From Wolfiporia cocos (lineage: Eukaryota > Basidiomycota > Agaricomycetes > Polyporales > Phaeolaceae): 64,000 nt of DNA. Within the stretch, counting starts at the first letter, position 1. Every line of letters starts with the position of its first letter. A program made the translations under genes and the position numbers. The stretch is taken from positions 186,001-250,000 of the forward strand of contig JACCLO010000022.1 in assembly GCA_029448655.1 (NCBI GenBank), written 5' to 3'. The notes beneath the pieces were generated by a model. The model was not told where the DNA came from. It saw nothing but the letters and a program-made list of their open reading frames with translations, and ran no database searches. Below, piece by piece: positions 1 through 64,000 of this stretch.

Positions 1-1
1 A

Positions 2-3000
2 CGTGCCCCTCCTGTACAATACTTCTATCCTGACCCGCTCGCGCTAAAGTTTTTCACTTTGTATAATGTACATGGAAACGATTCTCGAGACGACAATAAA
101 TCGTTCTCTATCGAAGTGGAACTGTGGGTATATGGAAAGAAAGTAAACGCCATGGCATTAATCGACACCGGTGCATCAATAAGCGTCATTGATAAGAAAC
201 TCGTCCATGAGGAGAAGTTAGTCACTCAGAAACTACCTTCGCCTCTCGAGATTCGCAACGCCGACGGTACCTCTAATACCGCCGGTAATATCAATATGGC
301 AGTAAAAGCTTATATGGTGCACGAGGAACACAAGTCCACCGAATTCTTGTACGTAATGGACGTACAGAATGCGGATGTGATCCTCGGATATGACTGGTTC
401 CTGAAACACAACCCGGACTTCAACTGGCCGGAAGGAACCTTCACATATCGGTGTACGGAAAAATGCAAACATGGCAAACGGGTTTCGATTTCTGAGGAAG
501 AAGACGAAATCGAACCCCGCAACATCTATCAGATCATCAACGACTTTCCAATAGATTTTCTCGGCTTAGAGGAGCCTGAGAATCCCTTTGTCGCTTGGGT
601 GAACACCCTTGACGAAGGAACGGAACTCCTTATCGATGCCATTCAGTCGATAACGGAGAAGTCGGACGATGAATTCCTGACAGATGCGGATCTCCAGAAA
701 TGGAAATCCTTGGTTCCGGAGGAATACCAGGAGTTTGGTCCCACGGTATTTTCTCAACGCGCATCCGAAAGGATGCCCGAACGGAAACCATACGATCACG
801 CCATCGACTTCCCCGATGACGCGGTACTACCGCCCCCGAGTAAGGCATACAAGATGTCTCCTCAGGAAGCGAACTCGCTAGATCAGTGGATTCAGGAAGA
901 GTTACGGAAGGGCTACATCCGATACTCGAAATCTCCGATCGCGAGTCCGGTCTTCTTCGTCCCTAAAAAAGACGGCGGAGCCCGAATGGTAGTCGATTAC
1001 CGAAAAGTAAACGACTTAACCATCAAAAACAGGTACCCTCTCCCACGCATAGACGAGCTTATCGATAAGCTTAGCCAGGCTTCGATATTTACGAAGCTCG
1101 ACTTGCGTTGGGGTTACAACAACGTAAGAATCAAGGAGGGAGATGAATGGAAGACCGCATTCATTACGCCTAACGGCCTTTACGAAGCTGTAGTCATGTA
1201 CTTCGGTTTTTGTAATGCACCCAGCACGTTCCAACACATGATGAACGATATTCTAGGTGACCTTATCAGAGAAGGAAAGGTCATTGTCTACCTAGACGAC
1301 ATCCTTGTGTTCGGAAACGACCTGTTGGAACACCGTCGTATCGTCAAGCAAGTATTACAAATCTTGCAAGACAACGACTTGTTCGCGAAGCCTGAAAAGT
1401 GCTTCTTCGAACAAAGCAGTATTGAATACCTGGGAATGATCATTTCCAAAGGAAAAGTCGAAATGGACCCTAAGAAGGTAGCCGGTGTCATGGACTGGCC
1501 TACACCTGCCAAGGTGAAGGACGTCCAAGCCTTTGTTGGCTTCGCCAACTATTACCGTCGGTTCATTAAAGATTTCTCCAAAGTGGTTAAGCCGTTAACC
1601 GAACTGTCCAAGAAAAACACGCAGTGGAATTGGGGACCCGAACAAGTGGAAGCCTTCCAAACTCTCAAGGAAGCTTTCACATCGGCTCCAATACTCCGGA
1701 TCCCAGATCAGGAATCCCCGTTCCGCGTGGAAGCGGATTCTTCCGATTACGCAACTGGTGCGGTGCTATCACAATACTCTTCGGAGGATAAGCTCTGGCA
1801 CCCGGTAGCCTTTTACTCGAAATCTCTATCAGCACCCGAAAGGAACTATGAGATTTACGATAAGGAGTTGCTCGCAATCATCCGCGCTCTAGAGGAATGG
1901 AGACATTACCTCGAAGGACATCCACACAAGTTTGAAGTATGGTCGGATCATCTCAATCTGACATATTTCAAATCGGCACAACGGCTAACCCGGAGACAGG
2001 CACGTTGGAGTCTTTACCTGACAAGGTTCAACTTCACCATGTGTCACAAACCCGGTAAAACAATGCTCACGGCTGATCCTCTGTCACGGAGGCCAGACCA
2101 TGAAGAGGGGGTGGAACTCGACAATCGCGATCAAATTTTGCTGAAACCGGAATACTTTACGGTTAGGGCGCTAGAAGCGTCACAGCAGGAGATACAATCA
2201 GGCGACGAGGACCTTCTCCGACAAATCCGACAAGCCCTCATGGACGATCAAATTACCAAGGATTACCAGGAACTACTGAAAAGTGGTCCCAAGGAATTCG
2301 GTAAAGATCTCCAGGAATGGAACATGGAGGCCGGATTACTCCTCAGACGAGGAAAAGTGTACGTTCCAAAAGAGCCTAAGGAATTGCGCACGAAGATTCT
2401 GGAGTTACATCATGACCATGTGACGGCCGGACACTTCGGACGATGGAAGACCTATGAACTTCTGTCACGTAATTACTGGTGGCCTGGAATGACCACGATG
2501 GTAAAGCAATACGTGGAAGGTTGTGACACATGTCAACGCATGAAGAACCACAACCAGACCCCGTACGGACCCCTGCAACCGCTCCCAGTTCCGGAAGCAC
2601 CTTGGGACACCGTCACAATTGACCTTATCGTCCACTTACCGCCCAGCGGCGAATTGAAACAATTCAATGCTATTATGGTAATAGTGGACCGGCTTACCAA
2701 GCGAGCGCACTTCATTCCCACATCAGACAAGATAACGGCAAAAGAATTAGCGAACCTCCTGTACCTTCGGATCTATCCGAACCACGGACTTCCGAAACAA
2801 ATCATTTCGGATAGAGGCCCGCAATTCGCAGCCGCCTTATTCAAGGGATGGTGTGAACAATTGGGAATCCAACGGTCAATGACAACCGCCTATCACCCGC
2901 AAGCGGATGGCCAGACGGAGAGAGTTAACCAGATCCTGGAACAGTATCTTAGATGTTACATCGATGTTATTCAGAAGGATAACTGGTCATGGTTTCTCCC

Positions 3001-4288
3001 TACGGCCGAATTCGCGTACAACAACGCGGCTAGTGAGACAACAAAGAATAGTCCATTCTTTGTCGAACTAGGAAGGCATCCCAACGCAGGACCTACGAAT
3101 TTACGTCCAACACAATATGTGGACCTAAATGTCATTGCTTACGAACGATGGTCAGCACAAGAACAAGCTAAGGCAGCAATGAAACTGGCTGCTGAACGCT
3201 GGTCTTGGTACTATGATCAACACAAGCGCTCGGTACCGTTTAAAGTTGGCGACAAAGTTCTCGTTGACGCCCGTAGCTGGCAAGACTCCGAAAGAAGTCT
3301 TAGTCCACGCTATCTGGGACCATTTAAGATAATTGAACAATTATCTCCGGTCACCTTTAGGGTACACATGGACGAGCAATACAGGGCTTACCACCCAGTA
3401 TTCCACGCTTCCAAATTGGTCATATACAAGGACCCGGTGCATCAGAAAAGACCAGAGCCTCAACCAGAAATGGTCGACGGCGAGGAATTATGGGAAGTTG
3501 AGAAGATCTTAGATCATCGTCTCCGTGCAGGAAGAGTTGAATACAGAATCCGATGGAAAGGATTTGGTATCAATGACGACTCCTGGGTACGCGAAGCCGA
3601 TCTCGACACGGCATATGACATTCTGCAAGAATACAAGGCTTCACACGCCATTCCAATGCAGGATGTCCCCCTCAGGCGCTCAGCTAGAAGGAAAGAAGCA
3701 GTTCACGTCTTCGACCCTGACAGCGACGACTGGGAAGCCGACGAATGCACGTGGCCAGACGACTGGCCGCAGTATCGCGAAGAATTTGCGAAGGATCCCA
3801 AGCAGCGCATGGTTAGACACCCCGATGGGGGATGGATGTCAGCAGACATTAACCAAAACGCGGACTTGAAAATCGTAGTCGGTGAAGGCGGCCGAATGCC
3901 GGAAAAAGGAACCAAGGACTCGGTTGGGTTTGACCTGTACACTGCAACAGGCGACGTTCTGCCAGCTCACGGGCAGACAGAATACAACACCAAACTGAAG
4001 ATCCAGGTACCTTTCGGCACTTACGGACGTATCGCCCCCCGCTCTAGTCTTGCCCGAAAAGGCATAGACGTAATGGGTGGCGTTATCGACCACGATTATC
4101 AAGGCGAAGTAATCATCATTCTCCGGAATCACTCCGATATATCTATCGATATTCGGGCCGGTGATAAGATTGCTCAGCTCATCTGCGAAGTTGCTAAGGA
4201 CCCGCACATTACGCTACACGGAAAATCTTACTTTGAAAAGATTAAATCCGAGCGCGGTACTGGTGGATTCGGCTCCACAGGAAAGTAA
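2..4288 (+). CDS. pol: R1-a Pol polyprotein with C-terminal dUTPase (5' truncated by window edge)
   Basis: Replication polyprotein of an LTR retrotransposon. The frame is open from base 2, and by comparison with R1-e about 80 codons are missing. Domains in order: aspartic protease with DTG (about 164-172); reverse transcriptase with YLDD near 1290-1300; RNase H (about 1720-2100); integrase zinc finger HHCC (2406-2540) and a D,D-35-E core with acidic residues near 2621, 2812 and 2917; chromodomain (about 3490-3640); acidic linker; dUTPase (about 3895-4285). The dUTPase has all five family motifs, including GFDLY, APRSSLARKG, GVIDHDY, GDKIAQL and GGFGSTG. There is no internal stop, so enzymatic activity is plausible. 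The stop at 4286-4288 lies 39 bp before the 3' LTR. Confidence 0.95.
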   Translation, partial: RAPPVQYFYPDPLALKFFTLYNVHGNDSRDDNKSFSIEVELWVYGKKVNAMALIDTGASISVIDKKLVHEEKLVTQKLPSPLEIRNADGTSNTAGNINMAVKAYMVHEEHKSTEFLYVMDVQNADVILGYDWFLKHNPDFNWPEGTFTYRCTEKCKHGKRVSISEEEDEIEPRNIYQIINDFPIDFLGLEEPENPFVAWVNTLDEGTELLIDAIQSITEKSDDEFLTDADLQKWKSLVPEEYQEFGPTVFSQRASERMPERKPYDHAIDFPDDAVLPPPSKAYKMSPQEANSLDQWIQEELRKGYIRYSKSPIASPVFFVPKKDGGARMVVDYRKVNDLTIKNRYPLPRIDELIDKLSQASIFTKLDLRWGYNNVRIKEGDEWKTAFITPNGLYEAVVMYFGFCNAPSTFQHMMNDILGDLIREGKVIVYLDDILVFGNDLLEHRRIVKQVLQILQDNDLFAKPEKCFFEQSSIEYLGMIISKGKVEMDPKKVAGVMDWPTPAKVKDVQAFVGFANYYRRFIKDFSKVVKPLTELSKKNTQWNWGPEQVEAFQTLKEAFTSAPILRIPDQESPFRVEADSSDYATGAVLSQYSSEDKLWHPVAFYSKSLSAPERNYEIYDKELLAIIRALEEWRHYLEGHPHKFEVWSDHLNLTYFKSAQRLTRRQARWSLYLTRFNFTMCHKPGKTMLTADPLSRRPDHEEGVELDNRDQILLKPEYFTVRALEASQQEIQSGDEDLLRQIRQALMDDQITKDYQELLKSGPKEFGKDLQEWNMEAGLLLRRGKVYVPKEPKELRTKILELHHDHVTAGHFGRWKTYELLSRNYWWPGMTTMVKQYVEGCDTCQRMKNHNQTPYGPLQPLPVPEAPWDTVTIDLIVHLPPSGELKQFNAIMVIVDRLTKRAHFIPTSDKITAKELANLLYLRIYPNHGLPKQIISDRGPQFAAALFKGWCEQLGIQRSMTTAYHPQADGQTERVNQILEQYLRCYIDVIQKDNWSWFLPTAEFAYNNAASETTKNSPFFVELGRHPNAGPTNLRPTQYVDLNVIAYERWSAQEQAKAAMKLAAERWSWYYDQHKRSVPFKVGDKVLVDARSWQDSERSLSPRYLGPFKIIEQLSPVTFRVHMDEQYRAYHPVFHASKLVIYKDPVHQKRPEPQPEMVDGEELWEVEKILDHRLRAGRVEYRIRWKGFGINDDSWVREADLDTAYDILQEYKASHAIPMQDVPLRRSARRKEAVHVFDPDSDDWEADECTWPDDWPQYREEFAKDPKQRMVRHPDGGWMSADINQNADLKIVVGEGGRMPEKGTKDSVGFDLYTATGDVLPAHGQTEYNTKLKIQVPFGTYGRIAPRSSLARKGIDVMGGVIDHDYQGEVIIILRNHSDISIDIRAGDKIAQLICEVAKDPHITLHGKSYFEKIKSERGTGGFGSTGK

Positions 4289-4327
4289 TCGTTCCATTAG
4301 GGACAATGAAACCTGAAGAGGGGGTAA

Positions 4328-5027
4328 TGTCACAGATTTGGGACATGCCACTATTTTTCCCGTATTTTTACCTATTTATCTGGTATTTCTACGACCTTGT
4401 AGACGTTTACGCTGCTAAGCGCCCGTCTACACGTACACGCAACCAAACAACACGTACACAACGCGGTATACGTCCACTCGTCATAACAACACGTACATAA
4501 CACGCTTGTACGCGTCAATGACTCAGCGGACTAACCTCCGGTGTCACGCGCTTTACTCATATCCCGATACCGGGCTATGTCAGTACGATTGGATAAGCGG
4601 CCCGCTCGTTATCACATGCCAATGCCCTTACGATTACTCATATCCCGATGCCGGTATATAAGAATCACATGCATGGCTTACTAACGTAGCTACAGCCACT
4701 TCCACAACATGGACCTACGGTCCAAACAAACGATCTTACTGGTGCGGCCATTACCGGCGCACATGGTCTATTGTAGTTTACGACTTAGCTATATTAGTTA
4801 TGTCTGCGCACAGACCGTCTAACTGTTTGGCTCCTCTTCGAGTAACCAAACAAAGCATGTATATAAGTAGGGCTATCACTGCGGATAAGCCTTAGATTTG
4901 TTCTCTGCATTCGCACAGTCACATATCATCTCTGCTTGCGCCTACTAGTATCCTCACCAACCTCCAGCAACTACTTCAAGTCGCTTAACAAGGTTATAGA
5001 GTGAGTCCCACAGTCTAGTCTGTGTCA
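4328..5027 (+). repeat. R1-a 3' LTR
   Basis: The 700-bp LTR starts TGTCACAGATTTGGG and ends CTGTGTCA. It is preceded by the polypurine tract GAAGAGGGGG plus TAA (about 4314-4327), the plus-strand primer. It contains a TATATAAG box about 33 bp upstream of AGATTTGTTCT, the predicted transcript start, and several CACATG boxes. Confidence 0.95.
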
Positions 5028-5028
5028 T

Positions 5029-6447
5029 ATTAACACGTACCAAAAAGATAACTGGTCGGAGTTCCTGCCGACAGCGGAATTTGCGTACAATAATGCAGCC
5101 AGCGAAACTACCAAGGAATCTCCGTTCCTGGTGGAATTAGGTCGTCATCCAATTGCAGGACCAAGCAGTTTCGAGCCAAGTCGAAACAAAGACTTAGTAG
5201 AAATTGCGAACACGCGGTTCTCTGCACAAGAGAAAGCTAAGGCGGCAATGAAAATTGCAGCCGAAAGATGGTCCTGGTACTATGACCAAAAGAAACAAGT
5301 CGTCCCCTTCAAAGTAGGCGACAAAGTACTCGTGGACGTGCGAAGTTGGCAAGACACCGAAAGAAGTCTAGCCCCTCGCTACATCGGCCCATTCCGAATC
5401 ACGGAGAAATTGGGACCGGTAACGTTCAAGGTGTACATGGACGCACAATATAGGGCTTACCACCCTGTGTTCCATGCTTCAAAACTGGTCATGTACAAGG
5501 AATCAACCATCGAAGGTCAGAAAAGTCATCCCCCAGCGGCCGACAGGCCAATGGAAATGGAAGACCCGGAAGAATGGGAAGTGGAAGCCATTCTCGACCA
5601 TCGTAACCGACGCGGCCGGTGGGAATACCTTATCCATTGGAAAGGCACCGGACCTGCGGAGGACACGTGGGAAATCGAGGAACACCTGGCTAACGCTAAG
5701 GAGATTCTGGACGAGTACAAGGCAAAATATTCAGCTCTTAGTACCGATCCAAATCAACCCCTTCGCCGATCAACCAGACTCGGCGGAACACGGCAGACTA
5801 TAGCCGTCTTTGACCCTGACTCGCCAGATTGGGACTCAGACACGTGTGTCTGGCCCGATGATTGGCCCCAATATCGAGACGATGTCGACCCTACACAACC
5901 GAAAGTATACTACAAGCGCGACCCCTTTACAGGGCAATGGGTACATTCCGATGTTGAGTTCAACGAAGACATGGAAATCGAAGTAGGAGTCAATGGTAAA
6001 CTACCGACCAGGGGAACAACCGATGCGATCGGCTACGATCTATACGCCGCGCAGGATATCCTAATTAATTCATGGAAGTCCGCTTTGGTCCCCACAGATA
6101 TTCGTATCAAAGTTCCTTATGGGACATACGGTCGGATAGCGCCAAGGTCTGGACTTGCGAAAAAGGGCATCGACGTCCTTGCAGGTGTAATAGACCATGA
6201 CTACCGCGGAGAAGTCTTTGTCATGTTGATGAACCTCACTGGAGACCCGTACCAAGTAAAGAAAGGCGACAGAATTGCTCAGCTAATCTGCGAAGTAGCG
6301 ATCACGCCCGAAATACAGGAATCCATGACCAAGGAGAAGTTCGAGAAAGAAATTCGACCTCACCTACATGGAAGTGGGCCCTACAACGAGCAGTTCAACA
6401 AGCCAACAAAGCGCGGTACACAAGGTTTTGGATCAACAGGACGATAA
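5029..6447 (+). pseudogene. pol: R2-a Pol, C-terminal fragment (late integrase, chromodomain, dUTPase)
   Basis: Continues R2 Pol after interruption by R1-a. The open frame starts directly at the R1-a LTR edge with codons equivalent to the YINTYQKDNW region of R2-c. It covers the end of the integrase, a chromodomain (about 5575-5720) and a dUTPase (about 5990-6447) with motifs GYDLYAA, APRSGLAKKG, GVIDHDYRG, GDRIAQL and GFGSTGR. No stop is found inside. Its first part is separated from the rest of pol by R1-a, so the copy is dead, but the fragment itself is well preserved. Confidence 0.93.
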
Positions 6448-6537
6448 AAGTGGAAAAATCGTAAAGTCTAACCCTTCAATGGGCTCTAGCACCATTTCTA
6501 CTCTCAACGGGGTCGTTGAAATCTAAGGGGGGGGTAA

Positions 6538-7156
6538 TGTCACAAGAATTCTCCTAGTTTCCCTATATTTCTTACTATTTTTCCGGCAATTCTACGAATT
6601 ATCTACGACTTTCTAGACCAATAACTAGCTTATCCGGTTCATAAGTTAACGGTTACATACGTGCCGAATGATGGCCGCGTTATCTCCCGTAACAACGGTC
6701 TTATCTTATCATTAGTAGTTACCATCAGTCACATGTCTAGTTCTAGCCAATCGGACATTTCGTCCGGAAGCAGTCAGCGTATAAACGTCAGCGGACCGGG
6801 CTTTGGTCACGCCCCTTCTTTGTAATGACAAGAGCGCAAAACGCCATTCGTGCGGCTTACGCCGCCTTTCTATATCCCGGTTTTGATCGGCATATGTATT
6901 TATCGTATATTACTAAGTACTTAGGTACCTGGGGACTTGTACATACGAATACGGACGTTAGTATTATCTAATAAGACTGTTAGGGGTCTTATTTATCATG
7001 TATATATACTAGACTTGCTGAGCGCTATTGCCTCAGTTCTATTCATTGCATTCATACTACGAGTTAACCACTCAGCGTATCCTGCTTAACATCTACTTAT
7101 CCCTTGCCTAACCAGCAAAACCAAGAACATTACAAGTAAGTTGTTATCTTGTGTTA
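6538..7156 (+). repeat. R2-a 3' LTR
   Basis: The 619-bp LTR starts TGTCACAAGAATTCTCC after a G-run plus TAA polypurine tract and ends TTGTGTTA. The terminal bases are TG...TA rather than TG...CA. A TATATATA box lies about 34 bp upstream of AGTTCTATTCAT. Confidence 0.92.
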
Positions 7157-7370
7157 TTGCCGAGCTGCCAAATATACCGAGATGGGATACCGGGTGACGT
7201 ACGACCGCCTTATCTTCCCACAAGATAAGGGGTCTCTGTGAAGCCTCTTCGTAGAGGTGCGCTTCTTTGGGGCGCTGTACACTCCCAGCCGCTGCGGGGC
7301 TGGTGTGTTCTTCACAGAACGTCTTCGAGACGTGTGGTTGGGGCGAGGGGAACCGAGATGGTTCCGACAT
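7157..7370 (-). pseudogene. pol: R1-b Pol, N-terminal fragment
   Basis: Starts in the overlap with gag, as in R1-d and R1-e (59-nt overlap), and is cut by R2-a at 7156, leaving about 71 codons upstream of the protease. The last native codons correspond to the NSAMDF region of R1-d. Confidence 0.85.
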
Positions 7371-9806
7371 TGGCGACGGTGGTGGCGGGGGCCGAGGGTC
7401 CTGCTGAGTTTGAGTCAGCCGTGACTTCTTCCCAGATCGTTCGGGCACAATACGTCTTGCCATCCGCGGGGGGCGCCGAGTACGGCTTCTTGCCAGAAGC
7501 CTGTCCCTTTCCACTACCCGAAGGAGCAGCCGTGGTCTTTCCAGACGCGGCAGCTGCATCCTTCACCCTTTGTTGTTCGGCCCGCTGAGCGGCAGGCACG
7601 AACGTTCCCGCAGCCTTGTCCGCGGCAAGCTTGGGACACTTGTTGAAATAGTGTCCCGTCTGCTTGCAGTACGTGCAGACGGCGTTGGCGGTGTCGGTGG
7701 GGGCTTTGGCGGGCGCCTTTCCCTTGTCCTTCTTTTTCTCCGACTTCTTTGCAGCAGCGGAGGACGTCTCCTTCTTTTCGGCAGGGGCCGAGTCTTTCTT
7801 GCCGGCCTTCTCAAAGATCGAGCCCTTGATCTTATCAGGGTAAGATGTCTGATACATTTCGAGGGCGAAATCTATCAGAGGCTCAATGTCGGTGGGGGCC
7901 TTGAAGAACGGGGTCTTGCCGAGGACGTTTAAGGTGTCCTTAACCTTTTCGGGGAGTGTTTCGGTGAACTCCCACACCAGGGTCTCGTTGGCGGTTTCGG
8001 AGAGACGGCCGAGGGTGCGGAACCGTTCGCAGTAATTGAAATAGTTCGATTCGGCGAGTTCCTTGCCCTTGGTACCGTAGTAGCCGCGAATTTCCTTCTT
8101 CGCGATCTCCTTATCCGTCATCTTGCCGTATTGCACCATTACGGATTTGGTGAAATCCTCCCAGGTGCCGAGAGGTTCACCGTTTCCTGCCTTCTTGATG
8201 AGAGGCGAGAAAAACTTGTATGCGTCCCCTGTGACGCAGAAGAGGGCCGTGGTGATACGGTCATGGTCGTCGTAGACCCTGAGCGTACCGAAGTACAGGC
8301 CCATCTTCTCCACCCATTCCTGCGCAGTCACCTTTCCAGATGACCCAGAGAATTCGGGGGAAGGGGGAATTTTCAGGTTTTGAGGCAGACCTGGAATCTG
8401 CGGGGCGACGGCTGCTGCAGCAGCGGCTGCAGCTTGTGTGGCGGCAGCGGCCTCGGCTGCACGGGTTCGAGCAGTGTTGGGGGCCGTTGCGGGTTCTTCC
8501 AGGGGCGTGCGGACACCGGGAGGGTTGGGAACGGAGGGGTTCTTTCGGCTCCTCCGAAGTTCTTCCTCAACCTTCTCCATGCGCTCGGCGAACACATCCT
8601 CGAGGTCATCGAGCCGAGTCTGGTAATCGTCCCGGAGCTGTTTCTCCATCTCGGAGAACTTGGCGGTGTAGTCCTGTCGGAGTTCCTTGCCAAGGTCCAC
8701 CAGCGTGGACACAATGACACAGATATACCCTCATACCGTGATACCTGTGTACTGCTGTCCTAGTGGCCCTCAACCTAACGCGCAAGTCCTTAGGGCATAA
8801 GCCCACACCGCAGTGTCGAGGCGCAGACGAGCAGGTCAAGGGATGGCTAAGCCAGCAGGCGCACACAGGGGTAGAGTGGTATACAGGGGGACAAGCCCCA
8901 ACGTCGAGAATAACGAGCATGGGGCTGTAAGGCCCCAGCGCAGTAGACTATATACATGTGCAGATACACAGGCGCGCGGTACTACCTACCCTACAGTAAG
9001 AGTCCGTGCGCAATCTACATCATGTGCTACAGTACGTAAGCAAAGGGCGACCTATACACGTGAGTGGTTACGCTGCTATGGGGGCGCATTGACCACTGTA
9101 CTATGACGCAAGAGAGGTCACCTGACTACAACACTAGGGTACGGGGGTTCGACCCCATGCCACGGTAAAAACCGTGACACACAAGCTCGTTGCGGACTGT
9201 GTTGACTGCTTCGTGTAGCTCGTCTTGGGCCATCTGTTCGATTGCCCTGGATTGCCCAGCCAGGGAGTCGATTCTGCCATGGATTTGCTCCAGGCGGGCG
9301 TGCACCATCCGGCCGAGGGTGTCGACCTTGTCGTGGCTTATCGCCGCACTTCGTTGTACGGCGGCGTCGAGGATTGCCCCATGCAGGGGTGCATCCACCT
9401 TGTGTTGTTCCTCCTCTGGGAGGTACGACTTAAGGCCTATTTCGACCTCATTGTTGGTTCGGCGTTCTGGGCCCGAAAACTCTATTTCTAGGGTTGTGAC
9501 GGGCCCGATCGGTCGGGTGTAGCGAGCCGGTGGGTATCCGGGGATAGGTGTACCCGGCCGCGTTCCCATGGGGTTGGCTGGGGAGTCCCTTTGTGGGGGG
9601 ACATCCTCGACTTCATCTTCTTCCTCTTCCTCGCTCAGATGCTCCAAGGTCACCAGGGGTTGAGTCCCTGAGGGCCCTGCTACCGGGGTCACCGGACCTT
9701 CCGAGCGAAGGCGCATTGTGCGACGAGTGGCGAGGGGTGCGCTGTTGGAGGAGGTGGAAGACATTGTGAATCTGTTTGCGACGAATGTTAGTTTCCGGTT
9801 ACTCAT
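7312..9806 (-). pseudogene. gag: R1-b Gag, interrupted by a solo LTR
   Basis: Structural polyprotein: N-terminal acidic, proline-rich region, central helical and alanine-rich linker, capsid-like region around GTWEDFTKSVMVQYGK, basic tail and a canonical CCHC zinc knuckle (CTYCKQTGHYFNKC). Codons 9806-9185 and 8714-7315 are continuous if the S1 solo LTR and one copy of its TSD are disregarded, so the insertion is the only visible lesion. The C terminus overlaps pol by 59 nt. One capsid-region codon differs from the sister copies (LFCVTG for LFRVTG). Confidence 0.9.
8715..9179 (-). repeat. Solo LTR, family S1, in R1-b gag
   Basis: 465 bp, minus orientation, flanked by the TSD CACAA (8710-8714 and 9180-9184). 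It begins on its own strand with TGTCACGG and ends CTGTGTCA, and is homologous to 63502-63996. It contains an inverted T-arm-like sequence and a forward A-box-like sequence (see findings). Confidence 0.93.
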
Positions 9807-9901
9807 TGTCTTAGATTCTTAAGAAGGGATTGAAAGCTGCAACTTTCGTTATAGATCACACTCGCACTCTATTTCAGAGTTAAAAGACGATAGTATTTCT
9901 A

Positions 9902-10825
9902 CTATACAATCGCGAGTATATCCTCTTCTACCGAAGTAGTTGAGGGCCCTGCCACCTTGTCAGGTGGTGTTACACCGAAGGCAAAAGAAATTTGTAGCGC
10001 TACGCATTCTGCTATGATACGAGCCAAGTCCGTACGCCAATCCGAAAAGGAAATGTTGCCGAGCTGTTTACAGTACTTTTTCATAATTCTCCACTCTCTA
10101 TTGGTGATCCTCCCCCGTCTCGCTCTATCCTTGACGTTATCCACCAAATCTTCTAATTCTACTACCATAGTATGGAAACGAATGTCGTTTTCCATATGGA
10201 AGCCTGGGTAATTAGGGGGGTGGTTGGCGAGAGGAGTGAGACGAGTGAGAGTGCCTTCTAGCATGGGAATAACTTGCTCGCATGCTTGGAGAGGCTTCTT
10301 CTTCCCGAAGACGAGGGAAGGGTCGAGAATCTTGTGATTGGCCGGAACAGCAGGTCCGGCCGCCGGGCTGGAGAGGCGGAGGGCCAGTGAAGAAGCTGCT
10401 TGTTTGGCTTCCTTGGCGGCTTGTTTGGCGGCGATTCGCTTGTTCAGCTTATCGCGGGCGAGCTTGAGCTTGTTGAGTTCGCGGAGTTCGATGAGGTTCT
10501 CCATGGCGGTAATGGAAGCGGCTAGCTTCTCTTCCTCCGTCCAGATGCGCTTGGCAAGTGGAACTGGCTTGGGAGGTCGAGGAGCGGGTTTCCCAGCCTC
10601 AGCAATGTGCTTTGGCATGTGGACGGGAATCTCCCAAAGATGGAGCTTCCCAGTGTAGTCTTCCTTTACAGGAAGCGTGTAGGTGACGTCCTCTGCCCGA
10701 GGAATGTCGGTGGTGTCGATGCGGCTGAGAAGAGACCGCTTCGCCGGCTTGACATAAGGGGCAGTGGAAGAGCCACGGGTGCGACGGGTAACGCGGGGCA
10801 TGATTCTAGAAAGTGCAGCCTTCAT
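9902..10825 (-). CDS. R1-b ORF0 protein, 307 aa
   Basis: Accessory ORF upstream of gag; I do not recognise the family. It starts MKAALSRIMPR with a basic N terminus. There is a helical, Lys/Arg-rich middle (LNKLKLARDKLNKRIAAKQ) and a conserved C-terminal helical part ending in acidic residues. The same protein is in R1-d and R1-e, and homologues occur in R4 (62106-62942) and, more distantly, R2 and R3. Basic charge and heptad-like spacing suggest RNA binding or oligomerisation, but that is inference. The 3' end encodes a CCU-GACA-AGG hairpin (9953-9966). Confidence 0.85.
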   Translation of the reverse strand: MKAALSRIMPRVTRRTRGSSTAPYVKPAKRSLLSRIDTTDIPRAEDVTYTLPVKEDYTGKLHLWEIPVHMPKHIAEAGKPAPRPPKPVPLAKRIWTEEEKLAASITAMENLIELRELNKLKLARDKLNKRIAAKQAAKEAKQAASSLALRLSSPAAGPAVPANHKILDPSLVFGKKKPLQACEQVIPMLEGTLTRLTPLANHPPNYPGFHMENDIRFHTMVVELEDLVDNVKDRARRGRITNREWRIMKKYCKQLGNISFSDWRTDLARIIAECVALQISFAFGVTPPDKVAGPSTTSVEEDILAIV

Positions 10826-11821
10826 GAGAAACGAAGTTTCCCAGTGATACGTCCAAGAACAGGAATAGAAGGGGTTATGTAAGGTAGGGTAGTGGACTCC
10901 TTTTCAGGAGCAAAGAAGGTGTACTACGGGGCATAATTACTCTTATGTTGCGCGCAAACCCTGTGCCGAGACGGCGCGGATATTCGCATGACCCTAACAG
11001 TCAGAGGCGCCGACTCCAGGGGTAGAGTTGCTGACTGCCAGGCCGGTTCCTGGGTCAGATGATTGGGATTCGGATACACGACACCGCCCCGGAGGGACGA
11101 TGCCGGAAAGTGGCTGGGATTTTACATCCCTTAGCCTGTCCATGCTTCAACAATGAGGTTGCCGTCTACAGACTATCACGGGGACTTTTTCAGGACATTG
11201 GAATACCATCGCGTCCACAGGTAAGTGGATTAGCCCTAAGGCGCACAAGTGTACCCCTTTGCCCTATTTGACCCCATGACGTGCACGCCGAACTGCCCGG
11301 AGGACTTATGTTTTGTGGCTACCGCACTTGTCCTTTGGCAGGATTATCCGAAGATGATCCCCCTCACTGCTTTTCCCATAACGGGTTCAAAGCAGGTCCC
11401 TTACGCCTGGGAGGCGGCTTTGGAAAATTCCCATGCCATCATAATGATGACCCTGTGGATAGCGATGGGGCGCTGAACAACGCTTGCCATGGCAGGGGGT
11501 TGGGCGCACACAGGCAGACCGTCCCCTTTTCTCCACAGGCGGGTCTTAACCGCTCACAGTCCAAGCTTGTCAGCGAGGACCGTGTCTCCTTGACCCTGGA
11601 GTCCGGGTTAGGTAGGCCTCCTGCCTAAAAAGGCGGTGTGGCTTTTCCTGGTTGCCAATCCTCTGCCGAGGATGGCGATGTATCCCCCAGATCTCAACTA
11701 TCACCCCAAACTCTTTGTCAAGAGTAGGGATGTGCGCAGCAACGAGCAATAGCCCCTGTAGGATAGAAACCCAGGCCCAAGCGCAAGCGCAAGGGCGGGG
11801 GTAGGGGGAGATTTGTTCTTA
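10826..11821 (-). other. R1-b 5' leader with self-primer binding site
   Basis: About 1 kb of non-coding leader between ORF0 and the 5' LTR. The primer-binding site AGAACAAATCT abuts the LTR. Hairpins with GAAA or GACA loops occur at 10897-10910 and 11710-11725. About 11168-11290 does not match the other R1 leaders and looks replaced. Confidence 0.8.
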
Positions 11822-12519
11822 TGACACAAACAAGGTTGTGGGACTCACACTATAGCTTGATAACGACTTGAAGGAGTTGTTGAAGCTGGTGAGGAAATGC
11901 TTGTAGGCGCAGTAGGAATGTTATGTAACTATGCGATAGCAGAGAACAAATCTAAGGCTTATCTGCAGTGATAGCCCTACTTATATACATGCTTTGTTTG
12001 GTTACCGGTAAGGGAGCCAAACATGAAGGTGGTCTGTGCGCAGACATAACTAATATGGTTAAGTCGTAAACTACAGTAGACCATGTGCGCCGGTAATGGC
12101 CGCACCAGTAAGAGCGTTTGTTTGGACCGTAGGTCCATGTTGTGGAAGTGGCTGTAGCTACGTTAGTAAGCCATGCATGTGATTCTTATATTCCGGTATC
12201 GGGATATGAGTAATCGTAAGGTCATTGACATGTGATAACGAGCGGGCCGCTTATCCAATTGTACTGACATAGCCCGGTATCGGGATATGAGTAAGGCATG
12301 TGACACCGGAGGTTAGTCCGCTGAGTCATTGACGCGTACGAGCGTGTTATGTACGTGTTGTTATGACAAGTGGACGTATACCGCGTTGTGTACGTGTTGT
12401 TTGGTTGCGTGTACGTGTAGACGGGCGCTTAGCAGCGTAAATGTCTACAAGGTCGTAGAAATACCAGATAAATAGGTAAAAATACGGGAAAAATAGTGGC
12501 ATGTCCCAAATCTGTGACA
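11822..12519 (-). repeat. R1-b 5' LTR
   Basis: 698 bp in minus orientation. Its outer end is followed directly by CACGT of the R1-c LTR, the expected right-hand TSD; the left copy is off the window. Confidence 0.93.
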
Positions 12520-13116
12520 CACGTACACTAAACCAAACAACACGTACACAACGCGGTATACGTCCACCTGTCATAACAACACGTACATAACACGCTCGTA
12601 CGCGTCAATGACTCAGCGGACTAACCTCCGGTGTCACACGCCTTACTCATATCCCGATACCGGGCTATGTCAGTACAATTGGATAAGCGGTCCGCTCGTT
12701 ATCACATGCCCATGCCCTTACGGTTACTCATATCCCGATACCGGTATATAAGAATCACATGCATGGCTTACTAACGTAGCTACAGCCACTTCCACAACAT
12801 GGACCTACGGTCCAAACAAACGTTCTTACTGGTGCGGCCATTACCGGCGCACATGGTCTATTGTAGTTTACGACTTAGCTGTATTAGTTATGTCTGCGCA
12901 CAGACCGTCTTCATGTTTGGCTCCCTTACTGGTAACCAAACAAAGCATGTATATAAGTAGGGCTATCACTGCGGATAAGCCTTAGATTTGTTCTCTGCAT
13001 TTGCTCAGTTACATATCATACCTGCCTGCGCCTACTAGCTCCCTCACCAACCCACCATCAACTCCTTCAAGTCGCCTTATAGGTTATAGTGTGAGTCCCA
13101 CAACTAGTTTATGTCA
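12520..13116 (+). repeat. R1-c 5' LTR lacking its first ~102 bp
   Basis: Plus-strand R1 LTR starting at the position equal to base 103 of R1-a's LTR, ending at ATGTCA (13111-13116). The missing start must lie left of the window, beyond R1-b. Its end reads ATGTCA where the other copies have GTGTCA. Confidence 0.9.
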
Positions 13117-14473
13117 TAAGAACAAATCTACCCCTACCCCCGCCCTTGCGCTTGCGCTTGGGTCTGGGTTTCTATCCTATAGTTGGGTATATTACTCGTT
13201 GCTGCGCACATCCCTACTCCTGACAAGGAGTTTGGGATGAGATTTGAGATCTGGGGGATACAGCGCCTTCCTCGGCAGAGGATTGGCAACCAGGGAAGCC
13301 ACACTGCCTTTTTAGGCAGGAGGCCCACCTAACCCGGACCTCAGGGTTAAGAGGAGGCGGCTATTCCTGAAAAGGTCTAGCTGCCAGCGGTTGAGACCCG
13401 CCTGTGGAGAATAAGGGACGGTCTGCCTGTGTGCGCCCAACCCCCTGCCATGGCAAGCCTTGCTCAGGGCCCCATCGCTATCCACAGGGTCATCATTTTG
13501 ATGGCATGGGAATCTTCCAAAGCCGCCTCCCAGGCGTAAGGGACCTGCTTTGAACCCGTTATGGGAAAAGCAGTGAGGGGGGTGACATAAAAAATCACCC
13601 TGCCATAGGTCACTCGCGGTAGCCAACAGCATAAGTCCTCCGGGCAGCTCAGCGTGCGAGCATGGGTCAAACCGGGTTGGGGCCCCATCAGAAGAGAACC
13701 GCGTAGCCCACTCCTTCGGGATGTGGAGTGCTGGTTTCTCGCGATCTTAGATCGATGGTGGTTTTTTAGCCCTGATGTGACACCCATGTGGCTAAAGACG
13801 GCAACCTCATTGTTGAAGCATGGACAGGCTAAGGGATGTAAATGTCACGAATTCTCGTGTCATTTTAGGTGCGGCCCCAGCAGGGCTCGAACTAGCGCAC
13901 TTACGTTTATTAGTCACATGACTCAGTCGCCATAGCATAGTGGTTACGTGTCGCCTCTACCCCTACGGTCACTACCCCTTGCGCGTCTTAGATACATGCT
14001 TACATAAGGCCCTTAGTTACTGCGCACAGGCCATGCCTTTAGGGCATGCCCAATCCCTGTAGCGTAGTCGTCTTCATGTATATAAGGCTGCACAGTCTGA
14101 GGCGTACTCCTCAGACTGATCAATGTCAACGTTGGGGCGTGTCCCTCTTGATTATCCTCTATGCGTGCTAGTCTGGGGATCCCTTAGTGACTGCGTCTCT
14201 AAGTCTCACTCTTAGAGCGCCCTCAGTCGATGTCGCTAGGCCCTTGACTTCGTCAATAGTACGTATATGACAATCTTGTGTCAGTAAAATCCCAGCCACT
14301 TTCCAGCATCGTTCCTCCGGGGTGGTGTCGTGTATCCGAATCCCAATCATCTGACCCAGGAACCGGCCTGGCAGTCAGCAACTCTACCCCTGGAGTTGGC
14401 GCCTCTGACCGTTAGGGTCATGCGAATATCCGCGCCATCTCGGCACAGGGTTTGCGCGCAACATAAGAGTAAC
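13117..14473 (+). other. R1-c leader, truncated; interrupted by a solo LTR
   Basis: Homologous to the R1-e leader (29663-30560). Contains the primer-binding site (about 13119-13129) and hairpins ACTCCU-GACA-AGGAGU (13216-13231) and CCU-GAAA-AGG (13365-13374). It stops where the 14474-14611 repeat begins, so ORF0, gag and pol of this copy are absent. Confidence 0.87.
13843..14283 (+). repeat. Solo LTR, family S2
   Basis: 441 bp, TGTCACGA...TGTGTCA, flanked by TSD GTAAA (13838-13842 and 14284-14288). Has TATATAAG (about 14078), a stem with CTGAGG arms after it, an upstream GCGCACAGGCC...TTAGGGC module (about 14020-14048) and split tRNA-like pieces. Confidence 0.93.
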
Positions 14474-14611
14474 GAGTTTAATTACCCGCGGCTTTGCCAC
14501 GGATGTCAATTGTCATTTAAGTATGATAACTAATAGAATAAGGGAAAAACATATTGTATGGCAATGTGAGTCCACCAACCCCCAGGGTGTGTGATCACCC
14601 TGCTGCACCTC
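14474..14611 (-). repeat. Dispersed repeat fragment, also present at 61357-61503
   Basis: About 138 bp that reads, in reverse complement, nearly the same as 61357-61503 (shared stretches include TTTTTCCCTTATTCTATTAG). R3 inserted at its right end. Too short here to classify; the second copy lies in a SINE-like insertion. Confidence 0.7.
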
Positions 14612-14971
14612 TGTCACAAAATCTCCCTATTTCCCTCTATTTTTCCCAATTTATTACAAGTCTCTGCGACACTTCTACAACGACTTATACGTTAAGCGCC
14701 CACACGTGCTCTCCATCTTATCTGTTATCACTATCGTCCACCTTATCTCATCTACACCTTATCTTATCTCGTAGCCACAAATACCAAGTAGATACAAACA
14801 TCATCGCTTCCTGCCAGAACTCACATGACACATAGGGTTAGCGCCCTTGGATGACGGCGCTTCCCCTAGTCACAACACCTCGGGCATGATTACTCATGCC
14901 CCGATGAACTAGTATCACATGCTTACGACGTCTCCCTGCCTACGCACAGACCATGACACTTTAGGGCAGCC

Positions 14972-15506
14972 TGACGCAGACACTCACTAAGACTTGAGTA
15001 TAAGGGTTGAGGGGCGGTGTCGATAAGTGTGAGGTGTAAGAGTCAAGCAGTTGGTAAGAACAACTAGTCGATTGTCGAGGAGAACTATTCTGAGTCTACA
15101 ACGTACTCAGAGGCCAGCTTATATACATGAAGGGTAAGACCCATAACACCGTAGGTAAGACTAGTGATACCGCAGGGCGTAGGGTTATGTACCGGTAATG
15201 GTACGACCCGAAGCTTGTGATAGTTCCAAAGGTCGCTGACTGAGCATAAGGCTACAGCATGTGACGTGTGGCAACGTATGTTGTGAACTCTTTGTAGGGT
15301 CACGTGCAGGAAAGATAAGATATGTCTACAGATAAGACGAGGCGCCGTGATAGGCGCTGAGCTAACGTGCACAAGAGATAAGATAAGAGTTATCTACGAG
15401 AGTGAGATAAGATAGGACATAACGTGACTTGGAAAGCGAGTAGAACGAGCTGTAGAAAATCAGAGAAAATAGGGAAAAATAGGGAAAAATAAGAGAAACC
15501 GTGACA
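14972..15506 (-). repeat. Solo LTR, family S3, within the R3 LTR
   Basis: 535 bp, minus strand, TSD CAGCC (14967-14971 and 15507-15511). On its own strand it starts TGTCACGGTTTCTC and ends CTGCGTCA, with TATATAAG followed by a stem with CTGAGT/ACTCAG arms. Confidence 0.92.
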
Positions 15507-15535
15507 CAGCCACATTAGCATTGCTGCCTCTCATG

Positions 15536-15579
15536 TATATAAGCCTACCTCTGAGTCACTTAGGACTCAGACTAGTTCA
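15536..15579 (+). promoter_or_regulatory. R3 core promoter and self-primer
   Basis: TATATAA at 15536-15542. The stem CTGAGTC...GACTCAG follows, and AGACTAGTTCA at 15569-15579 starts 33 nt downstream of TATA. The 11 nt are exactly complementary to 15694-15704, just after the LTR, as expected for Tf1-type self-priming. Confidence 0.8.
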
Positions 15580-15691
15580 TCTATCGGCCACTGCTATAAG
15601 CCCTTAAAGCTCTTAGCACTTAAACCTCTGCTTTTACTGTCTTAAACCTCGCTCCAACACACCGACAAGTCTTCAAAGTAAGTCCGTGTCA

Positions 15692-16304
15692 TTTGAACTA
15701 GTCTTCTTTTCCGCCCCCGGCCGCCAGGCCCTGGGCGAAGTTTTGTGCTACTCTTTTGGTTATTATAGGCTGGTCGTTATGTGTCTACATCCTACAGATT
15801 CTCGATGTGGGTTCTGGGGGAAAATGCCGACGCCTAGGCTTAAGGGCCGGCGCTGCTCTCTGAAAAGAGGTGGCGCTGTTACCTGTCTGCGAGCCGCTGC
15901 CAACCCATGGGAGATTCCCAGACCGGCATGCTCAAAGACGGGGGCTTATGATCCAGGCCCAAGGATCTGGCTCGCACCTTAACCGGTTGCTCAGGCCCGC
16001 GGCTAGCGCCCACGCCCTCACAAGGCAACCCCGTGACTCAATGTACGGTGGTGGTGCGCAGCGACCCGCGGTGTCCTCGGCAAGAGTCATGGCTAACCAC
16101 CATGGATGTAATATCCTAAACGGTCTGTCTGGCCGGTGTAGGTCCACCGCGCCATTTGTATCCAGAATCTTCCAGCTGCGCATAGAGAGATGCCAGTCCG
16201 ACGCCGACACATCGATGTAGACACATAACGACGCCAACACAGCCCTTCACTTTGGTCCATCATTTTTAGGGTTTATTTAGATCCTTATCTCAACCGTAGT
16301 AGCC
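15692..16304 (+). other. R3 leader with self-primer binding site
   Basis: 613 bp of non-coding leader. The primer-binding site TGAACTAGTCT is at 15694-15704. Within a GGCGC-flanked stem a CUCU-GAAA-AGAG hairpin is at about 15858-15869. I see no coding potential before 16305. Confidence 0.78.
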
Positions 16305-16735
16305 ATGTCGACCATCAACGTATCCAACTACCAAGCGGTCCAGGGTCCCCACTTCGTAATTCATAAGGTAGTCACGCCTTACAACCTGGTGATAGGAAGA
16401 TGGCATTGGCCAGGCGCGTACACGTGCCTTATGCACTTCCTCAAAATAAAGTTCAACATCACCGTCACGGGCCCGGGAATCACCACTTTCAACTCCATCC
16501 CTCCGCACGTTCGTCCCCATTTAGCACTAAACACCACAGCTTGGGTCCGCTACTGTGGCCCAGATTCCACGCGGAATCACATTTGCTGGTTTAGATGGAC
16601 GGACGACGCATATGAGATGCGCATGGTGGAGCTTCTGCTCTGCTACGGGGACGTTCACTGGTACTCCCCTTTTGAAAATACCTCTACAGACAATGCGAGT
16701 AGGCCCCTTACGGCGCCCATAAGGCGCCTTAGGCC

Positions 16736-17395
16736 TGACACAGACTAGACTGTGGGACTCACACTATAACCTTATAGGCGACTTGAAGATGTTGCAGAAG
16801 GTTGGTGAGGAAGCTAGTGGGCGCAAGCAGAGATGGTTTGTAACTGTGCGAATGCAGAGAACAAATCTAAGGCTTATCCGCAGTGATAGCCCTACTTATA
16901 TACATGCTTTGTTTGGTTACCGGTAAGGGAGCCAAACATGAAGGTGGTCTGTGCGCAGACATAACTAATATGGTTAAGTCGTAAACTACAATAGACCATG
17001 TGCGCCGGTAATGGCCGCACCAGTAAGATCGTTTGTTTGGACCGTAGGTCCATGTTGTGGAAGTGGCTGTAGCTACGTTAGTAAGCCATGCATGTGATTC
17101 TTATATACCGGTATCGGAATATGAGTAATCGTAAGGGCATTGGCATGTGATAACGAGCGGGCCGCTTATCCAATTGTACTGACATAGCCCGGTATCGGGA
17201 TATGAGTAAGACGCGTGACACCGGAGGTTAGTCCGCTGAGTCATTGACGCGTACAAGCGTGTTATGTACGCGTTGTTTGGTTGCGTGTACGTGTAGACGG
17301 GCGCTTAGCAGCGTAAATGTCTACAAGGTCGTAGAAATACCAGATAAATAGGTAAAAATACGGGAAAAATAGTGGCATGTCCCAAATCTGTGACA
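16736..17395 (-). repeat. R1-d 3' LTR
   Basis: 660 bp. It is shorter than other R1 LTRs because about 36 bp between two copies of a GTACGTGTTGTT-like repeat is missing, as in its partner LTR. The polypurine tract adjoins at 17396-17410. Confidence 0.95.
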
Positions 17396-17434
17396 TTACC
17401 CCCTCTTCAGGTTTCATTGTCCCTAATGGAACGA

Positions 17435-20400
17435 TTACTTTCCTGTGGAGCCGAATCCACCAGTACCGCGCTCAGATTTAATCTTTTCAAAGTAAGATTT
17501 CCCGTGTAGCGTAATGTGCGGGTCCTTAGCAACTTCGCAGATGAGCTGAGCAATCTTATCACCGGCCCGAATATCGATAGATATATCGGAGTGATTCCGG
17601 AGAATGATGATTACTTCGCCTTGATAATCGTGGTCGATAACGCCACCCATTACGTCTATGCCTTTGCGGGCGAGACTAGAGCGGGGGGCGATACGTCCGT
17701 AAGTGCCGAAAGGTACCTGGATTTTCAGTTTGGTGTTGTATTCTGTCTGCCCGTGAGCTGGCAGAACGTCGCCTGTTGCAGTGTACAGGTCAAACCCAAC
17801 CGAGTCCTTGGTTCCTTTTTCCGGCATTCGGCCGCCTTCACCGACTACGATTTTCAAATCCGCGTTTTGGTTAATGTCCGCTGACATCCATCCCCCGTCG
17901 GGGTGTCTAACCATGCGTTGCTTAGGGTCCTTCGCAAATTCTTCGCGATACTGCGGCCAGTCGTCTGGCCACGTGCATTCGTCGGCTTCCCAGTCGTCGC
18001 TGTCAGGGTCGAAGACATGAACTGCTTCTTTCCTTCTAGCTGATCGCCTGAGGGGGACATCCTGCATTGGAATGGCGTGTGAAGCCTTGTATTCCTGCAG
18101 AATGTCATATGCCGTGTCGAGGTCGGCTTCGCGTACCCAGGAGTCGTCATTGATACCGAATCCCTTCCATCGGATTCTATACTCAACTCTTCCTGCGCGG
18201 AGACGATGATCTAAGATCTTCTCAACTTCCCATAATTCCTCGCCGTCGACCATTTCTGGTTGAGGCTCTGGTTTTTTCTGATGCACAGGGTCCTTGTACA
18301 TGACCAACTTGGAAGCGTGGAATACTGGGTGGTAAGCCCTGTATTGCTCGTCCATGTGTACCCTAAAGGTGACCGGAGATAATTGTTCAATTATCCTAAA
18401 TGGTCCCAAATAGCGTGGACTAAGACTTCTTTCGGAGTCTTGCCAGCTTCGGGCGTCAACGAGAACTTTGTCGCCGACTTTAAACGGTACCGAGCGCTTA
18501 TGTTGATCATAGTACCAAGACCAGCGTTCAGCAGCCAGTTTCATTGCTGCCTTAGCTTGTTCTTGTGCTGACCATCGTTCGTAAGCAATGACATTTAGGT
18601 CCACGTATTGTGTTGGACGTAAATTCGTAGGTCCTGCGTTGGGATGCCTTCCTAGTTCGACAAAGAATGGACTATTCTTTGTTGTCTCACTAGCCGCGTT
18701 GTTGTACGCGAATTCGGCCGTAGGGAGAAACCATGACCAGTTATCCTTCTGAATAACATCGATGTAACATCTAAGATATTGTTCCAGGATTTGGTTAACT
18801 CTCTCCGTCTGGCCATCCGCTTGCGGGTGATAGGCAGTTGTCATTGACCGTTGGATTCCCAATTGTTCACACCATCCCTTGAACAAGTCAGCTGCGAATT
18901 GCGGGCCTCTATCCGAAATGATTTGTTTCGGAAGTCCGTGGTTCGGATAGATCCGGAGGTACAGGAGGTTCGCTAATTCTTTTGCCGTTATCTTGTCTGA
19001 CGTGGGAATGAAGTGCGCTCGCTTGGTAAGCCGGTCCACTATTACCATAATAGCATTGAATTGTTTCAATTCGCCGCTGGGTGGTAAGTGGACGATAAGG
19101 TCAATTGTGACGGTGTCCCAAGGTGCTTCCGGAACTGGGAGCGGTTGCAGGGGTCCGTACGGGGTCTGGTTGTGGTTCTTCATGCGTTGGCATGTGTCAC
19201 AACCTTCCACGTATTGCTTTACCATTGTGGTCATTCCAGGCCACCAGTAATTACGTGATAGAAGTTCATAGGTCTTCCATCGTCCGAAGTGACCGGCTGT
19301 TACATGGTCATGATGTAACTCCAGAATCTTCGTGCGTAATTCCTTAGGCTCTTTTGGAACGTACACTTTTCCTCGTCTGAGGAGTAATCCGGCCTCCATG
19401 TTCCATTCCTGGAGATCTTTACCGAATTCCTTGGGACCACTTTTCAGTAGTTCCTGGTAATCCTTGGTAATTTGATCGTCCATGAGGGCTTGTCGGATTT
19501 GTCGGAGAAGGTCCTCGTCGCCTGATTGTATCTCCTGCTGTGACGCTTCTAGCGCCCTAACCGTAAAGTATTCCGGTTTCAGCAAAATTTGATCGCGATT
19601 GTCGAGTTCCACCCCCTCTTCATGGTCTGGCCTCCGTGACAGAGGATCAGCCGTAAGCATTGTTTTACCGGGTTTGTGACACATGGTGAAGTTGAACCTT
19701 GTCAGGTAAAGACTCCAACGTGCCTGTCTCCGGGTTAGCCGTTGTGCCGATTTGAAATATGTCAGATTGAGATGATCCGACCATACTTCAAATTTGTGTG
19801 GGTGTCCTTCGAGGTAATGTCTCCATTCCTCTAGTGCACGGATGATTGCGAGCAACTCCTTATCGTAAATCTCATAGTTCCTTTCGGGTGCTGATAGAGA
19901 TTTCGAGTAAAAGGCTACCGGGTGCCAGAGCTTATCCTCCGAAGAGTATTGTGATAGCACTGCACCAGTTGCGTAATCGGAAGAATCCGCTTCCACGCGG
20001 AACGGGGATTCCTGATCTGGGATCCGGAGTATTGGAGCCGATGTGAAAGCTTCCTTGAGAGTTTGGAAGGCTTCCGCTTGTTCGGGTCCCCAATTCCACT
20101 GCGTGTTTTTCTTGGACAGTTCGGTTAACGGCTTAACCACTTTGGAGAAGTCTTTAATGAACCGACGGTAGTAGTTGGCGAAGCCAACAAAGGCTTGGAC
20201 GTCCTTCACCTTGGCAGGTGTAGGCCAGTCCATGACACCGGCTACCTTCTTAGGGTCCATTTCGACTTTTCCTTTGGAAATGATCATTCCCAGGTATTCA
20301 ATACTGCTTTGTTCGAAGAAGCACTTTTCAGGCTTCGCGAACAAGTCGTTGTCTTGCAAGATTTGTAATACTTGCTTGACAATACGACGGTGTTCCAACA

Positions 20401-21970
20401 GGTCGTTTCCGAACACAAGGATGTCGTCTAGGTAGACAATGACCTTTCCTTCTCTGATAAGGTCACCTAGGATATCGTTCATCATGTGTTGGAACGTGCT
20501 GGGTGCATTACAAAAACCGAAGTACATGACTACAGCTTCGTAAAGGCCGTTAGGCGTAATGAATGCGGTCTTCCATTCATCTCCCTCCTTGATTCTTACG
20601 TTGTTGTAACCCCAACGCAAGTCGAGCTTCGTAAATATCGAAGCCTGGCTAAGCTTATCGATAAGCTCGTCTATGCGTGGGAGAGGGTACCTGTTTTTAA
20701 TGGTTAAGTCGTTTACTTTCCGGTAATCGACTACCATTCGGGCTCCGCCGTCTTTTTTAGGGACGAAGAAGACCGGGCTCGCGATCGGAGATTTTGAGTG
20801 TCGGATGTAGCCCTTCCGTAACTCTTCCTGAATCCACTGATCTAGCGAGTTCGCTTCCTGAGGAGACATCTTGTATGCCTTACTCGGGGGCGGTAGCACC
20901 GCGTCATCGGGGAAGTCGATGGCATGGTCGTATGGTTTCCGCTCGGGCATCCTTTCGGATGCGCGCTGAGAAAATACCGTGGGACCAAACTCCTGGTATT
21001 CCTCCGGAACCAAGGATTTCCATTTCTGGAGATCCGCATCTGTCAGGAATTCATCATCCGACTTCTCCGTTATCGACTGAATGGCATCGATAAGGAGTTC
21101 CGTTCCTTCGTCAAGGGTGTTCACCCAAGCGACAAAGGGATTCTCAGGCTCCTCTAAGCCGAGAAAATCTATTGGAAAGTCATTGATGATCTGATAGATG
21201 TTGCGGGGTTCGATTTCATCTTCTTCCTCAGAAATCGAAACCCGTTTGCCATGTTTACATTTTTCCGTACACCGATATGTGAAGGTTCCTTCCGGCCAAT
21301 TGAAGTCCGGGTTGTGTTTCAGGAACCAGTCATATCCGAGGATCACATCCGCATTCTGTACGTCCATTACGTACAAGAATTCGGTGGACTTGTGTTCCTC
21401 GTGCACCATATAAGCTTTTACTGCCATATTGATATTACCGGCGGTATTAGAGGTACCGTCGGCGTTACGAATTTCGAGAGGTGAAGGTAGTTTCTGAGTG
21501 ACTAATTTCTCCTCATGTACGAGTTTCTTATCTATGACGCTTATTGATGCACCGGTGTCGATTAATGCCATGGCGTTTACTTTCTTTCCATATACCCACA
21601 GTTCCACTTCGATAGAGAACGATTTATTGTCGTCTCGAGAATCGTTTCCATGTACATTATACAAAGTGAAAAACTTCGACGCGAGCGGGTCAGGATAAAA
21701 GTATTTTACAGGAGGGGCACGTGTAGCTAGTGTCCTTGTCCTCCGGGCAAAGTCCATTGCCGAGTTACCGAATATACCGATATGGGATACCGGGTGACGT
21801 ACGACCGCCTTATCTTCCCACAAGATAAGGGGTCTCTGTGAAGCCTCTTCGTAGAGGTGCGCTTCTTCAGAGCGCTGTACACTCCCAGCCGCTGCGGGGC
21901 TGGTGTGTTCTTCACAGAACGTCTTCGAGACGTGTGGTTGGGGCGAGGGGAACCGAGATGGTCCCGACAT
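17435..21970 (-). CDS. pol: R1-d Pol polyprotein with chromodomain and dUTPase, 1511 aa
   Basis: Full-length and uninterrupted. Approximate residue positions: N-terminal extension 1-100; protease DTG about 138; reverse transcriptase with YLDD about 512; RNase H about 650-780; integrase HHCC about 885-930 and D,D-35-E about 956, 1020 and 1055; chromodomain about 1246-1295; dUTPase about 1380-1511 with all five motifs. The dUTPase would hydrolyse dUTP to dUMP and limit uracil in the cDNA. The chromodomain is expected to direct integration to marked chromatin. Pol overlaps gag by 59 nt in a different frame, so expression needs a frameshift or a second initiation. Confidence 0.97.
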   Translation of the reverse strand: MSGPSRFPSPQPHVSKTFCEEHTSPAAAGSVQRSEEAHLYEEASQRPLILWEDKAVVRHPVSHIGIFGNSAMDFARRTRTLATRAPPVKYFYPDPLASKFFTLYNVHGNDSRDDNKSFSIEVELWVYGKKVNAMALIDTGASISVIDKKLVHEEKLVTQKLPSPLEIRNADGTSNTAGNINMAVKAYMVHEEHKSTEFLYVMDVQNADVILGYDWFLKHNPDFNWPEGTFTYRCTEKCKHGKRVSISEEEDEIEPRNIYQIINDFPIDFLGLEEPENPFVAWVNTLDEGTELLIDAIQSITEKSDDEFLTDADLQKWKSLVPEEYQEFGPTVFSQRASERMPERKPYDHAIDFPDDAVLPPPSKAYKMSPQEANSLDQWIQEELRKGYIRHSKSPIASPVFFVPKKDGGARMVVDYRKVNDLTIKNRYPLPRIDELIDKLSQASIFTKLDLRWGYNNVRIKEGDEWKTAFITPNGLYEAVVMYFGFCNAPSTFQHMMNDILGDLIREGKVIVYLDDILVFGNDLLEHRRIVKQVLQILQDNDLFAKPEKCFFEQSSIEYLGMIISKGKVEMDPKKVAGVMDWPTPAKVKDVQAFVGFANYYRRFIKDFSKVVKPLTELSKKNTQWNWGPEQAEAFQTLKEAFTSAPILRIPDQESPFRVEADSSDYATGAVLSQYSSEDKLWHPVAFYSKSLSAPERNYEIYDKELLAIIRALEEWRHYLEGHPHKFEVWSDHLNLTYFKSAQRLTRRQARWSLYLTRFNFTMCHKPGKTMLTADPLSRRPDHEEGVELDNRDQILLKPEYFTVRALEASQQEIQSGDEDLLRQIRQALMDDQITKDYQELLKSGPKEFGKDLQEWNMEAGLLLRRGKVYVPKEPKELRTKILELHHDHVTAGHFGRWKTYELLSRNYWWPGMTTMVKQYVEGCDTCQRMKNHNQTPYGPLQPLPVPEAPWDTVTIDLIVHLPPSGELKQFNAIMVIVDRLTKRAHFIPTSDKITAKELANLLYLRIYPNHGLPKQIISDRGPQFAADLFKGWCEQLGIQRSMTTAYHPQADGQTERVNQILEQYLRCYIDVIQKDNWSWFLPTAEFAYNNAASETTKNSPFFVELGRHPNAGPTNLRPTQYVDLNVIAYERWSAQEQAKAAMKLAAERWSWYYDQHKRSVPFKVGDKVLVDARSWQDSERSLSPRYLGPFRIIEQLSPVTFRVHMDEQYRAYHPVFHASKLVMYKDPVHQKKPEPQPEMVDGEELWEVEKILDHRLRAGRVEYRIRWKGFGINDDSWVREADLDTAYDILQEYKASHAIPMQDVPLRRSARRKEAVHVFDPDSDDWEADECTWPDDWPQYREEFAKDPKQRMVRHPDGGWMSADINQNADLKIVVGEGGRMPEKGTKDSVGFDLYTATGDVLPAHGQTEYNTKLKIQVPFGTYGRIAPRSSLARKGIDVMGGVIDHDYQGEVIIILRNHSDISIDIRAGDKIAQLICEVAKDPHITLHGKSYFEKIKSERGTGGFGSTGK

Positions 21971-23909
21971 TGGCGACGGTGGTGGCGGGGGCCGAGGGTC
22001 CTGCTGAGCTTGAGTCAGCCGTCACTTCTTCCCAGATCGTTCGGGCACGATACGTCTTGCCATCCGCGGGGGGCGCCGAGTACGGCTTCTTGCCAGAAGC
22101 CTGTCCCTTTCCACTACCCGAAGGAGCAGCCGTGGTCTTTCCAGACGCGGCAGCTGCATCCTTCGCCCTTTGTTGTTCGGCCCGCTGAGCGGCAGGCACG
22201 AACGTTCCCGCAGCCTTGTCCGCGGCAAGCTTAGGACACTTGTTGAAATAGTGTCCTGTCTGCTTGCAGTAGGTGCAGACGGCATTGGCGGTGTCGGCGG
22301 GGGCTTTGGCGGGCGCCTTTCCCTTGTCCTTCTTTTTCTCCGACTTCTTTGCAGAAGCGGAGGACGTTTCCTTCTTTTCGGCAGGTGCCGAGTCCTTCTT
22401 GCCGGCCTTTTCGAAGATCGAACCCTTGATCTTGTCTGGATATGACGTTTGGTACATTTCCAGGGCGAAGTCGATGAGGGGTTCGATGTCGGTTGGGGCC
22501 TTGAAGAACGGGGTCTTGCCGAGGACGTTTAAGGTGTCCTTAACCTTTTCTGGGAGAGTCTCGGTGAATTCCCACACCAGAGTCTCATTGGCGGTTTCAG
22601 AGAGACGGCCGAGGGTGCGGAACCGTTCGCAGTAATTGAAGTAGTTCGATTCTGCCAGTTCCTTGCCCTTCGTGCCGTAATAGCCGCGAATTTCCTTCTT
22701 GGCTATCTCCTTATCCGTCATCTTCCCATATTGCACCATGACTGACTTGGTGAAGTCCTCCCAGGTGCCGAGAGGTTCACCGTTTCCTGCCTTCTTGATG
22801 AGAGGCGAGAAAAATTTGTATGCGTCCCCTGTGACGCGGAAGAGGGCCGTGGTGATACGGTCATGGTCATCGTAGACCCTGAGCGTACCGAAGTACAGGC
22901 CCATCTTCTCCACCCATTCCTGCGCAGTCACCTTTCCAGATGACCCAGAGAATTCGGGGGGAGGGGGGATTTTCAGGTTTTGAGGCAGACCTGGAATCTG
23001 CGGGGCGACGGCTGCTGCAGCAGCGGCTGCAGCTTGGGCGGCGGCAGCGGCCTCGGCTGCTCTGGCTTGAGCATGACCGGGGGCCGGTGCCGGGTCTTCC
23101 GGGGGCGTGCGGACACTGGGAGGGTTGGGAACGGAGGGATTCTTGCGAATCCTCCGGAGTTCCTCGTCGACCTTCTCCATGCGTTCGGCAAACGCATCCT
23201 CGAGGTCGTCCAGCCGGGACCGGTAGTCCTTTCGGAGCTGCTTCTCCATTTCGGAAAGCTTGGCGGTGTACTCCTGTCGGAGTTCCTTGCCGAGGTCCAC
23301 CATGGTGGACAATACCTCGTTCCGGACCGAATTGACCGCTTCGTGTAGCTCGTCTTGGGCCTTCTGTTCGAGTGCCCTGGATTGCCCAGCCAGGGAATCG
23401 ATTCGTTCATGGATACGCTCCAGGCGGGCGTGCACCATTCGACCTAGGGTGTCGGTGGTGTCATGGCTTATGGCCGCACTTCGTTGTACGGCGGCATCGA
23501 TGATTGGCCCATGTATGGACCCATCCACCTTGTGGTGTTCCTCCTCAGGAAGGTACGCCTTAAGATTGTTCTCGACAGCGACATTGGTCTGTCGTGTCGG
23601 ACCCGAAAATTCCATTTCCAGGGTGGTGGCGGGCCCGATAGGGCGAGTTCGACGAGCCGGTGGGTATCCGGCAATGGGGGAGCCCGGGCGTGTACCCATG
23701 GGATTGGTCGGAGATTCCCTTTGCGGGGGAGCGAACTCCGGCATTTCCTCTTCTCCTTCCTCTTCCTCTTCTTCTCCCTCGCTTAGGTGCTCCAGCGTCA
23801 CCAGTTGCTGGGTTCCCGAGGGACCAGCTACCGGTGTCACCGGGCCTTCTGAGCGGAGGCGCATCTTGCGGGGGGCGAGGGGAGTGCTGACGGAGGAGGT
23901 GGAAGACAT
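21912..23909 (-). CDS. gag: R1-d Gag, 665 aa
   Basis: Acidic N-terminal part with a run of Glu, Ala-rich linker of about 30 residues, capsid-like region, Lys/Glu-rich basic tail and CCHC zinc knuckle (CTYCKQTGHYFNKC). R1-e starts 14 codons earlier (MSNRKLTF...). Here four extra A/T bases near 23911 put that start out of frame, so the ATG at 23909 is the likely start. The C terminus overlaps pol. Confidence 0.95.
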   Translation of the reverse strand: MSSTSSVSTPLAPRKMRLRSEGPVTPVAGPSGTQQLVTLEHLSEGEEEEEEGEEEMPEFAPPQRESPTNPMGTRPGSPIAGYPPARRTRPIGPATTLEMEFSGPTRQTNVAVENNLKAYLPEEEHHKVDGSIHGPIIDAAVQRSAAISHDTTDTLGRMVHARLERIHERIDSLAGQSRALEQKAQDELHEAVNSVRNEVLSTMVDLGKELRQEYTAKLSEMEKQLRKDYRSRLDDLEDAFAERMEKVDEELRRIRKNPSVPNPPSVRTPPEDPAPAPGHAQARAAEAAAAAQAAAAAAAAVAPQIPGLPQNLKIPPPPEFSGSSGKVTAQEWVEKMGLYFGTLRVYDDHDRITTALFRVTGDAYKFFSPLIKKAGNGEPLGTWEDFTKSVMVQYGKMTDKEIAKKEIRGYYGTKGKELAESNYFNYCERFRTLGRLSETANETLVWEFTETLPEKVKDTLNVLGKTPFFKAPTDIEPLIDFALEMYQTSYPDKIKGSIFEKAGKKDSAPAEKKETSSASAKKSEKKKDKGKAPAKAPADTANAVCTYCKQTGHYFNKCPKLAADKAAGTFVPAAQRAEQQRAKDAAAASGKTTAAPSGSGKGQASGKKPYSAPPADGKTYRARTIWEEVTADSSSAGPSAPATTVANVGTISVPLAPTTRLEDVL

Positions 23910-24057
23910 TTTTTGTGAATCTGTTTGTGACGAATGTTAGTTTCCGGTTACTCATTGTCTTAGATCCTTAAGAAGGGATTGGGTTTTGAAAGCTGCGACT
24001 TTCGTTATAGATCACACTCGCACTCTATTTCAGAGTTAAAAGATGATAGTATTTCTA

Positions 24058-25683
24058 CTATACAATCGCGAGTATTTCCTCTTCTACCGAAGTAGTTGAG
24101 GGCCCTGCCACCTTGTCAGGTGGTGTTACACCGAAGGCAAAAGTAATTTGTAGCGCTACGCATTCTGCTATGATACGAGCCAAGTCCGTACGCCAATCCA
24201 AAAAGGAAATATTGCCGAGCTGTTTGCAGTACTTTTTCATAATTCTCCAGTCTCTATTGGTGATCCTTCCCCGTCTCGCTCTATCCTTTACGTTATCCAC
24301 CAAGTCCTCCAATTCTACTACCATAGTGTGGAAACGCATGTCGTTTTCCATATGGAAGCCTGGGTAATTAGGGGGGTGGTTGGCGAGAGGAGTGAGGCGA
24401 GTGAGAGTGCCTTCTAGCATGGGAATAACTTGATCGCATGCTTGGAGGGGCTTCTTCTTCCCGAAGACGAGGGAAGGGTCGAGAATCTTGTGGTTGGCCG
24501 GAACGGGAGGTCCGGCCGCCGGGCTGGAGAGACGGAGGGCCAGTGAAGAAGCTGCTTGCTTGGCTTCCTTGGCGGCTTGTTTGGCGGCGATTCGCTTATT
24601 CAGCTTATCGCGGGCGAGCTTGAGCTTGTTGAGTTCGCGGAGTTCGATAAGGTTCTCCATGGCGGTAATGGATTGTGACACAAACAAGGTTGTGGGACTC
24701 ACACTATAGCTTGATAACGACTTGAAGAGAGTTGTTGAAGCTGGTGAGGGAACGCTTGTAGGCGCAGTAGAGATGTTATGTGACTATGCGATAGCAGAGA
24801 ACAAATCTAAGGCTTATCGTAGCGATAGCCCTACTTATATACATGCATTGTTTGGTTACCAGTAAGGGAGCCAAACATGAAGACGGTCTGTGCGCAGACA
24901 TAACTAATACAGCTAAGTCGTAAACTACAGTAGACCATGTGCGCCGGTAATGGCCGCACCAGTAAGAAACGTTGTTAGGACCGTAGGTCCATGTTGTGGA
25001 AGTGGCGTTGCTACGTTAGTAAGCCATGCACGTGATAACTATATGCCGGTATCGGGATATGAGTAATCGTAAGTGCATTGGCATGTGATAACGAGCGGGC
25101 CGCTTATCCAATTGTACTGACATAGCCCGGTATCGGGATATGAGTAAGACGCGTGACACCGGAGGTTAGTCCGCTGAGTCATTGACGCGTACAAACGTGT
25201 TATGTACGTGTTGTTATGACGAGTGGACGTATACCGCGTTGTGTACGTGTTGTTTGGTTGCGTGTACGTGTAGACGGGCGCTTAGCAGCGTAAATGTCTA
25301 CAAGGTCGTAGAAATACCAGATAAATAGGTAAAAATACGGGAAAAATAATGGCATGTCCCAAATCTGTGACAGATTGCGCTAGCTTCTCTTCCTCTGTCC
25401 AGATACGCTTAGCGAGCGGAACTGGTTTGGGAGGTCGAGGGGCGGGTTTCCCAGCCTCAGCAATGTGCTTTGGCATGTGGACGGGAATCTCCCAAAGATG
25501 GAGTTTCCCAGTGTAATCTTCCTTTACAGGAAGCGTGTAGGTGACGTCCTCTGCCCGAGGAATGTCGGCGGTGTCGATGCGGCTGAGAAGGGACCGCTTC
25601 GCCGGTTTGACGTAAGGGGCAGTGGAGGAGCCACGGGTGCGACGGGTAACGCGGGGCATGATTCTAGAAAGTGCAGCCTTCAT
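24058..25683 (-). pseudogene. R1-d ORF0, interrupted by a solo R1 LTR
   Basis: Codons 25683-25378 and 24675-24058 are continuous with one copy of GATTG. Apart from the LTR the protein is the same as R1-e ORF0 (307 aa, start MKAALSRIMPR). gag and pol of this copy remain open, so this is the main defect of an otherwise intact element. Confidence 0.92.
24676..25372 (-). repeat. Solo R1 LTR inside R1-d ORF0
   Basis: 697 bp, TSD GATTG (24671-24675 and 25373-25377). It belongs to the R1-e LTR subfamily: it shares that copy's TATGCCGGTATCGGG-type variant and differs from its host element's LTRs. Confidence 0.95.
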
Positions 25684-26704
25684 GAGAAACGAAGTTTCCC
25701 AGTGATACGTCCAAGAACAGGAATGAAAGGGATTATGTAAGGTAGGGTAGTGGACTCCTTTTCAGGAGCAAAGAAGGTGTACTACGGGGCATAATTACTC
25801 TTATGTTGCGCGCAAACCCTGTGCCGAGACGGCGCGGATATTCGCATGACCCTAACGGTCAGAGGCGCCGACTCCAGGGGTAGAGTTGCTGACTGCCAGG
25901 CCGGTTCCTGGGTCAGATGATTGGGATTCGGATACACGACACCGCCCCGGAGGGACGATGCCGGAAAGTGGCTGGGATTTTACATCCCTTAGCCTGTCCA
26001 TGCTTCAACAATGAGGTTGCCGTCTGTAGCCACATGGGTGTCACATCAGGGCTAAAAAACCACTGTCGATCTAAGATCGCGAGACAGCAGCGCTCCACAT
26101 GCCGAAAGAGTGGGCCACGCGCTTCTCTTCCAATGGGGCCCCAAATCCGTTTGACCCATGCTCGCACGCCGAGCTGCCCGGAGGACTTATGCTATTGGCT
26201 ACCGCGAGTGACCTATGGCAGGGTGATTTTTTACGTCACCCCCCTCACTGCTTTTCCCATAACGGGTTCAAAGCAGGTCCCTTACGCCTGGGAGGCGGCT
26301 TTGGAAAATTCCCATGCCATCATAATGATGACCCTATGGATAGTGATGGGGCGCTGAACAACGCTTGCCATGACAGGGGGTTGGGCGCACACAGGCAGAC
26401 CGTCCCCTTTTCTCCACAGGCGGGTCTTAACCGCGCATAATCCAAGCTTGTCAGCGAGGATCATGTCTCCTTGACCCTGGAGTCCGGGTTAGGTAGGCCT
26501 CCTGCCTAAAAAAGGCGGTGTGGCTTCCCTGGTTGCCAATCCTCTGCCGAGGATGGCGATGTATCCCCCAGATCTCAACTATCACCCCAATCGCCTTGTC
26601 AGGCAGAAAGGGATGTGCGCAGCAACAAGTAATAGCCCCTGTAGGATAGAAACCCAGACCCAAGCGCAAGCGCAAGGGCGGGGGTAGGGGGAGATTTGTT
26701 CTTA
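25684..26704 (-). other. R1-d leader with self-primer binding site
   Basis: About 1,020 bp non-coding. The primer-binding site adjoins the LTR (about 26692-26702). Hairpins are at 25755-25768 (CUCCU-GAAA-AGGAG) and about 26592-26605 (GCCU-GACA-AGGC). Confidence 0.82.
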
Positions 26705-27364
26705 TGACACAGACTAGACTGTGGGACTCACACTATAACCTTATAGGCGACTTGAAGATGTTGCAGAAGGTTGGTGAGGAAGCTAGTGGGCGCAAGCAGA
26801 GATGGTTTGTAACTGTGCGAATGCAGAGAACAAATCTAAGGCTTATCCGCAGTGATAGCCCTACTTATATACATGCTTTGTTTGGTTACCGGTAAGGGAG
26901 CCAAACATGAAGGTGGTCTGTGCGCAGACATAACTAATATGGTTAAGTCGTAAACTACAATAGACCATGTGCGCCGGTAATGGCCGCACCAGTAAGATCG
27001 TTTGTTTGGACCGTAGGTCCATGTTGTGGAAGTGGCTGTAGCTACGTTAGTAAGCCATGCATGTGATTCTTATATACCGGTATCGGAATATGAGTAATCG
27101 TAAGGGCATTGGCATGTGATAACGAGCGGGCCGCTTATCCAATTGTACTGACATAGCCCGGTATCGGGATATGAGTAAGACGCGTGACACCGGAGGTTAG
27201 TCCGCTGAGTCATTGACGCGTACAAGCGTGTTATGTACGCGTTGTTTGGTTGCGTGTACGTGTAGACGGGCGCTTAGCAGCGTAAATGTCTACAAGGTCG
27301 TAGAAATACCAGATAAATAGGTAAAAATACGGGAAAAATAGTGGCATGTCCCAAATCTGTGACA
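26705..27364 (-). repeat. R1-d 5' LTR
   Basis: 660 bp, the partner of 16736-17395, with the same internal deletion. Followed by TSD AGGCC. Confidence 0.96.
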
Positions 27365-28060
27365 AGGCCCAGACCCCTTAGGGTCATGATGACCGCTCGC
27401 CAACAAGCGTCGCGTAGAAAACACGTGCCCACCAACAGGGCAACAACCGAGGAAGCAGAAGATGCGCTGAACGCCAAATACGCCGAGGGCCTATACCGAG
27501 GTAGAGCCGAAGCGGAGCAGAACCAAACCGAGTGCGTCCTCGTACGACGCTTGGAAGGAACTGCCGAGCCTAGACTCCGCGACCTCCCCGCCCCCGGCAA
27601 CGATCAGCCCGTCGCCTCATCCTCCAACATCGCTGCCGCCCACCAAGAGCCAGCACGGTTTGCCGACTACATCGACCAACTCCCCGTAGGAATCATACGT
27701 GAAAACGTATGCGTTTCCTACCAACAATACGAATGGGGCTTACGCCTCATTCCCCTCCTTGACCAAGTAGATAGGATCCTCATCGAAATCCACAGGGTCA
27801 TATTCGATAACGACACCAACTACTACCAGGAGAAGGAATGCCAGGAGGTACACCAACAAATTCGCGCGTACCGCCACTTCGTAGACTCCTTTTTCCTGTC
27901 GCTTCTCTACGGACGACTCTCCAATAAAGAATTAGAGGAGATCGAGAGAAACGCCAACGCAATCCGTCGTTATTTAAGGAATGGGAAGGTTTTACGTGGA
28001 AGGGTCTTTTCGGCTATTAAAGGACTTGCGGCCTTAAAATATACATTTCCCCTGTTGTAA

Positions 28061-28375
28061 CATGTAGCACACAATCTCTATCGTCTTCATCAGCGATCAT
28101 AAGACCGATAGCAACAAAAAACAGTCCATAAGATTCCCTTTTAGGGATCTCTAAATAAGGCACCTGACAAGGGTCTTAACGAGTTTTTAATTAAAAACTC
28201 CCACATTGGATACACGACCTGACAAGGTCCCAGATGGCATCAAAATACGACATTCAAAACGGCTACTACCGAAGATACTCCTTTAGGTTTTCTTTAGGTC
28301 TTTTGATTTTTAGGAACCCATCGTCACAAACGATCATGAGATAACACCATTGCCCCCATCTGTTAGACATGTCCA
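28061..28375 (+). other. R3 spacer between ORF0 and gag (continues at 39857-39926)
   Basis: Non-coding spacer cut by N1. It has two hairpins: ACCU-GACA-AGGG(U) at about 28162-28173 and GACCU-GACA-AGGUC at 28216-28229. The left TSD GTCCA is 28371-28375. Confidence 0.75.
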
Positions 28376-28841
28376 TGTCACGGTTTTCTACCTGACGTCG
28401 GGACAGTGTATTCCCCTGGGGTCGAACCCCGGTCCTCTTAGTATCTAGTCACATGTTAAGTCCGTTAGATAGTGTAGCGGTTATCTTCCATACCTAGTAG
28501 TCACGTTACGGGACACATGACAGTAGCTTAGTCAGCGGCGTCGCGGCGCCTGCGCACGGACCTTTACATTAGGGTCGGTACTTACAGTAGTACGGTGCGC
28601 GAGACTATGTATATAAGCTACCGACTGAGGTCTTACAACCTCAGTCTTGTTATTGTCGACATTGGGGCATGTCCCACAGCACTACTCCTCTGCGTGCTCT
28701 GCTGGCCCAACCATCGACGCTTCATTAGTCTTTGGTCTCACTGAGTAGCCCTCATAGCCAGCGCCACTAGGACGACTACGGTCTAAGGCATTGCGCCTTA
28801 TATCTTAGGGCATAAGCCGTACGTTGAGTATAACTGCGTCA
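28376..28841 (+). repeat. N1 5' LTR
   Basis: 466 bp, TGTCACGG...CTGCGTCA. Contains the GCGCACGGACC...TTAGGG module (about 28550-28578), TATATAA (28610-28616), the stem ACTGAGGT...ACCTCAGT and the predicted start AGTCTTGTTATT (28643-28654), 33 nt from TATA. Confidence 0.95.
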
Positions 28842-28967
28842 TAATAACAAGACTACTTTACCTCCCCCCCTTGGCATCGTTCTACGCCTTGGGGCCGAGG
28901 GTTTCCCACTCTATAGGTAGACAATGCGGCGGGGGCACCTCCTTGAACAGGAGGTCGGCATCAACTC
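28842..28967 (+). other. N1 interior, left part, with self-primer binding site
   Basis: AATAACAAGACT (28843-28854) is the 12-nt complement of 28643-28654. The following TTTACCTCCCCC and GGGGCCGAGGGTTT segments match the N2 interior. A CCTCCU...AGGAGG hairpin is near 28938-28954. No coding potential seen. Confidence 0.8.
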
Positions 28968-29662
28968 TGTCACAGATTTGGGACATGCCACTATTTTTCC
29001 CGTATTTTTACCTATTTATCTGGTATTTCTACGACCTTGTAGACATTTACGCTGCTAAGCGCCCGTCTACACGTACACGCAACCAAACAACACGTACACA
29101 ACGCGGTATACGTCCACCTGTCATAACAACACGTACATAACACGTTTGTACGCGTCAATGACTCAGCGGACTAACCTCCGGTGTCACGCGCCTTACTCAT
29201 ATCCCGCTATCGGGCTATGTCAGTACATTTGGATAAGCGGCCCGCTCGTTATCACATGCCAATGCCCTTACGATTACTCATATCCCGATACCGGTATATA
29301 GTTATCACGTGCATGGCTTACTAACGTAGCAACGCCACTTCCACAACATGGACCTACGGTCCTAACAACGTTTCTTACTGGTGCGGCCATTACCGGCGCA
29401 CATGGTCTACTGTAGTTTACGACTTAGCTGTATTAGTTATGTCTGCGCACAGACCGTCTTCATGTTTGGCTCCCTTACTGGTAACCAAACAATGCATGTA
29501 TATAAGTAGGGCTATCGCTACGATAAGCCTTAGATTTGTTCTCTGCTATCGCATAGTCACATAACATCTCTACTGCGCCTACAAGCGTTCCTCACCAGCT
29601 TCAACAACTCCTTCAAGTCGTTATCAAGCTAAAGCGTGAGTCCCACAACCTTGTTTGTGTCA
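28968..29662 (+). repeat. R1-e 5' LTR
   Basis: 695 bp, TGTCACAG...TGTGTCA. Upstream GCGCACAGACC module near 29444, CACATG-type boxes, TATATAA at 29499-29505. Confidence 0.96.
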
Positions 29663-29675
29663 TAAGAACAAATCT
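29532..29675 (+). promoter_or_regulatory. R1 transcript start, self-primer and primer-binding site
   Basis: AGATTTGTTCT (29532-29542) starts 33 nt after TATA. Its exact 11-nt complement AGAACAAATCT lies at 29665-29675, 2 nt after the LTR. This is the geometry of Tf1/sushi-type self-priming, where the RNA 5' end folds back, is cut and primes minus-strand DNA. Confidence 0.82.
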
Positions 29676-30681
29676 GCCCCCTACCCCCGCCCTTGCGCTT
29701 GCGCTTGGGCCTGGGTTTCTATCCTACAGGGGCTATTACTCGTTGCTGCGCACATCTCTACTCTTGACAAAGAGTTAGGGGTGATAGTTGAGATCTGGGG
29801 GATACATCGTCATCCTCGGCAGAGGATTGACAACCAGGGAAGCCACACCGCCTTTTTAGGCAGGAGGCCTACCTAACCCGGACTCCAGGGTTAAGGAGAC
29901 ATGGTCCTCGCTGACAAGCTTGGACTATGCGCGGTTAAGACCCGCCTGTGGAGAAAAGGGGACGGTCTGCCTGTGTGCGCCCAACCCCCTGTCATGGCAA
30001 GCGTTGTTCAGCGCCCCATCACTATCCACAGGGTCATCAGTATGATGGCATGGGAATTTTCCAAAGCCGCCTCCCAGGCGTAAGGGACCTGCTTTGAACC
30101 CGTTATGGGAAAAGCAGTGAGGGGGGTGACGTAAAAAATCACCCTGCCATAGGTCACTCGCGGTAGCCAATAGCATAAGTCCTACGGGCAGCTCGGCGTG
30201 CGAGCATGGGTCAAACGGATTTGGGGCCCCATTGGAAGAGAAGCGCGTGGCCCACTCCTTCGGGACGTGGAGCGCTGCTGTCTCGCGATCTTAGATCGAC
30301 AATGGTTTTTTAGCCCTGATGTGACACCCATGTGGCTACAGACGGCAACCTCATTGTTGAAGCATGGACAGGCTAAGGGATGTAAAATCCCAGCCACTTT
30401 CCGGCATCGTCCCTCCGGGGCGGTGTCGTGTATCCGATTCCCAATCATCTGACCCAGGAACCGGCCTGGCAGTCAGCAACTCTACCCCTGGAGTCGGCGC
30501 CTCTGACCGTTAGGGTCATGCGAATATCCGCGCCGTCTCGGCACAGGGTTTGCGCGCAACATAAGAGTAATTATGCCCCGTAGTACACCTTCTTTGCTCC
30601 TGAAAAGGAGTCCACTACCCTACCTTACATAATCCCTTTTATTCCTGTTCTTGGACGTATCACTGGGAAACTTTGTTTCTC
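29663..30681 (+). other. R1-e leader, structured non-coding RNA
   Basis: About 1 kb between LTR and ORF0, with many hairpins. ACUCUU-GACA-AAGAGU is at 29760-29775; the same place in R1-c has ACUCCU-GACA-AGGAGU, a compensatory pair. CUCCU-GAAA-AGGAG is at 30597-30610, 72 nt before the ORF0 ATG. Parts (30370-30560) align with the R4 leader. Confidence 0.82.
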
Positions 30682-31605
30682 ATGAAGGCTGCACTTTCTA
30701 GAATCATGCCCCGCGTTACCCGTCGCACCCGTGGCTCCTCCACTGCCCCCTACGTCAAACCGGCGAAGCGGTCCCTTCTCAGCCGCATCGACACCGCCGA
30801 CATTCCTCGGGCAGAGGACGTTACGTACACTCTTCCTGTAAAGGAAGACTACACCGGGAAGCTCCATCTTTGGGAGATTCCCGTCCACATGCCAAAGCAC
30901 ATCGCTGAGGCTGGGAAACCCGCTCCTCGACCTCCCAAGCCAGTTCCGCTCGCTAAGCGTATCTGGACAGAGGAAGAGAAGCTAGCGCAATCCATTACCG
31001 CCATGGAGAACCTTATCGAACTCCGCGAAATCAACAAGCTCAAGCTCGCTCGCGATAAGCTGAATAAGCGAATCGCCGCCAAACAAGCCGCTAAGGAAGC
31101 CAAGCAAGCAGCTTCTTCACTGGCCCTCCGTCTCTCCAGCCCGGCGGCCGGACCCTCCGTTCCGGCCAACCACAAGATTCTCGACCCTTCCCTCGTCTTC
31201 GGGAAGAAGAAGCCTCTCCAAGCATGCGACCAAGTTATTCCCATGCTAGAAGGCACTCTCACTCGTCTCACTCCTCTCGCCAACCACCCCCCTAATTACC
31301 CAGGCTTCCATATGGAAAACGACATGCGTTTCCACACTATGGTGGTAGAATTAGAAGACTTGGTGGATAACGTAAAGGATAGAGCGAGACGGGGGAGGAT
31401 CACCAATAGAGACTGGAGAATTATGAAAAAGTACTGTAAACAGCTCGGCAGTATTTCCTTTTTGGATTGGCGTACGGACTTAGCTCGTATCATAGCAGAA
31501 TGCGTAGCGCTACATATTACTTTTGCCTTCGGTGTAACACCACCTGACAAGGTGGCAGGGCCCTCAACTACTTCGGTAGAAGAGGATATACTCGCGATTG
31601 TGTAG
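30682..31605 (+). CDS. R1-e ORF0 protein, 307 aa, unknown function
   Basis: First ORF of the intact element. I chose the ATG at 30682 (MKAALSRIMPR); a second Met (MPRVTRR) at 30709 is also possible. Basic N terminus (about residues 1-30), a Pro-rich stretch with WEIPVHMPKHIAEAGKP, a Lys/Arg coiled-coil-like helix (about 110-145), a hydrophobic core and a C-terminal helical part (DLVDNVKDRARRGR, then WRIMKKYCKQL). No known motif, signal peptide or membrane segment is visible. R4 has a clear homologue and R2 a more distant one. It lies 101 nt before gag in another frame, so its translation on the same RNA requires an uncommon mechanism or a spliced RNA. Confidence 0.9.
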   Translation: MKAALSRIMPRVTRRTRGSSTAPYVKPAKRSLLSRIDTADIPRAEDVTYTLPVKEDYTGKLHLWEIPVHMPKHIAEAGKPAPRPPKPVPLAKRIWTEEEKLAQSITAMENLIELREINKLKLARDKLNKRIAAKQAAKEAKQAASSLALRLSSPAAGPSVPANHKILDPSLVFGKKKPLQACDQVIPMLEGTLTRLTPLANHPPNYPGFHMENDMRFHTMVVELEDLVDNVKDRARRGRITNRDWRIMKKYCKQLGSISFLDWRTDLARIIAECVALHITFAFGVTPPDKVAGPSTTSVEEDILAIV

Positions 31606-31706
31606 TAGCAATACTATCATCTTTTAACTCTGAAATAGAGTGCGAGTGTGATCTATAACGAAAGTTGCAGCTTCCAAAACCAGTCCCTTCTTAAGAATCT
31701 AAGACA

Positions 31707-33740
31707 ATGAGTAACCGGAAACTAACATTCGTCACAAACAGATTCACAATGTCCTCCACCTCCTCCGTCAGCACTCCCCTCGCTCCCCGCAAGATGCGCC
31801 TCCGCTCAGAAGGCCCGGTGACGCCAGTAGCTGGTCCCTCGGGAACCCAGCAATTGGTAACGCTGGAGCACCTAAGCGAGGGAGAGGAAGAAGAAGAGGA
31901 AGAGGAAGTGCCGGAGTTCGCTCCCCCACAAAGGGAATCTCCGACAAACCCCATGGGTACGCGCCCAGGCTCGCCCATTGCCGGATACCCTCCGGCTCGT
32001 CGAACTCGCCCTATCGGGCCCGCCACCACCCTCGAAATGGAATTTACGGGGCCGACACGACAGACCAATGTCGCTGTCGAGAACAATCTCAAAGCATACC
32101 TCCCTGAGGAGGAACATCACAAGGTAGACGGGTCCCTACATGGGCCAATAATCGACGCCGCCGTACAACGCAGTGCGGCAATCTCTCATGACACCACCGA
32201 CACCCTCGGTCGAATGGTGCACGCTCGCCTGGAGCGAATCCACGGCAGAATCGATTCCCTGGTTGGGCAATCCAGGGCCATCGAACAAAAAGCCCAAGAC
32301 GAGCTACACGAGGCGGTCAATTCAGTCCGCAACGAGGTTTTGTCCACGCTGGTGGACCTCGGCAAGGAACTCCGACAGGAGTACACCGCCAAGTTCACCA
32401 CGTTGGAAAAGGAGCTCCGAAAGGACTACCGGTCCCGGCTGGACGACCTCGAGGATGCGTTCGCCGAAAGAATGGAGAAGGTTGACGAGGAACTCCGGAG
32501 GATTCGCAAGAATCCCTCCGTTCCCAACCCTCCCGGCGTCCGCACGCCCCCGGAAGAACCCGCACCGGCCCCCGGTAATGCTCAAGCTCGTGCAGCCGAG
32601 GCCGCTGCCGCCGCACAAGCTGCAGCCGCTGCTGCAGCAGCCGTCGCCCCGCAGATTCCAGGTCTGCCCCAAAACCTGAAGATCCCCCCTCCCCCCGAAT
32701 TCTCTGGGTCATCTGGAAAGGTGACTGCACAAGAATGGGTGGAGAAGATGGGCCTGTACTTCGGTACGCTCAGGGTCTATGATGACCATGACCGTATCAC
32801 CACGGCCCTCTTCCGCGTCACAGGGGACGCATACAAATTCTTCTCGCCTCTCATCAAGAAGGCAGGAAACGGTGAACCTCTCGGCACCTGGGAGGACTTC
32901 ACCAAATCCGTAATGGTGCAATATGGGAAAATGACGGACAAGGAGATAGCCAAGAAGGAAATTCGCGGCTATTACGGTACCAAGGGTAAGGAACTCGCCG
33001 AATCGAACTACTTCAATTACTGTGAACGATTCCGCACCCTCGGCCGCCTCTCCGAAACCGCCAATGAGACTCTGGTATGGGAATTCACCGAGACTCTCCC
33101 CGAAAAGGTTAAGGACACCTTGAACGTCCTCGGCAAGACCCCGTTCTTCAAGGCACCCACCGACATCGAACCTCTGATCGACTTCGCCCTAGAAATGTAT
33201 CAGACATCTTACCCTGACAAGATTAAGGGTTCGATCTTCGAGAAGGCCGGCAAGAAGGACTCGGCACCTGCCGAAAAGAAGGAGACGTCCTCCGCTTCTG
33301 CAAAGAAGTCGGAGAAAAAGAAGGACAAGGGAAAGGCGCCCGCCAAAGCCCCCGCCGACACCGCCAACGCCGTCTGCACCTACTGCAAGCAGACGGGACA
33401 CTATTTCAACAAGTGTCCTAAGCTTGCCGCGGACAAGGCTGCGGGAACGTTCGTGCCTGCCGCTCAGCGGGCCGAACAACAAAGGGCGAAGGATGCAGCT
33501 GCCGCGTCTGGAAAGACCGCGGCTGCTCCTTCGGGTAGTGGAAAGGGACAGGCTTCTGGCAAGAAGCCGTACTCGGCGCCCCCCGCGGATGGCAAGACGT
33601 ATCGTGCCCGAACGATCTGGGAAGAAGTGACGGCTGACTCAAACTCAGCAGGACCCTCGGCCCCCGCCACCACTGTCGCCAATGTCGGGACCATCTCGGT
33701 TCCCCTCGCCCCAACCACACGTCTCGAAGACGTTCTGTGA
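31707..33740 (+). CDS. gag: R1-e Gag, 677 aa
   Basis: Starts MSNRKLTF; a second Met follows 14 codons later. Glu-rich stretch at about residues 60-70, Pro-rich region, helical segment with GKELRQEYTAKF, Ala-rich linker (about 290-320), capsid-like domain (PPEFSGSSGKVTAQEWVEKM to LPEKVKDTL), Lys-rich tail and CCHC zinc knuckle near residue 558. The overlap with pol is 33682-33740. Confidence 0.96.
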   Translation: MSNRKLTFVTNRFTMSSTSSVSTPLAPRKMRLRSEGPVTPVAGPSGTQQLVTLEHLSEGEEEEEEEEVPEFAPPQRESPTNPMGTRPGSPIAGYPPARRTRPIGPATTLEMEFTGPTRQTNVAVENNLKAYLPEEEHHKVDGSLHGPIIDAAVQRSAAISHDTTDTLGRMVHARLERIHGRIDSLVGQSRAIEQKAQDELHEAVNSVRNEVLSTLVDLGKELRQEYTAKFTTLEKELRKDYRSRLDDLEDAFAERMEKVDEELRRIRKNPSVPNPPGVRTPPEEPAPAPGNAQARAAEAAAAAQAAAAAAAAVAPQIPGLPQNLKIPPPPEFSGSSGKVTAQEWVEKMGLYFGTLRVYDDHDRITTALFRVTGDAYKFFSPLIKKAGNGEPLGTWEDFTKSVMVQYGKMTDKEIAKKEIRGYYGTKGKELAESNYFNYCERFRTLGRLSETANETLVWEFTETLPEKVKDTLNVLGKTPFFKAPTDIEPLIDFALEMYQTSYPDKIKGSIFEKAGKKDSAPAEKKETSSASAKKSEKKKDKGKAPAKAPADTANAVCTYCKQTGHYFNKCPKLAADKAAGTFVPAAQRAEQQRAKDAAAASGKTAAAPSGSGKGQASGKKPYSAPPADGKTYRARTIWEEVTADSNSAGPSAPATTVANVGTISVPLAPTTRLEDVL

Positions 33741-36700
33741 AGAACACACCAGCCCCGCAGCGGCTGGGAGTGTACAGCGCCCCGAAGAAGCGCACCTCTA
33801 CGAAGAGGCTTCACAGAGACCCCTTATCTGGTGGGAAGATAAGGCGGTCGTACGTCACCCGGTATCCCATCTCGGTATATTCGGCAGCTCGGCAATGGAC
33901 TTTGCCCGGAGGACTCGGACACTAGCTACACGTGCCCCTCCTGTACAATACTTCTATCCTGACCCGCTCGCGCTAAAGTTTTTCACTTTGTATAATGTAC
34001 ACGGAAACGATTCTCGAGACGACAATAAATCGTTCTCTATCGAAGTGGAACTGTGGGTATATGGAAAGAAAGTTAACGCCATGGCATTAATCGACACCGG
34101 TGCATCAATAAGCGTCATTGATAAGAAACTCGTCCACGAGGAAAAGTTAGTTACTCAGAAACTACCTTCGCCTCTCGAGATTCGTAACGCCGACGGTACC
34201 TCTAATACCGCCGGTAATATCAATATGGCAGTAAAAGCTTATATGGTGCACGAGGAACACAAGTCCACCGAATTCTTGTACGTAATGGACGTACAGAATG
34301 CGGATGTGATCCTCGGATATGATTGGTTCCTGAAACACAACCCGGACTTCAACTGGCCGGAAGGAACCTTCACATATCGGTGCACGGAAAAATGCAAACA
34401 TGGCAAACGGGTTTCGATTTCTGAGGAAGAAGATGAAATCGAACCCCGCAATATCTATCAGATCATCAATGACTTTCCAATAGATTTTCTCGGCTTAGAG
34501 GAGCCGGAGAATCCCTTTGTCGCTTGGGTGAACACCCTTGACGAAGGAACGGAACTCCTTATCGATGCCATTCAGTCGATAACGGAGAAGTCGGACGATG
34601 AATTCCTGACAGATGCGGATCTCCAGAAATGGAAATCCTTGGTTCCGGAGGAATACCAGGAGTTTGGTCCCACGGTATTTTCTCAACGCGCATCCGAAAG
34701 GATGCCCGAACGGAAACCATATGACCACGCCATCGACTTCCCCGATGACGCGGTACTACCGCCCCCGAGTAAGGCATACAAGATGTCTCCTCAGGAAGCG
34801 AACTCGCTAGATCAGTGGATTCAGGAAGAGTTACGGAAGGGCTACATCCGGCACTCAAAATCTCCGATCGCGAGCCCGGTCTTCTTCGTCCCTAAAAAAG
34901 ACGGCGGAGCCCGAATGGTAGTCGATTACCGAAAGGTGAACGACTTGACCATTAAAAACAGGTACCCTCTCCCACGCATAGACGAGCTTATCGATAAGCT
35001 TAGCCAGGCTTCGATATTTACGAAGCTCGACTTGCGTTGGGGTTACAACAACGTAAGAATCAAGGAGGGAGATGAATGGAAGACCGCATTCATTACACCT
35101 AACGGCCTTTACGAAGCCGTAGTCATGTACTTCGGTTTTTGTAATGCACCCAGCACGTTCCAACATATGATGAACGATATTCTAGGTGACCTTATCAGAG
35201 AAGGAAAGGTCATTGTCTACCTAGACGACATCCTTGTGTTCGGAAACGACCTGCTGGAACACCGTCGTATCGTCAAGCAAGTATTACAAATCTTGCAAGA
35301 CAACGACTTGTTCGCGAAGCCTGAAAAGTGCTTCTTCGAACAAAGCAGTATTGAATACCTGGGAATGGTCATTTCCAAAGGAAAAGTCGAAATGGACCCT
35401 AAGAAGGTAGCCGGCGTCATGGACTGGCCTACACCTGCCAAGGTGAAGGACGTCCAGGCCTTTGTTGGCTTCGCCAACTACTACCGGCGGTTCATTAAAG
35501 ACTTCTCCAAAGTGGTTAAGCCGTTAACCGATCTGTCCAAGAAAAACACGCAATGGAACTGGGGACCCGAACAAGCGGAAGCCTTCCAAACTCTTAAGGA
35601 AGCTTTCACATCGGCTCCAATACTCCGGATCCCAGATCAGGAGTCCCCGTTCCGCGTGGAAGCGGATTCTTCCGATTACGCAACTGGTGCAGTGCTATCA
35701 CAATACTCTTCGGAGGATAAGCTCTGGCACCCGGTAGCCTTTTACTCGAAATCTCTATCAGCAGCCGAAAGGAACTATGAGATTTACGACAAGGAGTTGC
35801 TCGCAATCATCCGCGCTCTAGAGGAATGGAGACATTACCTCGAAGGACACCCACACAAATTTGAAGTATGGTCGGATCATCTCAATCTGACATATTTCAA
35901 ATCGGCACAACGGCTAACCCGGAGACAGGCACGTTGGAGTCTTTACCTGACAAGGTTCAACTTCACCATGTGCCACAAACCCGGTAAAACAATGCTCACG
36001 GCTGACCCTCTGTCACGGAGGCCAGACCATGAAGAGGGGGTGGAACTCGATAATCGCGATCAAATTTTGCTGAAACCGGAATACTTCACGGTTAGGGCGC
36101 TAGAAGCGTCACAGCAGGAGATACAATCAGGCGACGAGGACCTCCTCCGGCAAATCCGACAAGCCCTCATGAACGATCAAATTACCAAGGATTACCAGGA
36201 ACTACTAAAAAGTGGTCCCAAGGAATTCGGTAAAGATCTCCAGGAATGGAACATGGAGGCCGGATTACTCCTCAGACGAGGAAAAGTGTACGTTCCAAAA
36301 GAGCCTAAGGAATTGCGCACGAAGATTCTGGAGTTACATCATGACCATGTGACTGCCGGACACTTCGGACGATGGAAGACCTATGAACTTCTATCACGTA
36401 ATTACTGGTGGCCTGGAATGACCACAATGGTGAAGCAATACGTGGAAGGTTGTGATACATGTCAGCGCATGAAGAACCGCAACCAGACCCCGTATGGACC
36501 CCTGCAACCGCTCCCAGTACCGGAAGCACCCTGGGACACAATCACAATCGACTTCATCGTTCACTTACCGCCCAGCGGTGAACGCAAACAATTCACTGCC
36601 ATTATGGTAGTAGTGGACCGATTGACCAAGCGCGCGCACTTCATTCCCACGTCAGACAATATCTCGGCAAAGGAATTAGCGAACCTCCTGTACCTTCGGA

Positions 36701-38217
36701 TTTATCCGAACCACGGGCTTCCGAAACAAATCATTTCGGACAGAGGACCGCAATTCTCTTCTGAGCTATTCAAGGGATGGTGCGAGCAATTGGGAATTCA
36801 GAGGTCGATGACAACAGCCTACCACCCGCAAGCGGACGGCCAAACGGAGAGAATTAACCAAATTCTAGAACAATACCTACGATGCTACATCGACGTTATC
36901 CAAAAAGATAACTGGGTGTTCTATCTCCCCACGGCAGAGTTTGCGTACAATAACGCGGCTAGCGAGACGACCAAGAATAGTCCATTCTTCGTCGAACTAG
37001 GAAGGCATCCCAATGCAGGACCTACGGATTTGAAACCGACGCAATATTCGGATTTAAATCAATTTGCTTACGCCAGATGGTCAGCACAAGAACAAGCTAA
37101 GGCAGCTATGAAATTGGCTGCCGAACGCTGGTCTTGGTACTATGATCAACACAAGCGCTCGGTACCGTTTAAAGTTGGCGACAAAGTTCTCGTTGACGCC
37201 CGTAGCTGGCAAGACTCCGAAAGAAGTCTTAGTCCACGCTATTTGGGACCATTTAAGATAATTGAACAATTATCTCCGGTCACCTTTAGGGTACATATGG
37301 ACGAGCAATACAGGGCTTACCACCCAGTATTCCACGCTTCCAAGTTGGTCATGTACAAGGACCCTGTGCATCAGAAAAAACCAGAGCCTCAACCAGAAAT
37401 GGTCGACGGCGAGGAAGTATGGGAAGTCGAGAAGATCTTAGATCATCGCCTCCGCGCAGGAAGAGTTGAATACAGAATCCGATGGAAAGGGTTCGGTATC
37501 AATGACGACTCCTGGGTACGCGAAGCCGATCTCGACTCGGCATATGACATTCTACAGGAATACAAGGCTTCACACCCTATTCCAATGCAGGATGTCCCCC
37601 TCAGGCGATCAGCTAGAAGGAAAGAAGCAGTTCACGTCTTCGACCCTGATAGCGACGACTGGGAAGCCGACGAATGCACGTGGCCAGACGACTGGCCGCA
37701 GTATCGCGAAGTATTTGCGAAAGATCCTAAGCAGCGCATGGTTAGACACCCCGACGGGGGATGGATGTCAGCTGACATTAACCAAAACGCGGACTTGAAA
37801 ATCGTAGTCGGCGAAGGCGGCCGAATGCCGGAAAAAGGAACCAAGGACTCGGTTGGGTTTGACCTGTACACCGCAACAGGCGACGTTCTGCCAGCTCACG
37901 GGCAGGCAGAATACAACACCAAACTGAAGATCCAGGTACCTTTCGGCACTTACGGACGTATCGCCCCCCGCTCTAGTCTCGCCCGCAAAGGCATAGACGT
38001 AATGGGTGGCGTCATCGACCACGATTATCAAGGCGAAGTAATCATCATTCTTCGGAACCACTCGGACGTATCTATCGATATCCGAGCCGGGGATAAGATT
38101 GCCCAGCTAATCTGCGAAGTTGCAAAGGACCCGCATATTACGCTACACGGAAAATCTTACTTTGAAAAGATTAAATCCGAGCGCGGTGCTGGTGGATTCG
38201 GCTCCACAGGAAAGTAA
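33682..38217 (+). CDS. pol: R1-e Pol polyprotein with chromodomain and dUTPase, 1511 aa
   Basis: Same domain order as R1-d: protease (DTG about 138), reverse transcriptase (YLDD about 512), RNase H, integrase (HHCC and D,D-35-E), chromodomain (about 1246-1295) and five-motif dUTPase (about 1380-1511, ending GGFGSTGK). No stops. The first in-frame Met is at 33682 inside gag, in the +1 frame relative to gag (equivalent to -2). A 39-nt gap separates the stop from the 3' LTR. The region 36540-37080 differs from R1-d at more codons than flanking parts, suggesting recombination with a diverged copy. Confidence 0.97.
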   Translation: MSGPSRFPSPQPHVSKTFCEEHTSPAAAGSVQRPEEAHLYEEASQRPLIWWEDKAVVRHPVSHLGIFGSSAMDFARRTRTLATRAPPVQYFYPDPLALKFFTLYNVHGNDSRDDNKSFSIEVELWVYGKKVNAMALIDTGASISVIDKKLVHEEKLVTQKLPSPLEIRNADGTSNTAGNINMAVKAYMVHEEHKSTEFLYVMDVQNADVILGYDWFLKHNPDFNWPEGTFTYRCTEKCKHGKRVSISEEEDEIEPRNIYQIINDFPIDFLGLEEPENPFVAWVNTLDEGTELLIDAIQSITEKSDDEFLTDADLQKWKSLVPEEYQEFGPTVFSQRASERMPERKPYDHAIDFPDDAVLPPPSKAYKMSPQEANSLDQWIQEELRKGYIRHSKSPIASPVFFVPKKDGGARMVVDYRKVNDLTIKNRYPLPRIDELIDKLSQASIFTKLDLRWGYNNVRIKEGDEWKTAFITPNGLYEAVVMYFGFCNAPSTFQHMMNDILGDLIREGKVIVYLDDILVFGNDLLEHRRIVKQVLQILQDNDLFAKPEKCFFEQSSIEYLGMVISKGKVEMDPKKVAGVMDWPTPAKVKDVQAFVGFANYYRRFIKDFSKVVKPLTDLSKKNTQWNWGPEQAEAFQTLKEAFTSAPILRIPDQESPFRVEADSSDYATGAVLSQYSSEDKLWHPVAFYSKSLSAAERNYEIYDKELLAIIRALEEWRHYLEGHPHKFEVWSDHLNLTYFKSAQRLTRRQARWSLYLTRFNFTMCHKPGKTMLTADPLSRRPDHEEGVELDNRDQILLKPEYFTVRALEASQQEIQSGDEDLLRQIRQALMNDQITKDYQELLKSGPKEFGKDLQEWNMEAGLLLRRGKVYVPKEPKELRTKILELHHDHVTAGHFGRWKTYELLSRNYWWPGMTTMVKQYVEGCDTCQRMKNRNQTPYGPLQPLPVPEAPWDTITIDFIVHLPPSGERKQFTAIMVVVDRLTKRAHFIPTSDNISAKELANLLYLRIYPNHGLPKQIISDRGPQFSSELFKGWCEQLGIQRSMTTAYHPQADGQTERINQILEQYLRCYIDVIQKDNWVFYLPTAEFAYNNAASETTKNSPFFVELGRHPNAGPTDLKPTQYSDLNQFAYARWSAQEQAKAAMKLAAERWSWYYDQHKRSVPFKVGDKVLVDARSWQDSERSLSPRYLGPFKIIEQLSPVTFRVHMDEQYRAYHPVFHASKLVMYKDPVHQKKPEPQPEMVDGEEVWEVEKILDHRLRAGRVEYRIRWKGFGINDDSWVREADLDSAYDILQEYKASHPIPMQDVPLRRSARRKEAVHVFDPDSDDWEADECTWPDDWPQYREVFAKDPKQRMVRHPDGGWMSADINQNADLKIVVGEGGRMPEKGTKDSVGFDLYTATGDVLPAHGQAEYNTKLKIQVPFGTYGRIAPRSSLARKGIDVMGGVIDHDYQGEVIIILRNHSDVSIDIRAGDKIAQLICEVAKDPHITLHGKSYFEKIKSERGAGGFGSTGK

Positions 38218-38256
38218 TCGTTCCATTAGGGACAATGAAACCTGAAGAGGGGGTAA

Positions 38257-38951
38257 TGTCACAGATTTGGGACATGCCACTATTTTTCCCGTATTTTTAC
38301 CTATTTATCTGGTATTTCTACGACCTTGTAGACATTTACGCTGCTAAGCGCCCGTCTACACGTACACGCAACCAAACAACACGTACACAACGCGGTATAC
38401 GTCCACCTGTCATAACAACACGTACATAACACGTTTGTACGCGTCAATGACTCAGCGGACTAACCTCCGGTGTCACGCGCCTTACTCATATCCCGCTATC
38501 GGGCTATGTCAGTACATTTGGATAAGCGGCCCGCTCGTTATCACATGCCAATGCCCTTACGATTACTCATATCCCGATACCGGTATATAGTTATCACGTG
38601 CATGGCTTACTAACGTAGCAACGCCACTTCCACAACATGGACCTACGGTCCTAACAACGTTTCTTACTGGTGCGGCCATTACCGGCGCACATGGTCTACT
38701 GTAGTTTACGACTTAGCTGTATTAGTTATGTCTGCGCACAGACCGTCTTCATGTTTGGCTCCCTTACTGGTAACCAAACAATGCATGTATATAAGTAGGG
38801 CTATCGCTACGATAAGCCTTAGATTTGTTCTCTGCTATCGCATAGTCACATAACATCTCTACTGCGCCTACAAGCGTTCCTCACCAGCTTCAACAACTCC
38901 TTCAAGTCGTTATCAAGCTAAAGCGTGAGTCCCACAACCTTGTTTGTGTCA
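38257..38951 (+). repeat. R1-e 3' LTR
   Basis: 695 bp, the partner of 28968-29662, preceded by GAAGAGGGGG and TAA. Confidence 0.96.
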
Positions 38952-38956
38952 AACTC

Positions 38957-39390
38957 GCCTGCCCCCCATATAAGCGTTGTCATGGCGACCATCCCCCTCT
39001 GCGCTCTAACGTTAGCGTTAGCTAAGCGTGAGCGCAAGCCTTATCGCAAGGCCTCAGGACGGTGGTACGTTATACCTTACAGAGGAGTGGAAGACGGAAG
39101 CCCGCCCTCGCTGTTGAGCGATAGCAGGACACCAATGGTACGTCTGCTACAGCGTACGTCCTGGGCGGCAGGACACCCCATGTCCCTGGCCGGTGGGTAT
39201 GCGAAGCGCTTCGGCGTAACCCCACACTCGACACGGTCGAATCAACATGCGGACCGACATTCAGTCGCATCAACCCCTCAGTGCAGGCGTCGCGCGGCAT
39301 GTTTGAACAACATCGTATGAGCCGCATCCTAACGCGAAGTAGAGGGTCCCACATCCTTCATCGGGGCGATGAATGTAGAACAGGAGGTAA
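38957..39390 (+). other. N1 interior, right part, with polypurine tract
   Basis: Non-coding. A CTGGGCGGCAGGA...GGGTATGCGAAG segment matches the N2 interior (about 54820-54890). Ends CAGGAGGTAA (39381-39390) as a weak polypurine tract. An ORF from ATG 38982 to 39320 is open, but I see no protein similarity or counterpart in N2. Confidence 0.75.
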
Positions 39391-39856
39391 TGTCACGGTT
39401 TTCTACCTGACGTCGGGACAGTGTATTCCCCCGGGGTTGAACCCCGGTCCTCTTAGTATCTAGTCACATGTTAAGTCCGTTAGATAGTGTAGCGGTTATC
39501 TTCCATACCTAGTAGTCACGTTACGGGACACATGACAGTAGCTTAGTCAGCGGCGTCGCGGCGCCTGCGCATGGACCTTTACATTAGGGTCGGTACTTAC
39601 AGTAGTACGGTGCGCGAGACTATGTATATAAGCTACCGACTGAGGTCTTACAACCTCAGTCTTGTTATTGTCGACATTGGGGCGTGTCCCACAGCACTAC
39701 TCCTCTGCGTGCTCTGCTGGCCCAACCATCGACGCTTCATTAGTCTTTGGTCTCACTGAGTAGCCCTCATAGCCAGCGCCACTAGGACGACTACGGTCTA
39801 AGGCATTGCGCCTTATATCTTAGGGCATAAGCCGTACGTTGAGTATAACTGCGTCA
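39391..39856 (+). repeat. N1 3' LTR
   Basis: 466 bp, nearly identical to 28376-28841. Followed by TSD GTCCA. Confidence 0.95.
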
Positions 39857-39926
39857 GTCCAACAACTCCGACACGTCTTTCTCCGTGCACACCGAGTCTA
39901 TCAACGACTCCCCAAAACTCAACATA

Positions 39927-41249
39927 ATGCACACCATTGCATCAGTTTACGGGAACAATTCCGAACCGTCCGAATCCGTCCTACCCTTGCAATACGGCAC
40001 CTACCGAGCCTTACCATACGAACATCAGCTAGCCGACGATTATAAAATGCCGGCTGATGTGGGAAACCGACTCTTCGAAGGAATCCCCGAAGAATCGTAT
40101 GGAGACCTTGTAGACACTATAAATCTTATCTACAACTCGATCTCGATCAACGTAGCTAACGCTACCAACATAACGAACGAAAGTGCCCAAAACCAGAAAA
40201 CCCTGCTAGACCAACGTTTCAAATCGGTTCTATCAAAAGTAGACCGCATCATCCAACACTCGCGCCTCCTAGAAGTGCGAGTAACCGAGCTCGAAAGAAA
40301 AATGGCTGCACAGCCTAGCCCAGCGGAATACGAAACACGGATAGCCAACATATTAGCAAGGATCGAAACCCTCGAACACGTACCCCAAAATCTACCGTCT
40401 ATCGACGAAGTCATTTCCAACAACAATGTGCCTCCCCCTACACCTTTTTCAGGAAACTACCACGGCCCTTCAATCGAAAGATGGCTCCAACAATGCTGCA
40501 ATAATTTCACGGCGCAAGGGATTGAAAACCCCTCAGAGCAGATCACCGAGGCCATGAAGTACCTAACCGGGGTGGCATATGATTCGCAAGACATGCGAAT
40601 CCTACAACAACACGAAAATGACTCAACACTGGGTACATGGGACGAACTTGCAAACGACCTGATAAGGTTGTTTGGACACAAAACGGACACGGAACTCGCG
40701 CGCGAGCAAATCACACAGTACTTTGGTACTGAGGGCAGGAAGAAGGCCAACGCCGACTTCCCACGATTCGCGGAAAACCTTGGCATCCTCGCCCGAAGGG
40801 CGCAACTAGAAAACGATCGCCTATTGCACGAGATTACCTCGACCCTTCCCAAACGACTCATAAGAGCATTCAGTATGCTCCCTCGATCCGGCACCCAGGT
40901 CCCCACTCAGTGGGAAGAATATCTCCAACTCGCAGTCCATATTTACGAGGAGCTCACCCCCGCGCCACCATCTCCATCAGATGATGAAGAACAGGATCAC
41001 GACTCTGAGATGAGTCCTTCAGGCATGCCGCCTGTCCTTGACCTGACAAGGTCGCAAAAGGAAAAAGGCAAGGGCAAGAACAACAAGATCCCCGAAGGAT
41101 CTGTCCCTGGATTGGTCTGGAAAGTCAACCCGAAGACAAAATCACGATATCTTTGGGCGCCCGCCCACCATTGTAACATTTGCGGGCGAGACGACCGCCA
41201 ATCCGGAGGGACCAAATGCAACTGGAAACCTAAAGTTGCTTCTACCTAA
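39927..41249 (+). CDS. gag: R3 Gag, 440 aa
   Basis: Capsid-type polyprotein of R3. The ATG at 39927 is chosen; a GTG-started extension to 39885 crosses no stop but is unlikely. Helical N-terminal part, then the capsid core: TPFSGNYHGPSIERWLQQ, GTWDELANDLIRLFGHKTDTELAREQI and LPKRLIRAF all have clear equivalents in R1 Gag. Acidic Ser/Pro linker (about 350-375) and a C-terminal metal-binding-like motif (HHCNICGRDD...TKC) instead of a canonical CCHC knuckle. A CCU-GACA-AGG hairpin lies within at 41040-41053. R2-b begins 8 bp after the stop, so no R3 pol follows. Confidence 0.88.
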   Translation: MHTIASVYGNNSEPSESVLPLQYGTYRALPYEHQLADDYKMPADVGNRLFEGIPEESYGDLVDTINLIYNSISINVANATNITNESAQNQKTLLDQRFKSVLSKVDRIIQHSRLLEVRVTELERKMAAQPSPAEYETRIANILARIETLEHVPQNLPSIDEVISNNNVPPPTPFSGNYHGPSIERWLQQCCNNFTAQGIENPSEQITEAMKYLTGVAYDSQDMRILQQHENDSTLGTWDELANDLIRLFGHKTDTELAREQITQYFGTEGRKKANADFPRFAENLGILARRAQLENDRLLHEITSTLPKRLIRAFSMLPRSGTQVPTQWEEYLQLAVHIYEELTPAPPSPSDDEEQDHDSEMSPSGMPPVLDLTRSQKEKGKGKNNKIPEGSVPGLVWKVNPKTKSRYLWAPAHHCNICGRDDRQSGGTKCNWKPKVAST

Positions 41250-41257
41250 TGCCCCTA

Positions 41258-41876
41258 TGTCACAAGAATTCTCCTAGTTTCCCTATATTTCTTACTATTT
41301 TTCCGGCAATTCTACGAATTATCTACGACTTTCTAGACCAATAACTAGCTTATCTGGTTCATAAGTTAACGGTTACATACGTGCCGAATGATGGCCGCGC
41401 TATCTCCCGTAGCGACGGTCTTATCTTATCACTAGTAGTTACCATCAGTCACATGTCTAGTTCTAGCCAATCGGACATTCCGTCCGGAAGCAGTCAGCAT
41501 ATAAACGTCAGCGGACCGGGCTTTGGTCACGCCCCGTCTTTGTAATGACAAGAGCGCAAAACGCCATTCGCGCGGCCTACGCCGCCTTTCTATATCCCGG
41601 TTTTGATCGGCATATGTATTTATCGTATATTACTAAGTACTTAGGTACCTGGGGACTTGTACATACGAATACGGACGTTAGTATTACCTAATAAGACTGT
41701 TAGGGGTCTTATTTATCATGTATATATACTGGACTTGCTGAGCGCTATTGCCTCAGTTCTATTCATTGCATTCATACTACGAGTTAACCACTCAACGTAT
41801 CCTGCTTAACATCTACTTATCCCTTGCCTAACCAGCAAAACCAAGAACATTACAAGTAAGTTGTTATCTTGTGTTA
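41258..41876 (+). repeat. R2-b 5' LTR
   Basis: 619 bp, TGTCACAAG...TTGTGTTA. TATATATA begins at 41721 and the predicted start AGTTCTATTCAT is 41755-41766, 34 nt downstream, on the 3' arm of a CTGAG...CTCAG stem. Confidence 0.93.
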
Positions 41877-42577
41877 TATGAATAGAACTCGCTTTCGCCC
41901 CCGCCCTCTTTGAGGGTCTGGGATTTTTTCTTCTTAGGGGTTTTTCGTCGCCGTCTGCGCACCCCTGCTCGCCGCCAGGCAGCGGGGTATCCTTAGTGGG
42001 CTCTGGGGGATCACCGCCTTCGGGCAAACAGCCGGACCGTAGGCTTAAGCGGAACCAGGGGACTGGCTGCCAAGCCTTTCCCCATATGTTGGGAATCGAT
42101 GGCAACGGTGTAACTTCTTGACCGGGCCGGAGACGACCTTCTCGCCTATCCCCAGGCGTACAGGGGCCACTCTATTTAGAGTTGGGATGGTGGGCACGAG
42201 TTGCCCTGCCTAGAACCGCTGCCGATACGGCTTCAGAACGATAGAGTTCTGGCCTTGGCGCCCTCTAAGTCCCTCAGGGCATGGGTTTGGTTTAAACACT
42301 GGCAGCCACCTAACTGGAGTGAGGCGTGGGCACATGCGGGGTGTAATACCCCAAATCCTGCATTCCCAGGCGTCAAGGGAAGACGACCTGCTGTATCCCC
42401 CACCTGGTAGCGTGAGAGAGACGCCATCCAGTCGCCGACACTAACTCCGGTCGAGGGCGGAGCGCCCATTGACGCCGGAGGATAAGCGCACGACACATCA
42501 AGAAGCGACGATAAGCCCCGACAGAAGACCGCGTGATTCCACTAGAATAGCTTACTTAGACCTTTCTTTACGTAGTC
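41877..42577 (+). other. R2-b leader with self-primer binding site
   Basis: ATGAATAGAACT (41878-41889) is the 12-nt complement of 41755-41766. A CCCUC-UUU-GAGGG stem follows. The rest is non-coding and aligns with 52159-52858. Confidence 0.83.
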
Positions 42578-43387
42578 ATGCCGAAAGCACCACGTTTCAC
42601 GGTTACCCCGAGAAACGCCGCTACGGGGGAGCGCGAGGAATGGCATATTGCCGCCTCTAAATCGCTCGAAGACCGCATCTCCGCGGTCACAGCCCCAAAG
42701 CGAGGAAAGTCCCGAAAGGGCAAAGACGTCTTCTACAGGAAGCCGAACCCCGACCCAGAGGAGATCCGAAGGGTCAACCACGAGGCAGCCCTCGACGACA
42801 TCAGGCGGAAGAAGCTCAACAAGCTTCTTCGACAGAAGGAGAAGCTCGAGGCTCGGATCCAGAAACAAAGCCTGGATCAGCTAATCGCCGAGGCAGCCAG
42901 GAAGAGGGTTGAGGAAGAGAGGATGGTGAGGAGTCTTCGGGAGCGAATCAAGCCCCCAAAGAAGTCACTGTTGGAAAGGGTGGAGGAGCTTAGGATGCCG
43001 GCCGAGTGGGTCGAGAAACGGGGTCTTGCGAACCCCAGGGACGTCCATTGCACGGAGAAAAAGTGGGACTGGTTTTTGGACGTCGACAAACAGATGAACG
43101 CCGCCCACAAGAATCTTTTCCGCCTATGGAAAGTCCCCGACGCAACCACCACGGCCCCCATCATAGCGAAATTCACCACCCTCATCACCGACTTCGACGA
43201 TCTCTCCACACACCTGGAGCAAAGGGTCCGTCAGGACTCCATGAAGAACGAAGATCTCCGCCGTCTCGAAAAATATCTCAGGAGGGTGGAGCACGTTTTT
43301 GGGGACCTAGACGTGAAACAGCACGTTACGTACTTAAAGACACATTTAGTACATAGCGGTCTCAACTTCGAACAAAGGGGGTTATAG
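42578..43387 (+). CDS. R2-b ORF0 protein (C-terminal few residues from junction)
   Basis: 269 codons, nearly identical to R2-c ORF0 until LNF, after which the last codons (EQRGL) come from the sequence beyond the breakpoint. Basic start MPKAPRFTVTPRNAA, a Lys/Arg-rich helix (KKLNKLLRQKEKLEARIQKQ) and a C-terminal helical part (MKNEDLRRLEKYLRRVEHVF). Layout and the LNKL...KL...I motif match R1/R4 ORF0; overall identity is low, so the homology is inferred. Confidence 0.82.
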   Translation: MPKAPRFTVTPRNAATGEREEWHIAASKSLEDRISAVTAPKRGKSRKGKDVFYRKPNPDPEEIRRVNHEAALDDIRRKKLNKLLRQKEKLEARIQKQSLDQLIAEAARKRVEEERMVRSLRERIKPPKKSLLERVEELRMPAEWVEKRGLANPRDVHCTEKKWDWFLDVDKQMNAAHKNLFRLWKVPDATTTAPIIAKFTTLITDFDDLSTHLEQRVRQDSMKNEDLRRLEKYLRRVEHVFGDLDVKQHVTYLKTHLVHSGLNFEQRGL

Positions 43388-43816
43388 ACAGTGGACGTCG
43401 AAATTAACTAGTCTGAGTCCTAAGCGACTCAGAGTACGGTATATATACATCAGGGCTAGGACCCTTGGTACTATGATGTAGGACTAATGATACCTCTAAT
43501 ACAAATAGGTAAAGTGGTGTCATAAGTATTGCGGCCAATAGGGTCGCAGGGCATAGGGCATACTACATAGGCATGTGATTACCGACCAGTAATGGCGGCA
43601 AGGTGATTGGTTGGTCGTAGACATGTGATGACTGAGTCATACACCGACTGGGGTATGTCTTGTGTGATGACTATGTGCTTGATAAGGCACTGGACTAGAT
43701 CATGTGATCTAAGTGGACAAAAGGGTCCGTCCTTTAGTCATGAGTACATGACCAGCTTACTAAGCGGTCTGGGCTACTCTATCAAGAGATATAGCCGAAG
43801 TACTGTTTGGGAGCAC
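43372..43816 (-). repeat. Truncated LTR related to R3
   Basis: On the minus strand it has TATATATA, then CTGAGTC...GACTCAG and AGACTAGTTAA, matching R3's core promoter, and three CACATG boxes. Both termini are missing: the left edge is joined to R2-b and the right edge to R2-c. Confidence 0.72.
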
Positions 43817-44435
43817 TAACACAAGATAACGACTTACTTGTAATGTTCTTGGTTTTGCTGGTTAGGCAAGGGATAAGTAGATGTTAAGCAGGATACGTTG
43901 AGTGGTTAACTCGTAGTATGAATGCAATGAATAGAACTGAGGCAATAGCGCTCAGCAAGTCCAGTATATATACATGATAGATAAGACCCCTAACAGTCTT
44001 ATTAGATAATACTAATGTCCGTATTCGTATGTACAAGTCCCCAGGTACCTAAGTACTTAGTAATATACGATAAATACATATGCCGATCAAAACCGGGATA
44101 TAGAAAGGCGGCGTAGGCCGCGCGAATGGCGTTTTGCGCTCTTGTCATTACAAAAACAGGGCGTGACCAAAGCCCGGTCCGCTGACGTTTATACGCTGAC
44201 TGCTTCCGGACGGAACGTCCGATTGGCTAGAACTAGACATGTGACTGATGGTAACTACTAACGATAAGATAAGGCCGTCGTTACGGGAGATAACGCGGCC
44301 ATCATTCGGCACGTATGTAACCGTTAACTTATGAACCAGATAAGCTAGTTATTGGTCTAGAAAGTCGTAGATAATTCGTAGAATTGCCGGAAAAATAGTA
44401 AGAAATATAGGGAAACTAGGAGAATTCTTGTGACA
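43817..44435 (-). repeat. R2-c 3' LTR
   Basis: 619 bp in minus orientation, preceded in element sense by a G-run plus TAA (44436-44448). Confidence 0.94.
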
Positions 44436-44525
44436 TTACCCCCCCCTTAGATTTCAACGACCCCGTTGAGAGTAGAAATGGTGCTAGAGCCCATTGAAGG
44501 GTTAGACTTTACGATTTTTCCACTT

Positions 44526-47500
44526 TTATCGTCCGGTCGATCCAAAACCTTGTGTACCGCGTTTGGTTGGTTTGTTGAACTGCTCGTTGTAGGGCCCACT
44601 TCCATGTAGGTGAGGTCGAATGTCTTTTTCGAACTTCTCCTTGGTCATGGATTCCTGTATTTCGGGCGTGATCGCTACTTCGCAAATTAGCTGAGCAATT
44701 CGGTCGCCTTTCTTTACTTGGTACGGGTCTCCGGTGAGATTCATCAACATGACAAAGACTTCTCCGCGGTAGTCATGGTCTATTACTCCTGCGAGGACAT
44801 CGATGCCCTTTTTCGCAAGTCCAGACCTTGGCGCTATCCGACCGTATGTCCCATAAGGAACTTTGATACGAATGTCTGTGGGGACCGAAGCGGATTTCCA
44901 TGAATTGATTAGGATATCCTGCGCGGCGTATAGATCGTAGCCGATCGCATCGGTTGTTCCCCTGGTCGGTAGTTTGCCATTGACTCCTACTTCGATTTCT
45001 AAGTCTTCGTTGAACTCAACATCGGAATGTACCCATTGCCCTGTAAAGGGGTCGCGCTTGTAGTACACTTTCGGTTGTGTAGGATCAACATCGTCTCGAT
45101 ATTGGGGCCAGTCATCGGGCCAGACACATGTGTCCGAATCCCAATCTGGTGAATCAGGGTCGAAGACGGCTATCGTTTGCCGTGTTCCGCCGAGTCTAGT
45201 TGATCGGCGAAGGGGTTGATTTGGGTCGGTACTAAGGGCTGAATATTTTGCCTTGTACTCGTCCAATATCTCCTTAGCGTTAGCCAGATGTTCCTCGATT
45301 TCCCATGTGTCTTCCGCAGGTCCGGTGCCTTTCCAATGGATGAGGTATTCCCACCGGCCGCGTCGGTTACGATGGTCGAGAATGGCTTCCACTTCCCATT
45401 CTTCCGGGTCTTCTATTTCCATTGGCTTGTCAGCCGCAGGAGGATGACTTTTCTGACCTTCGATGGTCGATTCCTTGTACATGACCAGTTTTGAAGCATG
45501 GAACACAGGGTGGTAAGCCCTGTATTGTGCGTCCATGTACACCTTGAACGTTACCGGTCCCAGTTTTTCCGTGATTCGGAATGGGCCGGTGTAGCGAGGG
45601 GCTAGACTTCTTTCGGTGTCTTGCCAGCTTCGCACGTCCACGAGTACTTTGTCGCCTACTTTGAAAGGGACGACTTGCTTCTTTTGGTCATAGTACCAGG
45701 ACCATCTTTCGGCTGCAATTTTCATTGCCGCCTTAGCTTTCTCTTGTGCAGAGAACCGTGTGTTCGCAATTTCTACTAAGTCTTTGTTTCGGCTTGGTTC
45801 GAAACTGCTTGGTCCTGCAATAGGATGACGACCTAATTCCACCAGGAACGGAGATTCCTTGGTAGTTTCGCTGGCTGCATTATTGTACGCAAATTCCGCT
45901 GTCGGCAGGAACTCCGACCAGTTATCTTTTTGGTACGTGTTGATATAGCACCGTAGATACTGTTCGAGTATTTGATTCACTCGTTCGGTTTGTCCGTCTG
46001 CCTGCGGATGGTACGCAGTAGTCATTGACCTTTGAATTCCCAGCAGGGTACACCATTCACCAAATAGTTTTGAGGCGAATTGTGTCCCTCTGTCCGATAC
46101 TATCTGTTTTGGCAACCCATGTAAGGGATATACCTTTTGATAAAGTATCGTAGCTAGGTCTTTCGTTGAGAAGGTGTTTTCGATAGGGAAAAACCTTGCT
46201 CTTTTGGTCAACCGATCTACTACGACCATGATCGCGTCATGCATTCCCGATGGGGGTAGCTGAGTGATTAGGTCTATTGTCACCACTTCCCACGGGCCTG
46301 ACGGCACCGGTAAGGGTTGCAGGGGGCCGTACGGCTTCTGCGGGTGGTTCTTCATACGTTGGCATGTGTCACATCCGTCTACGTATTTCTTGACGTAAAC
46401 GAACATTCCGGGCCACCAATAGTTGCGGCTTAGCAATTCGTACGTTTTGTAGCGTCCGAAATGCCCAGCTGACTTGTGATCGTGATGATACTCGACCACT
46501 TGCCGTCTGATATCCGCTGGTGTAGCTGGAACGTAGACTTTGCCTCTTCGGAGGAGTAACCCTCCTTCGTAGTTCCATTCTGATAGGTCTTTTTTGAATT
46601 CACGAGGGCCGGATGAGAGCAGCTCCTTGTAGTCTTTTGTGACCTTGTCGTCTAGCAATGCTTTGCGAATCTCTCGGAGTATCGATTCGTCTTCCGATTG
46701 TGGGGCAGCATGGGAGGTATCAAGAGCCATTGCCATGTACTCTTGCTCGAACCACTCAGGTTTCAGAAGAACCTGATCGCGATTATCGAGATCCACCCCC
46801 TCCTCATGGTCTGGCCGCCTGAACAGAGGATCCGCGGTTAGCATTGTTTTGCCAGGTTTGTGCTTCATTTGGAAGTTGAAGCGTGAGAGGTACAGTGCCC
46901 AACGGGCTTGTCGTCTCGTCAGTTTTTGCGCCGTTTTGAAATAGGTCAGGTTCAGATGATCCGACCATATTTCGAATTTTTCAGGGTGTCCTTCTAGATA
47001 GTGTCGCCACTCCTCTAGAGCCCTGATGACAGCCAACATTTCCTTGTCGTAGATCTCGTAGTTCCTTTCCGGGGCACTTAGCGATTTGCTATAGTACGCC
47101 ACGGGGTGGAATTTTTTATCCGTAGGATCTAACTGAGATAGTACTGCTCCGGTAGCGAAGTCTGACGCATCTGTTTCTACGCGGAAAGGCTGATCGTGCG
47201 ACGGAATTCGAAGCACGGGCGCTTTGGTAAATGCTTCCTTTAGGGTTTGGAAGGCATTTTCCTGCTCGGCGTCCCAATGCCAAGCTTCTGACTTTTTGGT
47301 CAGCATGGTGAGTGGTTTGGCTATTTTTGAGAAGCCTTCTATGAATCGCCTGTAGAAGTTGGCGAATCCAAGGAAAGCTTGAACCTCTTTGACCTTATTA
47401 GGTCTAGGCCAGTCCTGAACTCCGGCGTACTTCTTCGGATCCATCATGATGTTACCGTCGGAAATGATCATTCCTAGGTATTCGATGGAAGACTGTTCGA

Positions 47501-48953
47501 AAAAGCACTTTTCGGGCTTCGCATACAAGTCCGAGTCCTTCAGGGTTTGTAGAACCCCTTTGGTAAGTCGCCGATGTTCCTCCATATCATTCCCGAAAAT
47601 CAAGATGTCATCTAGGTAGACAACCACCTTGCCGGTTCGAATGAACGGTGCGAGGATAGAATTCATCATCGCTTGGAACGTTGCGGGGGCATTGCAGAAA
47701 CCGAAATACATTACCGTTGCCTCGTATAGTCCACGGTGTGTAATAAACGCCGTCTTCCATTCATCACCTTCCTTGATGCGGACATTGTTGTATCCCCATC
47801 TAAGGTCGATTTTGGTGAAGATGGTCGCATGGGACAGTTGATCGATGAGATCATCGATCCGAGGTATCGGATAACGATTTTTTACGGTTATTTCGTTTAG
47901 CCTCCTGTAATCGACAACCATCCGCAGTCCCCCGTCCTTTTTGTGGACGAAGAAAACCGGGGATGCCATCGGACTTTCGGATGGTCGAATGTAACCCTTC
48001 CGTAGTTCGGTGTCTATCCACTCATCCAAGCTATTACGCTCTTGGGGAGACATTTTGTATGGTTTTACCGGGGGAGGAAGTTGCGCATCTGGTTCAAGCA
48101 CTATGGCGTGATCCCAGGGCTTCCGTTCCGGCATCCTCTCTGACGCTTTTTGTGAGAACACCGTTGGCCCATACTCTTGGTATTGTTCGGGCACTAACGA
48201 TCGCCACTTTTCAATGTCAATCGGTGGTGTGTTTTCCTCACGGTCGTCTGCTTCATCGAGGTCTTTGTCAAGTACCTCGGCTACCAACTGTGTCAGCAGG
48301 TTCATTTCCTCGTCGTCAAGGGTTGCCACCCAAGCGATCAAAGGATTTTCGGGGTCCTCCTCTCCTAATATGTCCACGGGAGTGTCCCAAATCGAATTTA
48401 CTTCGATGATTTCCTTTTCTGGGAGTTCAACTGCTTCCTCTTCAGAAGGGCGGTTACCCTTTTTTCTGGCGTAGGGTCGGTCGTGTGTACAGCGTGCATA
48501 TTCCATTTCTCCTTTCCTCCAATCAAAGGTAGGATTGTGGAGACGCAACCAGTCATAGCCAAGGATTAGGTCTGGTTCTAGGTGCATGACCGTCAGACCT
48601 ATTTTTTCCTTGTGTGTGCCATGTTGCATGAATGCTTTTACTGATTGCGTTAAGCGGCCGGCGACGTTTTCTGTTCCGTCTGCGTTTGTAACCGTAATGG
48701 GAAACGCTAGTTTGTCGGTGACCAGCTTATGTTTATCGACCAATCGTTGTGATATGACCGATATGGTTGCACCGCTGTCGATTAAAGCCAGAGCCTGCAC
48801 TTTTTGCCCATATACCCAGAGTGTTACTTCGACACGGAATGATCGAGCGAAGTCGCGCGCATCGTTGCCAAAAATATGATACATTGACTCGAATACACTC
48901 TTTACAGCGGGTACGGGACTAAAATTACACGGGAGCACAAGTGGGCAGGTCAT
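44526..48953 (-). CDS. pol: R2-c Pol polyprotein with chromodomain and dUTPase, 1475 aa
   Basis: The ATG at 48953 overlaps the gag stop as TGATG, so termination-reinitiation is a likely mode of expression. Domains: protease with DSG (about residue 60) in place of DTG, reverse transcriptase with YLDD (about 475), RNase H, integrase with HHCC and D,D-35-E, chromodomain, and dUTPase in the last about 135 residues with all five motifs ending GFGSTGR. It is full length with no stop. It lacks the 100-residue N-terminal extension of R1 Pol, because gag and pol hardly overlap here. Confidence 0.97.
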   Translation of the reverse strand: MTCPLVLPCNFSPVPAVKSVFESMYHIFGNDARDFARSFRVEVTLWVYGQKVQALALIDSGATISVISQRLVDKHKLVTDKLAFPITVTNADGTENVAGRLTQSVKAFMQHGTHKEKIGLTVMHLEPDLILGYDWLRLHNPTFDWRKGEMEYARCTHDRPYARKKGNRPSEEEAVELPEKEIIEVNSIWDTPVDILGEEDPENPLIAWVATLDDEEMNLLTQLVAEVLDKDLDEADDREENTPPIDIEKWRSLVPEQYQEYGPTVFSQKASERMPERKPWDHAIVLEPDAQLPPPVKPYKMSPQERNSLDEWIDTELRKGYIRPSESPMASPVFFVHKKDGGLRMVVDYRRLNEITVKNRYPIPRIDDLIDQLSHATIFTKIDLRWGYNNVRIKEGDEWKTAFITHRGLYEATVMYFGFCNAPATFQAMMNSILAPFIRTGKVVVYLDDILIFGNDMEEHRRLTKGVLQTLKDSDLYAKPEKCFFEQSSIEYLGMIISDGNIMMDPKKYAGVQDWPRPNKVKEVQAFLGFANFYRRFIEGFSKIAKPLTMLTKKSEAWHWDAEQENAFQTLKEAFTKAPVLRIPSHDQPFRVETDASDFATGAVLSQLDPTDKKFHPVAYYSKSLSAPERNYEIYDKEMLAVIRALEEWRHYLEGHPEKFEIWSDHLNLTYFKTAQKLTRRQARWALYLSRFNFQMKHKPGKTMLTADPLFRRPDHEEGVDLDNRDQVLLKPEWFEQEYMAMALDTSHAAPQSEDESILREIRKALLDDKVTKDYKELLSSGPREFKKDLSEWNYEGGLLLRRGKVYVPATPADIRRQVVEYHHDHKSAGHFGRYKTYELLSRNYWWPGMFVYVKKYVDGCDTCQRMKNHPQKPYGPLQPLPVPSGPWEVVTIDLITQLPPSGMHDAIMVVVDRLTKRARFFPIENTFSTKDLATILYQKVYPLHGLPKQIVSDRGTQFASKLFGEWCTLLGIQRSMTTAYHPQADGQTERVNQILEQYLRCYINTYQKDNWSEFLPTAEFAYNNAASETTKESPFLVELGRHPIAGPSSFEPSRNKDLVEIANTRFSAQEKAKAAMKIAAERWSWYYDQKKQVVPFKVGDKVLVDVRSWQDTERSLAPRYTGPFRITEKLGPVTFKVYMDAQYRAYHPVFHASKLVMYKESTIEGQKSHPPAADKPMEIEDPEEWEVEAILDHRNRRGRWEYLIHWKGTGPAEDTWEIEEHLANAKEILDEYKAKYSALSTDPNQPLRRSTRLGGTRQTIAVFDPDSPDWDSDTCVWPDDWPQYRDDVDPTQPKVYYKRDPFTGQWVHSDVEFNEDLEIEVGVNGKLPTRGTTDAIGYDLYAAQDILINSWKSASVPTDIRIKVPYGTYGRIAPRSGLAKKGIDVLAGVIDHDYRGEVFVMLMNLTGDPYQVKKGDRIAQLICEVAITPEIQESMTKEKFEKDIRPHLHGSGPYNEQFNKPTKRGTQGFGSTGR

Positions 48954-51190
48954 CACATGTGCTCGGTGGGAAAACCCGAGGCAGAGCTTCCGTAGATGCC
49001 CAAGGTGTTGGCGGAGTCGGCTATCCGCTTGCGAAGCCAGGGCAGATGTGTCCTGATGGAGTCGCCCGACGGTGTAGGCGCAGTCGAAGTCGAACCAGTC
49101 GACTGGGTCTGGACGGGGCTGGTGCTTTCTGCCGATCGCACCGAACTCCCGCTTTGCTCCTCATCGCTGATGCGCGTAGTGGGGGCCAGAGGAACCACCT
49201 CTGGTTGCTTCGGAACGTTGGTCCGGATGGTCCCTACGGTGGCTTGGGGGGACTCATCTTCGTCGTCAGTCACTAGTTCCTGGGTGCTGACGATTCGGAC
49301 CTTGTATTTCTTTTTCGGGTCCAATTTCTTCTGGCCCGACTGTTGCGTTCCGCTCGACGAGCCTGTCGGCTTCGTCGTTCCGCTTCCACTACTGGCCGGC
49401 TTGGCTTCCTTTGGCTTGTTCTTAGGGTTCTCAGGACAGTCGCCCCATTTGTGTTGTCCAGGGTGCTTGCGACAGTCCTTTCCGTAAGAGCCGGTTTCCT
49501 TTGCCTTGCCTTTGCCTTTGTCATCAGCCTTGGCAGGCTTCGACGTAGCCTTGTCGGTGGTCTTGCCAGACCCCGACGACTCCTTCCTTTTTTCTTCCTC
49601 AAAGATCTTGCCTTTGAGCTTGTCCGGGTATTGCCTCTTGTAGAGGTCAATGGCCATATCGAGGTAAACCTCCCAGTCGGTCGGCATTGTAAAGCCGGGC
49701 ACCGATTCCAAAGTGGCGAGGGTTTCTCGCACTTTTTCCGGGAGGATCCGTTTGATGTGACTGAACAACGTTTTGTTGTCAGTCTCGGCCAGGCGAGCCA
49801 GGGTCCTGAGCTTCTGTGCCCAAGAGAAGAAGTCTGATTGGAGCTTCTTTTTCCCTTCGTCTCCGAAGTACCCTTCAATCTCTTTTTCGGCAATCTCCTT
49901 GTCTGTCTTTTTGCCGTACACCTTCTCGATCGTTTCCGCAAACGTTTTCCAGGTGTGCCCCGAGGTTTGTCCGGCGGCGATTTTATCAACTACCGGTGAC
50001 ATGTACTGGTAGGCCTCGCCCGTAAGCCGTAGCAGGGCTTGGCGAACCTTGTCTTCCTCGAGGGTCACCTTGGCATCTGCGAAATACATGCCCATTTTTT
50101 GGATCCACTCTTTCGACGAGATGGAGTCCTTAGGGCCCGAGAATTTGGGCGGCTGAGTCGGTTTGGTCTGTTGGAAGTTGACCGTTGTGGCTGCTGCTGG
50201 CGCAGCTGCCGGTGCGTTTTTTAGAGCGGTTAACTCCGCTTCGAGTTGGTCGATTCTATTAATTAGTGCCGTGACCTGGGCACCGCTGGGTCCCGCGGTT
50301 GGGACTGCCGGACGCTTTTGCAGTACTGCGATATCTTTTTCTATGCGGACGAATCGATTTTCGGAAAGGGTATCCAATTGTTGCCGCAAACTCTCTGCTT
50401 CCTCTAGTGCTTCGATTCTGTTTTGAAGCACCTGATTGTGGCTCCAAATCTGGTTGGTCTTGTTCCAGACCATTTCCAAATCCGTGTCCACCCGGCCTTT
50501 GTAGGCCGCGAGGTTGCTGTAGAGATGGTTCTTGGCTTGGTACAGCGCCTCTCTGTAAGCTTCTTTTCCCACCTGCAGAACTTCGTCTGAGGCGGCCACT
50601 TCCAGAGTTCGCTGCAACCTTCCCGTCAATTCGTTCTCGCTCCTTTCCGGCTGCGCGACTATTTCCAGAGTCCTCCTTTCATAGGAAGGGAGGAGATCGG
50701 GGAGCGTCCCAAATAGGGGCTCCGTGTTGACCGGTTCTTCCGGTCGTGGAGTCTCGCTGCCTTCGGGGGTGATAACTGCGCGGCGAACGGGTGTTTCCGT
50801 GCTGAAGAGCCTTGCGGCTCTCGTGCGTGGTGACGCTTCTTCCTCCGAGTACCAGTGGACGTCACCGTAGTAGACTATGAGGTCCGCTAGGGAGATGGCG
50901 GTACAGTAGTTGTCCCATCTCCACCACGAAATGTGGTTCCTAGTCGAATCTTCCCCGTAGTACTTGATGTACGCCGTATGATTTACATTCAGGAATGGGC
51001 GCACATGCGCCGGAATTGAGTTGAAGGAGGTGACACTCCCCCTAACTCTGATGCCGAATACGACTCGCAGGTAGTCCATCAAGCAGGTTTGCTCTCCGGG
51101 CCACGCGTGCTTGCCGACGGCGGGGCGGTAGGCCGTAGCCACCTTGTGGGTGTTGTACAAAGCGCCTTGGACGATTGTGTAAGACACCAT
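48953..51190 (-). CDS. gag: R2-c Gag with novel N-terminal domain, 745 aa
   Basis: The ATG at 51190 (MVSYTIVQG) is chosen over an upstream TTG because R3 ORF0 begins in the same way. Residues 1-150 form a domain shared with R3 ORF0 (SFNSIPAHVRP, DSTRNHISWWRW, YGDVHWYS). Then helical regions, a capsid-like domain (PPKFSGPKDSISSKEWIQKM to LPEKVRETL), a Lys-rich tail and an atypical zinc knuckle in which Cys-x2-His-x3-His-x4-Cys (CRKHPGQHKWGDC) replaces CCHC. Ser/Thr/Gln-rich C terminus. The stop overlaps the pol start. Confidence 0.94.
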   Translation of the reverse strand: MVSYTIVQGALYNTHKVATAYRPAVGKHAWPGEQTCLMDYLRVVFGIRVRGSVTSFNSIPAHVRPFLNVNHTAYIKYYGEDSTRNHISWWRWDNYCTAISLADLIVYYGDVHWYSEEEASPRTRAARLFSTETPVRRAVITPEGSETPRPEEPVNTEPLFGTLPDLLPSYERRTLEIVAQPERSENELTGRLQRTLEVAASDEVLQVGKEAYREALYQAKNHLYSNLAAYKGRVDTDLEMVWNKTNQIWSHNQVLQNRIEALEEAESLRQQLDTLSENRFVRIEKDIAVLQKRPAVPTAGPSGAQVTALINRIDQLEAELTALKNAPAAAPAAATTVNFQQTKPTQPPKFSGPKDSISSKEWIQKMGMYFADAKVTLEEDKVRQALLRLTGEAYQYMSPVVDKIAAGQTSGHTWKTFAETIEKVYGKKTDKEIAEKEIEGYFGDEGKKKLQSDFFSWAQKLRTLARLAETDNKTLFSHIKRILPEKVRETLATLESVPGFTMPTDWEVYLDMAIDLYKRQYPDKLKGKIFEEEKRKESSGSGKTTDKATSKPAKADDKGKGKAKETGSYGKDCRKHPGQHKWGDCPENPKNKPKEAKPASSGSGTTKPTGSSSGTQQSGQKKLDPKKKYKVRIVSTQELVTDDEDESPQATVGTIRTNVPKQPEVVPLAPTTRISDEEQSGSSVRSAESTSPVQTQSTGSTSTAPTPSGDSIRTHLPWLRKRIADSANTLGIYGSSASGFPTEHM

Positions 51191-51342
51191 TGCTGGACAG
51201 TATTCGTCAGCTTGAGTTATTTTCTTCCTTAAACGATAATTCAAGAAAAAAGTGCCTTTTCAGGACTTAAGTGCCTTTTCAGGACTTTTCGCAATCAATG
51301 CCATGCACCAAAAATAAATGCCTTTCCAGGACTTTCTATCTA
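51191..51342 (-). promoter_or_regulatory. R2 ORF0-gag spacer with three hairpins
   Basis: Read on the minus strand, three copies of GTCCTGAAAAGGCA or GTCCTGGAAAGGCA occur in about 80 nt (+ strand 51253-51267, 51272-51286 and 51319-51334). Each folds as CCU-GAAA-AGG or CCU-GGAA-AGG with outer AAGU/ACUU pairs. It is immediately upstream of the gag start. Confidence 0.72.
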
Positions 51343-52158
51343 CTACAGCTGGGGTTTGCCAAGGTCGAAGTTGAGACCGCTATGTACTAAATGTGTCTTT
51401 AAGTACGTAACGTGCTGTTTCACGTCTAGGTCTCCAAAGACGTGCTCCACCCTCCTGAGGTATTTTTCGAGGCGGCGGAGATCTTCGTTTTTCATGGAGT
51501 CCTGACGGACCCTTTGCTCCAAGTGTGTGGAGAGATTGTCGAAGTCGGTGACGAGGGTGGTGAATTTTGTTATGATGGGGGCCGTGGTGGTTGCGTCGGG
51601 AACCTTCCATAGCCGGAAAAGGTTCTTGTGGGCGGCGTTCATCTGTTTGTCGATTTCCAGAAACCAGTTCCACTTCCTTTCCGTGCAGTGGACGTTTTTG
51701 GGGTTTGAAAGACCCCGCTTCTCGACCCATTCGGCCGGCATCCTAAGCTCCTCCACTCTCTCCAACAGCGACTTCTTTGGGGGCTGGATTCGCTCCCGAA
51801 GACTCCTCACCATTCTCTCGTCCTCAACCCTCTTTCTGGCCGCCTCGGCGATCAGCTGATCCAGGCTCTGTTTCTGGATCCAAGCCTCGAGCTTCTCCTT
51901 CTGTCGGAAAAGCTTATCGAGCTTCTTCCGCCTGATGTCGGCGAGGGCGGCCTCGTGGTTGACCCTTTGGATCTCCTCCGGGTCAGGGTTCGGCTTCCTG
52001 TAGAAGACGTCTTTGCCCTTTCGGGACTTTCCTCGCTTTGGGGCTGTGACCGCGGAAATGCGGTCTTCGAGCGATTTAGAGGAGGCAATGTGCCATTCCT
52101 CGCGCTCCCCCATAGCGGCGTTTCTCGGGGTAACCGTGAAACGTGGTGCTTTCGGCAT
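51343..52158 (-). CDS. R2-c ORF0 protein, 271 aa, unknown function
   Basis: Complete copy of the R2 upstream ORF, ATG at 52158. Basic N terminus with MPKAPRFTVTPRNAA and KRGKSRKGKDVFYRKP. Coiled-coil-like helix RRKKLDKLFRQKEKLEAWIQ, then RKRVEDERMVRSLRER. C-terminal region with a Phe/Asp/Leu-rich helix and KNEDLRRLEKYLRRVEHVFGD. No known domain or membrane segment. Separated from gag by the hairpin-rich spacer. Confidence 0.87.
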   Translation of the reverse strand: MPKAPRFTVTPRNAAMGEREEWHIASSKSLEDRISAVTAPKRGKSRKGKDVFYRKPNPDPEEIQRVNHEAALADIRRKKLDKLFRQKEKLEAWIQKQSLDQLIAEAARKRVEDERMVRSLRERIQPPKKSLLERVEELRMPAEWVEKRGLSNPKNVHCTERKWNWFLEIDKQMNAAHKNLFRLWKVPDATTTAPIITKFTTLVTDFDNLSTHLEQRVRQDSMKNEDLRRLEKYLRRVEHVFGDLDVKQHVTYLKTHLVHSGLNFDLGKPQL

Positions 52159-52858
52159 GACTACGTAAAAGAAGTCTAAGTAAGCTATTCTAGTGGAAAT
52201 TCACGCGGTTTTCTGTCGGGGCTTATCGTCGCTTCTTGATGTGTCGTGCGCTTATCCTCCGGCGTCAATGGGCGCTCCGCCCTCAACCGGAGTTAGTGTC
52301 GGCGACTGGATTGCGTCTCTCTCACGCTACCAGGTGGGGGGTACAGCAGGTCGTCTTCCCTTGACGCCTGGGAATGCAGGATTTGGGGTATTACACCCCG
52401 CATGTGCCCACGCCTCACTCCAGTTAGGTGGCTGCCAGTGTTTAAACCAAACCCATGCCCTGAGGGACTTAGAGGGTGCCAAGGCCAGAACTCCATCGTT
52501 CTGAAGCCATATCGGCAGCGGTTCTAGGCAGGGCAACTCGTGCCCACCATCCCAACTCTAAATAGAGTGGCCCCTGTACGCCTGGGGATAGGCGAGAAGG
52601 TCGTCTCCGGCCCGGTCAAGATGTTACACCGTTGCTATCGATTCCCAACATATGGGGAAAGGCTTGTCAGCCAGTCCCCGGTTCCGCTTAAGCCTACGGT
52701 CCGGCTATTTGCCCGAAGGCGGTGATCCCCCAGAGCCCACTAAGGATACCCCGCTGCCTGGCGGCGAGCAGGGGTGCGCAGACGGCGACGAAAACCCCTA
52801 AGAAGAAAAAATCCCAGACCCTCCAAGAGGGCGGGGGCGAAAGCGAGTTCTATTCATA
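52159..52858 (-). other. R2-c leader with self-primer binding site
   Basis: 700 bp, non-coding, aligned with the R2-b leader. The primer-binding site ATGAATAGAACT adjoins the LTR (about 52846-52857 on the + strand). Confidence 0.82.
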
Positions 52859-53468
52859 TAACACAAGATAACACTTACTTGTATAGTTGCTTGGTTTTGC
52901 TGATTAGGCAGAAGAGTTGTAAGAGTTAAGCAGGATACGCGGAGTGGTTAACTCGTAGTATGAATGCAATGAATAGAACTGAGGCAATAGCGCTCAGCAA
53001 GTCCAGTATATATACATGATAAATATGACCCCTAACAGTCTTATTAGATAATACCAATGTCCGTATTCGTATGTACAAGTCCCCAGATACCTAAGTACTT
53101 AGTAATATACGATAAATACATATGCCGATCAAGACCGGGATATAGAAAGGCGGCGTAGGCCGCGCGAATGGCGTTTTGTGCTCTTGTCATTACAAAGACG
53201 GGGCGTGACCAAAGCCCGGTCCGCTGACGTTTATACGCTGACTGCTTCCGGACGGAATGTCCGATTGGCTAGAACTAGACATGTGACTGATGGTAACTAC
53301 TAGTGATAAGATAAGACCGTCGTTACGGGAGATAACGCGGCCATCATTCGGCACGTATGTAACCGTTAACTTATGAACCAGATAAGCTAGTTATTGGTCT
53401 AGAAAGTCGTAGATAATTCGTAGAATTGCCGGAAGAAATATAGGGAAACTAGGAGAATTCTTGTGACA
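52859..53468 (-). repeat. R2-c 5' LTR
   Basis: 610 bp; compared with its partner it lacks about 9 bp near 53433 (AAAATAGTAAG region). The other differences are few. Confidence 0.93.
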
Positions 53469-53662
53469 TTACGGGTACACTGAGTCAATCGAAGAACGAT
53501 ACTAGTACCTGTTCCCTTAGACGTAGGATCGCGTACGCTTGGCAAATATATGCTTATAACTATCATTACTATGGGAAATACCTAAAGTACCAAGTCGATT
53601 AAGATTCTTAATCTATCGGCGCCCGTTTGACCTCACGGTCTTCGCTCCTGAAAAGGGGATTC
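53469..53662 (+). other. Non-coding segment left of the solo R5 LTR
   Basis: No coding potential. Probably the same unit as 57085-57496, from which the solo LTR separates it. A CUCCU-GAAA-AGGGG hairpin lies at about 53646-53658. Confidence 0.5.
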
Positions 53663-53940
53663 TGACACAGATGGCTCTGTGGGACTCACCAAGCCAGTAT
53701 CCTTGCGATGAACTAAGGCGACTCAGTGAGGAAGAGGTTATCAGATGCAGCAGGAGGTAGGAGGTTCTTCTACGGCGTACGCCGAGAAGAATAGAACTAA
53801 GGTTGTAGGCCGTCAAGGCCCTACTTATATACACAAATATAACGGGTCATGTGCTACTGTATAGTCCATGCCCGATAAGGAATGTGGGCTTGGTTGCCAT
53901 AAGGGCGACCAAGTGGTACGACTACTCTACAAAGGCCGTG

Positions 53941-54517
53941 TGTCACGGATATGCCCGGGGGGCTACTGTACATCCCTCACTATTTGTTGTATGGGCGCCG
54001 CTGCACGCGCGCGCGCCCCGCTCACTTTACGTTTCCTCTCGGTCGCGCCCTAGATACCTCCATGATCACCTGACCCAGTAGGCGCGCGCTAGTCAGGCAG
54101 CGCGCGTGCCAGGTACTCACATGATAGGTCACCATATAGTTACATGTTACGTTACTTGTACGGTCACGCTTACATTACATGCGCACAGGCCATTACTGTA
54201 GGGCAGGCTAGATACTTAGCGTACCAACACATGTACTTATACTGCAGCGATGGGGGCTTACTCCCCCATCTTTGAGATTCTAGTCGTTTGGGCTTAGGCC
54301 CCTTTCTTATTTGCGCGTGATGCGTCTCTGCCCCGGGGGCCTCACTTGTCGCGCTTGACTGTGTGCCGCCACCTTACGTCGCCGTTAGGAGTCCTCGGGT
54401 TGGGCTGCCCTTGGTACAGCCGACTCGGTCACCGCTGTCGCGGTCGCACACACGCCTCGCTAGGCACTTTAGGATTCCCCTGCAGCGCAGGTCCTCACAA
54501 ACAGTAAGTTTGTGACA
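53941..54517 (+). repeat. N2 5' LTR
   Basis: TGTCACGGATATG...TTTGTGACA. GCGCACAGGCC...GTAGGGCAG module (54178-54207), a weak CTTATA box (about 54236), then a GATGGGGG/CCCCCATC stem and CATCTTTGAGATT (54267-54279). Confidence 0.95.
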
Positions 54518-55206
54518 TAATCTCAAAGATGTTTTACCTCCCCTCCGGCGCTCGCGCTGGGGCCGAGGGTTTTTCACTCCTAGGTCGCCATGGCATCACG
54601 GCGGGGCAGCCGTCGGTAGAAGCGCCGACGGTCCGTAGTCTTACGAGCCCCCACGAAGTGATACACCAGGCAAAGCGACCAGGAGGAGTAAAAAGTAAGT
54701 CCGCCCCCCATGAACACAGGGTAGCGGGGTCAACCAGCGTAAGCCGTGTTTGAGGGCCCGCCGCCGCCATTAACCAAATGTGCGCGCGCGTGGAGGTCTA
54801 GCGCAGCGCGGCCATACCCCTGGGCGGCAGGAGCCAAGCCAAGAACCTCTGACCTGTGGGTATGCGAAGGGGCCCGCAAGGGTTACCCAACCCCACGCCG
54901 ACGGTCCCAGAGTGACGAAGGTTCAGTACGGACTACCGCGACGACGATGCCGGGATTAGGCAAGCGGAGGCACACGGGGACGACGGGGACCCCATTTAAA
55001 AAATAACCCAGTAACCTCAGCGACGAATGCCGAACCGATACCGAAACCGTCTCCTCCGCTCTCCCACCGGTGGACGGTCCACCTACTCGGACGCTCCCCA
55101 TCCTACGTCGTAAGGAATGGGCCGGGTATCAAACAAAGACCAGGGGATGCAGCGCCGTAGAAGCTAGGTAGAAAGTCGGGACGACTTTTTTTGAGAGGGG
55201 GGGTAA
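54518..55206 (+). other. N2 interior with primer-binding site and polypurine tract
   Basis: AATCTCAAAGATG (54519-54531) is the exact 13-nt complement of 54267-54279. The next segments are homologous to N1. GAGAGGGGGGG plus TAA precedes the 3' LTR. No convincing ORF. Confidence 0.85.
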
Positions 55207-55783
55207 TGTCACGGATATGCCCGGGGGGCTACTGTACATCCCTCACTATTTGTTGTATGGGCGCCGCTGCACGCGCGCGCGCCCCGCTCACTTTACGTTT
55301 CCTCTCGGTCGCGCCCTAGATACCTCCATGATCACCTGACCCAGTAGGCGCGCGCTAGTCAGGCAGCGCGCGTGCCAGGTACTCACATGATAGGTCACCA
55401 TATAGTTACATGTTACGTTACTTGTACGGTCACGCTTACATTACATGCGCACAGGCCATTACTGTAGGGCAGGCTAGATACTTAGCGTACCAACACATGT
55501 ACTTATACTGCAGCGATGGGGGCTTACTCCCCCATCTTTGAGATTCTAGTCGTTTGGGCTTAGGCCCCTTTCTTATTTGCGCGTGATGCGTCTCTGCCCC
55601 GGGGGCCTCACTTGTCGCGCTTGACTGTGTGCCGCCACCTTACGTCGCCGTTAGGAGTCCTCGGGTTGGGCTGCCCTTGGTACAGCCGACTCGGTCACCG
55701 CTGTCGCGGTCGCACACACGCCTCGCTAGGCACTTTAGGATTCCCCTGCAGCGCAGGTCCTCACAAACAGTAAGTTTGTGACA
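55207..55783 (+). repeat. N2 3' LTR
   Basis: 577 bp, apparently identical to 53941-54517, indicating a young insertion. Confidence 0.95.
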
Positions 55784-56401
55784 CCGTGACCCGCCGGTAA
55801 TGGCCGAGCCAATGGTAAAAGAGAGAGCGTGTGGTCTCATCGTTAGATGGACATGTGAATACGGGCGCAGCCCGGGTATAAGGGATGCCGGTTGCCGGAT
55901 ACCGTGCGGTATAATGGCGATTGGCCGGTCATCGTGTGCTGACCAAGGCGGCACGCCGAGGTCGTAATGCTATTGGGCCAGCAGGCACCCTAGCATGTGA
56001 TATGTCCGGACCGGATGGTTACCGGAACATATGTTGGTCTTAGCCGTGAGGCGAGGACCAGTGTTTGGGCAACGCCGTGATGGCAGAAGCCCGGGACTTG
56101 GAGAATGCCGAGTCCGTGGGATGGCCGAGAAGGCCGAGCCTATAGCGATATTGCCTTGGTGCTAATATAGTGCTATTTGGCCGTGTTGCCATTATTATGC
56201 GAAGGCGTGGCGCGCCTGAGGGGCCATTGTGATCAAGGATCTTATGGCGGTGGGAAGCCGGGAAGGCCGACCCAATAGTACAAGGCCGCGAGGCACTGTT
56301 TGTACATGTGGACATTATTATGTGAGCGTGCCGCGCTCGGCCTATCATTATGATCTAGGATCTATGACGTGGCTGGTCTTGCTCTGACGGGCGAGACCTG
56401 T

Positions 56402-56869
56402 TGTCACAGATTTTCTGTGGCATGGGGCGAATGCCCTCGCCGAGGGTCGAACGCACGAACGGGTGAGAGCGAGGTCATGTGATCAGTAGATTAGATAAAG
56501 CACGTCGTAGATAGCGGTACATACGGTACGCCCGTCCCGCCGGACCGTTCACGTGGTATGTAGATGGCGCCATAGCGTGACCTTATGACTATAGGAGTGC
56601 ACGGCCCCCTTTAGGGTGGGCCGCTCCGTCTTAGTTACACTGCCTCTACATGTATATATACTGCGTCGTCTGGGGCTTACTCCCCAGACTTGTTATTCTG
56701 ATGTATGGGCGATAGCCCTCCTCTCTCGCTACCACTAGGCGTGCGCTCTGAGTCCTCGCTGGTCACCATCGACGTTAGACAATAGAGACACAACCTCGTC
56801 TCGTCTTCGGCCTTGGGGGTTAGTCTTAGGGGATAGGGGCCTGAAGTACGTCTGTAGGAGTTTGTGTCA
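56402..56869 (+). repeat. Solo LTR, family S4
   Basis: 468 bp, TSD CCTGT (56397-56401 and 56870-56874). TGTCACAGATTTT...TTTGTGTCA. TATATATA box and a TCTGGGG/CCCCAGA stem after it. Confidence 0.93.
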
Positions 56870-57084
56870 CCTGTATGACGTAGCTGTCGTGTTGCTATTG
56901 GACCGGAAGGTGCCGTAGCGTTATGTAAGCTGGTCATGTGGTTGACGAGCCCAGTTAAGAGCTTGTCGTGGTGGCAATGGGAGTTAACCCGTAGATAACT
57001 TGTAGTTAGACGTATAAATCCCAGGTAAATTGCTATAATCATAGGAAAAATGCTGTAAGCCCCAGATAAATCTGTGACAGATTC

Positions 57085-57496
57085 GGGTTATTGAGCATCT
57101 GTCATTTGGTCACATGTCATAAGAACCTTTGAACGGGGGCACCCCTTCCGGTAATGGAATTCCTGAAAAGGAAATTACCATCCGTTTGGGAAGAGACGTC
57201 TGACAAACGTCTATAAATAATTGGGTACAGCGCTGTTTCCACCAGCCACCCACGTACAAACAGATCGCAACAAGATTACTTAATTGAATCTCGCAATCTG
57301 GGTTAGAGGAAAGGAAAACAAGGGACACACGCTATTGATACGCGTTCCCTTGAAGTGTAGCGGAGGTCGTCAAGACTTCCAGAATCACACTTCATTCGGC
57401 ATCTTCGCACATCGCCGAATTCACACCGGTCCCAAACTGGTCCCCCCGAATTGAAATCGACAAATTCGCACGCCACTCGCAAATATTGTCACGAGA
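57085..57496 (+). other. Non-coding, strongly structured segment
   Basis: No protein similarity. GGUAAU...UUCCU-GAAA-AGGAA-AUUACC (about 57149-57179) and AGACGU...ACGUCU (57194-57212) are strong hairpins. Possibly the leader of an R5-like element, by position only. Confidence 0.5.
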
Positions 57497-58046
57497 TGAC
57501 ACAGACTAACCTGTCTGTGGGACCCTGTACAACAGGGGAATCCTATAACGCAGTACAGGAAGGTGCGCGACCGCAATAGCGGTGAACTGTCGGCTGTACC
57601 CTAAGGAGGGACTCCTAGAGTCGACGTGTTGAGGCAGCGCACAGTCAAGTAAGACGAGATGGGCCCCCGGCCAGAGTCGCACACAGAACGAGGATAGAAA
57701 GGGGCTATGCCCAATTGTCGAGAATCTTAGGAATGGGGAGTAAGCCCACATTCCGTCGTAATATATACATGAGCAATGGAGCTACTAGTACTGCCCTAAA
57801 GAGAAGGCCTGTGCACCGTATCTACTGGGTCATGTGCTAAGTGACGCATCATGTAACTACTGTGACCATAGTGTGAGTACCGGAGGCGCGCGCTACCCTA
57901 CAGCGCTAACCTAACGACCAGGTGACCTGCAATATCTGGGAGTGACGCTGGAGGTAGCTATGGAGTAGAGGCGCGGCGTACGCCTAGCGCCGCACATACA
58001 ACCTATAGCGAGGGAGTCTAAATTAATAAAGGAATAATTTGTGACA
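57497..58046 (-). repeat. Solo LTR, family S5
   Basis: 550 bp, TSD CGAGA (57492-57496 and 58047-58051). On the minus strand it starts TGTCACAAATTATTCC, has a GTGCACAGGCC...TTTAGGGCAG module (57790-57818), TATATA and ends CTGTGTCA. Confidence 0.93.
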
Positions 58047-58051
58047 CGAGA

Positions 58052-60087
58052 CTCGCTATCTCATTTACAATTTCACTCCAATATGACATCTTCTCTGTGG
58101 GGAGAACAACTGTATTTGGAAATTCACACTAGCAGTAAAATGCGATCGTCCGCAAAAAGGCTTCAAAAGGAAACTCGGAAATCCTCCGAAGTAACAGATG
58201 AGCCCCATCTTTTAGGACAATCACTCCGATTTGGCAATCGGATATCATTACAACTGCTTGGTTTACAGAAACCTACGTCGTCGAGACACGTAATAAATAA
58301 ATCCGGATCTGTATCCTATCTCCCAATTAGGAATACATCTCGTCACTACACCGAACAAGAGCCTGAGAAACTCTTTGGTATCGACAAACTAGGGCATGGG
58401 AAACCTTAGTATAAAAAATCTGGTCGAATATGCGAGCGACCTGGATACAGCCGTACATGGATACATGACAAATAATACCTTCGGCCCACATCCACCCACC
58501 CTTATTTGGGTATAGAGGCGGTTTAACCTCTTTAAAAACCAAAACCAACGGAATAGGTTTGATCGGGAGATCAAACGTGGAAGAGGGGGTGAGAACCCTA
58601 AATCCGCATTCTGGACCTTCAAAAAGTCCGCTATCCCACGCTTACAACAGTACCTTACGGTCTTGAAAGCACCCAACGACATGCACTAAGAGGCCTGATT
58701 ACCCTCATTCATGCTCGTACTGTCCTATTCGTACATGGACGACAACCCTGTAATAGGAATATATAGTAGCTATCCTATCCAATAGCGAAATATATCCTCC
58801 CCCAACGTTCATCCCAGTTCCCACGCTTACAATGTCATATTCAATCGAGGAACGACTTTAACGACATACAAGCACATTGGAAACTACCGTCATCGCCACC
58901 ACGTGACTTCAGCCCTTACGGGATATACCTTTACGAGACAACTCCTGACAAGGATGTATGTTCTCACGGTTACCCAATAAGGCCTCGCTACGGCAACGAC
59001 ACTACAGTACTAGGGAATACAATCATAAGCATATGAACATAATGCACAATGATTAGTACCTATACACTGGGGTTATACACGAGAAGCCTACTCGTCAATA
59101 AATAGTGCATACAACAACGAAGGCACAGCTTCACTCCGGAACTTACGACTCCGAAGAGATCGCTACTTAGAAGCAATCTAACTAGGGGACACAACCCCTG
59201 TAACAAATGGGCATTGACAAATGTCACACGCTTAGTACTTGCGATACTAGGGAGGCGACGCCTCACAAACGTTCATAAGGCGACGCCCTTTAATAACCGT
59301 TCAACCGCATAAGTCGTACAAAGTAGGATTACCCCTGTACAAGCACAAAGCCTAAGACACCCGCCACGCGAATGAAGGAACTTGCAATCCCATTCACCGC
59401 TAGGCAATAGACGTCGAAAAAGCGCCGCTATGCTACACTCAATGGGTACCACGCATAAGCAACATATCCGCACAAGGGCTCGAAGAGAAACTAGACAATC
59501 TCCAGAGCTAACAGTGAAGCCCTCACTCTAAGGAATATCGCACAATGCTATCCGAAACACGTACAATGACACAATGCACCCTCTAATACGCTTGGCAAGC
59601 TATTGGAGCATAGATTACAAGTAGATTCAAAGGCACTATATGATGTACATTCCATATCGCCTTCTACTACGAGTAACGTCATAAGCAAAAGCAACAATCC
59701 GACCAAGGTCGCGAAAAGGCACTAGAACACCTTCAGCGATAACAGGAGAACCCCTCCTTCCAGGATCCGCGTGCACAATGACAATACACTCTAGTAACAC
59801 GACTACATCTCCCTAACAACGGCATTTGACCTTTCGGTCATCACGCGTTGATAATCGCTAGTAACGGCATTTAGCACTTCGCTATCATGCGTTACAAATC
59901 ACTATAAGGAATACAATCGCTATCCCACTCATCAGGTTCCAACACCAAGTCCTGAAACTCCCATTTATCCCTGTTCAACTGAAAAATTGAAGCAGCACCA
60001 TAACGACATTTGACACTTCGTCATCACGTGTTATACCGCTCTTGGGACGTATTTCATCAGGGACGATGAAATCTAAAGCGGGGGTAA
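58052..60087 (+). other. R5 non-coding interior with diverged tandem repeats
   Basis: Two kilobases without a credible ORF. Similar blocks recur at about 59480 and 59714 (ACTAGA...TAACAG...CCCTC pattern, spacing about 235 bp), with weaker copies near 58160 and 59100. Hairpins CCU-GACA-AGG (58943-58954) and CAUU-GACA-AAUG (59212-59223). Ends AAGCGGGGGTAA, the polypurine tract of the R5 LTR that follows. Confidence 0.6.
59818..60032 (+). repeat. Three hairpin repeats upstream of the R5 polypurine tract
   Basis: Copies at 59818-59849, 59863-59893 and 60002-60032 share AACG-CATTT...TCA..CG-GTT. The inner stems are TGACC/GGTCA, TAGC/GCTA and TGAC/GTCA, so sequence changes while pairing is kept. 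Confidence 0.6.
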
Positions 60088-61717
60088 TGTCACAGATTTA
60101 TCTGGGGCTTACGGCATTTTTCCTATGATTATAGCAATTTACCTGGGATTTATACGTCTAACTACAAGTTATCTACGGGTTAACTCCCATTGCCACCACG
60201 ACAAGCTCTTAACTGGGCTTATCAACCACATGACTAGCTTACGTAACGCTACGGTACAACCACGTCCAATAAGCAACACTACAGCATACGTCATACAGGT
60301 CTCGCCCGTCAGAGCAAGACCAGCCACGTCATAGATCCTAGATCATAATGATAGGCCGAGCGTGGCACGCTCGCATAATAATGTCCACACGTACAAACAG
60401 TGCCTCGCGGCCTTGTACTATTGGGTCGGCCTTCCCGGCTTCCCATCGCCATAAGATCCTTGATCACAATGGCACCTCAGGCGCGCCACGCCTTCGCATA
60501 ATAATGGCAACACGACCATACAGCACCATAATAGCACCAAGGCTATATCGCTATAGGTCACGGCCTTCTCGGCCTCCCACGGACTCGGCGTTCTCCAAGT
60601 CCCGGGCTTCTGCCATCACGGCGTTGCCCAAACACCGGTCCTCGCCTCACGGCTAAGACCAACACATGTCCCGGTTACCTCCCGGTCCGGACATATCACA
60701 TGCTACGGTGCCTGCTGGTCCAATAGCATTACGACCTCGGCGTTCCGCCTTGGTCATCCTACGAAGACCGGCCAATCGCCATTATACCGCAAGGTATCCG
60801 GCAACCGGCTTCCCATATACCCGGGCTGCGCCCGCGTTCATATGATAAACATACACAAATCCCTCTCCTACGATTGGTGCGGCCATTAGGGCCCATCACG
60901 GCCATTGTAGATAGAGTCCATAAACATCAGATAAGATAGCGCTTCGCCTCTTGGCAAAGCCACATCATATAATAAAGGGACGACCGTTGCGTGGGAACTG
61001 CCATGTGCTTTTCCACGTGTGCCACGTGCTGTCCGTCGTCCCATAGGGCTCGCGCCACCGACCCGGGGAGTTGGCCAGTGTATTCCCACGCCCGGCGCCT
61101 GTAAGGCGCGCGTTCAAATCCCTTCGACGAAAACTCGCGTTTCGCGCGTCCTCCCTGTGCTGTGCCACGGGGATTTTGTAGCTGTTGTAACGTAGATGGC
61201 CTGTACTGTATATACCTGCCAGAAAATCAAATTAAGAGAATTCAGGGAGTTTTCTGAGGCACTACATTTGTGGACACAATGTTACAAGCGAAGCGACGAC
61301 GACACCGAGCATCAGCGAGGTGGAGGAAGTGGCTGAGCGGGCAGAGAACAAAGGACAGGTGCAGCAGGGTGATAATACACCCTGGAGGTTGGGTGGACTC
61401 ATAATGTCTCCATCCAATGTGTTTTTCCCTTATTCTATTAGTTATCTCACTTAAATAACAATTGATATTCGTGGCGAAGCCATGGGTAATTAAACTCGTA
61501 ACCCGGAATGGTAGTACTAGCTAGTAGCACGTGCCATCCGAATAAACATGTATATAAGTAGGGCCTTGACGGCCTATAACTTCAGTTCTATTCTTCTCGG
61601 CGTACGCCGTAGAAGAACCTCCTACCTCCTGCGTCGTCTGATAACCTCTTCCTCACCAAGTTGCCTAGTTCATCGCAGGATACTGGCTTGGTGAGTCCCA
61701 CAGAGCCATCTGTGTCA
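60088..61717 (+). repeat. R5 3' LTR with an inserted ~530-bp segment
   Basis: Starts TGTCACAGATTTATC after a polypurine tract and ends CATCTGTGTCA; length 1,630 bp against about 1,096 bp in the other copy. TATATAAG near 61552, then CAGTTCTATTCTTCT. It is inserted in R4 gag; the left TSD copy is not found. Confidence 0.87.
60975..61503. repeat. Unclassified insertion with tRNA-like (Pol III) boxes, SINE-like
   Basis: Present in this R5 LTR but absent from the solo R5 LTR. Contains TTGGCCAGTGT (A-box-like, about 61071) and GCGTTCAAATCCC (B-box-like, 61110-61122), 40 bp apart, and a second A-box-like TGGCTGAGCGGG (61330-61341). The last about 147 bp recurs at 14474-14611. Edges are approximate; no clear TSD or poly-A tail. 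Confidence 0.5.
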
Positions 61718-61983
61718 CTTTCCTCAGCTTGTTCCGGCGTGAGTTGTTGGGGGACCTCGTAGGTCCATCCCGGGGATGCGAAAGTTCTGAACTCTCGCAG
61801 GAACAGGTGCGGGGTGACTTCCTCGCCGTCTTCCTCAGCGTCTCCCTCCTCTTCTTCATTGTCTGAGGGGAGGGGAAGGTGGACGTTAAGTTCCACCGGT
61901 GACTGAGTTCCCAGTACGTTGTCGACTGGGTTGAGGATGGGGTTGGCACCCGAGCCGGAAGCGGTTGCTGCTGTTGCGGACAT
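61718..61983 (-). pseudogene. gag: R4 Gag, N-terminal fragment
   Basis: About 88 codons from ATG 61983, cut by the R5 LTR at 61717. Gly/Ser/Ala start, then an acidic run (DNEEEEGDAEEDGEE), the same layout as the N terminus of R1 Gag. Called Gag from position after ORF0 and this composition; the rest is not in the window. Confidence 0.65.
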
Positions 61984-62105
61984 TGTTCTGTTCGCTTGGT
62001 AAGTCTTAGATTTTCGACTTAGTGATTTGGAAGTAAAAGAATTTTTTAAAAGGGTCTGCTGCTGCGCAGTCTGGCATTCTTTTCAGAATAAAAAATCGTA
62101 TATTT

Positions 62106-62942
62106 CTATGCGATTGCCAGGAGTTCCTCGTCTAAGGAAAGAACCTTTTCAGGTTCCTCCAGTCTGTAATTAAATACCGCGCCTATTTCTACGATCTGTT
62201 TTATTATTTCTGCCTGTCGCCTTTCCATCCCTTCTAGGGATACCTTCCTCAACTTCTTGCAATGTCCTTCCATATATCTCCACATCCTGTTAACTACTTT
62301 CCCACTCCTCGCCCTTTCCTTCAGATTGTCCACCAGGTCTTCTAAGTCGCAGACCATGGCGTGGAATTTCGTATCGTAATAGAGATCGAAACCTGGGTAA
62401 TCAATGGAGAGGTTGGCGAGTGGAGCAAGGTGCTCCAGAGTGGATGTGAGAACCGGCTCTATGTGATCCGCCACTTGAATGTATCGCTTTTTGCCGAATT
62501 TCAAGTCGGGATTGAGGGTCGTGAGAGTCGGAGGGACGCTGAGTCCCTGAACCGGATCGGTGATGCGGAGGGCCAGAGGAATGGCCTTGCATGACTGCTT
62601 CTCAGCAATCTTCTTGTTGAGTTTGGCGCGAGCAGCTAGGAGTTTATTGAGCTCCTTTTGTTGGAGAAGGGATTGTCGAGCCATTATGGATAACTCGAAT
62701 AACTCTTCCTCCAATCGGACGCGTGGGGTGTACTTGGGTGGTGATTTCGCACGAGGATTTGGCTTTCCAGCCTTAGCGATGTGCGCCGGCATTTCTACTG
62801 GGATCCACCAATGACCGGCGGTGCCTGTAGCAGCATCGCGGGCTCCCAACTTGTACACTGCACGCTCTCCATTTCTGGAAGCGTGCTTCTGGTAAGGGCT
62901 CTGAGAGCGCTTGGCCAGCTTGGACTTGGTTGCACGAGGCAT
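62106..62942 (-). CDS. R4 ORF0 protein, 278 aa, homologue of R1 ORF0
   Basis: Intact ORF. Basic N terminus (MPRATKSKLAKRSQSPYQKH), then WWIPVEMPAHIAKAGKP, matching WEIPVHMPKHIAEAGKP of R1. Coiled-coil-like ELNKLLAARAKLNKKIAEKQ, then LRITDPVQGLSVP and KFGKKRYIQ, a core with LAPLANLSIDYPGF and DLVDNLKERARSGK, and a C-terminal acidic tail (LSLDEELLAIA; R1 ends SVEEDILAIV). Amino-acid conservation with clear nucleotide divergence indicates selection on the protein. A GAACCU-GAAA-AGGUUC hairpin is encoded near its 3' end (62141-62156). Confidence 0.9.
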   Translation of the reverse strand: MPRATKSKLAKRSQSPYQKHASRNGERAVYKLGARDAATGTAGHWWIPVEMPAHIAKAGKPNPRAKSPPKYTPRVRLEEELFELSIMARQSLLQQKELNKLLAARAKLNKKIAEKQSCKAIPLALRITDPVQGLSVPPTLTTLNPDLKFGKKRYIQVADHIEPVLTSTLEHLAPLANLSIDYPGFDLYYDTKFHAMVCDLEDLVDNLKERARSGKVVNRMWRYMEGHCKKLRKVSLEGMERRQAEIIKQIVEIGAVFNYRLEEPEKVLSLDEELLAIA

Positions 62943-63501
62943 TATCTACGCAGCAGGGAATAAGAAAGTGGTACTACAACAGTCTGGTAACTCCTTTTCA
63001 GGAGGGGGGAAAATATTGTCTACAGGGTCTACTCTTCTTAGTTGCGCGCAACCCAGTGGCAAATGCCGAGGATATTCGCATGACGTGCTTTGTCAGAGGC
63101 GCCTACTCCTGGGGTAGAGTTGGTGACTGTCAGGGGCTGCCTGAGTCACATGGTTGGGAAGAAGATACGCAGTGGCCCTCGCGATGAGAGCACACCGGAA
63201 GTGGCTGGGTATTAACACCCTTTGCCTTCCACGCTTCAACATGGGAACTGCCGTCAACAAACCCCTCGGGACGCTCAAATGCATAGGCATGTGACCGCAA
63301 GGATCACAGGGGCCCGCCTAGAACTCCACTACTGGGGGTGCACGCCGAGCTGCCCGGAGGACTTATGCTATTGGCTACCGCACTTAGGGAATGCTCCCTT
63401 ACTTCTCTGGCCGGATGGGGTTACGCCCTTCCATTCCCACGCTTTGGAACAAAGCGGGGCCCTTACGCCTGGGCATCGGCTTTGGAAGATTCCCACAGGG
63501 G
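62943..63501 (-). other. R4 leader, homologous to the R1 leader
   Basis: Non-coding. CUCCU-GAAA-AGGAG is at 62991-63004, about 50 nt before the ORF0 ATG. Segments near 63050-63260 and 63340-63500 align with R1, including a nearly exact block (CTGCCCGGAGGACTTATGC). Interrupted by S1 at 63502. Confidence 0.8.
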
Positions 63502-63996
63502 TGTCACGGTTTTTACCGTGACATGGGGTCGAACCCCCGGGCCCAAGTGTTTAATGTCATGTGACCTCTCTTTCGCCGTAGTATAGTGGTAAGGCGCCCC
63601 CATAGCAGCGTAACTACTCACGTGTATAGGTCGCCTCTTGCTTACGTACTGTAGCACATGATGTAGACTGCGCACGGACTCTTACTGAAGGGTAGGTAGT
63701 ACCGCGCGCCTCTGTGTCTCCACATGTATATAGTCTACTGCGCTGGGGCCTTACAGCCCCATGCTCGTTATTCTCGATGTTGGGGCTTGTCCCCCTGTAT
63801 ACCGCCTTACCACCCTGCGTGCCTATTCTCCTGCTTGACTACTAGCTGGGTTACACCAACGGTCCGTCCTACTCAGCCACTGTGGTGTGAGGTCGTAGAT
63901 AGCCTCAAGAGTTACGGCGCGACTACACCGTGTGTGCCTGGCCGGCGGGTTAGCGTTAGCGCAGGGGTATCACGGTATAGTGGTATATCTGTGTCA
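63502..63996 (+). repeat. Solo LTR, family S1, in the R4 leader
   Basis: 495 bp, TGTCACGG...CTGTGTCA. Left flank AGGGG (63497-63501), right flank AGGG then the window ends, consistent with a TSD. Homologous to 8715-9179. GCGCACGGAC module (about 63669-63696), TATATAG, then a GGGGC/GCCCC stem. Confidence 0.92.
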
Positions 63997-64000
63997 AGGG

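What the first reader, a model, noticed from the sequence alone, without database searches (positions are those of the whole stretch)
30682..31605. A conserved accessory ORF (ORF0) upstream of gag in four retrotransposon families
R1 (9902-10825, 24058-25683, 30682-31605) and R4 (62106-62942) share a clear protein: the W-IPV-MP-HIA-AGKP block, the LNKL-AR-KLNK-IA-KQ helix, DLVDN-K-RAR and an acidic end. R2 (42578-43387, 51343-52158) and R3 (16305-28060) have an ORF in the same place with a basic start, the same kind of helix and a helical C terminus. Standard Ty3/gypsy elements have gag first. I do not know this family, and its conservation across diverged elements means it was under selection. 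RNA binding, virion assembly or nuclear transport are guesses.
Basis: partly seen in the sequence, partly recalled or inferred. Interest (0 to 1): 0.87.

Follow-up and report, generated by a model that had tools for sequence, protein, structure and literature searches.

The report
Selected pre-gag gene in mushroom retrotransposons
A fungal genome whose closest named protein matches are from the mushroom Wolfiporia holds well over a hundred retrotransposons with an extra, strongly conserved gene in front of the usual gag gene; the gene likely makes an RNA-binding helper of Gag and is predicted to be read from a spliced message, so one can now test whether such extra genes do anything.

Summary
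dN/dS is 0.05-0.22 within families, against 0.07-0.08 for gag and pol. No Pfam family reaches its cut-off for these proteins. R3 has an ORF in the same place, split by a nested R1 element, but homology is not shown and its N-terminal half is a domain of R2 Gag. Two further features: hairpins with UGNNAA loops (21 sense, 0 antisense in five element sequences), one of them inside the ORF0 coding end with 4 of 5 stem pairs compensated; and a splice-donor consensus in U5, ahead of a self-priming PBS, with TAG just before the ORF0 start. These predict an ORF0 mRNA without leader or PBS; no RNA data exist. The proposed function, an RNA-binding Gag partner, is inference. Pre-gag ORFs as such are known; this family and its RNA signals appear new within my searches.

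The parts
30706..31605 (+).
9902..10801 (-). R1b ORF0 (likely start; first ATG at 10825)
24058..25683 (-). R1c ORF0, split by a solo R1 LTR at 24676-25372
62106..62942 (-). R4 ORF0
42578..43387 (+). R2 ORF0 (copy cut off before gag)
51343..52158 (-). R2 ORF0 of the element with LTRs at 43817-44436 and 52859-53472
16305..16735 (+). R3 pre-gag ORF, 5' part: domain shared with the R2 Gag N-terminus
27365..28060 (+). R3 pre-gag ORF, 3' part, beyond the nested R1c element (16736-27364)
31707..33740 (+). R1a gag
33682..38217 (+). R1a pol: protease, RT, RNase H, integrase, chromodomain, dUTPase
48953..51190 (-). R2 gag from its first ATG, with an N-terminal domain shared with the R3 pre-gag ORF
28968..29662 (+). 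R1a 5' LTR, identical to the 3' LTR at 38257-38951
29532..29542 (+). R1a self-primer (predicted RNA 5' end), 33 nt after the start of a TATATA box
29665..29675 (+). R1a PBS, complementary to the self-primer
29636..30701 (+). R1a predicted leader intron: GTGAGT in U5 to TAG before the ORF0 ATG; holds the PBS
   Evidence: prediction
29760..29775 (+). UGNNAA hairpin in the R1a leader
30597..30610 (+). UGNNAA hairpin upstream of R1a ORF0
30831..30848 (+). UGNNAA hairpin in R1a ORF0 (LPVKED codons)
31540..31555 (+). UGNNAA hairpin in the R1a ORF0 end, with compensatory changes in R4 and R4b
31627..31641 (+). related hairpin (7-nt loop) between R1a ORF0 and gag
33732..33745 (+). UGNNAA hairpin over the R1a gag stop codon
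62991..63004 (-). UGNNAA hairpin upstream of R4 ORF0
62141..62156 (-). UGNNAA hairpin in the R4 ORF0 end
62076..62089 (-). UGNNAA hairpin between R4 ORF0 and gag

Best explanation
ORF0 is one homologous gene family under purifying selection that lies in front of gag in the related Ty3/gypsy families R1, R2 and R4, and it likely encodes an RNA-binding, helical partner of Gag that would help to select or package the element's unspliced genome RNA. Shown: homology, position, selection, basic proteins (pI 9.6-9.9), sense-strand hairpins with a constant loop around and inside ORF0, a PBS complementary to the element's own LTR, and a splice-donor consensus in U5 upstream of it. Predicted: transcription starts at the self-primer, and the U5 donor is joined to the TAG just before the ORF0 ATG (possibly also to an acceptor before gag), which in R1 removes about 1.07 kb of leader with its upstream ATGs and the PBS. 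The spliced RNA would then be message only and the unspliced RNA genome only. Inferred: ORF0 and Gag read the hairpins to tell genome from message. That last step has no direct evidence.
For: Homology. dN/dS 0.08-0.12 in R1, 0.05-0.10 in R2, 0.17-0.22 in R4; direct R1 pairs ORF0 0.11 and 0.14, gag 0.07, pol 0.08. 128 of the 129 R1 matches scored have no stop in ORF0, but only the best 129 of 438 candidates were scored. pI 9.6-9.9 and net positive charge over the first 150 residues in the three proteins measured. Long helix at residues 97-151 (pLDDT 72-88 over 91-140) and a helical C-terminus in the R1 model. Hairpins: UGANAA 12 sense, 0 antisense in five sequences, 300 shuffles mean 0.10, maximum 2; UGNNAA 21 of 168 hexaloop hairpins, next class 6 of 168; ORF0-end hairpin 30 of 30 cells paired, 4 of 5 pairs with a change on both sides. 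Signals: 11-12 nt self-primer/PBS pairs 33-34 nt after TATATA and a 101-106 nt first exon without ATG in four R1 and R2 LTRs; exactly one GTRAGT between primer and PBS in each of the 5 sequences that show the module, out of 9 scanned; TAG 2-4 nt before the ORF0 ATG in 5 of 5 families and in 74 of 76 fetched copies, against 150 of 2027 ATGs in the window in a similar position; TAG is not the stop of an upstream ORF. Link to Gag: the N-terminal domain of R2 Gag sits on the pre-gag ORF in R3 (46%).
Against: No RNA or biochemical data. Structure models are weak (mean pLDDT 50.8 and 52.9) and Foldseek finds nothing at E <= 0.001, so 'RNA-binding' rests on charge and context. R2 has no perfect UGNNAA hairpin in leader, ORF0 or junction; its three junction hairpins carry a bulge. 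The motif was noticed in the sequences then tested, and R1, R4 and R4b hairpins at matching places are not independent. In 20.5 kb of sequence not matching the elements, UGNNAA was also the joint top class, 13 hits; 9 of these lie beside two decayed R3-like copies, 3 of the 9 on the opposite strand, so a clean host control is missing. Two of five covariation measures were ordinary against shuffles (14 and 76 of 500). No CTRAY branch point within 130 nt of the acceptor in four of five families. Three searches for spliced copies found none; [quoted passage not shown] The Gag link rests on R3, whose pre-gag ORF is not shown to be homologous.
Confidence: 0.4

Rival explanations
1. ORF0 is an RNA export or splicing regulator of the Rev/CERV type: made from spliced RNA, it returns to the nucleus, binds hairpins on unspliced RNA and brings the genome out.
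For: Predicted U5 donor and acceptor; basic N-terminus; repeated hairpins in sense RNA; precedent in Cer1, whose CERV comes from a spliced mRNA and is needed for genome RNA export (passages).
Against: No export signal was tested for systematically; a leucine-rich stretch in the R1 helix looks like one by eye but is not kept in R4 or R2 (reading). The hairpins also lie in ORF0, gag and pol, which stay in spliced RNA. The predicted message may carry gag and pol as well.
Confidence: 0.22
2. ORF0 counters host defence (RNA silencing or other fungal genome defence) rather than acting on the element's own RNA or Gag.
For: Badnavirus P2, a pre-gag nucleic-acid-binding protein, is reported as a pathogenic factor in a study framed on RNA-silencing suppression (title and passages); strong selection fits any useful function.
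Against: A defence-facing protein would often show raised dN/dS; ORF0 is about as constrained as gag and pol. No domain match.
Confidence: 0.12
3. ORF0 acts mainly as a long upstream ORF that holds down gag translation; its peptide is secondary.
For: It precedes gag by 101-152 nt and no ATG avoidance is seen in it, so gag needs reinitiation, internal entry or splicing; hairpins sit at the boundaries.
Against: dN/dS 0.05-0.22 and conservation of protein sequence between families show selection on the peptide.
Confidence: 0.06
4. R2 and R1/R4 pre-gag ORFs are unrelated and look alike only through basic, helical composition.
For: Pairwise BLASTP between R1 and R2 is weak (26% over 43 aa, E 5e-4).
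Against: Profile score 80.2 against at most 33.4 in 200 shuffles; N-terminal and C-terminal halves match on their own (E 1.9e-5 and 4.9e-7); a shared start, TG-W-I motif, helix and C-terminal block.
Confidence: 0.04

Closest known systems
Extra ORFs 5' of gag in plant Ty3/gypsy elements (Ogre, Athila, Retrosat2 ORF0)
   Same: An ORF between the 5' LTR and the gag-pol region, function unknown (passages and part of a text; that Ogre and Athila have theirs before gag is partly recalled)
   Different: No Pfam match to the plant-mobile or Athila ORF-1 domains; Retrosat2 ORF0 was not compared by sequence. Plant extra ORFs are described as highly divergent with function in doubt; this family is conserved across element families with dN/dS of about 0.1
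dUTPase-bearing basidiomycete chromoviruses (PosPlaTy3-3, -4 and -5 of Postia placenta)
   Same: Chromodomain and, as in PosPlaTy3-4, a dUTPase at the C-terminus of Pol
   Different: The Figure 3 legend of PMC2864245 names an 'add. ORF' of unknown function, but figure and supplements are not held and I could not see on which element or where it lies; an earlier sighting of this ORF cannot be excluded
Badnavirus P2 (pre-gag ORF of plant pararetroviruses)
   Same: Small nucleic-acid-binding protein with a coiled-coil-like helix, involved in virion assembly (passages); encoded before gag-pol (recalled)
   Different: No sequence similarity shown; host and replication cycle differ
CERV of the C. 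elegans element Cer1
   Same: Element-encoded accessory protein from a spliced mRNA (passages)
   Different: 517 aa; [quoted passage not shown] no homology tested
Tf1/sushi-type self-priming elements (Tf1, Tj1, Tcn1)
   Same: PBS complementary to the element's own RNA start
   Different: A splice donor between self-primer and PBS and a pre-gag gene are not mentioned in the passages I saw
Lambdoid phage boxB hairpins (recalled, no call)
   Same: Short stem closing on a GNRA-like loop read by a basic peptide
   Different: Loop length differs; analogy only, no kinship claimed

Membership tests
Ty3/gypsy chromovirus | RT, RNase H, integrase and a chromodomain after integrase | tested here: met
   R1 and R2 pol, Pfam; R4 and R3 pol were not examined
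Ty3/gypsy chromovirus | 5-bp target duplication | tested here: met
   R1a AACTC, R1c AGGCC, solo LTR GATTG; none seen for the R2 copy
Tf1/sushi self-priming group | PBS complementary to the start of the element's own RNA | tested here: met
   11-12 nt in R1 and R2; at least 10 nt in R3 and two R4 copies; 4 of 9 sequences scanned gave none; the RNA start itself is inferred
Tf1/sushi self-priming group | RT phylogeny | not tested
   no tree was made
dUTPase-bearing fungal chromoviruses | dUTPase domain in Pol | tested here: met
   R1 E 1.7e-32, R2 E 1.3e-33, C-terminal
Plant 5' extra ORFs (Ogre, Athila) | plant mobile domain PF10536 or Athila ORF-1 PF03078 | tested here: not met
   neither is among the matches of R1, R4, R2 or R3b at E <= 1 or among the families listed for 14 R2-type proteins at E <= 0.1
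Badnavirus P2-like virion-associated protein | encoded before gag | tested here: met
Badnavirus P2-like virion-associated protein | coiled-coil-like helix | tested here: inconclusive
   long helix 97-151 in a weak model; no strong heptad repeat there
Badnavirus P2-like virion-associated protein | binds nucleic acid and virions | not testable with these tools
   basic pI only
CERV/Rev-like export regulator | made from a spliced mRNA | tested here: inconclusive
   donor and acceptor consensus; no RNA data; no spliced copies found
Retrosat2 ORF0 | sequence similarity to Retrosat2 ORF0 | not tested
   no Retrosat2 sequence was compared; passages only
ORF0 family of this report, R3 as member | significant similarity to the R1/R4/R2 ORF0 | tested here: not met
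   hhalign E 0.41 and 0.55, with a thin R3 profile

The most novel reading that the evidence does not exclude
A retroelement lineage that splits its RNA into two castes by splicing from a donor placed ahead of its own primer-binding site, so that message cannot be copied back and genome can hardly be translated, and that marks its RNA with a sense-strand hairpin code (UGNNAA) read by a new protein family, ORF0, together with Gag: a fungal counterpart of a Rev/RRE or packaging system.
Probability: 0.2. Interest if true: 0.87.

Novelty: new variant of a known kind. Interest (0 to 1): 0.62.

Why it matters
Extra ORFs in LTR retrotransposons are common, but in plants they are described as so divergent that their having any function is questioned (passages of PMC6317226). 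Here one pre-gag family is conserved between element families at the level of gag and pol, in elements young enough to have identical LTRs, so its role can be tested directly. If the predicted splicing holds, the donor placed ahead of the PBS gives a simple way to keep message and genome apart, and the repeated hairpins give named binding sites to assay.

Tried and rejected
Spliced copies: I predicted the U5-ORF0 junction and searched the genome for it. One R1 hit (C56:772408, 2 mismatches; control 0) looked like proof, but the flanking 456 bases showed an unspliced copy with a 1-nt insertion at the acceptor. The R2 junction and one R1-gag junction pattern gave nothing.

Leaky scanning past ORF0: rejected; ORF0 holds 8-13 internal ATGs and out-of-frame ATGs are as frequent as in synonymous shuffles.

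Structure: AlphaFold2 models of R2 and R1 ORF0 were poor and Foldseek gave no match at E <= 0.001 in PDB or viral models. tRNA and Rfam scans of the window gave nothing.

R3 as ORF0 homologue: not shown. In this genome the R3 C-terminal part has 62 matches among 69 candidates at E <= 0.1, down to 19-25% identity, so R3-type pre-gag ORFs form a family of their own; their sequences could not be fetched.

dN/dS limits: pairs are not independent; the R1 set (29 sequences) holds L013, really an R4 copy, whose pairs fall in the saturated bin, and 22 of 406 R1 pairs had no defined dS. Fetched copies were the best-scoring ones, which favours intact genes. Between families dS is saturated (1.7-2.4), so 0.22-0.30 is only a rough ratio.

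Covariation limits: six rows from three families; dropped were L013 (no tail found) and L012 (frame broken; its tail hairpin was listed under the junction).

Full report
What the window is. The window is C15:186001-250000 of a 64.4-Mb genome in 76 contigs. Named protein relatives are from Wolfiporia cocos MD-104 and from one Fusarium falciforme contig at 99% identity; I take the host to be a Wolfiporia-like polypore, and the Fusarium contig to be probable contamination, which is inference. The window is a nest of LTR retrotransposons. The complete element R1a (28968-38951) has identical 695-bp LTRs and a 5-bp target duplication AACTC, and reads ORF0, gag, pol. Its pol holds protease, RT, RNase H, integrase, chromodomain and a C-terminal dUTPase, as does that of R2.

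The observation. R1 and R4 ORF0 are 42% identical over their length (E 1e-71). R2 looks unrelated by BLASTP except for 43 residues (E 5e-4), but profiles of 8 R1/R4-type and 14 R2-type sequences align over 204 colinear columns at probability 97% and E 2e-11. A local rerun scored 80.2; 100 column shuffles reached 22.2, 100 seven-column block shuffles 33.4, the reversed profile 18.0; N-terminal and C-terminal halves match on their own (E 1.9e-5 and 4.9e-7). Shared features are an M-P start, a TG-x-W-I block, the helix around LNKL-x-KL and the C-terminal F-x-LEDL-x-RxR block. R3 is different: its ORF is split by a complete R1 element, an unsplit copy exists in L070, its first ~135 aa are the N-terminal domain of R2 Gag (46%), and no significant profile match to ORF0 was found.

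Selection and copies. Pairwise Nei-Gojobori dN/dS is 0.08-0.12 among R1 copies (29 distinct sequences, unsaturated bins), 0.05-0.10 among R2 (35), 0.17-0.22 among R4 (4) and 0.22-0.30 between R1, R4 and R4b with saturated dS. Direct R1 pairs give ORF0 0.11 and 0.14, gag 0.07, pol 0.08. So ORF0 is kept nearly as strictly as the replication genes. In the genome, 129 R1 matches were scored out of 438 candidates, 128 without a stop. For R2 143 were scored, 136 at 81% or more and 7 of a subfamily at 56-59%. For R4 five copies and one further lineage, R4b, at 48%.

What the protein looks like. No Pfam family reaches its cut-off for R1, R4 or R2 ORF0. A scan of 14 R2-type members gave scattered matches, best E 0.0026, no family in more than 3 of 14. 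PHROGs gave nothing for R1 and E 0.082 for R2; the PDB best was E 0.036 and 0.2 with the combined alignment. The proteins are basic (pI 9.6-9.9) and acidic or near neutral at the end. The R1 model (mean pLDDT 52.9) shows a disordered start, a beta hairpin at 46-69, a long helix at 97-151 and a helical C-terminus; it is too weak for fold assignment, and Foldseek found nothing at E <= 0.001.

RNA hairpins. Reading the ORF0-gag junctions I saw the same small hairpin again and again. In five non-redundant element sequences, hairpins with loop UGANAA and at least 4 Watson-Crick pairs occur 12 times in the sense strand and 0 times in the antisense strand; 300 dinucleotide shuffles gave a mean of 0.10 and a maximum of 2. 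Opening the loop to UGNNAA gives 21 sense and 0 antisense, 21 of all 168 hexaloop hairpins, next class 6. In R1, R4 and R4b they lie before ORF0, in the ORF0 end and between ORF0 and gag (the R1 junction one has a 7-nt loop); R3 has them after its pre-gag ORF; R2 has three bulged ones in the junction. The ORF0-end hairpin is aligned by codons (R1, R4, R4b): 30 of 30 cells pair, 4 of 5 pairs change on both sides, covariation score 0.747 with 0 of 500 shuffles as high; the number of pairs with such a change was reached by 14 of 500 shuffles and the number of further pair types by 76 of 500. Against: the motif was found and tested on the same data, the families are related, and 20.5 kb of unmasked sequence also gave 13 such hairpins, 9 of them beside two decayed R3-like copies and 3 of these 9 on the opposite strand. 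A clean host control is missing.

Expression. In R1 and R2 the bases right after the LTR are complementary, over 11-12 nt, to a stretch inside the LTR that begins 33-34 nt after the start of a TATATA box: the arrangement of self-priming elements, where the PBS pairs with the RNA's own start (PMC4600332 passages). From that point to a GTGAGT or GTAAGT 20-27 nt before the LTR end there are 101-106 nt without any ATG. A blind scan of nine upstream regions found the primer/PBS module in five (R1, R2, R3, two R4 copies), each with exactly one GTRAGT inside it; the other four (R4 window copy, whose upstream part is cut off by the window end, R4b, L011, L012) gave none. GTRAGT occurs 0.33 times per kb and strand in the window. 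At the other end, TAG stands 2-4 nt before the ORF0 ATG in all five families and is not the stop of an upstream ORF; it is there in 74 of 76 fetched copies, against 150 of 2027 window ATGs in a similar place. The leader between holds 7-23 ATGs. A splice from U5 to this TAG would make ORF0 the first ORF and would remove the PBS. Acceptor-like YAG (AAG in R1) also precedes gag within 3-10 nt in five families (sequences, read by eye). No branch-point consensus was seen in four of five families, and there is no RNA evidence.

Mechanism. I commit to ORF0 as an RNA-binding partner of Gag for genome RNA (0.4). Reasons: the position before gag, basic charge, helix, strong constraint, hairpins in the RNA around it, and the sharing of a domain between R2 Gag and the R3 pre-gag ORF. 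Pre-gag badnavirus P2 proteins bind nucleic acid through a coiled-coil-like helix and take part in virion assembly (passages). A Rev/CERV-like exporter (0.22) and a defence suppressor (0.12) are the main rivals.

Known or new. Pre-gag ORFs are known in plant Ty3/gypsy elements. dUTPase-bearing chromoviruses are known in Postia and Phanerochaete, and one paper's figure legend names an 'add. ORF' of unknown function whose place I could not see. My ten paper searches listed no paper on this protein family, on these hairpins or on a donor ahead of a self-priming PBS; of the listed papers I opened nine, by passages or, for PMC7264820, the first third of the text. I file it as a new variant of a known kind.

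Noticed in passing
window 28375-28841 and 39390-39856: A 467-bp direct-repeat pair (99%) starting TGTCA and ending GCGTCA, with GTCCA on both outer sides, and only about 566 bp of interior once R1a (28968-38951) is set aside: looks like a small TRIM-like LTR element inserted at the R3 gag start, with R1a nested in it.
   Followed up: partly
L011:1501-3216 (-): An open frame of 572 codons runs from R1-type gag straight into R4-type ORF0: a natural in-frame gag-ORF0 fusion, perhaps by template switching.
   Followed up: no
P0001 and P0003 (Fusarium falciforme NW754): One 23.9-kb Fusarium contig size is given for both R1- and R2-type ORF0 proteins at 99% identity to this genome: probable contamination of that assembly, or very recent transfer.
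   Followed up: no
window 50780-51184 (-) and 16305-16735 (+): A ~135-aa domain sits at the N-terminus of Gag in R2 but of the pre-gag ORF in R3 (46% identity); 150 of 166 candidates for it were scored as matches in the genome.
   Followed up: partly
window 48945-48960 (-): R2 gag stop and pol start overlap as UGAUG, a form fit for stop-restart translation; R1 gag and pol overlap by 59 nt.
   Followed up: no
window 31603-31608 (+) and 51340-51345 (-): ORF0 ends in two adjacent stop codons TAGTAG in R1a and R2.
   Followed up: no
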